Source of the DNA: Sphaerolaimus hirsutus
Lineage: Eukaryota; Nematoda; Chromadorea; Monhysterida; Sphaerolaimidae
Assembly: GCA_964036195.1 (NCBI GenBank)
Contig: OZ038451.1
Coordinates: 10,172,529 to 10,236,528, forward strand
Length of the DNA: 64,000 nt
Direction: 5' to 3'
A model generated the notes under the pieces. That model made no database searches. It had not been told where the DNA came from and was given only the letters and a program-made list of their open reading frames with translations. Both the position numbers and the translations under genes were made by a program. Positions within the stretch are counted from its first letter, which is position 1, and every line of letters starts with the position of its first letter. Positions 1 to 64,000 of the stretch are shown one piece after another.

Positions 1-361
1 AACGTTTTAGATGCCGCTGCAAATGTGCTCAAGTGCACTTAGAAAACTTCATTTCCACAGCCTTTCGTTTTTGCATTTCCAATCAGGGCTTTTTGGACTA
101 TTCTTTGCTGTTCAGAACATAGAACACGTCATAAATATTCCGAATAAAATTATTGTGGATTTATGTATTTACTTGTGCAAGCGTGATTTCAGATTCCATC
201 ATCGTTGTGAATAACCGTCTGTATGTAAACTCACAAAATGTAATTTTAAAAATCACATCTGATCAGAATTTGTACACTTATTAATTACCCCTCTTTTTGC
301 AAATAGTTTATGTTCAAGCCATATTATCACTTAACATTTTAGCTACTAGAATCGGGTCACT
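1..361. other. AT-rich stretch, nothing recognised
   Basis: No exon with usable splice sites, RNA gene or structured repeat could be seen here. Only short chance open frames are present. Confidence 0.5.
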
Positions 362-756
362 ACTGTATTTCCTCGAATGACCCCCCGGGGGTTTATTTTT
401 CAGAGTGAAAATTTTGAGAGAAAAACGTGAAAAATGCAACAATAACCACCATTTATAAGTTTTTACAGCCTTGAGGATGTAGATGGTATAAACGATGTTC
501 TAACGTAACACAGTAAGTGTTTTGAACGTCTGTTATGCATTTCCCGGGCCACAAATTCATAGTGCCCTGCATTTTGATGGGGGGGTATTTCGAGGGGGGG
601 GGGGGTATTTCGAGGAAATACGGTTTATATTTTTTTAACTTGCCTACCGTATTTCCCTGAAATACCCCCTCGAAAGACCTCCCTCGTTTAACCCCCCTCA
701 AAATTTGCACTTTGAGACAATCACCCACGCGGCGGCTATTACGAGGAAATACGGTA
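362..756. repeat. G-run fold-back elements, two adjacent copies (362-633 and 645-756)
   Basis: Each copy begins near TACCGTATTTCCTCGA and ends with the inverted form TCGAGGAAATACGGTA. In between are runs of C or G, so that a single strand can fold back. The same ends recur throughout the window. The copies lie downstream of the mab-5-like stop codon. No coding capacity is seen. Confidence 0.75.
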
Positions 757-1560
757 TATTTACGTTTGGAATATTAACGCTTAGTTTAGAGTGAATAAAT
801 AATTGAGTAATTGAGTACACGTCCAATTCATTTCACTGCACGATGGAACAATACACAATTTCACACAAGCTTCAACGTACCGGTAAACTGTTTTCTGGGT
901 TACTTTCACAAATCATTTATTTCACTTGTCAGGATGTTTTTTTATTTGTTTTTAAATTCACTACAGTTTACTGGGAATTTGAAGCTTCATCTGAAATGTT
1001 TTCCTTGATAGGGCACTTGACAAGATAAATATGTGACTGGTAAATACTTAAAAAGTACAATAACTTTCACAATTCATTCAATAAACACGACCGTATTTTT
1101 GTAATCGAAAGCGGCGCTCCAGTGAAATAACCATTTCGGTGACTAATTACAACATTAAAAAGTACATAAAAACTGAAACAAAATATCAAAACGTGTGCTC
1201 GCTGCATATGGCAAAATGGGGAGTCATTAAATTGGAGACGTTTTTTCTTGAGGTGGCCTAAGGTTACAATCCGCCGTTGGTATTTAGACATCTGTCTTAC
1301 GTAATGCTACCAGTTATTTAACAGAAATGTCTCTACCACTAGATGTCTAGTGAGCTACATGATATCTTTAGTAAAACCAAAGTGGAACCATTTCAGGCAA
1401 CTGACGGATTTGCTCGCGTTAGGTCAAACCTCAAAACCAAACCGGTTTTACACCCCCACAGCCGAGTTCCCCGGCAGTTGACAAAAACGTTGGAATTACA
1501 AGTGACGATACGTTTCAGATCAATGATTCCGCGAAAAGCGTCGCCCAGTGACCGTTCATA
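757..1560. other. Region 3' of the mab-5-like gene
   Basis: No exon is recognised. A minus-strand AATAAA (plus-strand TTTATT at 916-921) could serve as a distant polyadenylation signal for the mab-5-like gene. At about 970 bp from the stop this is weak evidence. Confidence 0.3.
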
Positions 1561-1871
1561 TACCGTATTTGCTTGGATAGTCCTCCTTTGAATAATTCCA
1601 CCCTCAATAATTCCCCCTGTGAGATGAGTGAGAACATAATAAATCCCCCTTTGGATAATTCCCCATTCGAATAATTCCACAGCTCAGACCAGTGAGTAAG
1701 GGAATAATAATTCCCCCTTAAATAATCCCCCCTTATGAGATTTGAAAGATAAGAAAATTTGACGAAATAATAATTCCTCCCCTTGAATAATTCCCCGCTC
1801 GAATAGTCCCCCCTCAAAAAAGTCTGACGAAATAATAATTCTCAAGGGGAATTATTCGAGCAAATACGGTA
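1561..1871. repeat. G-run fold-back element, variant with AATAATTCCCCC units
   Basis: The left end reads TACCGTATTTGCTTGGA and the right end is close to its inverse. The interior repeats AATAATTCCCCCT-like units. It ends only 17 bp from the stop codon of the mab-5-like gene, so it probably lies in the 3' untranslated region. Confidence 0.7.
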
Positions 1872-1888
1872 AAATAAGAGTAATCGAT

Positions 1889-4800
1889 TCAGGTGCCGCT
1901 GTGTGCGGCAGCGACTGATGGCAGCGGCTTGTCGCCCAAGTCCGACTCGTTGTCCTCGTCACTATCCGCCGCGCTGTGCCTGCTGCCGGAGCCGTCCACC
2001 GCCGACGAGCCCTCCGCCCCTCCCGACGATTCCTTTTTCCACTTCATTCGACGATTTTGGAACCAGATTTTTATCTGCCGCTCCGTTAAGCTGAGCGACT
2101 TTGAGATCTCCTGGCGCCGCTTGCGGGTTAGGTAGCGATTGTAGTGGAACTCTTTTTCTAGTTCGAGGGTTTGATGTCGCGTGTAAGTTTGCCGCGTTCG
2201 TTTCGCCTCGCCATTTTTGCCGCCTGCGTGGTTTTTGTGGATGTGAAGTTTGCGAATCGTGGAAATATGAAACGCGTGTTTAGTATGCGTGTTAAGCGTG
2301 TGAAATTCTCATGTGGCAAATTTGGTATTTACCTAATTCATACATATTTACCTAATTCATGCAATATTCAGTGTGGAGTACATAATTACCCCCCCCCCGA
2401 CCACCCACATCTCGCTATACCTGTAAATTTTGTGGCTGCTCGAATTTAAGCTCGCATATCAACATCTGAATACACCCTAAAGGTGCTATTACAGCTCAAA
2501 GCTTCTGACATGCGTCGTACGGCACTCTGACAACGTGAATGGCCCTACACACACCCGGCGAAATCTCGGCCGTATAGTAAGCCCGGCCGTAATAGAAATC
2601 CGGCCGTAATGTTTTGTACTAAATACGTATACTCGAGTGCTGCGTAAATATGTTTATGTTTCCTCCCAAAAAAAATACCGGTACTCACTTACTCGCGTAC
2701 TTTTTGAAAGTACGCGAGTACAGAAAACGTAATTGAGAACATTTTTTGAGTGCATAAAAAGCAAAAAAATCACTCACACGAATATAAACGGTTAAAAAAC
2801 TAGCGTAAAATAACAGCGGAAATTATATAATTCGCGATGGGTAGGGATAGCGACGACTCTCGCTTTCACCTATACTCATTTTTCGTTCTCCTAGATACAA
2901 AATCGAAAAATTTCTTACTTTCACGCTTTCCCTGAGTATTTACAGATAATTACGTTTACTCACCTTTTACACAGCGTAAAAGTAGGAAAATTTTACTTTA
3001 CGTTTTCTGTACTCAGGTGTGACTAAAAATAAAATACTTAACGTTTACGTTTACTTTGAAACAAATTCAGTACTTTTAACAACTCTGCCGTAATGATGCC
3101 CGGCCGAAAGTAGCACCCTCTACTTTACGGCCGGGTTTACTTTACGGCCGGACCATCCCCCACACACCCGTTGAAACGACACCAAATATCGACTGGTGCC
3201 GATCCCAATTTAAAGTTTTCTGACGAGTAACCAGTTGACATTTGGTGTCGTTGTCAACTAGTGTGTGCGGGACCAACCTGACATAGTCTGCTTCCATGGT
3301 GCGTTTACGTCACTAATATAATCACAGTAGGTAATTGCTTCGTGTTTTTATCAGGGGAGGTATCGTCTACGCTATAATTGCCATGTTGAGTAGTAGACCG
3401 TGTTGTCCTAAAATCTAAAGTTATTTATAAAAAATTACAACCGTTTATGTACACATAAAATTACACTATCTGCGACCCGCATTGCATGCATTTTTCATAC
3501 TGTGGTCATGAAAGGTAAATTTCCTATCAGTAATGACATCTCCTTACCTAATCTTTTATATTTATTTTTCAATATTAACCCCGCGTTAGATGCTGGACTA
3601 CTGACATGACGATAACAAAACCATAATTTGTTTTGTTTTTATATTTTTTTGATCAGGGAGGTAATTTATACAGGATTTTTGAGTCGGGGAGTTATCTATG
3701 GATTATCTATTATCTTTGGATCTCGGCAAGAGGGGGGGGGGATTCTGCCCACCTAAAAGTGTGCCTGCATAGTTGCAGGATGTCACCAGGGCACTGGAGC
3801 CATAACACCATCTGTAGACAACACAGTATGGTGCCATAAGCGTTTGTGTTGGTGCCGAGGACCACCGTATATGAATGTATATTTTATGGTGCTGATTTGT
3901 GCTGGTTCTAAGGCGCACCTGGTAAAAGAGCCACATATGAAATGTGAGAACGTGTCCTCACGGAGTACCTTCTAAAATTGTATAAAATTGTATAAAATTC
4001 TGGCGATTTGCCAGTTTGCGCCCTAGAAGGGGGGCGGTGGCCTGCCTGCCCCCTCCTAGTGACGCCCTTTTGGTAGATTTAGATCTTTTTAGGTAGAACT
4101 TTTTAGATTTGGGTATAACTGTTCATGACACTGATCTCTAATTTTCCAAGTTCACCTGCTCTAAGTGCAATATCGGTACAAACATGAACCTTCACGCGCA
4201 TTCGATCCCCGTCAAGTTCGAATACATTTAATTCGATTATAATTTGAAAACCCACCCCAATTTTTATCAAACGTTCCGTCCCCGTTCGCTTCCGTCTGCG
4301 GGACAAGTTTCCCACGCGTTTGAACTTCACACGTCGATTGACAAGCGTGATAAAATTGAATATTTCCATTTTATTTTCGAACGGCCGAACACCTGGCCGT
4401 AACTTGGTTTCCTGGCGCGAACGAACATCAACTTTGTGATCCATCATGCTTGGGCTTGGGGTGAATCAGGGTGGTCAGGGGCCAGTTCCGCAAGTGGAAA
4501 AGTTAAGAGTTGAAACTCAAGAGTTGAGTAAAATGACAAATGACAAGTTATGAGTAAAGTTAAGAGTTAAGAGTTGAGTAAACTGACAAATGATTTTACT
4601 CAACTCTTAACTTTTAACTTTACTCTTAACTTATAATTTATCATTTTACTCAACTCTTAAGTTTTAACTCTTAACTTTTCCACTTGCGGAACCGGCACCT
4701 GGTCACTTTTTGAAATAGGTATTCGGAAGTTCTGCAGCGCGGCACAACTTCTATTTCGGGGAAATTTCGTTTGAAAACGCTTTGAAACCTAGCCACATAG

Positions 4801-7800
4801 GCGCTCCACACGCTGGAATGTCAACTGGTTTAGAGTCAACTCATTTTAACTGAATTTAGGTAACAGGATTATTTTCAAGTGCATATGTGGCAATGTCGAA
4901 AAGAAATCAATATAGCCATGTGCATTTGAACATGGTTTCGCGACCCATATACAAAAATCTTGATGAAAACCATTCGACCAGTTGAAATTGGGATGTCAAC
5001 TGCACCAACCGGTTTTCATAAAGATTTCAGTTTATGGGTTGCGAAACCATGTTCAAATGCACATGGCAATATTGATTCCGTTCCGACATTACCGCATGTA
5101 CACTTGAAATTGTCATGCAACCAAAATTGAGCTAAAATCGAGTTGACACTGAAACCAGTTGACATTCCAGCGTGTGGAGCGCCATAGGTAGGACCCGCAC
5201 ACACTAGTTGACATCGCAAATAAATGTCAACCGAATGTCAACTAAACTCGTTAAAGCATCACACTTAACAGAAACAATGAAAATTAAGTGTCACGACACA
5301 TAATTGACTTTGCTCTATCACATAGGAAAGTTGAAAGAACACAATTAACCAAAATTTACTCGACACTAATTTTGATGTCAACTGGTGTATGTGAACCCAT
5401 AGGCTCTGCGCACACTAGTTTACAAACGAAATTTCGAAAATTCATAAATGAGCTTTGAACGTGGTTGAGTTTTACAAAATGAGTGATTTTTAATCTCCAT
5501 CAACTGTAATAACGGCCACCTCATTGTAGAAAACTCAAATGCGTTCTAAACTGATTTGTGAGTTTTCGAAATTGAGTGTGAAATATAGTGTGCGCAGGCA
5601 CATTAAAACAAAAACAACGAAAATCGGCATCAAAAGCTTGCATTATGGTATCAAAAAGGATCCACATGAACGCAGAGATTTTTTTCATTTTTCGAAATGA
5701 TCTGTCACTGCACAAGAAATTCGCGCTGGTGGCCCGTCGTAACTAATGCGCAAAAATTACCGTGCAATGGGCATCATTCGCTTCGACCACACAGAAGCCC
5801 TCACAATTGCATTAATGCATCGGATGAACGCCGGTCAGCGTAGAAAAACGACTCCACCCCCAGAAGTCATTTATTAGCCACAGATCGCCCTTTGATGTCG
5901 CGCCGACAGTCGTTTGTAAACAAATATTTTGACCGCGCGCGGCCGCTTTTGCCAGCCGCGCGGCCGCCCGACTGTGGGAACGCAACAATGGCGGCGCGGC
6001 AGCGGCGAACGCTGAGAACACACGTCGTCCGGCCGTGCGTTGTGCTGACGCGTGTGATGATGTGATGATGCGTCAACTTTCTCCAGGTGCCAGTTCCGGA
6101 CCCTGTAAAATGTCAAATGTCATGCAAAGTGTCAAAAGTCATGTAAAATGCCCGGTAAAATGGCAAACGTACGTTTGCCATTTTACCGGGCATTTTACAT
6201 GACTTTTGACACTCTTCATGACATTTGACATTTTACAGGGCATTTTACAGAGTTTAGAACTGTCCCCATGATGCTGATGCATTCAACCGGCCCCGTTCAT
6301 TTGCAACGTCGCCGTCGCGTTCGCGTTTTAATTGTGGCGCGGAATCAATCGCCGCACTTGATTTACAACTTTGAGTGGAACCGTTCGAACTGTTTACATT
6401 TGTTGCCGTCTGGCCCGAGTCTATATTGCCTCGGGACTTCAAGGGCGCCGCTCCCTGAACATTGATAATAACTTTACGATTTTTTACAACCCGCCTTTGG
6501 CGGGTCGGCCAGAAATTGAGCGGATTCAAGGGCTCGCCGCCGCGATAATCACCGAATCTGCGAGTTTCATTTACCCAAAATGCGATTGCGTTCCCGCCGC
6601 TGCTGCAGCAGCGGCAACTGATGAACGCCGATGTGTTTGCGGAATTCAGCCGCCAGACCCTGAAGTTTTTGAATCGCTCCACCTGTGAGCGGCGCGGCGC
6701 GGCGACGCTTCAAAAGCCGGGCCCCAAAACCGGCAGTCTAATTTCAACCTGTAGATCTCGCCGGGGGCCACCTTTTCGGCTGTAATGCGAGAAAACTTCT
6801 CCCTCTATCGGTGCCCCCGCTGCACTTCGCACATACGCATACCTATCTGCCGCCCGTGGGCCGGCCACGGCCAGCGCAGTGCCAGAGTATATTTTATTTA
6901 TTGGGCGGCACGATCCTTTGAAGTGCATGCGGCGGCGGCGGCGGCTGCCGCGGTGATAAATGGCAGCGGGCGGAATCGCAGCAGCACTTTTGCCCTCGCG
7001 TAAAACGCGGCGATGATGATAGCGATGATTTGGCCCGAGCCCTTGCGCAAGTCAAGCAGACAAGTGGGCTCCGTTACTTTTCCACTGATGATGCCTTTAC
7101 TTGGCGGACCGCAGAGTATGCGCCCAAAATTACTTATGTCTTGGTAGATAACGCGCTAGCAGGATACTTATGTATGCACTTAAACAGAAAATATATTTTA
7201 ACAATAAAACGGCAGAGAACAACCAACATGTCTGAAATCATTTTTTAACAATTTCATTTAATAAATGATTACGTAATGATGGAGTGTTGCATTCGGAAAA
7301 ATGTGAAGGCTGCGGTCCGCGGAGTATACCTGTTTGTGGAAGTTACATTAGCCAATTGATGGAGTTTATAACATGATGACAATGTCGTAAGCTTGATGCA
7401 GTAAATATCAGTATAAATACAGTGGTATAAAACGGGGGTATAAAAACAGGAATGTAGAAAAAATTATTTTCAAGTTGCTTGATTTTCAAAAGAAACAGTT
7501 AACAGTTTATTTTCAAAATTTATGATAATTTTTTTTCAAAATTACCCACAAGTGGGGTATAGAGCGAGAGAAATGAATAAAAATGGAATGTGATTAAGGT
7601 TCAAAAGTTAAAAGCTTTAGCAATTGAGACCAAGACCAAAACTGTTGATGAGGGTGCCAACTGCCAATTGAATGATGGCACAATGGTATGGCACAACTCA
7701 ATCACTGTCTGGGACTGCAACTGTCACCAAGTCTACCATTTTAATTTTTGATACTGAGACTGATACTGGCTTAGGTATTTACCGTATTTCCTCGAAGGCT

Positions 7801-10800
7801 GCATGGGATGCATCAACCCCGCAAACATCAACCATGTAGTCGATCAACTAATTAGTTGATCGATTCCACATAAAAAATCATCCCAAGTTGATAGTTCGTA
7901 CATGAGGTTGATGCATTCCACACAAAAAATAACTAATGCTGGCGCACATAAGAGCTACTCACACGCGGAAACAGATGCCGCGTATCAAGTGACGTACAAT
8001 GTGAGTAAATAAAAATGACTCCAGTGACCGCACTCACATGAGCGGCATATCAAAGTAATTAGCTGACACGCGACCCGGAACCGGAACCGGAATCGAAATT
8101 TGCAATTTTGGGTCGCTGTTTGGAACACTAATTAAATGAAATAGCATTCCAAACAGCGACCCGAAATTTTGGGTCGCAATCCGAGTCAAAAAATATTAAA
8201 AAAGTCATTTTTCAACTCGCACCGCGACCCGACTACTTGTAAATATATAAATACACCATTTAGATAAGATTAGATTTAGATTTTCTCAAGTTGCTTATAT
8301 TTATTCAGGCATTCCGAACTGTTTCACAGTATTATTTATTGTTTGGAATGTTTGTGTATAAGTGCTTAAAAAGCCTGCACAAAATATGTCAAATGTCATG
8401 CAAAATGTCAATCAAAACAGACAAAAACTATTTCCTTGCTGAACATTTGACATTCTGCAGAGGCCTGGCCACTTTACATCCTGGACAGTTTACATTCTTC
8501 CACAAAGCGACAGTTTACATCCTATGGTGCATTCTGTAGGAAATTATGTTGTCTGTTGTGCGTACTTGAAGATTTTCATTTCGGTTTCAATTGCTTTTGC
8601 ACTTGCCGCACAAATCAAATTCCGGTGCATGCCAAATACATTTGTGCCAATACCCATACTGATTTTGTGGAGCCATGCACTTTTCATAAATTTTTCACAT
8701 ATTTTGCATTCCCATGAATGTAAAGTGTGCGAAAAGTATGGGATGATACATTTTTTTACATGATGTTAACAGGTGCAGTATTCTGGAATGTAAAGTGTCC
8801 AAATATCAAGAATGTGAACTGCCTAGGATGTGAACTGCCTAGGATGTGAAGTGACGCTAGCTCCATCAGGGGTCTCCAGGATTTTGGCCCTCGCGGGGGC
8901 TGGATAGATAGCAAATCGCTCCTCCGGAGGGATAGATAGCTGAAAAATTTTTCTGGGGGGGGGGCTGGGGGGGGCTTGGGGGGGGCTGGCGGGGGCACAA
9001 TATATAGGCTTTTTCAAGGTTAAGAAGGCAGAAAGGGGGAAAAAATCGCTAAGAATCAGTTAAAAGTAGCCAAAAGTAGGTATAAAATGGCTAAAAATAG
9101 GTATATAACCATGTATATAGCCGGAAAGCACGATTTTGAAGGTGAAAAACTATAAAAAAGTGCGAAAATTGGTGATTTTGGGCAAAAATTGGGGCAAAAT
9201 TTCTCAAAAACCACTCCAGATAGATAGATAGCTGAGCGATTTGGGGGGGGTCTTTGGGGGTAGTAGCCAAAAATTTTGCCTCGGGATAGATAGATAGCTG
9301 AGCGGCCTCCGGGATAGATAGATAGCTGGCCGATTTGGGGGGGGGGCAGCCCCCCCCCCAGCCCCCCCCTAGGAGACCCCTGAGCTCCATTCTGCATGAC
9401 ATTTGATAAATTTTTTGGACATAGATTTTTTGTATTTTACTTGATTGCTAATGCCTATATTTCAAATATTTATCCCTATATATTTATCTATCTTACTTGT
9501 AAATATTTAGAAACGCCATTTAGATACATACCTAGATATTTTGGTACTCACATATTTACCATTTGTTTACACTAAGGTTTGCACGCAATTGAATCCGCCG
9601 TTTCACGCATTTATGTACCTAAATACAATATTTAGCACATTCTAAGCACACCTTAATATTCCCATATCATTTGTTTACGCACACGACATTTTTTACATAC
9701 CTATTTATTCAAATTACAACCTGTACTGCATTTAATATGTCATAACATTTAGTCACGTCTCACACGTCAAGAGATGTCATTTACAAGAGTATTAATTACA
9801 TGTCAAAATTGCACAGTGAAGAGCTAACAACAGATGTGGGTGGTTGCATTACACATAGGCAGGGGTTGCGGCACTACACATAGCAGTTGCGGCTCATATT
9901 TCATGGAGTTGCAGCAGTATACATGGCAGAACAGTAGTGGGGGTTGCGCGACTATACATAGGGATGGTTGATGCTTGCGCGGTTGCACTATGCGTCCGTG
10001 CCTCCTCGAATTGACCCCCCCCCTCCGCCTTGAAATACCTCCAGCTCTGAGCGACCTGGGAAAATAATAAACAACCCTCCTCAAAATTCCCCCGCTTGAA
10101 TGATGCATACCTATCATGTATGCAATGCAAATGATGTTTCAATTGCTGCAATTTGCATCGCAGTTGCATATTTTACTAGTTTGTGTCAGATGTATACCTA
10201 AATATATACCTATGTCCACATATCCTGTTTTGTCACAATCATTACCAGTTTCAGTATGTAAAAGCCCATTATTTACTATGGTCCTCAACTAAAATTTTTG
10301 ACGAAATAATAACCCCCATCCTTGAACAAACCCCCACTCAAATAACCTCCCTCTAAATTTGCTGGCTAAATAATAAACACCCTGGGGTATTTCGAGGAAA
10401 TACTGTATATTTTAAGATTGAGCAAAAGACCAAGTGTCAAGACAAAGTCAAGAGTAAGACCACATATGAAACCACTGATGAGACCAGGGACCAGTTCTGC
10501 AAATGGTAGAGGAAAAAGGAAAAGTCAACTCTCCATTCTTCACTTTACTTGTTACTCTACTGTTTACTTTTTACTCTACTCTTTAACTTTCCACTTGTGG
10601 AACCAGCACCAGGGGCAGTCTCAAATAGTGATGTAAAAAGCGCCAGACCTTTGGCGCCAAGCGCCAAAAGCACCATGGCGCTTATGGCATGCGAGCGCCG
10701 AGCGCCAATGGCGCCACAGCAAAATAGCGCCAAGCGCCAATGGCGCCAGAGGATGTTGGCGCCAAGCGCCAATAGCGCCAGCGCTAAAATTTTTTGCTGC

Positions 10801-13800
10801 TCATAAAGTGCAGCCATGCTAATGCAGTGCCATTTATTTATAAAAGATGCAAGATTACCATATTTCCTCGAAATACCCCCTTGAATAAACCCATCTCTAA
10901 CCCCCATGTGTTTTCGAGCTGAGGAAAAAATACCCCCCCCCCCTTAGAAATACCCTCGTCTGGAATGATGTACATCATGTGTACATGATGATGTAGTGTG
11001 GCCACACAAGCTAGTGTAGCGATGTACGTTGATATGACCTTGGCGCTTTTTTGGCGCTTTTTAAAACGCTAGCACCAAGCGCCAATGGCGCCACGCCATC
11101 ATAGCGCCAAGCGCCAAAAGCGCCATGGCGCTTTTTCTTAGCACAGCGCCAAGCGCCAATGACGCCACAGCAAAAAGGCGCCAAACGCCAAAAGCGCCAT
11201 GGCGCTTTTTGTTTTGGCGCTAGCGCCAGGCGCCTGCGCCATGGCCTCTTTTACATCACTAGTCTCAAACTCAGTTATCAAACATAAGATTTGAATACAA
11301 AAACATAAGATCTGGATACACGAAAACATAAGAATTGGATACACAGTAGACACTTTGGAACTGCCCCCAGGTGCTGCGTCAACGAGTGGTAATGAGAAAA
11401 AAATAAAAAGTATAGTAAAGAGTAAAGTTGAGAGTGAAGAGTAGAGTTTTCCTTTTTACTCTACTAATTGCGGAACTGGCCCTAGGTGGCAGTCCCAAGC
11501 CCTGTTAAGTGTCAAATGTAAAGTCAAATGCAAAGTAAACTGTCAAATGTAAAGTCAAATGCAAAGTAAACTGTCAAATGTAAAGTCAAATGCAAAGTAA
11601 ACTGTCAATTGTCATGCAAAGTCCAGTAATAAAATCTTCTCTTTTTTTGTTTTGATTGACACTTAACATTGCATTTGATTTTACAATTTGACACTTTACT
11701 TTACACTTTACAGGGCTTGGGACTGCCCCCAGAATGTCGAGACCCTGTGTTTTTACCCCGTCGGTCATTTACTATTTGAAGGTATTTACCTTGATCCCTT
11801 GCCCATTTAACAAAACAAATATTTACCATACGTGTTGTCAATTTACCTTGGCAGGGTATGCATATAACCCGGAGGTAAGTTTCAAGTGGCAAAAATTTAT
11901 CATCACATGAGTCGATTCACCCGCATGTAAAGTATAGAGCGGTAAACTCAAAGGTGTGATTCATAAGTACCTATGCCTGTTTGGTGCATTTTGGTGTGTG
12001 CAGATGAGTGCAAATATTCATTATGTAGACAGAGACATTTAGTGCATGACAAGTATTCATAAATAGGACGTTCTCATTAGCAAAAATATTTGTGAAGGTT
12101 TTGTAGGAAGGAACATTTGTAGTAATAGCAGGTGGCACTACGCTCTGTGAGCCCACTTGCCCTTCAAGTTTAACAAAATTTGTCATTTCACAAGAAAAAA
12201 AATTCAACTGTCATTGCAGATAAATTGGGGACACAAAACAGAAAAAACAGTGATTACCATAGAATTCACTTACATAACAAAATCGGCATGCAGAGAAAAA
12301 TCATCAGGTGCAAAGCTTTGTGCAAACAAGAGGGACATGCATGTGTATGTACAGCCAATAATCTGCATTATGAGGATTTAAAACTTGATGGTATTGATTT
12401 CTATGTATGGTGGGTGAATGGTAAATCCAAACCTTGGGTTTAACATGAACAGGCGTGCATACTTTGTGTTAGGGTAAATGCATACCCTCATTGTGGGTGA
12501 ATATTTGTTGTGTAGGGTGAATCTTATGTCTGTAAGGTACATTGATATGTAAAGTAAATGGACAAGCCCACAAGGTAAATAAATTCGCAGGGTAAATACA
12601 CCACAAAGGTAAAAGGGCATTCTCCCAGAATGTCTAGTCATTTTGCAGAGACTGTTTGAAACTATAGAATGTATCATCACATTGAGTATTAGTTCAGTTT
12701 ATTATTTAGTGTTAAGTATTCAGTTATAGTATAATATAAATTTTGACTTTTGATACTAAAAAAGAGCTTTGACTGAAAATTTACTGATATTTTGTTATGT
12801 GTCAGAAAATCTATCAAAGATAAAGAATGATAATGTGTATGTGCATAATGTTGCAGTATGTTGCGTGCTTTGCTCTACAGTTGGGAGGGGGGGGGCGATT
12901 CGTGAAACTCAATTCCTGCACTCAAACAAAATTCTGTTTCTGATTAAATTGCTGTGTTCAAGCCCCGTCTGTCCAATGTGCAGCGTTTGAAACAAAATTA
13001 ATTAGCGGACGCTCGCCACCATAGTGCGGCAGGTAACGATTAGCAAGACAAATAGTTTTTGATGCGTTAGTATCGGGGAAACTTCGTATCTTCAGTGTTA
13101 AGGTTGAGATCAAGTCATTGTTACTGCAACATTAATAATTCGAAAGTTACGGCTGCATGGCGGCGAGATCAGAGGGCTGCGTGTGCAACAAGTTTCTGTC
13201 GAGTCGACAGCTGTTGCATGAACATTACCTAATTAAATACAATTGGCTCATTGTTTGACTCTGGCTATGCTGTCATGTGGGATAATCAATGCACCAATCA
13301 GCGGCTTCGATTAATAAATTGATTAATTCATCTTCACCATTTACGATCGTTTCATTTGAACATTTTTTATGGTGATGTACCCACGCCCATAATCTGTTAT
13401 CTGCTGACGAAACTTCTAGTACAGCTCAAGCGATAGCCGATTAAGTACCTAAATGCTTTCATTCCAATCTTTAAATCTCACTGCAGAATTATAGACGCTG
13501 CAGCCGCGTGAGCGCCTGCGGCGGCACAAAAACGGCCGCGCGTTATATTCGGGCTGTAAATTCACACATATCATCCGAGAATGACCGACACGTCGCGGCG
13601 AAACGCGCCCGGCGACGCGGAAATCATGCCGTCAATACATTACGGTCGTTTCAGTTGTCCGCCCTGTCGCCGGGGGCGCATAAATTGCGAATTATGGGCT
13701 CGTTAGCGGGGCACTTGATCGCCGCGCCGCCGTGCGCCTGCTTCAAGTCGCTCGGCTGAATTACTGCGGCCCGGTTATTGAGGGCGGTGCGTGCATCATC

Positions 13801-16800
13801 GTCGGTCTACCGTATTGCCTCGAATAACCCCCCCCCCTCCCCCACCTCAAATCTTCCCAGTGTTAGGCTTATGTGAGAAAAAAATAGAACTACTTTGAAT
13901 ATAGCGACCTTTGTAATGGTCAGGTCTTGCGCAACGCAAAAAAAGCAACGGAGTGGAATTACGAACCCCTTGAATAATTCCCCATTAAATGGATTTCCAC
14001 GGAAATAAATTACGCGCATGTATACATTCATGGTCCATCCCTAGTCCATGACCGCCGACCATCCAACAATGTTTATGAACCAAATCGATCATCTAAATAG
14101 CATCAGACCCGACCGTGTTCATGGAAAAGTGGCTGGGCGCCCGCCCCAAGACGCTCAATAGCTGTCAATGGGGCAAAATTACTTGATTTGTAGTCGCATC
14201 ATAACTGCGCCGCTGCGGTCGTCCAGTTGCAGCCGGGCGGCATTATTCTATAATTTATGTCCACGTTGTGTCCGCGTACCGTCATGATTTAACTCGCACC
14301 GCATGCGTGTACGGTAGCGGTTTTTGTGGAGCTTAATGGAAGCTTTATGCGGATATACGGTTGACACATAGGTAATTCAGTTACTTATTTTTCGGTCCCA
14401 TATGATACTTGTCTGGCGAAATTTCGCTCATGATACTAGTTTCCATAGTTTCCGGTCCTGATATGACAATATCAACTATTACTACTTCCATCATGACCGC
14501 AAAAAGCTGGTGAAATTGACTTTGATATCAATTAAAACGAGATTTTCACTCTTAAACGAAACAACCGAAGTAAAAAAATTGTAATTTGGGGCAGCGGTTT
14601 CAGGGGGACAAAAAACTCGCCGCTACGTCCCCATGAATTAACAGAATCGAACAATTTGACCCATCTTATTGAAATCAAAAGAAACGTTCAAATGTTTTAT
14701 TGTGGGACCGAAAAATATGAACCCGAGTCATTAAGGTTAAATTAAATGTCAGCCGAAACGGACGTCTTAAACCCGGGTCGGGTTATCAAATTTGAGGCTA
14801 TTGAGTGTAGCGATCAAACCAACAAACCACACCGTAGAAGTAAATATTACAACATTTTACAGCTATTGGCACTGACTACTATCAAGTTTTGGTGCTACCA
14901 TTTCAACCCAACACCCTGTACATAGCTACACACGTCAGCAAAAGTTTCATGAGATGCAGCTTTGAGGTGGTGTGGTGCCTTTTTCCATGCCTGGTGCACT
15001 GCACTACACCACACTGCAGTGCACTGCTGAAACCAGCAAATTCATGATAAATGACGCAATGAATTAAACAGTGGAATTCATGCGAGGTTTGGGCTCCTAA
15101 GTTTATGTTTTGATGTTGGTTTGGCGAATTGACGAAATGATTGTGGTCGTGAAAATTCTTTCCTCTACTCCCAAATTTTTAGGCAACATTTTTTTTAACC
15201 ACACACATTTATAGCACGCCGACCGATATTGCTTCAAATTGATCCGTTCTAAACCAAGTTTACGTATTTTGAACAAACACGACAAAAAGCCCAGAACCTC
15301 TGCGATCACATTCTATTTACCATCAATATTTAATTGCTTCAATCGAAATCATGTCACATGCGACAACACCATACATTCACACAAATTGCATGCAATTGGG
15401 CGGAGTTGCGCGAATGCCTCCCTCAAAACACGTGCGGAAGATGTCTAGCGGGCAATCTTGACGCAGCTAATTCGATGCTAATGTTGCGTGTTGCGGCGCT
15501 ACAGTAACCCGCACATGTCTAGCTAGTGCCACTTTATGCGTCTGTTCTGATGTGCTGCTACATGTCTATGAAAGTACAGGCATAGGCATAGATTTTGTAG
15601 CCTTAAGACTCAATTTCTAAAATAAATAATGGGCCCATTCAAATTTGCCCATTCAATAGGCCCATTGAAGCTGCAGATTTCGCTGAAAATGGACTTTTGT
15701 CCAAATTTTGTATCCATATAAATATGCAGCTTAGTACTGTATCATAAGCTAATTACGCACAATAAATAAGGATCGATGCGTCCTTATTAAAACCTTATAT
15801 TTTTGAACAGTATCGGTTTTAAGGCATGTGAAATGTCGAAGGAATTTTTGGGCCGATCTTCCCCCCATATTCGAGCTCAACAAAGCACGCAGCCAGTACA
15901 ATTTCGTGCCGCGCGGCGGCCCATTTCAAAGGCGGCCGCCGCCGCCGCACAAAGTACAACCAATCGCCATAATTCAACCAGCCGCCGCCGCCCGGCAGAG
16001 ACTATCTCGCCTCGCTTTCTTTGTGGCTGGCGCGACACTATTCGCCGCTCGAATATTTGCGGACGCGCTCGCTAGAATGGCGTGTTGGGTCGTTGAAAAT
16101 GAGACCGAAATGCAACTGGGACGCGGGGCGGCGCGAACTAGAACTGAAAAAGTGAAACTCAATGGCTTCCTACTAAGTAGTTGGCACATGCGTGTCAACT
16201 GGGGGCAGTCCCAAGCCCTGTAAAGTGTAAAGTAAAGTGTCAAATGTAAAGTCAAATGCAAAGTAAAGTGTCAATCAAAACAAAAAAGAAAAGATTTTTT
16301 TACTGAACTTTGCATGACAATTGACATTTGACTTTGCATTTGACTTTACATTTGACACTTTACTTTACACTTTACAGGGCTTGGGACTGCCACCTGGTCT
16401 GTGTCAACTCAGATTTCAGCTTACTTCTCGCAGAGCGATGTTCTAATGCACATGCGCTAAAGTTGAAAATTAAAAAAAATAATCAAGTGCATTGGAAGAT
16501 CGCTGTGCGACACGTGAAGCCGAAATCTGAGTTGACACAGACCAGTTGACACACGTGTGCCAACTACTGTATGGGTCATCAACGCAACAGAACTTAATGC
16601 AGCAGTACGCTCAATTCACGCACACAAACAGAACCCAAACCAACAAACGTCAACCGACCATGAAATCTCATCCACGCATACAACGGCCCGGTAGGTCTGG
16701 GCGCACTGGCGTGGGGCATGTGCATCTCGGTGATGGTGGCGCCGTACACGGGGTGGTGGTGCATGAACGGGTGCATGGCGGTCACGGCGGCCGCCGCGTG

Positions 16801-18702
16801 GTAAGCCGCCGCGCCCAGGTCGACTGCAGGCGCGGCTGAAACTCCCGCCGCCGCGGCTGAACTGCACGGCCAGTCGGCTGTTGTCGCCGTTGAAGCGCTC
16901 TGCCTGTTTTTTGGCGGTCTAGTTACAGCTGTACTACAGGGCCCACACACACCAGTTGACATTACAATTTATGTCAATTAAAATTTGGGTTGATTATGTG
17001 AGATCAACTTTCCTATGTTTCCTTTCCTGCCGTTCTATTTTTTTCACCAATATTTTTCAGACATTTTTCATTTGAACATAGTGTTTTTAATGCAAAATGA
17101 ATAACATTTTACTATGAGAGCATCAATTCAAACAAAATCAAATGTGAAAATAACCCTAAATCATAGTTCTGAACACTTTGGATGTTCTTACCAACAATTT
17201 TTCGAATATTTGTGTGTTCTGGCATTCTTCCAACGTAATTTCCACCTGCCGTGCTATTGTAGGTGCCGTGCTATTGGAGGCTGCCGTTCTATTAATTTCG
17301 TGAGGTGCAAAAAATGCCAAAACCTGCCGTTCTATTGGAGGTGCCGTTCTATTGGAGGTATGCCGTTCTATTAGAAGAAATAGGGTGTTTAGATCCACCA
17401 CAAAACTTCGCCCAACCCAGCACACCCCGCCATGGCTTTCATATAGTGCTGTCCATAAATCGAGGCGGCCAGCTGCGCGCTGTGGTGCTGCTCGGCGCCG
17501 CCGCCGCCGTACATGGCCATGTGCTGGTGCGACGTGGACGGCAGCGCCGACACCGCGCCCGCCTGACTCGACGACGGCGTCGACGAGCTGCACAGTGACG
17601 ACTGGCCGAAGGGGCTGCCGCTGCCGCCTGAGTGTTCGTGTTGTCGTTGACTTTGGTGGGCTTTTTAGAGTGTCTAGGGGGCGGTCCCAGACCTTGTAAA
17701 GTGTAACGTAAAGTGTGAAGTGTCATGTAAAATGCCAATCAAAACGATAAAGAACATTTTATTACTGAAATTTGCATGACATTTGACACTTTACTCTACA
17801 CTCGCCATGAAAACTGACACTTTGCATGACATTTTACATGACATTTCACACTTTACTTTACACTTTACAGGGTCTAGGACTGCACCCAACTGTGCACGGC
17901 CAAGCGCAAACGCAAATACCGGGTATAGCCGGCTTGTGCTCGTACAGCTCGGCCTGGCTGGACGCCACGGCGGCGGCGAACGCGGCCGCTGCCGCCGGGT
18001 CGGTTTGCGGCTGCGGCCGTGCCCTGCCGTCGGCACCGATCTGTGCCGCAGCGCTGCTAGATGTCGCCGCGCTGCCATAGAAAGATGTCGCGCCGGCGCC
18101 GCAGAATGCTGGGTGGGCGCCTGCGGAACAGAGTGAGTAAACGAATAACTCCCCCTGTTAGCTGACTGAGGGCAAAATAATTCCCCCGCTCGATTAACTC
18201 CCCCTTATTTACTATCATACATCGTTGCATCGAAATAGTTTAGTGAGGCGACTGGAAGTGTTTGCCGTATTGCGACTGCAACTCGAACTAGACGTTGCGC
18301 GGCGAGAGTCAATCTCGGCCGCATGTCCCAATCGTAAATTCATTTTATCGCTTCCAAACGCGCGCGGCAGCTGCGCTCGCCATAACACCTACTCAATCGG
18401 TCAGCGACTCCGGTACATCGTAACAATAAACTGCGCCATTTTATGCGCAATTTACAAAGTAATAAACTACTAATCGAACCATTAAGGATCGCAATAAACA
18501 GGTCCTCACGCAGCCGCGGCACAAACGCGCCGCGCGGCTCACCTGCATAGCCGCCGGCGGCGAGCTGCGGCCATCCGTAAGCTGCCGCGTGCTGTTCCTG
18601 CTGCAGTCGCTGCTGCTGCTGCTCGTCGAGCGGCGCGGCCGACTGCTGCAGTCCGGCCGCCGCGGCCGCCTGCGACCCCGCCGCCGGCCAATTCGGGAAC
18701 AT
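1889..18702 (-). CDS. mab-5: mab-5-like Hox transcription factor, five exons
   Basis: Nuclear homeodomain protein; by family, an Antp/ftz-class patterning factor that binds TAAT-type sites. Exons in transcript order are 18702-18543, 18120-17920, 17627-17426, 16903-16659 and 2223-1889. The phases join exactly and give 380 aa. Residues 1-250 are rich in Ala, Gln and Gly. The hexapeptide LYAWMR is at 262-267 and the homeodomain at 276-335, with helix 3 motif [15 protein letters not shown] and Gln50. The string [16 protein letters not shown] is the MAB-5-like feature, and the acidic Ser/Asp/Glu tail also resembles MAB-5. Oddities are Ala in place of Pro in the YPWM core and a 14,435-bp intron between hexapeptide and homeobox. 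The exon 4 acceptor could instead be about 45 bp further in (before the Ala run), in the same phase. The gene family is certain; the exact orthology is inferred from the homeodomain. Confidence 0.88.
2027..2206 (-). other. mab-5: Homeobox (60-residue homeodomain), uninterrupted
   Basis: This codes homeodomain residues 1-60 of the mab-5-like gene. Arg5, Trp48, Phe49, Gln50, Asn51 and Arg53 are all present, so DNA binding should be intact. No intron splits the homeobox. The exon starts 17 bp upstream, after a CAG acceptor at 2226-2224. Confidence 0.95.
2545..3158. repeat. Element with CGGCCGTAA-type ends, split by a nested hAT-like element
   Basis: Left part 2545-2611 and right part 3088-3158 repeat the motifs CGGCCGTA and TTTACGGCCGG in opposite orientation. 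The middle is a separate insertion with an exact 8-bp duplication (CCGTAATG). Confidence 0.6.
2612..3087. mobile_element. hAT-like MITE, CAGAGTTGTTAAAA family
   Basis: The right end reads TTTTAACAACTCTG, and the element is flanked on both sides by CCGTAATG (2604-2611 and 3088-3095), an exact 8-bp target duplication. The left end is degenerate. The interior repeats ACGTAAA/TACGCGAGTA motifs shared with the copy at 19.6 kb. Confidence 0.75.
3159..3271. repeat. Fold-back MITE, ACTAGTTGACA family
   Basis: The ends are inverted copies of CACACAC(C/T)(C/A)GTTGA with a shared inner arm (GACACCAAAT). It lies in the large Hox intron. Related copies are at 45.06 and 50.75 kb. Confidence 0.65.
3272..4478. 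other. Intronic AT-rich DNA, nothing recognised
   Basis: No exon with supported splice sites and no structured repeat is seen. Open frames on the minus strand at 4.1-4.45 kb show no recognisable domain. Confidence 0.4.
4479..4702. repeat. Palindromic MITE with CAAGTGGAAAAG ends
   Basis: The left arm CCAGTTCCGCAAGTGGAAAA and the right arm TTTTCCACTTGCGGAACCGG are inverted copies. The inside repeats AACTCTTAACTTTT. Related copies or halves are at 10.49-10.61, 35.66-35.75 and 52.1-52.3 kb. Confidence 0.75.
4800..5183. repeat. Long fold-back MITE with GGCGCTCCACACGCTGGAATG ends
   Basis: The two ends (GCGCTCCACACGCTGGAATG and its inverse) match essentially perfectly. The inner arms, including ACATGGTTTCGC and GCGAAACCATGT, also pair, so much of the 384 bp can form a hairpin. 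Confidence 0.8.
5196..5394. repeat. Fold-back MITE, ACTAGTTGACATCGCAAAT type
   Basis: The left end CACACACTAGTTGACATCG is inverted at the right end. Its close relatives are at 44.85, 52.28, 54.39 and 62.33 kb. Confidence 0.7.
5405..5598. repeat. Fold-back MITE, GCACACTAGTTTTCACACGAAA type
   Basis: It has inverted ends (GCGCACACTAGTTT and its inverse) and an inner arm with ATGAGCTTTGAACG. Related copies are at 23.95 and 39.14 kb. Confidence 0.7.
5840..7050. other. GC-rich island inside the Hox intron
   Basis: A GC-rich stretch unlike its AT-rich surroundings, with GGCGGCGGCGGC-like runs and embedded GATAAATGG/ATAATAACTTT patches. Long open frames on both strands follow from base composition, and none shows a domain or clean splice sites. 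It is interrupted by the CAG-flanked MITE at 6084-6269. A regulatory island is possible but only inferred. Confidence 0.35.
6084..6269. mobile_element. CWG-MITE (introner-like family), intronic copy
   Basis: The left boundary is CAG|GTGCCAGTTCC. The interior is a fold-back of TGTAAAATGTCAAATGTCAT and its inverse, and the right end is GAACTGTCCC followed by CAT. The donor-like end lies on the plus strand, so this copy is antisense to the Hox gene. Confidence 0.75.
7051..8868. other. Intronic DNA with small palindromes only
   Basis: An inverted pair around 8090-8190 (ACCCGGAACCGG, TTTGGGTCGC and inverse) suggests a short MITE. Repeats of CTAGGATGTGAACTGC occur at about 8820-8850. No exon is recognised. 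Confidence 0.35.
8869..9390. mobile_element. hAT-like MITE, CAGGGGTCTCC ends, GATAGATAG interior
   Basis: The element (8877-9382) starts CAGGGGTCTCC and ends GGAGACCCCTG. It is flanked by an exact 8-bp duplication AGCTCCAT at 8869-8876 and 9383-9390. The interior repeats GGATAGATAGATAGCTG and G-runs. No transposase is present. Relatives are at 31.97, 47.1 and 55.12 kb. Confidence 0.88.
9391..10002. other. Intronic AT-rich DNA, nothing recognised
   Basis: No exon, RNA gene or transposon end could be supported. Confidence 0.4.
10003..10407. repeat. G-run fold-back element, degenerate copy
   Basis: The right end TTTCGAGGAAATACTGTA and the internal C-run blocks match the family. The left end is degraded. 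It lies in the Hox intron. Confidence 0.55.
10618..11269. mobile_element. hAT-like MITE, TAGTGATG ends, GGCGCC-rich interior
   Basis: The element at 10626-11261 starts TAGTGATGTAAAAAG and ends with the inverse CTTTTACATCACTA. It is flanked by GTCTCAAA at 10618-10625 and 11262-11269, an exact 8-bp duplication. The interior is many imperfect GGCGCCAAGCGCCAATGG units. A G-run element is nested at about 10857-10962. Confidence 0.9.
11483..11732. mobile_element. CWG-MITE (introner-like family), 250 bp
   Basis: The left boundary is TAG|GTGGCAGTCCCAAGC and the right end is GGGACTGCCCC|CAG. The interior has tandem copies of TCAAATGTAAAGTCAAATGC and a fold-back. This orientation is antisense to the Hox gene. 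Confidence 0.8.
11733..13480. other. Intronic AT-rich DNA, nothing recognised
   Basis: No exon with a domain and splice sites was found on either strand. Short GGTAAAT-rich patches at 12.4-12.6 kb are unexplained. Confidence 0.4.
13481..13800. other. GC-rich island inside the Hox intron
   Basis: About 300 bp of GC-rich sequence containing GGGGGCGCATAAATTGCG and GAATTATGGGCTCG. It resembles the islands at 6-7, 15.9 and 20.1 kb in combining GCCGCC runs with ATAAATT/TTATGG cores. No coding support is seen, and a regulatory role is inference only. Confidence 0.3.
13807..14010. repeat. G-run fold-back element, partial
   Basis: The left end TACCGTATTGCCTCGAATAA with C-runs is clear. The right half is degraded. 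Confidence 0.5.
14011..15840. other. Intronic DNA, nothing recognised
   Basis: No gene, RNA or complete mobile element is supported in this stretch of the Hox intron. Confidence 0.4.
16178..16566. repeat. Fold-back MITE interrupted by a CWG-MITE
   Basis: Outer ends AGTTGGCACATGCGTGTCAACT (left) and its near inverse (right) belong to the family with AGATTTCAGCTT arms. The insertion at 16202-16393 splits the left arm. Removing it restores CAACTGGTCTGTGTCAACTC, the arrangement seen in uninterrupted relatives at 41.13 kb. Confidence 0.8.
16199..16396 (-). mobile_element. CWG-MITE (introner-like family) with an inferable empty site
   Basis: The element body is 16202-16393, flanked by CTG at 16199-16201 and 16394-16396 (CAG on the minus strand). 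Read on the minus strand it is CAG|GTGGCAGTCCC...ACTGCCCC|CAG. The interrupted host MITE shows the pre-insertion sequence, so the 3-bp target duplication is directly supported. Confidence 0.88.
17250..17398. repeat. TGCCGTTCTATTGGAGG repeat
   Basis: Several imperfect direct copies of GCCGTTCTATTGGAGG lie in intron 3 of the Hox gene and end with TTAGAAGAAATAGGGT. A palindromic relative is at 25991-26110. Confidence 0.65.
17674..17889. mobile_element. CWG-MITE filling most of Hox intron 2
   Basis: The ends CTAG|GGGGCGGTCCCAGACC and AGGACTGCACCCAA are degenerate family termini. The copy occupies 216 of the 292 bp of the intron at 17628-17919. Unlike the amph-1 copy, the splice sites used here lie outside the element. 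Confidence 0.75.
18121..18542 (-). other. mab-5: Intron 1 of the mab-5-like gene
   Basis: The donor is G|GTGAGC at the end of exon 1 and the acceptor is CCGCAG before exon 2. It contains a short fragment of the C-run family (about 18140-18205). Confidence 0.7.
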
Positions 18703-19600
18703 TGGAGGATATATCGGGCCGCTGCGACCCCGTGGACGACTAAACTAATGGCTGCAAACGACCGGTCGTTAGCGCGCCCCCAACGGCCGTAATGGTGGCG
18801 CACGTAGTTCCGGATGTGTGCAGCGCGGCCGCTTTGGATGCGCCCTTCTCGCTGCCGCGGCACAGTGCCGCCTGGCTGGCGGCGGCGAGCGCCTGGCTCC
18901 GCCCACTTCTATGGCCGGGCGCCATCCGGCCTTATGCAGGCTGGCCCTGATCGGGATTTTTAGCCGCGCTGTGTCCTGGGATTTTGTGTGTCCTTCATTT
19001 GTTCTAGCTCAATTGTGCTGCTTACGGCATGTTGCGTAAAAATGAATTGAGCATGATCAAATTTTGTAGAAATCAGCCTTTCATCACCTCACCGGAAACT
19101 ATTTTTCACAAAAAAAAACGTTCTCAACGTCAACGGGACACCGTGCACGGCCGAGTGCGGAATGTGTTTCTGGGCAGCGGCGGCGCGTGTGTTTCGGCGC
19201 CGGGCGTATTTCGGAAGTGTGCAGTCGGCGCCGCCCTTTGATGTTGCGCATGCACGTGATAAGTGGCCGCGCCGCTGCACCCGTTGTTTATATACGTAAT
19301 TGACGCACTAAGATTTGCCCGTCGCCTGTCGCAATGTGACACCGGCCGCGGGGTGTGAATGTTTTCTTAGTTCCATCACATCACATTAGGATCACGAATT
19401 ATGATTACTGATCACGTGGGAACTAAATAGCGTCGATCTAAAACAAAAGCTTCTAAAGTAACACGAAAATTTGATTTAATATACAAAACCACCAAACTTC
19501 AAAACGGTTTACGGCTTGCATAATCTACACATCTCATCCATTCGGTGTAGATTCATCAGTGTAAACGTTCAAATCCGCATGTGCCGTAAAAACGCGGAGT
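18703..19600. other. GC-rich region upstream of the mab-5-like start codon
   Basis: Presumed 5' untranslated and promoter region. The base composition is GC-rich, with Ala- and Arg-rich chance frames on both strands. No TATA box at a convincing distance and no further exon are identified. Confidence 0.35.
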
Positions 19601-19601
19601 T

Positions 19602-20019
19602 GCTCAAAACAGAGTTGTTAAAAGTACTGAACTTTTTTCCAAGTAAACGTAAACGTAAAGTATTTTATTTTTACTCAACCCTGAGTACATAAAATGTAAT
19701 CTAACGAGTTTTTACTTTTACGCTGCGTAAAAGGTGAGTAAATGTAAATGCCGTCGCTTTCCCTACCCATCGAAACTTCCATACTTTTCGCTGCCATTTT
19801 TGCAGCTGTTTCAATTAGGTAGTTTGATTGGTTTTTCTCTTTATTCACCCTAAAAAATTTCACAATTACGTTTTCTTTACTCGCGTACTTTCAAAACGTA
19901 CACGAGTAAGTGAGTACAGGTATTTTTGCCGGGAAGAAACGTAAACGTATTTACGCATTACTCGAGTATACGTATTTATCGAGTAAACGTAAATACGTTT
20001 TAACAACTATGGTTCAAAA
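19602..20019. mobile_element. hAT-like MITE, CAGAGTTGTTAAAA family
   Basis: The element at 19610-20011 begins CAGAGTTGTTAAAAGTACTG and ends TTTTAACAACTATG. The flanks are GCTCAAAA and GTTCAAAA, an 8-bp duplication with one mismatch. The interior repeats GTAAACGTAAA motifs. It is the same family as 2612-3087. Confidence 0.8.
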
Positions 20020-20318
20020 CACCATCGATGCGGCAGCCAAGCCGGCGCGGCTACAAACAAGTCAGTAAATTACCGCTGGCCCACATTCGAGCTGTCGTCC
20101 GCAGTGCGCGTATTTGCCGACGGCAGTATTTCTTGCCGGGGGCCGCGGCGCTAATTTATGATTGTCGCCGCCGCGTGTCCAGTCACGCAGCGCCGCCGCA
20201 AATGCTTGCATGTGATAGTGGACGGTCGAGGCCACTTTTGCCCTCGTGGGCACCATGGAGATATTTAAATATCTCAGCATTGGGTCTTCTATTCTTTGAG
20301 TTGAGTGGGAATGGCGCT

Positions 20319-20547
20319 CTGGTGGCAATCCCAAGCCCTGTAAAGTGTAAAGTAAAGTGTCAAATGTAAAGTCAAATGCAAAGTAAATTGTCAATCAAAA
20401 CAATAAAGAAAAGATTTTATTATTGAACTTTGCATGACAATTGACACTTTACTTTGCATTTGACTTTACATTTGACACTTTGCTTTGCATTTGACTTTAC
20501 ATTTGACACTTTACTTTACACTTTACAGGGCTCGGGACTGCCCCCAG
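20319..20547. mobile_element. CWG-MITE (introner-like family)
   Basis: The left boundary is CTG|GTGGCAATCCCAAGC and the right end is GGGACTGCCCC|CAG. The interior is a fold-back around TCAATCAAAACAATAAAG. Confidence 0.8.
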
Positions 20548-21167
20548 GGGCAGTCCTGCACCATGGAAAGTGTCTGATGTCATGCATAATCTCATACAGA
20601 TTGTAAAATGCGATGCAAAATTTCAAAAGTTCAGTAAAAATATACCGTATTACCTCGAATTATCCCCCCCCTTGAATTAACCCCCCCCCCCCCCCCCTCG
20701 AATTAACCCCCCCTCAAAATGGGCTGGGGAATTAATAAACCCCCCCCCCTCGAAATACCCCCCCCCCCTCCGGAATGATGTACATCATGTATGCAATGTA
20801 CATGATGTATTTTTTACTATAATACTTATTTGTATCGCACCTACACTTATACGCTCATTTGTGTACAGATGTACATCTATAGCCCCAATATGACCTATTT
20901 TCTCACATTTATTACCGTTTTTGTGTAAGAAAAGGCGTATTCTTTAGTATGAATTTCACGAAAATTTCTGGCGAAATAATAAAACCCCCCCTCGAATAAC
21001 CCCCCCTCGAATTAACCCCCCCTCAAATTTTGCTGGCGAAATAATAAACCCCCATGGGGGTATTTCGAGGTAATACGGTACCTATATTTTTTATATTCTG
21101 ATTGTGCCTTTGCGTGACATTTGACGTTTTGCATGACACTTAACAGTGTGCGGGACTGCCACCACCT
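20548..21167. mobile_element. Degenerate CWG-MITE split by a G-run element
   Basis: The left part (from GGGCAGTCCTGC) and the right part (to GCGGGACTGCCAC) are halves of one degenerate element. The middle, 20643-21080, is an insertion, so the G-run element arrived later. Confidence 0.65.
20643..21080. repeat. G-run fold-back element, full length
   Basis: It begins TACCGTATTACCTCGAATTA and ends TCGAGGTAATACGGTA. The interior has long C-runs and an AATAATAAACCCCC motif on both arms. It is the most complete copy of this family in the window. Confidence 0.8.
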
Positions 21168-22173
21168 AGTCTGCATCGAACGTTTCTTCAGATTTAAATT
21201 TGAATGTCAATCCCTTTGAGCAGCTCATTATTAAAATACCTGCTTTATATCAAAATTCAAGCAGCAGTTTATCAGCAATGGCTGAGTTCACTTTTGTGTG
21301 CGGATGTCATTTAGACAACACAGTGGGTGAATGTGCAAATTATTTCACGTGCAATTTATTTCTCCGTGTTCAATGTTTAGTTGAGTGATAAAATGTTAGT
21401 TTTGTGATCATTCTGCTTCGTTCCATTATCTCACATCAGATGGGACATAGAATAGAATTCGGTACACCTCACGCCATTCTCAGAAAAAAGTGCAAAAATT
21501 CATGGAAACAACAATAAAGTAAAAGACGGCAGTGGATGCTATGAGAATGCATATGAGCAGTCACCAGTGATCATTTTACAATGCTTTTTACCCAGAATTA
21601 CATAATGTATACCGTATATCCTTGAAAAAGACCCCCCTCGAATAATTCCTCCCCCTTGAATAACTCCCCCTCAAAAACACTGACGAAAAAATAACTCCCC
21701 CCTCGAATAACTCCCCCCTCTTGAATAAGTCCCCCTGTGGGTGAAAAATATGCTATAAAATTTACAAAAATGATCGATGTAAATACAAAAGAATGTTAAT
21801 GTATGGCAGCGACAGCAGATACATGACAGGTATGCAGTGTATAAACACCTGTTTGTTGTTGTTGAACTGTTAAATACATGGATTACATGAGTCGAAAGAA
21901 TAAAAACGGAAATCAGCTAGTGCAGGTTATTTAATGTTTACTACCTACATCCGATTTTTCAGTTTCGAAATTATCAGAAACACATCCGAAAATGTAAATA
22001 CCTTAATATCAAGGCAAAAAATGTCACTCCAATTGAAACACAAGAATTACACTGCAATTTGGCAGGCGCTACGCATAAGGATGGACAATTTTTTTAGTTT
22101 TACCTGAGAGTGTGAAGTGATAAGGCAAGGAAGGGGCTTAAAAAAGAAATAAATATCCCAACAATCAACCAAA
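21081..22173. other. Upstream region of GST copy A
   Basis: About 21.25-21.42 kb is recognisably homologous to about 27.55-27.71 kb upstream of GST copy B, so the duplication includes 5' flanking DNA. A partial C-run element lies at 21609-21750. No separate gene is seen. Confidence 0.5.
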
Positions 22174-22725
22174 ATGGTTCTGAAATACTATTTTGATTTG
22201 CTGTCTCAGCCAAGTAGGGCGCTGTATATTTTCCTCAAATCAACCAGGATTCCGTTCGAAGAATGTCCAGTAGCGCTGCGAAAGGGTAATTTTTTGGAAA
22301 AAGTATCAACTTTGTTCTTTTGGTCATTTCGGGTTGCTTGCAGGTGAACATCTAGGCGAAAATTTTGCCTCAATCAATCCATTTAAGAAGGTGCCAGCAA
22401 TCGATGATGATGGATTTCGATTATCTGAGAGGTTTTTATTCAAAAAATTTCACCCAAACCATCATATTCAATTCAAGTGAAAAAACTGCAGCGTGGCCAT
22501 AATGCGTTATCTTTGTGCAAAGTACAATATGGTCTACCCCAAAATTTGCAATACACCGGGCTTTTGTGAGCCAATTGGGGTGGGAACCATCAGACATTGC
22601 TGCCGGCACTATCCAGTACTTGTGCGTTGTAGTCGTGGTGATTGAAGTTCGATTGATTCGTGCCAGTGTTGAAGTGCAACATGTCAGAAATGAGCCACTG
22701 CTGCACAAATGGCGCGTGGTAGTGT

Positions 22726-22878
22726 GTGGCAGCTAGTGATGGAATGGCGCCATGGCGCTGGCGCCATTTGAGGACGCCAAAGGGCGCCGCGCCAAGGCGC
22801 CCGGTTTCCGAATGGCGCGATGGCGCTATTGGCGCCTGGCGCCCTGTTTCATGGCGCTTTTCCATCACTAGTGGCAGC
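22726..22878. mobile_element. hAT-like MITE, TAGTGATGG ends, in GST-A intron 3
   Basis: The element at 22734-22870 starts TAGTGATGGAATGGCGCC and ends CTTTTCCATCACTA. It is flanked by GTGGCAGC at 22726-22733 and 22871-22878, an exact 8-bp duplication. Confidence 0.9.
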
Positions 22879-23007
22879 CCAATCAGCCCACTGAACTCGA
22901 ATGTACTACAAATTCTGGGGAGACCAAACAAGTACAATGGACTTGCGGATGATCACTGGTACCCAAAGGACACTCTGAGCAGGGCTAGAGTTGATCAATA
23001 TTGTTCA

Positions 23008-23518
23008 TGGCAGTTAACGATGGCAAACGCTTTGGAAAAAAGTATTTAAATTTTTAAGTGTTTTTTAAAATGACTTTTTGACGATTTTTTGACTACTTTT
23101 TGAATTTTTGAATCTTTGTGGCTCTTTTTTGATTTTTTTGGACCAAATTATCACATTTTCGAATTTTTCTGCTGAATTTTAAATGCACCATTATGTTTTG
23201 AGGCTTTTCTGACTGTTACTGCAGACACATTTGCACATTCATGTTCTGCCGCTATGAATATATTTAGTGAAATAGATTCTGAATTGTGTTTCTACATTTA
23301 TACGCAATTTCAACCAAAAATTATTGAAAAAGTTCAAAAATTTGAACAAGTTATCGAATTTTCGAATTTTTCTATAAAAATTATGTTTCTCTAAAAGATT
23401 ATCGATTTTTAGGTGTTTTTCTAGTGGTGAAACAAAAACTCGAAAAGTCCTCAAAAATTCAAAAATTCTAAAAAAATTTAGAATTTTTAGAATTTTTGTT
23501 TGCCATCGTAAATGGCAG
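23008..23518. mobile_element. 499-bp AT-rich MITE inserted in GST-A exon 4
   Basis: The element body at 23014-23512 has 15-bp inverted ends, TTAACGATGGCAAAC and TTTACGATGGCAAAC (inverted), with one mismatch. It is flanked by TGGCAG at 23008-23013 and 23513-23518. Copy B shows the uninterrupted exon (TGGCAGCATCTTAGCCTC). The interior is T-rich without coding capacity. Confidence 0.9.
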
Positions 23519-23835
23519 CATCTTAGCCTCAGGCCCCAGGCTCATATCTGGCCGTATCATGGTTCCATGCTGTTTCAAAACATTGTAATTTTTCTTTGTA
23601 TTTTTTCTGGTTGAATTTGAATTTTTGTTGAAATCACTAATTCTCAGGTGCAGGGTGGTAAAAGGGTGCCAGATGATCGATATCTGGCCGCTATTGACAA
23701 GCATTTAACTGAAATAGAGGACATTTTCCTGCCTAACAACAATGGCTACATTTTTGACCTGGGCGACGTCAGCTTCGCAGATGTGTTGTGCTGTTGCGAA
23801 TTGGAGCAACCACTTACCGTGGCGTTGGTTGGCTG

Positions 23836-24260
23836 TAGTGATGGAAATGGCGCCATGGCGTTGGCGCCATTGGCGCTTGACGCCCTTTTTGTGGCGCCCT
23901 TGGCGTCTGGCGCGCAGTCCTCAAAGGATGCCACAATGCGCAACTACCCTGCACACACTAGTTTTCATACGAAATTAATCAAACTTACAAATCAGGGTAG
24001 AACGCGTTTGAGTTTTCTACAATGAGGTGGCCATCAACTACAGCTTACGGAGATAAAAAATGACTCATTGTGGAAAACTCATACACGTTCAAAGCTCATT
24101 TATGAGTTTTCGAAATTTCGTGTGAAAACTAGTGTGTGCAGGGTAGTGATGTAAAAAGCGCCAGGACTTTAGCGCCGAGCGCCAAAGGACCATGGCGCTT
24201 TTTCGACCCCCTACGCCAAGCGCCAATGGCAGCAGAGCAAAATACTTTAAATTAAATTTG
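23836..24260. repeat. Composite repeat in GST-A intron 5
   Basis: Truncated TAGTGATG/GGCGCC pieces at about 23836-23925 and 24144-24260 flank a complete fold-back MITE of the GCACACACTAGTTTTCA family at 23947-24144. Confidence 0.65.
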
Positions 24261-24634
24261 AAAAAAATAAATGACGATTTTTTTGAATATGCAAACTCGT
24301 TTCATCTTTGCTTTTGTTGAAGGTCATGGCTTGAAACTGTATCTGCAAGTTATGATTTTGCATATGCAAATTTTCAATTGGTTCATGTCTATGTGTTCAA
24401 AAGCTTTTAATTTTTTTCCTGTTTTCCAGCTTTGCAGTGCTCAACGGACATCCGAAAGTCGCCGCATACAAAGAGCGCGTTCGCCAGCGACTGTCGCCGG
24501 TTTATGACCAAGCCCACAGCATCAATCGCGCTCTGCACTCGAAAATCGTCGCTGGCAAATTGTGAACGCCGAGATTTCGCCATTTTTTGTGTACCGAGTG
24601 GATACTTTGCGCAGAATTCTACCATAATTTGATG

Positions 24635-24640
24635 AATAAA
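24635..24640 (+). terminator. Polyadenylation signal AATAAA, GST copy A
   Basis: AATAAA lies 70 bp after the stop codon, in sequence shared with the 3' end of copy B. Confidence 0.6.
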
Positions 24641-24779
24641 TTCTTGTGCTAATGATTTCGAGGGGGGTTATTATAACGTCAGAATTTTTGTAACTCGCAG
24701 TACTTATTTTTCGTTTGTAACATACGCAGAACCTAAAAATTTTAAATTTTGGCGGAATATACTCTAGACCCCCCTTCGA

Positions 24780-25075
24780 CTATACACTGCAGGGGGGGGG
24801 CCGGCGACTCACCTGAGTGTGGGCCGCCATATACGTGAATTTTTTTTGTTGAAAAAACTGGTGTCCACGCGAGGACGGGCTCATCGGCGCGAGGTCCGAA
24901 AAATCAAATCTCCTCCATGGTTGATTTTTGGGGCAATGTTGTTTACGCGAATTTTTACATTCAATCATCTCCTAGAGGACATCGTAAACCAGCTTTAAAA
25001 GTGTGTATTAAAGATTTGACTTAAATCAAAATTTAATCTGGAACTTGTGTATGGGTGTCAAATACACTTTCGTAC
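24780..25075. repeat. Left half of a large element with GGCGACCCACACTCAGG ends
   Basis: GGCGACTCACCTGAGTGTGG near 24803 is the inverse of sequence at about 26460-26480. The matching ends may bound a composite element of about 1.7 kb that holds later insertions. Confidence 0.4.
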
Positions 25076-25274
25076 CTGGTGGCAATCCCAAGCCCTGTAA
25101 AGTGTAAAGTAAAGTGTCAAATGTAACGTCAAATGCAAAGTAAACTGTCAATCAAAACAAAAAAAAGAAAAGATTTGATTACTGAACTTGCATGACAATT
25201 GACACTTTACTTTGCATTTGACTTTACATTTGACACTTTACTTTACACTTTACAGGGCTTGGGACTGCCCCCAG
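25076..25274. mobile_element. CWG-MITE (introner-like family), near-consensus
   Basis: The ends are CTG|GTGGCAATCCCAAGCCCTG and GGGACTGCCCC|CAG. The arms TGTAAAGTGTAAAGTAAAGT and inverse form a long hairpin around TCAATCAAAACAAAAAAAAG. Confidence 0.85.
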
Positions 25275-25558
25275 ATCAAATTTTAGTTTTAAAATTTGCT
25301 TTTTTCATACACACTTTTTACAGTGTTATACATTATCCTCTAAGAGACATTCTAAGGTGATTTTTATTTTTGCAGTCCAGTGCCAAACCTGGACAGTGAA
25401 TTCACAAAAATATCATTTTATTTTTCAGCAGTCCACTTTCAAGGGGGTCGCCAGGGGGCTCAACCTTCCGTTAAAAGTAGTGGGGGTGTCGTGTACACCC
25501 CCTCAAAATTTCGATCAAATCCCCCCAACAGTTTTAGATTGGCAGCCGATTATACTGT

Positions 25559-26381
25559 GGCTATACCAGAGTTGCGAAAGCGTATTTACGCTTACCCGAA
25601 ATACCCGGGTAAATGGGTATTTATACTTACGCTTACGCTTTCATAAAATACCCGTACGCTTTTTTACGCTTTCCCGGCCAAAATACCCGGGTACTAAAAG
25701 CGTAAAAAAGCTTTTCACACGGTTCAGTTTTACACTTTTGAAAAAGCATAAAACCACAAAAAAGAGTGAACAAAACTGCGTACCAAAAAAATTACTGCGT
25801 GCGTGCAGTAATGTGCTGGAAATAGTGGCACATTTACAAATTGTGTCGCAGTATGAACGTCTTGCTAATACTGTGTCGTCGAGCAAAATCGTGGCTTCAG
25901 ATAAGAAATTTTGGGCTGAAAATGGATTCCGACGACGATGTTGTCGCCATCGACAGCACTAACTCCAAGTTGGAAGATACAAAGATGACTTACCGTGTTT
26001 CTTCTAACAGAACGGCAGCCTCCAATAGAACGGCACCTCCCATAGAACGGCAGGCAAATAAAGTTGACAAAAAAATTGAACGGTGCTCTTCTATTAGAAG
26101 AAATACGGTAAGTGTCACTGCCGATGAATTGCCAAACAACATATGAGGGCAGACTACTAAGTGGACATCCGAAAAATGTCGCTGAGAGCTTCATTTGGAA
26201 AGAATTCACTGAGAAAACGTCTCTTAAAATTTTTTTACGCTTACGCTTTTATTTACGCTTTCCCAGGTATTTTAAAAATACCTTACGCTTTCAGTATCCA
26301 TACTGAAAATTTGGAAAGTGTATTTACGCTTACGCTTACGCTTTCCAAAAATACCGGTATTTTAACAACTCTGGGCCATAC
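25559..26381. mobile_element. hAT-like element, CAGAGTTG ends, TTTACGCTTACGCTT interior
   Basis: The element at 25567-26373 starts CAGAGTTGCGAAAGCG and ends TTTTAACAACTCTG. The flanks GGCTATAC and GGCCATAC form an 8-bp duplication with one mismatch. A TGCCGTTCTATTGG palindrome is nested at 25991-26110. The long plus-strand open frames crossing it show no domain. Confidence 0.82.
25991..26110. repeat. Palindromic GAACGGCA element
   Basis: It runs from TACCGTGTTTCTTCTAACAG to TTAGAAGAAATACGGTA, with GAACGGCACCTCC-like direct repeats inside. It is nested in the hAT-like element. Confidence 0.7.
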
Positions 26382-26653
26382 TATACTTATAGCCCAAAAA
26401 CCTGCCTGACCTCGCGTGAACGGCGACTTTTTCCAAAAAAACTATTCATGTATACGGCGACCCACACTCAGGTGGGTCGCCGACCTTCCCCAGCCCGTAT
26501 AAAGTAGTGGGGGGATGTCGAGTATATAATCTCGAAATTTCGAATAAATCCCCCCACTACAGCTGAAGATATGGCGTCCGGCACCGACTCAGAAATTAGG
26601 TGCCGGACCTGGCGTGTCCCCAGTTTAAAAGACAATAATTGTTTTCAACGTGT

Positions 26654-27273
26654 GTTTTGCATAGGGTGTCAACTTTCCGTTTTCCGTTTTCCGTTTCCGC
26701 TTTCCACAGGCAAATTTTTTTCCGTTTCCGTTTCCGTTTTCCGGCTGCTAAAATTTTTTTTCCATTTCCGTTTCCGTTTTTCCGACTCATTTTCCGTTTT
26801 CCGGCTAAATTTTCAGTTTTTCCGGCTTTTTCCATTTTCCGGTTCAATTGTCTGTTTTTCAAACTTTTTTCCACTTTCTAGCTCAATTTTATGTTTTCTG
26901 TCGCAGCCAAACTGGTAAACATGCATGCAGGTTCACAATTATGTGAATTTTTCCTATTTCTAGCAAGATTTCTGCAAATTTTTGTATTTCCGGATGAAGT
27001 TCAGCAAATTTTTTTCTGTTTCCGGCAAAATTTCAGCAATTTTTTTCCGTTTCCGGCATAATTCCAGCAAATTTTATCCGTTTCCGGCATACTTTCAGAA
27101 AATTTTTTCCGTTTCCGTTTCCGTTTTCCGGCCTTTCATTTTTCCGTTTTCCGTTTTCCGGCAAGTGCCAAAAATTTTCCGTTTCCGTTTCCGTTTTCCG
27201 GCAAGTGCCAAAATTTTTCCGTTTCCGTTTCCGTTTTCCGCCAAAAAGTTTTTGTTGACACCCTAGTTTTGCA
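26654..27273. mobile_element. hAT-like MITE, TAGGGTGTCAA ends, TTTCCG-repeat interior
   Basis: The element at 26662-27265 starts TAGGGTGTCAACTTTCCG and ends GTTGACACCCTA. It is flanked by GTTTTGCA at 26654-26661 and 27266-27273, an exact 8-bp duplication. The interior is a long series of TTTCCGTTTCCGTTTTCCGG units. The Phe/Pro-rich chance frames are a product of this repeat. Confidence 0.92.
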
Positions 27274-27329
27274 TTGCCTCGATCGAAAACCGCAGCTTTG
27301 TCATTTACGTTATCTTTACACTCATTTTG

Positions 27330-27425
27330 TGGGGGGGGGGCATTTTGAGGGCGCGTTATTAATTTATAGTGCCCATTTTGAGGGGGGGGTATTTCGAGGG
27401 AGGGGTATTTCGAGAAAATACGGTA
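27330..27425. repeat. G-run fold-back element, right part
   Basis: It ends TTTCGAGAAAATACGGTA, preceded by G-runs. The left end is missing. Confidence 0.55.
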
Positions 27426-28457
27426 ATACAGATTTAGTTTAATTTAGGTAAATGTAATTTAGATTTAAACTTCACTTTCACCACTACGCCCACCCACATC
27501 AACCATTGTCAAGTTTGCAATTATTTACTTGCGCTACATCAACATTTACACACAACAGTTTATCAGCAATGCCAGTGTGAGTGTGGTGTGTTAACTTTAT
27601 GATACAAACCAGTGGCTGAATGTTAATTTCCGGTGCAAAATAATTAATTTTATCTGTGTTCGTTGTTGAGTTGAGTGATAAGAATGTGAATTTTTGTGAT
27701 CATTTTTCTTTTTTCCTATATTGTGATGTCGGACACTTTGTGTTCATGCTGATGAGTTCCCGCACAAAAATGGGTAGCAGGTCCATGAAAAGGGACGAAA
27801 CCTGCTTTCTTTTCATTTTGTTAAAAAAAACTCCACACGCGTTTAGCACACACAAAATGTGTTGAAAAACCCGAAGGCAACATTAAAGCAAAAAAAGACA
27901 GTATAATGGAGTATATTAGTATTTTATAATACTTTTGGATCTTGCTCTTATGGGCTTCAAAAGATAATTTTTACACAATTTTATATCATATTTGGACACA
28001 TTTATTACCGGTTTTTGGTACTGAAAAGCATTTTATTTACTATGAATTTCACAACCCCCCCCCCAAAAAAAGTACCCCGCTAATTTACCCCCCCCCCCTC
28101 GAAATTTGCACTGTGAAGTAACCCCGGGGGGTATTTCGAGGAAATATGGTGTTTACACAAACATCATACCGTAAAACGTTTTTCAATGCTTCCAATCAAC
28201 GGAAATCAACTACCTAAGTGCAAATGTTTTCATCTTTACATTCGCTTTTCCATTTACAAAATTTACAGCAACACATATTAACTCCGTTAATGTCAAGGCG
28301 AAAAAAACTCACGGCAACTGGAACACAAGAATTACACAGCGACTCGGCTGGCGCTACTTGCAGTGTGGACACTTTTTTCATTGTTACCTGACAGTGTGAA
28401 GTGATAAGGCAAGGAATAAGGCTTGTGAAATACATAAATCCGCAATAATCAACCAAA
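27426..28457. other. Upstream region of GST copy B
   Basis: Homologous to the region upstream of copy A (for example TTTATCAGCAATG and TTGAGTGATAA). A C-run fold-back fragment lies at 28055-28151. No separate gene is recognised. Confidence 0.5.
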
Positions 28458-30992
28458 ATGGTCCTGAAATACTATTTCGATTTGCTGTCTCAGCCAAGTA
28501 GGGCATTGTATATTTTCCTCAAATCCACCAGGATCCCGTTCGAAGAATGTCCAGTTGCCCTGCGAAATGGTAATTTTTTCGAAAAAAGTGTTCAGTTTTT
28601 TTTCCTTTGGTCACTTTGGGTCACTCTCAGGTGAACACTTAGCCGACAATTTTGCCGCAATCAATCCATTTAAGAAGGTACCAGCAATCGATGATGATGG
28701 ATTTCGATTATCTGAGAGGTTTTTTTGTTTTTTTTGTTTCTACACAAACTAGGTATAATTAACTCAAGTGAATACCGCAGCGTGGCGATAATGCGGTACC
28801 TTTGTGCAAAGTACGTGGTCTACCCCAAAATTTGTGAACCACGAGTATTTTTGTGGGATAATTGGGCATACCGTGCTCATTCATGACTGCGGACTACCAG
28901 AAATTGCTGATGGATCTATCCAATAAAATACTTGTGTTTTGCGGTCGCGGTTAGTGATGGAAAAGCGCCATGGGCCATGGCGCTTCTGGCGCTTGGCGCC
29001 ATTTTTTCTCTCGCGCCATTGGCGCTTGGCGTTAGGCTTCATAAAAGCGCCATGGTGGTTTTGGCGCGTTTTTGCTAAAATCCTGGCGCTTTTTCCATCA
29101 CTAGTCATGGTGGTTCTCCATGCGAGCATTGAAGTGCCCCATGCCAGAAATGAACCACTGCTGCACCAAAATATGGTGATCACGTGAATGGCACCTGGTA
29201 ATGTGTGGTTGCCCAATCAGCCCACTAAACATGAATGTACCATAAATTCTGGGAGACCCAACCAAGTACAACGGACTTGTGGATGACCACTGGTACCCAA
29301 AGGACACTCTGAGCAGGGCTAGAGTTGACCAATATTGTTCATGGCAGCATCTTAGCCTCAGACTGCATGGTTCCATGCTGTTTCAAAACAGGGTAATTTT
29401 TATGTGTGTTTTTCTGGTTCAATCTGAACTTTTAGTTGGAAAATTGCCAATTCACAGGTGCTGGGTGGCAAAAAGGTGCCAAATGATCGATATCTGACTG
29501 GCATTGACAAGTGTTTAACGGAATTAGAGGACATTTTCTTGCCCAACAACAATGGCTTCATTTTTGACCTGGGCGATATCAGCTTCGCTGATTTGTTGTG
29601 CTGTTGCGAATTGGAGCAACCACTGACGGCGGGGTTGGCTGTGTTTTCTTTTGTGGCTGGGCTTGTACATTTTCATCTGCAGAATCGTTCAATTTTTTAA
29701 TAACTGCTGACAAATATTATTGAATATCCAACCCGGGGACAGTCCGAGAGCCTGTAAAATGTCAAATGTCATGTGTAGTGATGGAAAAGCGCCAGAAAAA
29801 ATGGCGCCATGGCGCCATTCGGAAAGTGGGCGCCAAGCGCCAAGGGCGCCACAGAAAAAGGGCGCCAGGCGCCAAGGGCGCCATGGCGCTATTCGGAAAA
29901 TGGGCGCCAGGCGCCAGGGGCGCCACGGATAGAGGGCGCCAAGCGCCAAGGGCGCCATGGCGCCATTTGGAAAATAGGGCGCAAGGCGCCAAGGGCGCCA
30001 GGAAAAATAAGTGCCTACAACACCCTGCTTGTGCTAAAAATGGTGCTACAGCACCGTGGTACACGCATTCACGTCTTAATTCGCGTTCTTCAGGATGTAA
30101 TGAACAAAAACACATCTGGCAACAAAATGTTTTTCAATAAAATCCACATGACGAATTCAAACACAATGGAAATTGTCATTTGATAACAATCCATTCACTT
30201 CAAATAGGCTTTTCCAATCAATATTTCCCTGAAATGGACAAAAACGGAATTGCAACGATTTGAATACTTTTTTAAAATAATTTTGCAAGTTCGACGGTCC
30301 ATCATTCTTGTCTTCTGATCCATCAGACACATCTGGGGAAACGTTGGACGAAATATTTCCACCGACTCACATCACTTCGTCCATTTTTCTGACCAATTTA
30401 GATCATCCACAGATGCATTTTTCATTATTTTTTTCATTCACACAGCACTCACCTTGAAACCCTGCTGGCGCCTTTTTGGCGCCCTTTTAAAGCAGGGCGC
30501 CAGGCGCCAAGGGCGCCACGGAAAAAGGGCGCCAAGCGCCATGGGCGCCATGGCGCCTTTCAGAATGTGGGCGCCAGGCGCCAAGGGCGCCACAGAAAAA
30601 GGGCGCCAAGCGCCAATGGCGCCATGGCGCGGCGCCCTTTGGCGCCCTCAAATGGCGCCAGCGCCATGGCGCCATTCCATCACTAGTCATGTGAAATACC
30701 CTGTCAAATGTCATGTAAAAGGCCCTGTTAAATGTCATGTAAAAAACCCTGTCAAATGTCAAATGTCTTGCAAAGTGTCAATAGTCATCTACAAAAACCT
30801 GTAATATAGTAAACACATCAATATGGTATGAATTTTGTTTATCCTGTTTTTTTCAGCATCGGAGTGCTCGACGGGCATCCGAAAGTCGCAGCGTACAAAG
30901 AGCGCGTTCGCCAGCGACTGTCGCCGGTTTATGACCAAGCCCACAGCATCAATCGCGCTCTGCACTCGAAAATCGTCGCTAGCAAATTGTGA
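28458..30992 (+). CDS. Theta-class glutathione S-transferase, copy B
   Basis: Predicted cytosolic glutathione transferase. Exons are 28458-28569, 28631-28718, 28781-28814, 29267-29392, 29458-29633 and 30857-30992, with matching phases throughout and 223 aa, close to usual theta length. The thioredoxin-fold half has LLSQPSRAL (catalytic Ser11), NPFKKVPAI and SESVAIMRYL. The helical half has DDHWYPKDTLSRARVDQY, DLGDISFADLL and VAAYKERVRQRL. Conserved order and spacing match GSTT1-type proteins. The donor of exon 5 (GG|GTTGGC) and the short exon 3 (TAC|GTGGTC) are weak sites, so those junctions are the least certain. Intron 5 is swollen by a 910-bp hAT-like element inside a CWG-MITE. It is a tandem partner of copy A, 6.3 kb upstream. 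Confidence 0.88.
28944..29111. mobile_element. hAT-like MITE, TAGTGATGG ends, in GST-B intron 3
   Basis: The element at 28952-29103 starts TAGTGATGGAAAAGCGCC and ends TTTTTCCATCACTA. The flanks GTCGCGGT and GTCATGGT share six of eight bases. It sits at a different place from the related insertion in copy A, so the two insertions were independent. Confidence 0.78.
29732..30803. mobile_element. CWG-MITE fragments split by a hAT-like insertion
   Basis: The left part GGGGACAGTCCGAGAGCCTG and the right part after 30686 (CCCTGTCAAATGTCATG) belong to one element of the CWG-like family. It was opened by the TAGTGATGG element at 29776-30685. Confidence 0.65.
29768..30693. mobile_element. 910-bp hAT-like element, TAGTGATGG ends
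   Basis: The body at 29776-30685 starts TAGTGATGGAAAAGCGCC and ends GCCATTCCATCACTA. It is flanked by GTCATGTG at 29768-29775 and 30686-30693, an exact 8-bp duplication. Arms of GGCGCCAAGCGCCAAGG units enclose about 450 bp of unique AT-rich DNA with no transposase. Confidence 0.9.
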
Positions 30993-31017
30993 ACGCCGAG
31001 ATTTCGCCATTTTTGTG

Positions 31018-31213
31018 TATACTCCAGCGACATTACACCTTACAATGGAATCTACCATATCCCATCTGAATAAAAGAACAAACAAAAATTTTTTCATCAT
31101 ATTTATCAAACTGCTTTGAGAAATAGGTATGATGAAATTTTGTTTATGTTTGTTCTTTTATTCAGATGGTATATGGTAGATTTAATTGTAAGGTGTAATG
31201 TCATTGGAGTATA
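31018..31213. mobile_element. Tc1/mariner-type MITE in the GST-B 3' region
   Basis: The 192-bp hairpin at 31020-31211 runs from TACTCCAGCGACATTACACC to its near-perfect inverse. It is flanked by the dinucleotide TA on both sides. Copy A has the empty site GTGTACCGAGTGG at the homologous place, so insertion at TA is directly seen. Confidence 0.88.
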
Positions 31214-31254
31214 CCGAGTGGATACTTTGCGCAGACTTCTATCGTAGTTTAATG

Positions 31255-31260
31255 AATAAA
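31255..31260 (+). terminator. Polyadenylation signal AATAAA, GST copy B
   Basis: This is the homologue of the copy A signal, pushed 263 bp from the stop by the TA-flanked hairpin insertion. An AATAAA inside that hairpin (about 31070) could be used instead. Confidence 0.5.
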
Positions 31261-32416
31261 TTATTGTGTTAAATTTCGTATTAAGTTGATTATTCTATAG
31301 TAAAAACAAAATAGGTATTACGATGAAAAGGAACTGTATAATTTTTGGTTCATCATTCAGATGAATTACGGTAGGTTTCCATACTAAGTGTGATGTCAGC
31401 CGAGTACGCCCAGATTTATTGCGTTTCGTTTGAGATGGTTGTGGTCTTCGTCCTCTCTGTATCCTATTCTGAATTTTATTCCCTGAATTTTAGTCTGAAA
31501 GACAAGGCAATATATTCGACCCAACCACGTACACAAAAATCGTGTCGAAATAAAGTGACCCGAAATCAGTGCATCCGGTCGCGCCGCCAACATTGAGCAC
31601 GTGTTTTCTACGCTCGCCCGCTCCCAAATTTACCTATTTTACATTGATTGTAACCTGATTTCACCTGTGATTATTATTTCGTGACGACTTCAGATTCACT
31701 CGATCGACGGCGAAGCGGCGGGTAAAAACGTGTGGTATTTTGGTGGATCGAGCGGCTGTTAGATCGATAGATTTCAGGTTTGTGGGGGTTGCCACACTTC
31801 GTGAGAGTGGTGTGGTTGTGGTTTTGGAATTTCCTTTGTTGCATCAGCTATGTTATTCACCATCGTATGTGTATGAATCGAACCGTCAATGCGTCTTTTT
31901 GGAAGTTTGCCAAAGCATTCCATTTTTCAAGCTGTGTGCTGCTCTGCCCGCTCTGCTGCGTTTTCAGGGTGTAGGAGGCAGAAAGGGGGGTCACTTAAAA
32001 ATAAGCATTTAAGCGCATAGTAAGAAAAATAGCTGAAAATAGGCCAAAAGGAACTTGAACATGAAATTTTGATGGTTATGAAAAAGGTAGGAAAATTAGT
32101 TATTTTGTGAAAAAAATGGAGTAATATTTCTCAAAAATCGCTCCGGATAGATGGAGAGCTGGGTGATTGTGGGGGGGGGGAGTCCATGGGATAGTAGCCA
32201 AAAATTTGCCTCCGGGATAGATAGGTAGCTGAGCGGCCTCCGGAATAGATAGATAGCTGGGCGGTCTTCGGGATAGATAGATAGCTGGGCAATTTAGGGG
32301 GAGGGGTGTTACCCCCACCGACCCCTTCCCTACCCCTGCCTGTCCCCACCCCTGCCTGTCCCCACCCCTCACACTGCCCCCACCAACAAATGACTGAAAA
32401 CAAACCAACTCGGCAG
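31261..32416. other. Spacer with a partial GATAGATAG element
   Basis: A TTTCAG acceptor-like site near 31692 followed by GGCGG|GTAAAA near 31720 could mark a 5' untranslated exon of the gene at 32.4 kb, but support is weak. The segment 31970-32345 is a degenerate member of the GATAGATAG hAT-like family, without a clear left end. Confidence 0.35.
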
Positions 32417-34019
32417 GTGACCATCACGCAGAGCAGGGTGCAGTGCAGCATGTCCAACTCCGAAGAGCTGGCGCGCGCCTATGAGTCTGGCGAGGCCGAT
32501 GTGGGCGAGGACGTGCAGTTCGGCGCCTCTGGCAAGAACAGGACCAAGGCTGAGCAGGTGGGCGTGCTTCTCTGGCCTCCTGGTAGCTCAGCCGGTTAGG
32601 GCTTTCACAAGCGCAGTGAAAGGTTCTGGGTTCGAGTCCGGGCAGGGCTGAAACAAGCTAGGTGAAGCGCGTGGAAGACACTTCACACAAAAATATCGTG
32701 ATGCTGGTGGAAACTGGTCAAGGACGTAGCCGGGGGGGGGGCGGCCGCCCCCCCCCTGTCCCGGGTCGGGCAAGAAAATATGCCCGAAATGGCACTTTCG
32801 TAAAGCGATTTTGTCGGCAGTTCTGAAAAATTTTGCGCGCAAGCGTGCATTTCGGCGCCGCACAGTATATTTTAGTGATACCTATGGTTTAAGACCGAAA
32901 AAGTACTCAAAATGTGTCCGCGTTGCTAGGGTTGGCCGATGTTTTTTTTAAACGTTTTTTTTTTAAAAACGTTGTTTTGTTTTTTAAAAACATGACGTCC
33001 GAAATGTTTTTTTTTTTTTAAAAACATCGGCCGAAATTTTTAGTACTAAGCACTAGGTATTTTGCAAAATTTTTGCGCGCAAGCGCGCAATTTCGCACAC
33101 AAATTGACATTGGTGGTTGTTTTCATTGGTTTTGTGGCATTTTTAGTATCAAAGTATCCATTTCTATGTGCTACCATGGGTTAATAAGCCGTCATATGTT
33201 GCTGTAGTATATAATATTGATGTAATGTGCTTCCATGTACCTCCACAGTGTGTCACTTCACTCCCAAAGTAACAACCTCCTTTTATAACCTTGTTTGATC
33301 ACTATTCCATGCCAAACTTTACCTGAAGTCATGAACATTCGACTAAAAGCCGATATACGAACAATATGTCGACGAAAAATGGATATTTTTGACACAAATC
33401 ACCACTTATAATGCTATCCCATGGTTCCACAGACATTATATGGTCATATATAACATCACAGAGTATTGCCACTGTCCGATATACCTATATATGTTGACAC
33501 AAGGTCATACCTGGGAGCTTTTAAAAAAAAACGTTTTTTATTAAAAAAACGTTGTTTTTTTTAAAAACATCGAGTTAAAAAAAACGTTTTTTTTCCAACC
33601 CTACGCGTTGCTGTATATGTATGTAAGATACATACATGAACATCACTATTGGGCGCCAATGCCAACGCCAATGGCGCCATGGCGTTGCGCCTACGAATGG
33701 CGCTGGCACCATTCCTGTACCACTGGGGTCAAATTAAAGGGGGGGCGCCGCCCCCCCCCGTTCGCCGCCCCCCCCCCGTTCGCCGAGCTTCGCGTATACA
33801 ATCCGCTCCCGCTCAAAAATCTTGGCTTCGTCCCTGAAACTTGTGATCGCGCACCCAACCCTCCCAGTATTTATGTACAACCCAATGTCTATCATTCAGC
33901 ACGAGCACAAGAAGGAGCACCCCGAGGGCGACACGCGGAGAATCGTGGACAACATCAAGCACGGCGAGGAGAAACGCAAACAGGATGAGCTGAAGAAAAC
34001 CGCACCCAAAGAAAAGTAG
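32417..34019 (+). CDS. Small highly charged protein, not recognised
   Basis: Two phase-0 exons, 32417-32557 and 33900-34019. An ATG at 32450 gives a protein of about 75 aa. Exon 1 follows a CTCGGCAG acceptor, so an upstream exon is likely, and 11 codons before the ATG are also open. Exon 1 ends GAGCAG|GTGGGC. The protein is acidic early (YESGEADVGEDV) and basic later (HEHKKEHPEGDTRRIVDN, then KHGEEKRKQDELKK). It has no signal peptide or membrane segment. Both exons are GC-rich in the way of real exons here, and a polyadenylation signal follows at 34303. The C-terminal half looks helical or disordered. I do not recognise the family; function unknown. The 1.34-kb intron holds a tRNA-like sequence and an AGGGTTGG element. 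Confidence 0.62.
32575..32652 (+). repeat. tRNA-derived sequence, probably a SINE head or tRNA pseudogene
   Basis: It has an RNA polymerase III A box (TAGCTCAGCCGG) and a perfect B box (GGTTCGAGTCC). The anticodon stem pairs TTCAC with GTGAA. The anticodon loop AAGCGCA lacks the U33 of real tRNAs, and the acceptor and T stems have mismatches, so a working tRNA is unlikely. Confidence 0.6.
32713..32880. repeat. Partial CGTAGCCGGGGGG element
   Basis: The left end AAGGACGTAGCCGGGG, G/C runs and the TTTTGCGCGCAAGCG motif match the CAGGG(A/C)CGTATCCAGG hAT-like family. The right end is missing. Confidence 0.5.
32919..33611. mobile_element. hAT-like MITE, TAGGGTTGG ends, AAAAACGTTTTT arms
   Basis: The element at 32927-33603 starts TAGGGTTGGCCGATG and ends CCAACCCTA. 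It is flanked by CGCGTTGC at 32919-32926 and 33604-33611, an exact 8-bp duplication. A second copy in reverse orientation is at 45726-46346. No transposase is present. Confidence 0.92.
33650..33840. repeat. Fragment of GGCGCC and CGTCCCTGA repeats
   Basis: GGCGCC-rich sequence followed by G/C runs and the end TTGGCTTCGTCCCTGA, as in the family at 57.9-58.04 kb. It is truncated on the left. Confidence 0.5.
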
Positions 34020-34302
34020 ACGCAATAATCTGTGATCGTGGTGCCAGGTGCTTTGAAATGGGGTTTTGCTTTTGATGTTTTTTTATCCAGCATTTGCTTG
34101 TTGTATTTATGTACTTTTGGTATATTTGTGGAAGCGTAAACCACGAAAGATTTGGACGCTATCGCACTCCATTTTCATGGCATCTGGCACCCAATAATAT
34201 TGACAGTTATAATTTCTGCTTGTTTCCGATGTCTCTTCAAACATTACACATTCATACGGTAAATGATTTTAAGGTGTTTGGTGATTTCGATGCTCAATCA
34301 TA

Positions 34303-34308
34303 AATAAA
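34303..34308 (+). terminator. Polyadenylation signal AATAAA for the small gene
   Basis: It lies 284 bp after the stop codon at 34019 and is the first good signal downstream. Confidence 0.45.
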
Positions 34309-34508
34309 TGTAAAAGTATTGAAAATGATCGATATTGATCACGTTTATGTACATAAATACCTACTCCCCTGTTGGATTTACACATGGCTGTATTGACCCA
34401 ACAGTTGTGGGCAACAAACACCCCTGGACAACCGCACTCAGTTGACAATTGTGTGCGCGCAGTGGTTTGCAAACGCATGCCGCTGCCGCACCGTGCACAC
34501 CATGGATG

Positions 34509-34923
34509 CATGAGCGCAGGGACGTATCCAGGATTTTTGAGCGGGGGGGGGGGCTGCGAATTTACGGAACCCGGCGAGGGGGGGGGGCTTAGCCCCCCCC
34601 CCTAAAATTTTAGCTACATAGTGGCGAAATGGCGCTGGCGCCACACCATGGCGCCATTGGCGTTGGCGTCAGCGCCATGGAACGCTGTATATGAATGTAA
34701 ATATACATACAAAACAGCAAAAAGCACAACATTTTTAATGATTTGCGGCCACATCTGATGATAATACCGTATATCTGGTGAAGAATGTGCGCTTGTGCGC
34801 AAAAAATTTTACGCTGACGTTGAAAGAGTAGCATTTTCTGGTCACTTTCTGGTCTCGCCCCGGGAGGGGGGGCTGCAGCCCCCCCCCCCCCCCGCCCCGC
34901 CTGTATACGGCCCTGCATGAGCG
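34509..34923. mobile_element. hAT-like MITE, CAGGGACGTATCC ends
   Basis: The element at 34517-34915 starts CAGGGACGTATCCAGG and ends TATACGGCCCTG. It is flanked by CATGAGCG on both sides, an exact 8-bp duplication. Long G and C runs and a GGCGCC block are inside. Confidence 0.9.
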
Positions 34924-36340
34924 GTTGGGTTTGCGCCGGACTGGCGCCACTTCCGCCGCTGCTTTTGTGCGGATGCGCAGGCTGCCATGCTTTTTTTGCT
35001 ACTAGCATCCCAAAAATCTTGGGAAATTTACGTTTTTTTAAATAGAAAATATAAAAATCTTCAATATATTTACTCCAGGATTTATTGGAGAGATTTAGGT
35101 ATACCAGACTAATAAGACCACCTTGAAGTTCAGAGGAAAAAATAACTCCCCCTTGAATAACTCCCCTACACAACTTCTGACAAAAAATAACCCATTAGGT
35201 CTCATTCAAGGATGTATAGTACATATTTATAATAAAAAAATATAAAAATTCTGATTTATATTTGTTATGAGAAGGAAACAAAAAAGCTCTTGCATTTTTG
35301 CAGGGGGTTTCCACAGGGATGTAATTATTCATAATAATTCATATAATAATCAAATTCTAAATATTTGATTGTGTTATTTTTGATTGATTTATCTGAGATT
35401 ATATCATATCATATTTTCTGAAATACTGGAATGCTTATCAGCGCACTCGCAGAATGTAGACTGGGCATGTGCCGGGTGTTGTCCAAGGGTGCTTGCTGCC
35501 CACTGCGCACATACAACTGTCCACTGAGCGCAGTTGTCTAGAGGTGTTTGTTGTCCAGTGGTTATTCGCCAATCGAAGTGAAATATTTGGGTGAAAATAG
35601 AGCGAGCATCTTTTATTTATCTTTTGTTCCAAAAAAAATACCTACGTTTCTTTCTGAGGTGATTCCGCAAGTGGAAAAGTGAAGAACTGCGAAGTGAAAT
35701 GAGATGTGAAAAGTTCACGTCTCCATTTGCGAAATTGGCACCTAGTCCTCGTGCAGTTGGTAGTTCATCATGCCTTATTAATTTCATAGTTCTACAATTT
35801 TTGGGTTCTGACGATGTGTTTAAATATAATAATGTAAAGTAAATACCTAGTTGATTGAACTTTCAATCAACTACTACAATAAAAATCTGTCGACCTCGGA
35901 ATGTTATATCGTCCGAACCCTGGCATTGTGTTTGTGGTGAGGATTTGTCTGTGTAGTATCGGTCGTTTGTCATTGTTTTGTTGGTTTTCTGTTAACGTTT
36001 TTGTTTTCGTTTTCTTTGACGGTTGGGTCCATATTTGATGCGGCGGTCGAGGGTGCATATTCAGTCACCAAATATTCGCAATGTGAATTAAATTTGCTTT
36101 GCTTCATTGGTCGGATACTCGAAATTTCCAGAATTTATCATCTAAGATTAACATAGACTAGCATCAGAGCACGGACAATAATTGCATCATAACTAATTAG
36201 TGATAACAACCATGAAAGTGCCAAGCGATAGTCATGTAAATATAAACCAGCTAATGCAACCTAATATGCCTCAAAAACTACGCAATCACTACAAACTGGC
36301 TTTGTGCGCGCCAGCATACTGGCACCTTGCCAACACCGCT
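34924..36340. other. Spacer between the small gene and the collagen
   Basis: Contains a palindrome of the CAAGTGGAAAAG family (about 35660-35748) and otherwise AT-rich DNA without a supported gene. Confidence 0.4.
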
Positions 36341-37836
<1,496 letters not shown>

Positions 37837-37922
37837 CTCTCAATGCTGCTTTGAGGTGTAGATGGAAGTTGTTGAAGTGGAGTGGAGCAAATACTGCTTG
37901 ACTGAATGGTGCCGCGCGGCCG

Positions 37923-37930
37923 TTTATATA
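37923..37930 (-). promoter_or_regulatory. TATA box of the collagen gene
   Basis: The minus strand reads TATATAAA, 87 bp before the start codon. This leaves room for a transcription start about 30 bp downstream and a short leader, as expected for a strongly expressed collagen. Confidence 0.65.
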
Positions 37931-37939
37931 TGACTGCGA

Positions 37940-38495
37940 CCGCGCTGTAACAAAGGTCTACCCAGTCATTTTTGGGTTTTCGGCGGCGGCGAGGGCCCTT
38001 GTCATTCCGATGGTCGCGCATGGTTGAACCTGCTGCCGCTGCTGCTCGCAGTCCTGTTTTCGGCCGGCCGCCCGCGCGCCCAAATTGAAATTCATGCATT
38101 ATTTTACTGTCGCCGCGGCGACAGACTGCGTGGAGGGCACGCTTGCGCTACCGTAAGACACTGAATGTAATGAATGAAATCGGCCTACGCGGGCAACTTT
38201 TGCGCACCAAACATGCGTGTGAACTGTGTTTTTGTACAACCATTTACAGTGGCGGCAATTTGGCATTCACGCAGTCCCGGCCGGGTCAAGCGGCAATTTT
38301 CGTAGTAAAAATACATGAAAACTACAAAGGTGCGGCGGGGCGTCTTGTTTCACGCAGCCGTGGGGGCACACCTGAATTGCTCTCGTCGTCACAATTCGGC
38401 GACCTCAGATACAGCGCGTATAACAAACAACTGTGCAGTTGAATGCGGTTTTGACAGTGCCGCAGCTGCGATTAACTGTAGTCGGCTGTTTTGAC
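37940..38495. other. GC-rich upstream region of the collagen
   Basis: A GC-rich island with GGCGGCGGCG runs. No exon is supported. It may be promoter-proximal control DNA. Confidence 0.3.
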
Positions 38496-38497
38496 AG

Positions 38498-38685
38498 CCC
38501 ACACACTAGTTGACAGCTGTCAACTAGTCCGTGTCAACTCAAGATTACAGCTTCATGTGTTCCAGAGCGATCTCCTACTGCACTCCTAATATTTATTTTT
38601 CAACATTGCCGCGTGTTCATTTGGGGATGGCTCTGCGACACGTGGAGCCGAAATCTGAGTTGACACGTGTCAACTAGTGCGTGGA
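38498..38685. repeat. Fold-back MITE, ACTAGTTGACA / AGATTTCGGCTTCA type
   Basis: The outer ends CACACACTAGTTGACA and inner arms TGTCAACTCA...TGAGTTGACA are inverted copies. Confidence 0.7.
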
Positions 38686-38961
38686 CCGCCATTAGCTGAA
38701 AGATCCTAGATCAATTCAATGTCATAGAACGGCCAAACGAACAGCGCAACAAGGCACTTTTATACGTGGGTAAGCCCCTTCCCACAGTTCTCCAAATCGA
38801 CGATTTAAGACGCGGTTTGAAGCTGTCAACCAACGAAGAAAACTGTTTCTGGCAAAAACGGTAATATCTGCAGCACCAGTGAAGGGATCAGATCTGACGC
38901 CCGATATATCAGTACAATCCACTAACGCCAGAGGAACTTTTTCCCACTTGCGGAATTTACC

Positions 38962-39106
38962 CTGGGGGTAGTCCCGAGCCCTGTAAAGTGTAAAGTCAAG
39001 TGTCATGTAGAATGTTAAGCAAAATGAAAATATTATGAGAATTGACAAATTTGCATGACATTCGACACTTCAATTTACACTTTACAGGGCTTCGGACTGG
39101 CACCTG
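38962..39106 (-). mobile_element. CWG-MITE, short copy
   Basis: Flanked by CTG at 38962-38964 and 39104-39106 (CAG on the minus strand). On the minus strand it opens CAG|GTGCCAGTCC and closes ACTACCCC|CAG, so it carries donor- and acceptor-like ends. Confidence 0.8.
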
Positions 39107-39140
39107 GTATTCAGTTTGTCATGGATGGTGTACAAATGTG

Positions 39141-39334
39141 CCTGCGCACACTTTTCACACGAAACTTTGAAAATTCACAAATCAGCTTAGAACGCATTTG
39201 AGTTTTCTACAATGAGGTGGCCGTCAACTACAGTTCACGGAGATTACAAATGACTCATTGTGGAAAACTCAAACATGTTCAAAGCTCATTTATGAGTTTT
39301 CGAACTTTCGTGTGAAAACTAGTGTGCGCAGGGC
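39141..39334. repeat. Fold-back MITE, GCACACTTTTCACACGAAA type
   Basis: The ends CCTGCGCACACTTTTCACACG and inverse match the copies at 5.4 and 23.95 kb. Confidence 0.7.
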
Positions 39335-39908
39335 CAATAGGGAGTTCATTTTACCGGCGTTCTGAAAATACTGGTGTTTTGGAAAACGTAAACGTAAGTA
39401 TCTAGGGTCTCTGTCAGAGGCAGAAATCGATCCACGACGCTCCATTATCGCCCATTATTTTCATTGTGTGGATACCTAATATGGATAATTCTATTGTGTG
39501 GATAATTGCACAAATCGATCGCTCTCACACTGAACATTCACCTTCATTTTACCATTCCACCCACAGCAAGATCAATAAAAATTAGGTTAATACAGCGAAT
39601 GAAGCAATTGCCACGCAAAAGTGCTAAAAATTGATAAATTTTAAGTAACCAAATAGCTGATGGGTTTAATCATTGAATTTACTAATGGTGAGATAAGCGA
39701 TGGTTGTATTTATGTTTAAGATCTATTTACGCACTTTTAAATGCACTTACTTCAAATAAATAGGTAAATGACAAAAAATCACGTCAACTTAAAGCACGGT
39801 GCTATTTAGGTGTGAACGGGCTATCGATAGACAAAAGTGTCCTGCAGACATGTAAGTAGGTGGAAGGGCACATCATTTACCTAATAAAAGTCAATTTAAT
39901 TATTTGGC

Positions 39909-40376
39909 GGCCCGCACACTGGTTGACACACGTGTGTCAACTGTGTCAACTCAGATATCGACTTCACGTGTTGCACAGCGATCTCCAATGCACTTGCCGT
40001 AATGTTGAAAAATAAATATGACGGCGAGTGCATTGGAAGAAAGGCGCTCCACACGGTGGTTGACGCTACTTTTTAGAAGTCGATTGAGTCAACTCAGAGT
40101 CAACTGTTTTAAGTATAACTATTTTTAATTTTTTACCTGTGTTGATTAAGAAATATTGAGAAGTCGATTGATGTAGAATGAAAGAAGGGGATTTTTTGGA
40201 TACATATTGTAAATGGCTCAGAGTCAATTGAATTTTTGACCAGTTGACTCTGAGTTGACGCTAATTTTGGCGTCAACTAGCGTGTGTGGGACCATAGCTG
40301 TGCGACACGTGAAGCCGAAATCTGAGTTGACACAGACCACTTGACTTGTCACACATGTGTCAACTAGTGTATGGGC
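39909..40376. repeat. Two nested fold-back MITEs
   Basis: The outer element (GCCCGCACACTGGTTGACAC to GTCAACTAGTGTATGGGC) is interrupted at about 40042-40292 by a second one, GGCGCTCCACACGGTGG to CAACTAGCGTGTGTGGG. The inner element is therefore younger. Confidence 0.65.
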
Positions 40377-40622
40377 TGCCATTATCAAAATCTTATCAGA
40401 ATCACACAGCATAGAATGCAGTACCATGCGCTGTGAGGAACGCCGCCGACCTAAAGTTTTTTCACACCGCCAGGCAATATTTCATAAATCTCCCGGTACA
40501 GTATTATGTAATAGAAATCGAATTGCAACATAAAGAAATATTGCAGGTAATCGCGACAAACGTCTAGAAAATAAAAAATGAATAGTTATTTATGAATTAG
40601 AATAGATACATGAACATCAATA

Positions 40623-40742
40623 TACCGTGTTTCCTCGAAATACTCCCAGGGGATTTATTTTTTCAGAGTGCAAACTTTGAGGGGGTTAATCGATGGAGGG
40701 TGTATTTTGAGGGGGGGGGGGCTATTTCGAGGAAATACGGTA
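40623..40742. repeat. G-run fold-back element, short complete copy
   Basis: A 120-bp copy from TACCGTGTTTCCTCGAAATA to TTTCGAGGAAATACGGTA. Confidence 0.8.
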
Positions 40743-41129
40743 AAAAGGTATACAATTGGCACTGTAACTCGATCGCAGATAAGGAAGCATTAACAGTAAC
40801 ATCGCGATTGTGTAGATAGTCTAATCTATTCGACGAAATATTTGGGGAAATTTGGGGAACGGTAACCAAACACAGGCCAGTCCGAAAACCTTTAAGGATT
40901 TATCGACGCGAAAAAATCGATTGCACGTTTATCCGCATATTTCTGCACGCAAAATAGCGATAAAAACTTTCAACAACTACTTAAAAAAAGTAAAATATTC
41001 AAATTCACCGCAACAGAAAACAATAAACACAAAATTAGTGGACGGAAAGGGGCATATAAACAGGTAGGGTTAAGCACCACAGGTGCGATTTCAGCGAAGG
41101 TTCCCCACTCGGCTATCTGGATAATGGAA

Positions 41130-41691
41130 GCCCGCACACTAGTTGACACTTGTGTCAACTAGTCTGTGTCAACTCAGATCTCGGCTTCACTTGTCGCACA
41201 GCGATATCCAAATGCACATGCAGTAATGTTGAAAAATAAATGCATGTGCATAATGGAATGTGCTTTGGAAGTTCGCTCTGCCACACGTGAAGCGGAAATC
41301 TGAGTTGACACAGAAATGTTGTTGTTGACACATGTCAGGGACGTATCCAGGATTTTTGAGCGGGGGGGGGCTGCTTGTTTACGGAGGCCGGCGAGGGGGG
41401 GGCTCAGCCCCCCCCCCCCCTAAAATTTTAGCTACATAGTGGCGGAATGGCGCCATGGCGCTGGCGCCATTTATAGCGATTTGCGGCCACATGGAGCAAA
41501 TCTGATGACAATACATTATGTCTGGTGAAGAATACGCGCTTGCGCGCAAAATTTTTGACGCTGACGTTGAAAAAGTCCCATTTTCCGGTCACTTTCTGGT
41601 CTCGCCCCGGGAGGGGGGGGGGCTGCAGCCCCCCCGCCCCCCCCCCCCTGGATACGGCCCTGACACATGTGTCAAATAGTGTGTGGGCCGA
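41130..41691. repeat. Fold-back MITE holding a hAT-like insertion
   Basis: The outer arms GCCCGCACACTAGTTGACAC and AATAGTGTGTGGGC enclose an inner arm pair (AGATCTCGGCTTCA and inverse). The element at 41336-41662 is inserted in the right arm. Confidence 0.75.
41328..41670. mobile_element. hAT-like MITE, CAGGGACGTATCC ends
   Basis: The element at 41336-41662 starts CAGGGACGTATCCAGG and ends GGATACGGCCCTG. It is flanked by ACACATGT at 41328-41335 and 41663-41670, an exact 8-bp duplication. It is the same family as 34517-34915. Confidence 0.9.
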
Positions 41692-42156
41692 CAATAATTC
41701 ATACAAAACAACCTAGTATTTACCATACAGAACGGGTAAAGTGCTTCGATCAAAACAATCACACGATGTATTCTAAGGCGTTGTGATATCAATTTCGAAC
41801 AACTGCAGACTGGATGAAAGCGAAATCAACGACAAATCGATTTTGGTTCTAAAATTCCATTAAATTTGAATAAAATAATCATGGTTCACAAGGTTTTCGG
41901 CATTTTTTTCGCTAAGCTACATTTTTTGTTTTCCCCCGTCTAGCGCGTGAATTACTAATGTTGTTGATTTCAACTTCATGTAAACTATAAATACTCATTT
42001 CCAAATGGATGCACATTGAGAAAACGTGTACCGTAAAGTGCTGAGCCAAAGTCAAAGTCAAAGTAGGGGTAGTCTTCTTGAGGGATGGGAAAAAGCGCTT
42101 TTTAACAGCCCGCTTTTAAAAAAAGCGAATTTATAAAAATGCGATTGAAAGAAGCA

Positions 42157-42340
42157 CTGGGGGAGTTCTCAGACCCTGTAAAATGTCTAATGTCATGCAA
42201 AGTGTCAAAAGTCGTGTAAAAGGCCCTGCAAAATGGCAAACACGTTTGCCATTTTGCAGGGCATTTTACACGACTTTTGACAATTTGCACGACATTTGAC
42301 ATTTTACAGGGCACTTTACAGAGTCTGGGAGTGGCACCTG
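42157..42340 (-). mobile_element. CWG-MITE with CTG duplication
   Basis: The flanks are CTG at 42157-42159 and 42338-42340. On the minus strand it reads CAG|GTGCCACTCCC...CCCC|CAG. The inner arms ATGGCAAAC and inverse form the hairpin top. Confidence 0.78.
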
Positions 42341-42930
42341 GCCATCACCAATCATGTTGTACCCTGTAAGACATTTTTCAAATTAAATTACCGCAATATT
42401 TGCATTTATTTCTGCAAAATTCGCACGCACAAAGTATATTTAGGTGGGCATTGCAGTCACTTACCTATAACGCCATGCCTGACCCCATGGGTTTCATGAT
42501 CGGCACTTAACGGTAAAAAAAGATTGTGCAAAAAAGCGATGTGCAATTCACGTTTAGGCAGTCAGTTTATAAAAACGATGTGAAAAGTTAGAATTCCGGC
42601 CAGAGTAAATAAATAAACATAAGCATACGTAAATATTTTACATAACAAATGTATGTAAATATATTGCACCTAAAAATGCATAATTCAATGCAAAGATTTG
42701 CCTGCCAACAACGACCACACAGATTAAGGGATTTTCCACACAAATGCGCATGCAAAAAATGATCACAGATTGAGGAATTTCCATTTTTGCGAATTTGTTG
42801 CTTCAATATTTTTACAATTTGAAAATTTTGGGCTGAAAAAAAGTTTTCGTGGAAACGCCAGAAATCTATCAAAATCAGCAGCGGGCAAAACCTCAACAAA
42901 GACGACGCGAATCAAAGCGGAAAAGCTGAT

Positions 42931-43088
42931 CAGGGGGCAGTCCCAGACCATGTAAAGTTAAGTAAAGTGTCCAATGTCATGTAAAATATCAATAAGATTG
43001 TATCACTGAACTTTGGATGACAAATGACACTTGACTCTACATGTTCCATGACACTTTGGCACTTTCCAAGGCTTGGAACTGCCCCCAG
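42931..43088. mobile_element. CWG-MITE just beyond the amph-1 stop codon
   Basis: Flanked by CAG on both sides, with GGGGCAGTCCCAGACC and GGAACTGCCCC ends. It ends 17 bp from the amph-1 stop, so it probably lies in the 3' untranslated region. Confidence 0.75.
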
Positions 43089-43104
43089 GAGCGAGCAGGC
43101 TGCC

Positions 43105-46100
43105 CTACACGGGCTTAGTAAAGTTCTGCGGGAAGACGCCCCTGTGGCCGGTGGCGAGCACGACGCCCATGAGCCAGCCCTCGTCCTGCTCGTCGGGGTC
43201 GTCGTAGGGCACCACGGCGATCAGCTCGCCCGCCTCGAAGCTCAGCTCGTCGCTGTCTTCAGCCGTGTACTTGTGAGTCGCTCGCACCTGTGTGAGGGTG
43301 GGTGCATGTTGGGTACGGTCTTGGGTGGGGCTAAGTTGGCATGTGGGCTTGCTAGTCATGTAAACTAGCCGATCGTGGAGACCCGGCCGTCATGTAAGTT
43401 TACCCAGCTGTCATGTATACCCACTAGTCATGTATGGGAAGCGTAATAACTTGTGGCAAATTAGTGACAGACAATCGACTAGTCATGCCCGCTTGTCATG
43501 TATGTCACCCATACATGATGTGGGGTCTACATGACTGGCTGATAGAATTACTTGAATTCTAATTTCTTTTGTATTTTGTCTGCACTGGTGTTGGTGGGGC
43601 TAAGTTGGGATGTGGGCCTGCCAGTCATGTAAACTAGCTGATCATGTAAACCCGGAAGTCATGTAATTTTACATGGGCATCATGTAATTCTACCCAGCCG
43701 TCATTTATACCCGCTAGTCATGTATGGGAGGCGCAATAACTAGCGGGCAAATTAGCGACAAGCAATCGACTAGTCATGCCCGCTAGTCATGTATGTCACG
43801 TCACCCATACATGTTGAGAGGGTCTACATGACTGGCCGATAGAATTACTTGAATTCAAATTTCTTTTGAAATTCGTCTGTATTAGGTGTCAATATTTTCC
43901 TTTGATTACAATGATATTCCATTCTCACTCGATTAAATAATGCAGTTAAATGATGTTCTCACTTCTCGGAAACGAAGAGACCCCCATGCTGCAATTTGAT
44001 TGCATGTTACTGAACTAAACAGAAATGTCACTGGATTAGTGATCAGGGAGTTTGTCAAACATTTTTAAATAACGTATTTAGAACGTCAATCATTCGCGCA
44101 GTATTGAATGCGCCGACTAGAGATCAAACAATAGCACACTGCAATTAAAAAATGCACACAAATTGCAGCCGCATAAAACACAGTTCATCTGATCGTAGAA
44201 CATGCCTTACAATGGTCCATCGGCAAGTACACGGCGACGGGTGCAAAGATATCTACACGGCGACAAAAATGGCCGTTCATGCGAACATGTATGCTCACAT
44301 AAAAAGTAGGCAAATTGTGCGGCCGACACGTAAACTGCTCAACATGTGCAGGGGTCCTAGGGACAACTCCCATACCCTGTAAAATGTCAAGTGTCATGCA
44401 AATTGTCAAAAGTCATGTAAAATGCCCTGCAGAATCGCAAATTAGTTTGACATTTTACAGCGTAATTTACATGACTCTAGACGGTTTGCACCACAGTTGA
44501 CATTTTACAGGCCCTTGGAATGCCCCCAAAGACGGGGGATTCTCTCGTCTAAATGAACCGCCCACACAGAATCCATACGATGGAGCCCCCGAGCACATGC
44601 TAGCGCATTTTACGCGCACGGCGACATCAAAGCAAGCAAAAGAGCCGAACACACCTTGAACAATATGGTCGGTTCACCCTTTGCCTGCGCCGCGGCGGCG
44701 CCCGCCTCGTGTGGTTTTACGGCCGTGCCGCGCGCAGTCGCACCTGCCAATTGGATGCCACCTCAGAATCAGACAAAAAATAAAAATAAAAAAAATTTTA
44801 AGATGGATTTAAAGATGTTAAGTGATTTGATGGGCCCACAAGGACCACACACACTAGTTGACATCGCAAATTCGTGTCAACTCAATGTCAACTATATAAC
44901 ACAAAGAAAATTGTAAGCATCACACTTAACAGAAACAATGAAAATCAAGTGGTATGAAGTAAACTTAACTATACTCTTTCAGATCGGAAAGTTGATATCA
45001 CATAATTCACTAAAATTTAGTTGACACGAATTCAGTTGACATCCAGCGTGTGTGGCGCCACACACACACTAGTTGACATCGACACCAAATCTCAACTGGT
45101 TCCCATCCCAATATGAAAGCTTGCTCAGGAGCCGACGAATGACGTTCGAATGCAAGCTTTGAATTGGGATGGGAACCAGTTGACACTTGGTGTCGATGTC
45201 AACTAGTGCGTGTGGGCCCAATTGAACGTGTGTTTGTGTTGAGGGAAGCAAAAAGTTAGTGGCAATGGTGAATGACGGAAATTCAAAAACAAAACCGTGC
45301 TCATAGAATGAAATAATAGAAAATAGAAAAGTATTCTAAATATCGGGCAGTCTGGTCACTAGTCAGTTAATGTGTCTGCGAGCGAACACTGAAAAAATAA
45401 CCCATTAGGGAACACCCACTCCATGAAACATATAGAGGTAGTGAAAAATCACAAAAAAATTTCGATAACGAATTGATTGTAAATAGTTACAAAGTGAAAT
45501 ATTTTTCAATTATCCAGAATGCTTAGATAGATAAATAATTCCTCCAGTGTGCGCTCCAGGTGCCAATTCCGCAAGTTGAGCAGTAAAAAACAAACAATTT
45601 AAGTGTGAGAAAAAAAGTTTAAAAGAAAAGTAAATTTAGAAGTGAGAAGTGAAGAAACAAATGGCAAATGTGAAAACGCTGTAAAAATAAATAAAATTGA
45701 AAGAAACGCAAAAGTCTTACTTCACTAGGGTTGGAAAAAAACGTTTTTTTTTTAACTCGATGTTTTTTTTAAAAGCTCCCAGATATGACCTAGTGTCAAC
45801 ATATATAGGTATATCAGACACTGGCAATACTCTGTGATGATAAATATGACCATATAATGGCTGTGGAGCCATGGGATAGCATTATAAGTGGTGATTTGTG
45901 TCAAAAATATCCATTTTTTGTCGACATATCGTTCGTATATCGCCTTATAGTCAAATGTTCGTGACTTCAGGTAAAGTTTGGCACGGAATGGTGATTAAAC
46001 AAGGTTATAAAAGGAGGTTGTTACTTTGGGAGTGAAGTTACACACTGTGGAGGTACATGGAAGCACATTACCTCAATATTATATATTACAGCAACATATG

Positions 46101-49100
46101 TCGGCTTATTCACCCATGGTAGCACATAGAAATGGATGTTTTGATGCTAAAAATGCAACAAAACCAATGAAAACAACCACCAATGTCAATTTGTGTGTGA
46201 AATTGCGCGCTTGCGCGCAAAAATTTTGCAAAATACCTAGTGCTCAGTACTAAAAATTTTGGCCGATGTTTTTTAAAAAAAACAAACATTTCGGACGTCG
46301 TTTAAAAAAAAAAAAAACGTTTTAAAAAAAACATCGGCCAACCCTATACTTCACACTTTAAAATATACTTTTATTTTAAACTTTCCCTTTTCATGCACTT
46401 CTTACTTCTAATTTTGCTTGTTTTATCTTTTGCTTACGGTTTTTTATTTCTCAACTAGCTTATTGACCGCGGGCAAGAACAATTATCCAACAAAGAAAGC
46501 CCCAGCAAAACAGCGCGCGTAAAAAAACCCCACCTGGCTTATCAGACTCCGCCTTTTCCTTATCCTCATCACCCTCTTTCTTATCATCCGCATCACTGGT
46601 GCCCGCCTTCACGCTCAGCTGAGCCGTGGCTTCATTACTGTTCATCTGCTGGGGGCAATCCCAGACCCCGTAAAGTGTCAAGTCAAGTGTAAAATGTCAT
46701 GTAAAATGTCAATCAAAACAAAAATAACAGATTTTATTACTGAACTTTGCGTGACAATTGATTGACACTTTACATTACAATTGACACTTTGAATGACCTT
46801 TCACACTTCACTTTATACTTGACAGTGTCCGGGACTGGCCACCTGCACAGTGGTCGTAACGGGCGGGCTGGCCGGCGGGCTGCCGGTGCCGTCGCTGCCC
46901 GACCCGAACGGGTTGGCGCCGTCGGTGCCCGTCTTGGACTCAGGGATCGGTTTAGATGGAGTGGTGGGAGATTTTGTGGGTGTTGTGGCGGCTAGAGGTT
47001 TGTTTGAAGAGCTGGTCGGCGAGGAGGCCAGCGTCTGTGTGAAAGGCATGATTTTTGTAATAAAAATGCTTTACTAAAATGGAAAATGCAAAAGGGGTCT
47101 TCTAGATTTCGACCCTCCGGGGGTTTGGATAGATAGCAAATCGCTCCTCCGGAGGGATAGATAGCTGAGAAATTTTCTGGGGCGGTCGGGGGGGTTCGCG
47201 GGGGTTCAATATATAGACATAGAAGGAAGAAAAGGGAGAAAAATCGCTAAGGTGAAAAATGGGTATATAAGTACATATACTACTAAAAATAGCTGAAAAT
47301 AGGTAGTTAGACGCTTGAACTAGTGATTTTGGAGGTGCAAATCTATAAAAAGGTATAAAAATAGCGATATTGAGCGAAAATAGGGGTCGTTTCTCAACCC
47401 CCCCCCTTTCCTACCCCTGAAGTGCACTTAATTACACACTAGGCTTCCGAAATGAATTATTGACTAACCGGATAAACGGAATTCGACTTTTCTTCACCGA
47501 CATCGACACCATTCTCCTTCGGTTGATCTGGAATTTTTTTAAATGATTAATTGGACGATAATTAACCGTATGTTATTGGTTCATTGTAATGAGAAGACTA
47601 TCAGCTATTTCAGTTGCCAATAAGCACCCTGGCATGTGACATGTTATATTTCAGACGTTCAAAGCTTAACTTCCAAAATGACTGGTATTATGGTCTTATG
47701 GACCTTTTATTAAATACCATTTACATGGAATCAGTAATCACAAACACCGTTTGTAACTTGACAGGATGCAGCATTTACATTTACATAAACGTCATGTTTC
47801 TTGTCTCACGTGGTAGTTTTGGCCACTCAATTCCATTTCCACTTCCCAATATTTATGCACTTTTGCCCATCCCATTACTATTTTACATACATAAGTTCCT
47901 CAAAAAAGCCCGCATTGACAACTATGGAATTATTTTTAGCCGATGACTATCGTCACGTTTTTTACCCATCCCCTCCCCAACACACAACGGACACCTGTGT
48001 ATTTGCAATCCACACGTCGTATCGCTGCAAAAATAAAACTCCCCGAAAAGCGAACCCCCTGCCAGCTGCGGATCAGCGGGGAAAAAATGTGCCGCGCGGC
48101 GGCAAAACCGACCGCCGTGCAGCGCGCAAAGCGGCGACATTACCGTACGGAGTCAACTTTTGGCGGGTCTGCGTCATAATCCAAGTGTGCGCAATACAAT
48201 CCGGCTTGATCCAAGCGCAAAATAGGGCAAAATTAAAGTAAAAGTGCCGCAAAATCCAAGCACAAAATCAGGCATAATCCAAGCAAAAATCGCACTAAAT
48301 CCAAACAAAAGTACTGTATAATCCAGGCAAAATTCATTTTACCCCCAGCCCCAGGTGTCCTGTATTCTTAATACTTTGCTGTGCACACTAGTTTGCACTT
48401 TGAATATGGTGAAAACTGAAATTTAATTTAAATGTGAATTTAAATTTATGGAAGTTTACATTTGAAAATTTGAAGAAAAAAAACACATAGCATACAAAAA
48501 TTGCACTGGATGGCACCATGTCACAATTTTAGTTTTCACAGAAGTCACGGTGGAAACTAGTGTGACCATATTGCATCACCTGTGCATAACAGATATAATG
48601 GATAGATAGATAATTAGCAATTGTTAGCATTGCAGCTGCCATGGACATGAATATTCTGGTGTGGCTGACCCACTCAAATTTTACATGGTTTGTCCATAGA
48701 AAATTTCCACACATAAAAATTTACATGTATAATCTATGCATAAACAAACATGAATACAGAAAAGCGTTTGGATTGTGCCAAATTTTTGCTTGAATTGTGC
48801 GCTATCTCGCATTTGGATTTTGCTGTAGCATGTGGCACAAAGTGAGTCGACTTTGCAGCTGAAGTGCATGGATTATGCGCAAAAACTGCTTGGATTATGC
48901 TCGATTAGATTATGCACACTTGGATTTCGGTTCATCCCCACTTTTGGCCCTTTCGCGGCGGCAGCGCGGCCACTGTCGCGCACGAGCGGCCAGCATTAGT
49001 GTCGCAACCATATTTGCATTTTGTCCGCGCAGAGGTTGTTGACAGAGGAAAAGGTGGCCCCCCAAAATGCCTCCAAAATGTGGAAAATGACGATAAAAAC

Positions 49101-52100
49101 ACGTTCGGCGCAAATCTATTGGAACGTGGGGCTTTTGAGCTTGTCGCCTAGGAGGCGTTTAAATAGCTGATTTCAGAGTATAATGACAGGGAAATACAGA
49201 AGTTATACAACCCTGCATTGCAAATAGTGTAGTGCAAACAATGCAGCGTACACTGATGTATTAATGCATATAAATCCCGATATAAAGTTCATCTAAAGCC
49301 CGCTACCGAAATTTCGTACACACGTAAATACATATTTTAGGTATGCATTTGAATTCACATTAGTGTATCTACCTGTAGTTGAAACATCGCATCGAAGCGT
49401 TCAAAATGAATGTACTGTCCACTAAGAAATCCAGTTACATCCACTTATGTCGCATTATTTATGAACACTGTCATAACAAGAACGCTGCAGACGTCTTTCT
49501 CTTTGATGTCAAGGTCGATGGACTGCATTCGCTGAGTCCAGGGGCACGGTTGAATTTGCCCGACAAATTCTCGGGCAGCCCGATACATTGAGTCAGGCAA
49601 TGTGAATATATTTCAGTTGCAGTGATTAGCGGCCCGCATACTAGTTGACAATTTTCACTGTGTTCATTTCCGAACTCAAAATTTTGGATTTGGTGCCAGC
49701 GCCAAAACAAACCGTGCCAAACACACAACAAAATGGCGCCAAGCACCAAGAGCGCCATGGTACTTTTTTGCTTTGGCGCTAGTAAGAAATTCGAAATTTT
49801 TAGTATTTACGCAGCTGAACACAGTACGCAAAATGTCAACTATTTTGCGGGCCGCCGCCAATCGGGTAACCCGAAAAACGAAGTCTACGAACTGAATTTG
49901 GCACCTGCACCTTCACTCTCAAATCACCAACTAAAATCCATCGGAATAAACACATTACCTACGCGCATCGATCAAATCGTTCAATCAATTACTTTTTGCA
50001 CGAGTTATTGAATTGGTACGCGTTATTACTTTTCTGAATGTAGGCGTACTCGAAAATATGCGCTACAGACCACAGGCTTTGTAAATAGTACAGACCCCGA
50101 TTAATTGAATCGTCCCTCAATTGTGAATAACAAGAATGAAAATGGCGAGATGAGCACAAAAACAAAAAAAAACAAAAAAAAACGCGACATTAAAAAATGC
50201 CTGCAATCTCGCCGTCTCGAAACAGCTGCAGTTTTTTATCAAACATTTTCGCTGTTGAAAATGAAAATGTTAGCTAACATCCATCTCTGCGAAAACAGGC
50301 GCGCCGCTTTTGCAGAATAGCGTAGTGCAAAAGGATACGCGGTAAAATACACAAGATACGGCAAATGTGAAAACTGATAGGAGGATTTGTGAATGCCGGA
50401 TGGAATAAATGTCGAATGAAAAAATTAAGACAAAACATTTGCCACGCCTTTTCACACTGATCAAATTCACGCGGTACATTGCTTTACCTTTTTCTCGAAA
50501 CGAGACAATTTTTTATCGAAACGATGACAAAAACAGTCATTGCATGACTCACGCATGACTGGTATAAAAATGATAGACTCAAAAAAAACCCGCAAAAAAG
50601 GTGGCAAAAGATAGCGCGCGCACGCAATTGACAATGGTAGCTGAACAATACAACATACCTAAATGAATGGGCATATAAAAACTAGAGCAGATGGAACGTG
50701 GAAAATCTGCAGCCAGTTAAGTGATAACTAATTTTGTAGTCAATGGCCCCCCCCACACACTAGTTGACAACGACACCAAATGTCAACTGGGTCCGATCCC
50801 AATTCAAAGATTGCTTACGAGCCAACGAACGATGTTAAAATGCAAACTTTGAATTGGGCTCGGAACCAGTTGACATTTGGTGTCGATGTCAACTAGTAAA
50901 GTAAATGTGGGGCCATTAGACAAGTAAAGTTGCAAATGAAAATGCTCTTGAAAAAAATTACTCAACACTCGAAAAAGTGAAGAAAAAAAACTGTCCCAAA
51001 AGCGACAGAACCCCCTAACCCCCCCCCAAAAAAACGCACCACCATCACCACTGGGCTGCTTCCCCTCCCCCACATCCGTCTCACCACTGGGCCCATTGGC
51101 ATTAACCCCATCACTGCCAGTCGGCTTCACATAGGCGGGCGGGGGAGGGGGCGGCGGCAGGTCGGCTATTTGCGGCCGGGCCACGCGCAACTGCGCCGCG
51201 TGCGTGGATAGCTGCTCCAGGAGGAGAGCCAATTCGTGCTCGATCTGAAAGGTGGTTTATGGGGTGGAGGGGGTTTTGAATGGGGGTTAAGGAGGGGGGT
51301 AACCACCCGCTAAATCGGCAGCTATCCTGGAGTCAAATTTTTTGGCCACTATCCCCTGAACCCCCCGCTCCCAATCGACCGGATATCCAGACATGGAGAG
51401 ATTTTTGGGAAATTTACTGAACCCCCGCAACCCCCCCCCCCAAAAAAAAAAGTTGTCAGCTATTATCCCTCCGGAGAACCGATTTGCTATATATCCAACC
51501 CCAGGAGGGTCAAAATTCAGATACCCCTGCGCGGTAGCGAACTGGTCGGATTTTGAAAGAGGTTGTTGATTGATTGGTCAACTAGCGAACCTTGGAACAG
51601 TCGACGTGGAAACTGCTGGTGATATCGAACAGGGCGGAGAAATTATCGGAATAGAATTTGACGCGGCTGCGAATGAAAGTTCACAGTAAAGCGACAATAA
51701 AGAAACGAGAATAATAAGTAGGTAAAATGTAGGACTGTGGTCAAGCGCACTTGTCAAACAATTCCGGCAGCTGCTCCAACAGTTCAGCATTAATCTGCCC
51801 ATAAAGATTCTGCGCGTGTGTCAACTGCTCCGTAGTTCTAGCGATCTTATGCTCATCGCCTTTCTTGCCCTGCGGCGCCCTACATGCGAGTAGGGCATGT
51901 CGGGCGCTGTCGTAGTCGAGCAGCTTCCTGCCGCGCTTCTCGATCTTGGTCTTGAGCTCGGTGAAGCACGCGTTGTACTGCACGGCCGGCTGGACCACGT
52001 GCTCGTTCAGTTTTTCGGCGTAGTCCTCGTAGAGCAGATCGATGGACTGAGGGAAGAATGTACGGTTTTTTAGATGCTAGACACAGAGGATAGGAAAAAT

Positions 52101-52900
52101 GCGTAGAAAGAGTAGAGGTCAAATCCGCAAGTGGAGAATTATAGTTTTTAGTTTAATTTTGCAAATTTTCTCATTTCACTTCTAAAGTTATTTAGCTTCA
52201 ACTTTTCTTTCTCCGTTCACATCACTTTTAACTTCCCACTTCTAAAATGGTCTGCAACTTCTCCATATGCGGTATTTGACCTACACACACACACACACTA
52301 GTTGACATCGCAAATTGATGTCAACTAAATGTCAACTAAATAGCGCAAAACATACTATCATGGCACTTAAGCAAAGTATCATACTTAACAGAAATAATGA
52401 AAATGTGCCACGATATAAAATTAACTATGCTCTATCACATAGGAAAAGGTGAAATAACACAATTAACCAAAATTAGCTGAATTTAGTTGACAAGAATTTT
52501 GATGTCAACTAGTGTGTGGGCACATGGGCTCAAGAAGTCCCCCAAACCTGCGTCATAGCAGCCACATGTTCCCTCTCAGGCCAGTGCGCCTCATAAACCT
52601 CCCTAAGTGCCTCATTGACTCCATGTGCCGCTTGTCCAAGAGTTCTGGCGCAAGAAGCATAATGTCGCAACTGTTTAGCTAGTTTGTCTGCGGCCGCTTG
52701 CTGTCTGCTGAAATTGGCTAACTGCTCGTCGAAGCCCTCGTCGGTGGTCCGGTCGGCCTTGCCCAGGCTCTCGAGAAGCTGTGGGAGGTTTTTTGGGGGG
52801 TTTTTTGATAGTGAATCAATGTGTAATAAAATGGTGGGCACACCTTTTCCTTGGCTCGAGTTGTCTGCTTCTTGAAGTTGCGTGCAATTAAATCGCCCAT
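43105..52900 (-). CDS. amph-1: Amphiphysin/BIN1 homologue with BAR and SH3 domains, ten exons
   Basis: Membrane-bending adaptor of endocytosis and recycling (family knowledge). Exons are 52900-52844, 52778-52548, 52046-51751, 51666-51591, 51244-51040, 47527-47469, 47034-46843, 46648-46534, 44743-44655 and 43287-43105. All phases match, giving 500 aa. The BAR domain is about residues 1-225: the amphipathic start [19 protein letters not shown], then [36 protein letters not shown] and [11 protein letters not shown] proline run and a Ser/Thr/Glu-rich linker follow. The SH3 domain (residues 441-500) has [29 protein letters not shown] and GVFPQNF. Exon 6 is only 59 bp but is required by phase. Intron 7 is an introner-like transposon. 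It is divergent to the JADE-like gene. The family assignment is very strong. Confidence 0.93.
43322..43885. repeat. Tandem duplication of about 280 bp in the last amph-1 intron
   Basis: Two diverged copies begin GGTGGGGCTAAGTTGG at about 43322 and 43594. Each holds many AGTCATGTA/TCATGTAAAC motifs and ends near ATAGAATTACTTGAATTC. The second copy is slightly longer. Confidence 0.75.
44355..44529. mobile_element. CWG-MITE, degenerate, in amph-1 intron 9
   Basis: TAG|GGACAACTCCCATACCC and TTGGAATGCCCCCAA are decayed family ends around a hairpin of TGTAAAATGTCAAGTGTCAT. Here the host splice sites are elsewhere. Confidence 0.7.
44848..45222. repeat. Two adjacent fold-back MITEs of the ACTAGTTGACA group
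   Basis: The first, about 44848-45059, has TTGACATCGCAAATTCGTG arms. The second, about 45060-45222, has TTGACATCGACACCAAAT arms. Both end in inverted CACACACTAG sequences. Confidence 0.7.
45718..46354. mobile_element. hAT-like MITE, TAGGGTTGG ends, second copy
   Basis: The element at 45726-46346 starts TAGGGTTGGAAAAAAACG and ends CGGCCAACCCTA. It is flanked by TACTTCAC on both sides, an exact 8-bp duplication. It is the reverse-orientation sister of 32927-33603 and lies in amph-1 intron 8. Confidence 0.92.
46649..46842 (-). mobile_element. Introner-like CWG-MITE that constitutes amph-1 intron 7
   Basis: The intron runs from GT at 46842-46841 to AG at 46650-46649. The transposon body is 46652-46842 (191 bp). 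CAG duplicates, minus strand, lie at 46845-46843 (end of exon 7) and 46651-46649 (end of the intron). The body opens GTGGCCAGTCCCGGACAC and closes GGGATTGCCCC, the family ends. Intron thus equals element plus one duplicate, and splicing leaves the exon frame unchanged (GTG CAG joined to CAG ATG). Confidence 0.88.
47092..47417. repeat. Degenerate GATAGATAG hAT-like element in amph-1 intron 6
   Basis: The left end AAAAGGGGTCTTCTAGATTT and the right end CCTACCCCTG frame GGATAGATAGC motifs as in 8877-9382. The flanks no longer show a clear duplication. Confidence 0.6.
47535..48176. other. amph-1 intron 5, proximal part
   Basis: AT-rich to 47.95 kb, then a GC-rich patch at about 48.05-48.17 kb. 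No exon is required by phase and none is recognised. Confidence 0.35.
48177..48928. mobile_element. Inverted-repeat element with ATAATCCAAGTGTGC ends
   Basis: The left end ATAATCCAAGTGTGCGCAAT and the right end (inverse of AAATCCAAGTGTGCATAAT) match. Subterminal AATCCAAGC motifs repeat many times in both arms. A fold-back MITE of the GCACACTAGTTT type is nested at about 48383-48571. Confidence 0.7.
48929..50753. other. amph-1 intron 5, distal part
   Basis: A GC-rich patch lies at 48.94-49.14 kb, which would join the patch at 48.05-48.17 kb if the element between them were removed. A GGCGCC fragment is at 49.69-49.79 kb. No exon is supported. Confidence 0.35.
50754..50915. repeat. Fold-back MITE, GACACCAAATGTCAACTGG type
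   Basis: The arms CACACACTAGTTGACAACGA and inverse match the copies at 3.16 and 45.06 kb. Confidence 0.7.
51296..51533. repeat. Degenerate GATAGATAG-type element in amph-1 intron 4
   Basis: G-run and CTATCCCTCCGGAG sequence ending TTCAGATACCCCTG, as in the CAGGGGT family. The left end is lost. Confidence 0.5.
52282..52523. repeat. Fold-back MITE filling half of amph-1 intron 2
   Basis: The arms CACACTAGTTGACATCGCAAA and TTTTGATGTCAACTAGTGTG bound it. The splice sites of the intron (52547-52047) lie outside it. Confidence 0.75.
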
Positions 52901-54064
52901 CTTTTGAAGACTTCTGAAGTGCGACTAAAGCAGCGTGAAAATATGCGGCGCTGCGAAACACTACACAAAAGCACGAGCTGAAAATGAATCGTCCAGGTAA
53001 ATCATTTCTCTTTTGTATTTTTGTCCATAGAAAAAACCGTTGGGCGGAGTTTGCACCAAGAAAACAAAAACAAATAAAAAAGAAAAATCTGTGCCAAGTC
53101 GGGCTTCGGGCCAAATAAATGGTGCCAAAAAAAGTTTACTCAAAAGTTTGTAAAGATGCGTCGCGAAACATCACTGGATCACGCTGAACTATAAACTTGT
53201 ATATCTGCGATTCCCAGCGCGAATGATATCATAAGCTATAGGCTAGTCAACTTCCGTATCAGAATAACTCACACAAACACGTGGAAAAGCATTTCACGCC
53301 GGTTTATAGAATGCACCAGTGGATGTCTTACGCACTTATCGATGTCCATTCTGTATGTTGGCGCCGGGGAGGGACCAAAAAATTATCCGTATGGGAACTT
53401 CGCTGCTCGCCAAAGCAGTCGTTTGGATACACCGCTTTGTAGACGTACATCACATACATGTGTCAACTAGTGTGTCATTGGCTGTGTCATTAGCGACCAT
53501 TTCCGGTCGTTTAATCGCATTTTGCGGCCATTATTGGTGACGTTGACTGAAAGCCTGCGTCATTTATTCTCGTTCGTACAATATTCAATTCTAAACATGC
53601 ATATATATATATATATAAACTTGGACTTGCGCCAATTTTACAAAGTGCCGTTGGCGCGTGGTTTTTCTGTTGACAGTTTGGTGGTTTCTACATATGACCG
53701 GATACAGCGCTCCCAGTTTATCAATACCATCTATGCAGCGTTTCTCCAACCCGTTTTGATCACATTTCAGCTGTGTTTCCGACGCCACCCTTAATTCTAA
53801 CAGAGAAGATGTATTTTTAGTAAAATTGGAGTTTTGGAAGAGTGCCAAGACTGCAAATGGGCCCTGATGATAAAATTACATCTGGTGGGTTGCTGTTATA
53901 TGATTTGTTCATCTTCGATTAACTGACCATGGGAAAGTGTTGTTATAACCATTCGGTATTGTTTACCTGGTATATATAATCACTCGTGTCAACTTCATTT
54001 GTCAAATATAATTTGGAAACTTGCCAAAATTTGTATTTCCGCAGAACGCCGGTCGAAGCGGCGT
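52901..54064. other. Divergent promoter region between amph-1 and the JADE-like gene
   Basis: 1.16 kb separate the two start codons. An acceptor-like TTTCCGCAG at about 54043 suggests that the JADE-like gene has a 5' untranslated exon or trans-splice site. A short AT repeat lies at 53605-53620. No TATA box at a clear distance is seen. Confidence 0.45.
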
Positions 54065-57000
54065 ATGGCAGTGGATGTTCAACAGGCGGGGACAAGTGGC
54101 CTCAATAACACGTGTGAATTGAACACACCGAAACGCCCCAATGCTGGAAAATTGCACAGAAGTTGGGCGAAAAAATCTGGACATAAAGAGAAATGTAGTG
54201 AGTTTGGTTCAGTCGAAATAGTGTGCGGCTGTGATCTGCTCTGAGATATTTCAGTCCACTTCGCGGCTGATCACACATTTAGATTAGCTCTTTGGTAATG
54301 AAATAAGTAGTGGTCGGTCCCCGAAAAAAAAACATTTTTATGTCGGCGGGTTATCTACTAAGCAAATCGCATTGGGGTGAGATTGGGCACACACACACTA
54401 GCTGACATCAAACTAAGTGTCAACTTAATTTTGGTAAATTATGTGATTTCAACTTTCCATGTGGCAGACCATAGTTAATTTTATATCGTCACGCTTAAGT
54501 TTCTGTTAACTGATGCTTTGAAAACATTTTTCGAGTTGTTTGGTTGACATTCAGTTGACAATCGCAAGTAGTGTGTGTGGGCCCAATCCCGTGGGGTTCT
54601 TAACCTAAGCTAAATCTGCACGTGCCGTCATGGCGCAAATTGCGTCAACTGCAATTCATGCAATTTGACGCTTTGACACAACAATTCTCAATAGCCTTTC
54701 CTCCACAAAACTGGTGTTAAGTGTGTTGTGCAACAGAAAAGAGCACTTTATTCAATCATTACCCCGCAGCTGCACCGCCATGTGAAGTATACGATACTAG
54801 TTATGTAACTATGATGAAAACTACCGATGCTGAAGGAGCTAGCATAGAAACCAGCGTTGTGCCAATTTTGGATACCTGGAGAAATGAGTGGAACAAAGGC
54901 GTTCAGGTAAACAACAGATTTAATTGACACATTTTGCAATTTGTATGCCAATTTTGGTTCATATTTCAGGTGCCGGTCGCTGAGCAGTACGGAGATGGGG
55001 CTAAGTTGAAAGAGGTTGCATATCGCGATGTGCCCTCTCTCAGAGATAGCGTCCCCATGTCGTGGAAGCGGTATGTTATTCTAATCAAATGAATTATACG
55101 AATGGCAAACGGACACCCACACAGGGGTATTCTTCATTTTGACTATCCGGGGGTTGGATAGCAAATCGCTCCTTCATAGGTATAGATAGCTGAAAATAAT
55201 TTGGAAAATAATGATAATATAAGAATAAGAATAATAGCTGGTCAATTTTTATTTGGGGAGGGGGGGTTCAGGTGATAGCAGCAAAAAATTTGCCTCGGGG
55301 ATAGATAGATAGCTGGGCGGTTTGCGAGGGGGCAACCCCCCTATCCTACCCCTGCCGCCACACACACAACATATTATGATGCAATCTCGCAGCCCCCGCG
55401 GCTACATCAGACTGCAGAAGGACAGTTTCTATTCGCCCAGCGCGCACCACTACAGCGACGCGGCTGCGCGCGCTCGAAATGTGTGTTCGTATGAATGCGA
55501 CGATTTCGATCGAGCTTGGCTGCAACTGGTTAATGCTAGGAGAAAACGCACTGGTCTGTTGACGTTGGCTGTTTGCCAGCGCGATTACAATAATTGGGTT
55601 GTCGTGGTGGTATTTGAATGGGATAAATTATGTTCGCTACATTTAATATTATATATAGATCAAGGATGTATCCAGGGGGGGGGCTGCAGCCCCCCCCCCC
55701 CCCTTCCCGGGGTGAGACCTTAAAAGTCCCGGAAAATGCAACTTTTCATGTATATTTTTCTATGTTTCACAAAAATTTTGCGCGCAAGCGCGCAATGACT
55801 TCCCCAATGAATTGTATTTTCAGCGGATCGGTCCTAGGGTGTCAAAAAATTTTTTTTACGGAAAACGGAAAGGTAAAATTTTTTAACTTTACGGAAAACG
55901 GAAAGGTAAAAAAAAAATTTCTGCCGGAAAACGGAAAGGTAAAAAAATTTCACTCTGCGGAAAACGGAAAGGTAAAAAAAAATTGTCAGCCGGAAAACGG
56001 AAAACGGAAAAATGAAATGCCGGAAAACGGAAAGCAAAATTTTCACGGAAACGGAAAAAAATAAAGTGAAATTAGCACGGTAATAGACAAATTTGCAGAA
56101 GGAAAACCTGCATGCAGGTTTGCCTGTTTGGCTTTGATTGTGGTAGCTGTACATTCTGCAACTATGGATCATGCCTGTAACTTCACTTGTAGTTCAAGCT
56201 TAACTGAACCAACAAAAAATCATCAAAAAGTAGCCATAGTGGCCATAGGAAAGGAAACACTATGACAATTTCACAGTCTAGAAGCAGTGGGAATCACTGA
56301 TGACCCCTATGCAATTGATGACAACATTGCAGAGGAGATGATAATAAATAGCATAAAATTCAACAACAACAACAAACAATACTATATTGACTGGCCGTAT
56401 AAAGAGAGTATCAGTGACCTGCCCACGGGAAAAGCAGAAGCCTTGGTGCAGTTTAAATTACTGATAAGAAGATTCAACAAAGATCCAAACTTATTCGAAC
56501 GATACCAGAAAGTTTTGGATGACCAACTAGAAAAGGGAATAATTGAGATCTGTTATGACAAAACAGACAACAAGGGGCTTCATTACCTGCCACACCAGCC
56601 AGTAATCACACCGGGCAAATTGACATCATGCAGAATCGTGTACAGTGGGTCGTCAGGTAAGCCCAGTTTCAACAAGTGCCTTTTTAGAGGACCAATTACA
56701 ACGCCATTAGCACTGGGCCTACTCCTGAGGTTCAGGGCAGGCAATCTAGCATTCATTGCCGATATTGAAAAGGCATTTTTGCAAGTAGGATTGCATGACC
56801 AAGCTAGAGACTACACACAATTTTTCTGGCTGAAAGATGCCTCAAAACCAGTAACTGAAAATAACTTAATAGTACTTCTTTTTAAACGCGTACTGTTTGG
56901 ACTTGTCTGCAGCCCAGCAATTTTGGGAGCAGTCATAAAATACCATTTAAATGTGACAATAAACAACATGAATGAATATGAAGAAAATGAAGGGGAACAA

Positions 57001-60000
57001 AACCAGTTGGCGATGATAATAAACAACATTTACATTGATAACTTCATCATGAGTGTCACGAATGAAGTTGAAGCTTTAGAACTATATTACAAAGTCAAAG
57101 CTTTATTTAACCAATGTTCTATGAACATGAGGGAATGGCTGTCAAACTCCAGATCAGTCATGAATGAAATAGCAGAAAATGACAGGAATCCAAAGGTGAA
57201 TAAAATTGTCGCAGTAATGGGCATGAAATAAAATCACCAAACGGACATGCTGGCAATATCAACACCAAAATTGCAAATTGACAGCATCACAACACAACCA
57301 GACGAAACTTGAATAAATAATTGGTGTCAGCATATGACCCAATTGGGTTCACAGCACCTGTTTCACTGACCCTGAAATCCCAGTTGTCAATGCTGCTCCA
57401 AGAGACAAAAACAACACAATGGGATGAGCCAATTGAAGATAAATACAGATTGGAAAAACAATGGAAAAATGCCAGAAAACTGAAAATCAAGCCTGAAAAT
57501 GGAAAAATGGCCTGGTAAAACGGAAACGGAAAGGTAAAAATTTTTCAGCCGGAAAACGGAAAAATGGGCCGGAAAAACGGAAACGGAAAGGTAAAAAATT
57601 TTCAGCTGCCAGAAAACGGAAAACGGAAAGGTAAAAATTTTTTGGCTGCCGGAAAACGGAAAACGGAAAGGTAAAAAATTTTCAGCTGCCGGAAAACGGA
57701 AAACGGAAAGGTAAAAATTTTTCCTGCGGAAACGGAAAACGGAAACGGAAATTTGACACCCTAATCGGTCCCTGTAAACAAAGATCCTCGGAAATGAGCA
57801 TATTTTTGCGACTTTCGCTGTATATGTATGCATATTTACATGCATATAAAGCGGTTCCTGGCGCTGGCGCCAACGCCAATAACGCCATGGTGTGGCGCCT
57901 TTGTATGGCGCTAGCGCCAAAACGCATTTCCGTCCCTATATAGGGAAAAAATTTAGGGGGGGGGCTGAGCCCCCCCCCCCGTTCGCCGGGCTCCGTAAAC
58001 AAGCAGCCCCCCCCCCGCTCAAAAATCCTGGATACGTCCCTGATATAGATATATATATTCAGTGGCGTGGCCAGGATTTTTGAGCGGGGGGGGGCGGATT
58101 GTTTACGGAGCCCCGCGAACGGGGGGGGGGGCGGCGCCCCCCCCCCCCCTAAAATTTTACCTATGTAGTGGGGGAATAGCGCCATGACGCTGGCGTCATT
58201 CGTAGGCGCCGCGCCATGGCGCAATTGGCGTTTGCATAGGCGCCACAGACCGCTGTATATGTATGCATTTTACAAATGTATACAGCGAAAATGAACATTT
58301 GAGGGCATTTTCAACGAGCTTGAGGCCGTTGCGACCTGAAAAGAGAAAATGCCTTTGGCGTTACGCTTTATTGCGCGCAAAATTTTTGAAAAATGGCCTC
58401 AAAATCGTTGCACCAGAACACATTTCACGACATTTCTCACGTCTCACCCGGGAAGGGGGGGGGCGGCCGCCCCCCCGCCCCCCCCTGGCTACGCCACTGT
58501 ATATATTGTTAGCTTGAAGGGGTTGTGAAAATTGGTGAACGTGCTCCATAGACAAAATAATGATAATTCACTATAGCTACTATATTTAGCTTTTCTGAAA
58601 AGAACATTTGCGTGTGAAAATCCGATTTTTCCGATAATGAACGTCTTTCCGCTAATGGTAACAGAGCTATCAAAATGGTAACCATCGACTACTAGTTTTG
58701 GAAGTATCTTTCGAGCTTTCCCATCGAACCCCCCACCGATTATAGCCGTTCCAAACGCTCACCCCTTCCAAAACCCTTCCAGGGCTACCCCCCATCGGCG
58801 TGGAAAAGTTGGAGCAGGTCCTCGAATGGTGCGAGTGGCAGTGCACCAGGCGGGTGGAAAAAATGGTGCGCGACCCCACCGCAGCCCATGCGGCTAATTT
58901 TGGCGCCAATTTGGGCAGGGAGTTTGACGATGACGCAGCGTGTGATGTGTGCCTTTCGGTGGGTTACGGCAGGGGTGGGAAAGGGGTTTTGAGGAGTTAC
59001 CCCCCCAAATCGCCCAGTTAGCTATCTGTCTATCTGTGGCGGAAAAAAAATTGCCCCAGTTTTTACTCAAAATCGCTAATTTTCATCGCTAATCGCTTTT
59101 TAAATAGATTTTCACCTTCAAAATCACTTATTCTTCTAGAATTTCACTTCTCGTAAATACCGCAAATCCTCGAATCAGACCCCCTTGAATAAGCCTATTT
59201 TCTGCTAAGTATTTTTGTACCCATTTTTTAGCAACTTTTCACCTATTTGTTTAGCAATTTTTAACCTATTCGTGCTATTGTGTCCCCGTTTCCTGCATTC
59301 TACACCTTGAAAAAATATACCAACCCCCCGCACCGCACCCCCAACCCCCACAATGATAACCCCCCTACCCCCAGCGCGACCACGAGCACTCTGACGCGAT
59401 ACTGTTCTGCGACGGGTGCGACCTGGCCGTGCACCAGTCGTGCTACGGGGTTGAATGCGTGCCCGCCGGTTCCTGGTTGTGCCGGCCGTGCGCCCTGCTG
59501 CACCCTGGGGCTACTGTTAAGTGCGTGTTGTGTCCCAAAGTGGGCGGGGCTATGAAGTGCACTGAGGGGGCGGATAAGTGGTGCCATGTCGCTTGCGCGT
59601 TGTGGGTGAGTGTGGGGTTGGGGGCGCTTTGTTATTTTTTAAAGAAATTTTTTTAGATGTATAAGGTTCATGGTTTTGTAGGTGTAATCATAATTGACCG
59701 CCTGATTTTCAACTTCGACAATTTTCATGAACTTGAATTCACGAATGTTCAATGGCTGCACGCACTTGTTCAATGTTCGATGACTGAATGTTCAATTAGT
59801 TAAAATGGATTTCCATAAAAATGGATTTTTTGTAGTTATCATCATTTATTACGCTATCCCATTGCTCCGCAGAAATTTTATGGCTTCATGAAATATCACA
59901 AAATACTGTGTCTTTCTTATACAGCTGTATTTATATGTTCAGAAGTGAACATGTAACCATATTTGGAGAATTTTTGAAGAAAAAAAACTTCTCAAATTAA

Positions 60001-63000
60001 AAAGCGGTTCTTTAAAAACGGGGTCATTTTTTATCAACCAGTTTTTTCGCCTACCTCAACCCCATCCAAACCCCCCAACCCCCCACCCCCCCAGGTACCC
60101 GAAGTGCGCTTCGGCGACCCCGAATTGCTCGAGCCCATCGACAACCTCCCCTCAGTACCCCAGTCTCGCTTCACCCTTCGCTGCAGCGTGTGCGGCGAGT
60201 CTCAGAGGGGCGCGTGCATCCAGTGCGACATGCGGCAGTGCAGGGCCGCCTTTCATGTGACTTGCGCCCAGAGGGGAGGGTTGGAGATGAGATGGTACCA
60301 GGGTGATGATGGGGAGTTGAGAAGAGTGGTGTGTTTGGGGTTGGGATTGAGTGGTGGTTTTACTAGGGTTCGAACGGGACTCACTTTTTGGGTCGGGATC
60401 GGGATTGGCTTTTTCAAATTTCGGGATCGGGAGTGGTCTTTTGATATTTCGGGATCGGGATTGGTGTCTCGGTTTCGGGACCGGGATTGGCATTTTTTCG
60501 GGATCCGGATCTTCGTAAAAGTTCTCATATTGAAAGATTTTCTCTAATTTACCGCAAAAATAGGTCTAATAAATATCACAGATTATACTGCATATTAATG
60601 TAATAAAATATTCTGAAAAAGTCTTATTTAATAATATTTTTAAAAAACCATATTTCCACTTGGTAAATGTCAACTCGATACTATTCACAACCCCCCGCCC
60701 CTAAAACATGCATTAGGTAATGTCGGAAAAGTGCCATAAATTGGACATTGGAGGTTCCTTGGTCACATTTCTTAGTGCAAAAATGTTATTAAAAAAGTTG
60801 GCAAATTTTCCGGGATCGTGATTGTAAAAAAATTTCGGGATCGGGATTCGTTTTTTGAGATTTCGGGATCGGGATTGAGGTTTCGGGATCTGGATCGGGA
60901 CCACAAAGTCCCGAAATTTCTCGCGATTTGGGATCTAGATTGGGATTCCGTTTGAACCCTAGCTTTTGCGGAATTAAAATGAAAAGCAAAGTAATGGAGA
61001 GAGAAATCTACCGCATATTCTCGAATAAGCCCCTGCTCGAACGCTCTCCCTCGAATATCCCCCAGTTAACTTATCCAGGCAACACAGGAAAAAGACAACT
61101 CCTCTTCGAATAAGTCCCACCACGAAAATTTCCAACGAAAAAATTATTCCCCGGGGACATATTCGAGGATATACGGTAAATGTTATACTGAAAATTACGG
61201 TCTTTGATTTTCAATATGCCGACAAATAAATTGAATGACAAAGTGCCACCCCATTCAGAGCTACTGCAAGCGGCACTCCACGAAACAGAAGGCAGGAATG
61301 TTTGTAGGGCATCATCCTTCCAGCTCGATCATATCACCTTTGAAAAGTGACGAACGTGCGCGTCTACATGCTACACCTGTGAATGATTTCACGGGGAATT
61401 TGACACCAGATAAAGAACCTACTGGTGGGTAAAAATTCACTCGTTGCATTAAAATACGTGGCGAAATACCCGCTGGAATAAGTATTTAAATTGTTTGTTA
61501 AATGGCTTTTAAGTGTTGTTGAATTTTCACAAATGTCGTTTTCGAATTTAAAAAAATACTTTTTCAAAAAAAAATTTATACCAGATTCCATTTTTCCGAT
61601 GTATTTCGCCAATTTTCCGAAATCTTGGCATGTTTCCAAGCGGTTCCCACAAAGAAACCTTCGTCCATTTTTCAAAACATTAGTTTGCCATCGTTAGCGC
61701 ATACCTCACGCTTTTCAACTATCAGGCGGCGGCAGGTTGAGCTCTCTGTCCGACGCCGACATGGACGTGGAGTCGATGGTGTCGCCACGAAAACGACGCG
61801 CTCGCAGGGTCCGTAAATTGCACACAGCGTTTTACAGGTGCGAAAGATAGTGCTGCTTTGGCGATGAGACATTCGCTTTGTTTGAGTAGATAATCTGTCT
61901 TTATAGGTTAGGTGATCTGGAGAGTTAGGGTTCAAACGGCATCCGATCCCGATAATTTTCGGACTTTGCGGCCCGATACACATGCCGAAACGCCGATTTC
62001 CATCCCGAAATCTGAAAATTCAAATACCAATCCCGATCATGAAAAGTCAATCCCGTTTGAACCCTATGTACATCCTCTTTACCTTCAGAATGCTCGACCC
62101 CGCCGACTGCACGCTCACCCTGAACGTGCCCGCCGAGCTCGTGTGCGAGCTGTTCGAGTACTGGAAACTGCGGCGGGCGAGAAACAATGGCGGCCCGCTA
62201 ATCACAAGCAGAGACGATGAACAGGAAGAGTTCATGGCACATGAGGATGAATTGTTGATGAGAAGGGTCAGAATGCTTGTAGCTATGCGACAGAACTTGG
62301 AGAAAGTGAGTGTCGATTTTGGGCCTACTTACGCTAGTTGACATCGAAAATTCGTGTCAACTCAATGTGAACTTAATAACACTATAAATTTTTAAAGCAA
62401 CACACATTATGCAAACAGTGAAAATTAAGTGTCATGGTGTAAAATTAACAATGCCCTATCAGACAGGAAAGTTGAAATCACATAATTCACCAATATTTAG
62501 TTGACACGAATTCGTTGACATCCGGTCAGTACGGCTTTTTTAAACTTTTTTTTAGAAATCTGATTTTTTGAAGCAGATACCCGGAGAAAAAAGATTTTCC
62601 ATGTTTTATTTCACAGTCTACTAGTTTATCTGCTGAACCCTTTCACTCAATAGCTCAATCCCCCATTTCAGGCGAGAAATCTCTCTTACATGTTGATGAG
62701 GAGAGAAAAGCTGAAGCGACAGCACGTCAACTTGGTGGAGGAGATTTTCATGCATCTGAAAGGTACAGTCGATGAACCCACCGTGAAACTGAGCAGAAGG
62801 GAAGCGGCCAAGTTGTCGACATTGTTGGACTCTCAATCGTATTATGATGATTTGCATGAAAGCAATCCTTATTTGGTTGATGAACTAGGTAAGTAAATTT
62901 GAGTGTGTATTAGGTAGGGTTCTAACGTGATCTTGATTCCGATCCCGAACCCCGATAGTTTCTGGTATTCAGCGGTCCCGACCCGACCCTGATCCCGAAA

Positions 63001-63668
63001 TCTGAAAATCCCGATCCCTGTTTCAATCCCTGAAATTTTCAAATCCAGATGCCGAAAAACTTCCCTAATCTGGATCCCGATCCCGGGAATGTTAGAGCAA
63101 AAGATAAAAAAGTGAATAATTGACTGTTGGAGCTGAAATGTGACAACTAAATTTTTGCACTGAGAAATGTGACTCGAAATATCCCGTGCGCTTTTTATGC
63201 CACTTCTTTGGCATTCAAGTGTTTTTTAGACTGATTTCTGAAAATTAATAGAAAAACCGTCTATACCAGAACTTTTGCCAAAAACCGATCCCGTGACCTC
63301 AATCCCGATCCTAAAAATTCAAATTACAATTCCGATCCCAAAATGTCAATCCCGTTTGAACCCAAGCGTGTCCGTCTGTTCTTTGCCATATTTGTTCACT
63401 GCACCATGCTCTATCCAAACACTCAAACCACACTTCAGCGACGCGAATTTGGACGGAACAAGAGACTTCACAAGAAGAATCCCGCCCATTTACCCCAGCC
63501 GAACACCAGCAGCGAGCAACCAATCACCATCCAGTTCGCTCTGAGGGTTTGTCGGACGCGCCAAAGCGCACGGTGAAGTCGGTCAACGTGTGCAAGTTGA
63601 CGGTGAATATCTCGCCCACGAGGATGCCCAGGGCGATCACCAGCGACAGACTGCGCAGTGCGGAGAAG
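54065..63668 (+). CDS. JADE-family PHD-finger protein, twelve exons, 3' end beyond the window
   Basis: Nuclear scaffold of HBO1-type histone acetyltransferase complexes (family knowledge; Drosophila Rhinoceros and human JADE1-3). Exons are 54065-54197, 54770-54906, 54970-55070, 55393-55553, 58783-58958, 59375-59605, 60095-60325, 61259-61424, 61726-61837, 62089-62305, 62672-62888 and 63439-63668. All phases agree, giving 704 codons so far. EPcA-like region: DTWRNEWNKGVQVPV and DDFDRAWLQL. PHD finger: ACDVCLS, ILFCDGCDLAVHQSCYGV and GSWLCRPC. Extended PHD: KCVLCPKVGGAMK, HVACALWVPEV, CIQCDMRQCRAAFHVTCA and GLEMRW. JADE-specific: ELFEYWKLRRARNN, PLITS and ARNLSYMLMRREKLKR. The YWKL and RNL blocks separate JADE from BRPF and AF10. 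Intron 4 (3.2 kb) holds nested transposons. Confidence 0.93.
54386..54587. repeat. Fold-back MITE in JADE-like intron 1
   Basis: The arms CACACACACTAGCTGACATC and CAATCGCAAGTAGTGTGTGTG are a diverged pair of the ACTAGTTGACA group. Confidence 0.65.
55114..55362. mobile_element. hAT-like MITE, CAGGGGTA ends, in JADE-like intron 3
   Basis: The element at 55122-55354 starts CAGGGGTATTC and ends TATCCTACCCCTG, with GATAGATAGC inside. The flanks CACCCACA and CCGCCACA match at six of eight bases. Confidence 0.72.
55827..57771. mobile_element. hAT-like unit, TAGGGTGTCAA ends, carrying a BEL/Pao pol fragment
   Basis: The element at 55835-57763 starts TAGGGTGTCAA and ends TTTGACACCCTA. It is flanked by ATCGGTCC on both sides, an exact 8-bp duplication. 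Arms of ACGGAAAACGGAAAGGTAAAA units enclose about 1.4 kb of retrotransposon-derived coding sequence without long terminal repeats. The copy at 26.66 kb has the same ends but no such cargo. Confidence 0.88.
56287..57520 (+). pseudogene. Truncated, mutated BEL/Pao retrotransposon reverse transcriptase fragment
   Basis: A 314-codon open stretch (to 57231) shows the BEL/Pao signature: PTGKAEALVQFKLL, HQPVITPGK, RIVYSGSSGKPSFNKCL, FIADIEKAFLQVGL, TQFFWLKD and RVLFGLVCSPAIL. The catalytic box appears as YIDNF, so its second Asp is Asn. After a stop, a second piece (about 57318-57460, VSAYDPIGFTAPVSL) matches the region that follows in this family. Gag, protease, integrase and long terminal repeats are absent. 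It cannot transpose by itself. Confidence 0.85.
58052..58507. mobile_element. hAT-like MITE, CAGTGGCGTGGCCAGG ends
   Basis: The element at 58060-58499 starts CAGTGGCGTGGCCAGG and ends CCTGGCTACGCCACTG. It is flanked by TATATATT on both sides, an exact 8-bp duplication. GGCGCC and G-run blocks are inside. It begins 9 bp after the outer element above. Confidence 0.9.
58970..59374. other. JADE-like intron 5, with repeat fragments
   Basis: Fragments of the GATAGATAG family (58975-59050) and a left end of the G-run family (TACCGCAAATCCTCGAAT near 59158). The rest is unremarkable. Confidence 0.4.
59606..60094. other. JADE-like intron 6
   Basis: Bounded by TGG|GTGAGT and CCCCCCAG. A palindromic GAATGTTCAATG-like patch lies near 59740-59800. 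No further feature is seen. Confidence 0.5.
60364..60961. mobile_element. Element with TAGGGTTC(G/A)AACGG ends and GGGATCGGGATT interior
   Basis: It starts TAGGGTTCGAACGGG and ends CCGTTTGAACCCTA. The arms are runs of TTTCGGGATCGGGATTGG. The 8-bp flanks GGTTTTAC and GCTTTTGC are only partly alike. It lies in JADE-like intron 7. Confidence 0.75.
61009..61178. repeat. G-run fold-back element in JADE-like intron 7
   Basis: It runs from TACCGCATATTCTCGAATAA to TTCGAGGATATACGGTA, about 170 bp. Confidence 0.72.
61927..62066. mobile_element. Short palindromic element, TAGGGTTCAAACGG ends
   Basis: 140 bp with near-perfect inverted ends TAGGGTTCAAACGG and CCCGTTTGAACCCTA and CGATCCCGA motifs. It makes up most of JADE-like intron 9 but does not supply its splice sites. 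Confidence 0.8.
62330..62525. repeat. Fold-back MITE in JADE-like intron 10
   Basis: The arms CTAGTTGACATCGAAAATTCG and TTGACACGAATTCGTTGACATC are a diverged pair of the ACTAGTTGACA group. Confidence 0.65.
62915..63365. mobile_element. Element with TAGGGTTC ends and CCCGATCCCGA interior, in JADE-like intron 11
   Basis: It starts TAGGGTTCTAACG and ends ATCCCGTTTGAACCC. It is a member of the same family as 60364-60961. Confidence 0.65.
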
Positions 63669-63898
63669 GTGTGTGGGTAGATGCGGCCTAATTGGTAATT
63701 TGTGTGAACTTATTTTTGATGCTATCATACTTCCTTATTTTATTTTTATTTTTTTGGGAATTCTAAATATTTACATGATATTTGCGATTTACGAAACTTT
63801 GTATTTTCTGTCCTATCTCGTTTTTTTTCCTTGAATTTTCCTCTAAAGAAGGAAAAATTGCAGTTAACTCGAATCATTTTCTACGACTGCTGTCAAAA

Positions 63899-64000
63899 CT
63901 AGGGTGTCAAATTTCCGGTGTCCACAGCCACTTTTTTCCGCTTTCCACAGGCAAATTTTTTTCCGCTACCGTTTTCCGACAAGTGCAAAAAAATTTCCGT
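63899..64000. repeat. Left end of a TAGGGTGTCAA / TTTCCG element, cut by the window edge
   Basis: TAGGGTGTCAAATTTCCG is followed by TTTCCGCT-like units, the same family as 26662-27265. The right end lies outside the window. Confidence 0.75.

Follow-up and report, generated by a model that had tools for sequence, protein, structure and literature searches.

A near-palindromic MITE that probably acts as an introner in the nematode Sphaerolaimus hirsutus

A family of short repeated elements in Sphaerolaimus hirsutus has copies that lie exactly between coding exons in many unrelated genes, among them amph-1, where a copy coincides with intron 7. Our reading, to which we assign a probability of roughly 0.88, is that the family consists of non-autonomous MITEs of near-palindromic sequence that duplicate a CWG target, act as introners and, at CTG targets, give rise to an apparent GT-TG class of introns. 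The source of new introns in animals is a long-standing puzzle, and here a single nematode genome offers the element and its target together with young copies, older copies in exons and one empty site. Should RNA data confirm the CTG class, the AG rule would be broken constitutively in core genes, for instance in EFTUD2, a part of the spliceosome that is itself host to a CTG copy, and tolerance at 3' splice sites could be tested directly in a worm.

The element in amph-1 and its relatives in the window

The amph-1 (amphiphysin/BIN1) gene was assembled by hand from exons running from 52900 to 43105 (1500 nt, 499 amino acids plus stop). Pfam recovers an SH3 domain and two BAR pieces in its product, one of the latter above the cut-off and the other below; amphiphysin/BIN1 structures match both the BAR and the SH3 parts, and the closest proteins include ones from Trichinella and Trichuris. 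All nine introns of this model (9/9) are GT-AG. On the minus strand the junctions of intron 7 read ..ACC ACT GTG CAG|GTGGCCAGTCCC...GGGATTGCCCC CAG|CAG ATG AAC.., and the intron (46842-46649, 194 nt, phase 0) equals the 191 bp element plus one copy of the duplicated CAG, with borders CAG|GTGGCC..CCCCCAG|CAG and exon 8 starting at 46648. The earlier note had described just this geometry, with the GT donor taken from the element and the AG from the duplicate, and both the sequence and the 10-exon model agree with it, as they do with the claim that removal restores the frame: the unspliced frame reads VASPGHCQV and then stops, after nine codons, and 194 nt is no multiple of three. The donor CAG|GTGGCC resembles some neighbouring amph-1 donors (CAG|GTGGGG, ATG|GTGGTG), and the CAGCAG at the 3' end permits either AG, giving an intron of 194 or 197 nt with the frame kept and a difference of one Gln. 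To judge by their ends, the introns of the CAG class, that of amph-1 included, are ordinary U2 GT-AG introns.

Within the window, by which we mean the whole 64-kb stretch of DNA analysed, 11 near-full-length and 5 partial copies of the family were found (Table 1), in line with the 'about a dozen' first estimated. In two of them (20319-20547 and 25076-25274) the position of the GT end with respect to the asymmetric centre is the reverse of that in the amph-1 copy, and nhmmer prefers the other strand, so that ends and centre have been mutually inverted in some copies. The minus strand also carries a likely Hox gene at 1889-18744, with a homeodomain at 1889-2308 (Pfam), a YAWM-like motif near 16594-16968 and alanine-rich coding blocks upstream, between two of which lies a diverged family copy; this copy was considered as a second co-terminal intron of the window and dropped, the splice sites probably being offset from the element ends. 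A reverse-transcriptase-like open frame (RVT_1, below the Pfam cut-off) was seen on the plus strand at 56266-57231.

Table 1. Positions of amph-1 features, family copies in the window and U2AF1-like loci elsewhere in the genome
Feature	Position	Strand	Basis or remark
amph-1 (amphiphysin/BIN1) gene, 10 exons, BAR and SH3 domains	43105..52900	-	hand-built model, Pfam, structure matches
amph-1 exon 7	46843..47034	-	gene model
amph-1 exon 8	46534..46648	-	gene model
Putative introner element, B-like ends and A-like centre, target duplications excluded	46652..46842	-	forms intron 7 with 46649-46651
Left copy of the duplicated CAG (3 bp), final codon of exon 7	46843..46845	-	sequence, gene model
Right CAG of the duplication, supplies AG acceptor of intron 7	46649..46651	-	sequence, gene model
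Family copy nested in amph-1 intron 9 (44654-43288), not co-terminal	44350..44537		similarity search, gene model
Family copy just 3' of amph-1 stop codon, both ends GG	42931..43088		inner similarity favours minus strand
Family copy, degenerate ends	6084..6270	+	similarity search
Family copy, A ends (TAG..CAG)	11483..11732	+	similarity search
Family copy, A ends (CAG..CAG)	16199..16396	-	among exact-end CAG..CAG copies
Diverged family copy flanked by two likely coding blocks of Hox-like gene	17674..17892	-	similarity search
Family copy, A ends (CTG..CAG)	20319..20547	+	similarity search
Family copy, A ends (CTG..CAG)	25076..25274	+	among exact-end CTG..CAG copies
Family copy (CAG..CAG)	38962..39106	-	similarity search
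Family copy, B-like, degenerate ends	42157..42341	-	similarity search
U2AF1-like locus, conserved	C14:3032346-3038004		matching extra contig C720
U2AF1-like locus, extra contig	C720:101296-108657		matches C14
U2AF1-like locus, diverged	C16:15183258-15191469		

Target, number and age of the copies

Searched in the canonical orientation with exact-end patterns, which favour copies with kept ends, the 348-Mb assembly holds 511 CAG..CAG, 429 CTG..CTG, 212 CTG..CAG and 104 CAG..CTG copies, and a reversed control pattern gave 0 in all four classes; further tallies were 1665 first-look candidates and 1357 exact B right ends. The two flanking triplets match in 940 of 1256 exact-end copies and are mixed in the other 316 (about a quarter). 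Because CAG..CAG and CTG..CTG outnumber the mixed classes while the control is empty, the duplicated target is CWG: the 3-bp duplicated triplet of the earlier note stands, while CAG as the sole target does not, given the 429 CTG..CTG copies. The bases next to the target are skewed, C being preferred in front and G behind; at position +1, G stands in 86-91% of the CTG copies and in 52-54% of the CAG copies. The GT start is almost fixed (12 GG-start vs 511 GT-start CAG..CAG copies). The elements are short and palindromic, with terminal inverted repeats, high copy number and no coding capacity, as befits MITEs.

We grouped the copies by their ends into A (TCCCAAGCC) and B, which comprises all others, mostly TCCCAGACC. 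Nearest-neighbour identity (median) is 0.979 in 36 A copies and 0.885 in 93 B copies (173-202 bp long), and 31/36 A copies fetched have a relative at >=95% identity, vs 2/93 B copies; B copies differ by ~21% (median) from one another and by ~11% from their nearest relative. On these identities the A copies are young and the B copies older, so that the phrase 'recent and possibly active' of the earlier note is best borne out by the A copies, rather than by copies with the B ends that the amph-1 copy carries. The young A copies lie mostly outside exons and the older B copies commonly exactly between coding exons, although the exonic share of B is a biased estimate, since the exact-end patterns favour copies with kept ends.

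Ends of the two mixed types, CTG..CAG and CAG..CTG, are common among the A-ended young copies too; by eye, A accounts for ~61/100 CTG..CAG rows and ~70/100 CAG..CTG rows among the matches listed. The middle base of the CWG duplication thus often differs between the two sides, even in young copies. The excess of CTG..CAG over CAG..CTG (212 vs 104) was considered as selection for AG, an explanation that we dropped because A-ended copies show the imbalance as well.

An asymmetric centre is present in 36/36 A copies and absent from 90/93 B copies. The B majority sequence forms one uninterrupted hairpin (-165 kcal/mol, z -27.7) with bases 5 to 185 paired and only GUGC and CCCCCUG free; individual copies, such as that of amph-1, fold less well (-75.4 kcal/mol, z -8.2, for 46649-46845, the element with both CAGs). 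The amph-1 element is mixed and no typical B copy: its ends are B-like, but its centre is A-like (92% over 48 nt). With the A majority sequence, which it fits better than the B majority, it shares 75% identity over 204 columns. An A-like centre also occurs in L002, L003, L005, L010 and L011, which are among the best first-look matches and exonic by eye, and the A-like centre of the amph-1 copy was found in 0/15 Pfam-verified loci (see below).

Coding junctions, the CTG class and rival explanations

In a joining test, the element and one triplet were removed and an open sense frame of at least 90 nt was required on each side. Joined sense frames were open in 25/27 CAG-B, 16/26 CTG-B, 2/13 CAG-A and 6/23 CTG-A loci, and antisense frames in 17, 10, 0 and 1 of the same loci, respectively; the B flanks are GC-rich and their antisense frames often open as well, which makes homology the more telling test. 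Forty B-ended sense ORFs, most picked for their coding look, were run against Pfam: 15/40 matched at E<1e-4, 14 above the family cut-off and one (ZIP) below, whereas 0/20 antisense ORFs, most of them taken at loci that lack sense evidence, matched at E<=0.01. The tandem duplicates L116/L117 count as one. Five of the matches are CAG-type (FAT4-type cadherin, a second cadherin, LRR, calpain, ZIP); only ZIP spans the junction, calpain has one domain on each side, the FAT4-type cadherin match stops at the junction, and the LRR and other cadherin matches are one-sided. The nine CTG..CTG matches (EFTU_D2, E1_dh, sugar transporter, Srx receptor, kinase-like, PLOD, aminotransferase, Sec23/24, mitochondrial carrier) all span the junction (9/9), the mitochondrial carrier by three residues only, and the single CTG..CAG match (AMP-binding) also runs across it. 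Weak matches were left uncounted (TUDOR 0.0016, DUF4715 0.0029, Gemini_mov 0.0061, zf-C2H2 0.0066). When 10 of 30 first-look loci, most of which combine ends and centre as the amph-1 copy does, were searched in the same way, two matched (L003, a kinase domain across the junction at 4.6e-14; L002, a WD40 repeat beside it), seven gave nothing and L005 had a weak saposin-domain match (0.0047).

A codon-bias score trained on amph-1 and the 15 verified loci was applied to the remaining 75 GT-start B loci. With 60-nt windows, 20 sense and 0 antisense frames scored >2 in these, vs 0 and 0 in 36 A loci; B frames passing were 19 sense and 4 antisense with 45-nt windows and 20 sense and 1 antisense with 75-nt windows, the latter also passing one sense A frame. 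Introns at unrelated positions thus share sequence up to both of their predicted borders. The introner logic that the earlier note drew from amph-1, namely GT from the element, the 3' end from the duplicated triplet and the exon restored, fits that gene and recurs at many others, and the co-terminal copies that it proposed to seek genome-wide do exist, in sense orientation and at exact coding junctions of many unrelated genes. The phenomenon is larger in S. hirsutus than was stated there.

Two single cases stand apart. L015, a young A copy of CTG..CTG type from outside the 36 A loci scored and one of the seven first-look loci with no Pfam match, has a joined frame that by eye looks coding (..AWLRDNSPDPSTFHL|GGDTRARMLRMDQMRVDVRW..); L139/L140, a GG-start B copy in a duplicated locus, has joined flanks that look coding (..NITYLLAGTR|GICMLLDN..), which, if they are, would imply removal without GT and a weaker need for the GT start.

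CTG copies interrupt conserved genes, including EFTUD2, BCKDHA, PLOD, GCAT and Sec24, and all five joined CTG ORFs compared with PDB sequences (U5-116K/EFTUD2, BCKDHA, KBL/GCAT, LH3/PLOD and an SLC2-type transporter of the xylose symporter family) align without a gap at the junction. The positions are C1:20014882-20015065 for EFTUD2, C1:8335220-8335414 for BCKDHA and C3:7360420-7360607 for GCAT. For the nine verified CTG loci we enumerated all registers giving the identical joined sequence: in 9/9, GT..TG is the only register that starts with GT, and none ends with AG. If excision is exact, the CTG class would therefore apparently lack GT-AG ends. Homology shows that both flanks are coding and collinear, and at the RNA level TG would be the 3' end; as CTG copies too sit at exact coding junctions, the 3' end of introner introns would often be TG. 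The CTG-type genes might instead be spliced at ordinary GT-AG sites elsewhere, the protein tolerating an insertion or a lost stretch, which we regard as unlikely but the strongest of the alternatives. Among pairs enumerated inside the element (in-frame, stop-free, intron >=40 nt), some GT-AG pair exists in 8/9 loci, many copies have ACAG 19 nt before the end, and the smallest insertion is only 6 aa in PLOD (L129), followed by 14 in the SLC2-type and Sec24 genes and 17 in Srx. Yet the BCKDHA element holds no such pair, that of EFTUD2 has no AG within its last 50 nt, and conserved domains would have to gain 21 aa in the RGC-kinase and the phosphate carrier, 22 in EFTUD2 and 26 in GCAT; GT-AG sites in the flanking exons would remove conserved residues.

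One empty site is observed. An SLC25A3-type phosphate-carrier gene on C3 holds a CTG copy, whereas the C13 paralogue is uninterrupted there, the two aligning at 86% over 137 nt with no gap. In the same pair (L131/L161 and L162), the C3 gene is without an apparent intron that the C13 paralogue has ~26 nt past the introner site. The empty site speaks against the view that the element entered older introns and came to have splice sites at its ends by chance or later trimming, as does the recurrence of exact co-termination with one restored triplet at many unrelated genes; although some copies do sit inside longer ordinary introns (amph-1 intron 9 and, by eye, the cadherin locus L006), and the Hox-like copy probably has offset splice sites, we consider this view very improbable. 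We give equally little credence to the interrupted genes being broken copies, pseudogenes or lost alleles in which nothing is spliced: read-through adds an in-frame stop in 14/14 loci examined and the phosphate carrier has a paralogue, but the flanking exons are open and conserved despite the divergence of the B copies (~11% and ~21%, as above), and many unrelated core genes are interrupted. Least probable of all is excision from DNA, as of ciliate IESs, rather than from RNA, since, although precise transposon excision would remove the element and one target copy without needing AG, a DNA cut should ignore gene direction while the exonic copies are sense-oriented (20 vs 0 by codon bias; 0/20 antisense ORFs), and element copies are present in the assembly.

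Proposed mechanism and comparison with known systems

We therefore return to the introner reading. Insertion into coding sequence with the GTG end upstream would bring the element's own 5' splice site, GT being its first two bases, and the second copy of the duplicated CWG would become the last three bases of the intron; removal of the element and one triplet, presumably by the spliceosome, would restore the exon, with an RNA hairpin drawing both junctions together. A CAG target would yield an ordinary GT-AG intron, as in amph-1, and a CTG target an apparent GT-TG intron. On a fuller version our judgement is evenly balanced: CTG-target introns, a large share of a large transposon-made set, would be removed constitutively without AG, the hairpin presenting their ends to a tolerant spliceosome, perhaps with a second U2AF1-like protein, and births at either CWG form would be followed by CTG-to-CAG changes that make ordinary introns. 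Matching a U2AF1 sequence to the contigs of the genome gave two U2AF1-like genes. One lies on C14 and again on contig C720 (67-73% identity); the other, on C16 (38-72%), is diverged mostly in its middle part. Three matches, on C14, C720 and C16, carry one stop each. The second gene as a helper of non-AG splicing is only a lead.

Several known systems resemble this family, and a paper later than the introner survey cited below reportedly deals with horizontal transfer of introners. Akin to the introner elements of Amoebophrya, the copies have an inverted-repeat hairpin that joins the exon borders, short direct repeats and non-canonical ends, but splice motifs there are very diverse and no inverted repeats specific to a family were found, whereas here one family has near-fixed GT and CWG ends (PMC7789003). 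The nonconventional introns of euglenids and diplonemids likewise have ends joined by a hairpin, a proposed MITE origin and insertion at new positions, and are described as lacking conserved borders (PMC6221363, PMC12621601); in the nematode family the hairpin joins the ends in silico, but the GT start is conserved (12 GG-start vs 511 GT-start CAG..CAG copies). In another animal, Fritillaria borealis, the spliceosome takes non-AG 3' ends and there are two U2AF1 genes (PMC13326754). However, 95% of introns there escape GT/AG (PMC13326754), whereas here apparently only CTG introners do, and the other introns of amph-1 are 8/8 GT-AG. In human genes, TG can serve as the 3' end of GT introns, but needs a nearby AG, at most 28 nt away, and no constitutive TG acceptor came to light there (PMC2374985); the EFTUD2 copy, by contrast, lacks such an AG. 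The 5'-CWG-3' target duplications recall the NuwaI transposons of the PHIS superfamily, found mainly in animals (PMC4482050).

The closest parallel is with introners proper, described from Micromonas, Aureococcus, dinoflagellates and others (Gozashti et al. 2022, PMC9860276). As in these, repeated elements end at intron ends, many families have target duplications and terminal inverted repeats, and one splice site is carried by the element while the other comes from the duplication; the Chrysochromulina introner (target duplication, no terminal inverted repeats) likewise brings its own 5' site and recruits the 3' one (PMC9860276). Among animals and land plants the survey gives only two groups, both animals, and its main text uses 'nematod' 0 times (PMC9860276); a paper on nematode introns treats introners, where it mentions them, only as known elsewhere (PMC9169325), and a full-text literature search, with preprints and most subscription papers outside its coverage, returned no nematode introner in titles or the starts of abstracts. 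The family in S. hirsutus differs from the introners of the survey in its nematode host and in its CTG/TG class (PMC9860276), and adds a new animal example to a known phenomenon, possibly with a new class of intron ends.
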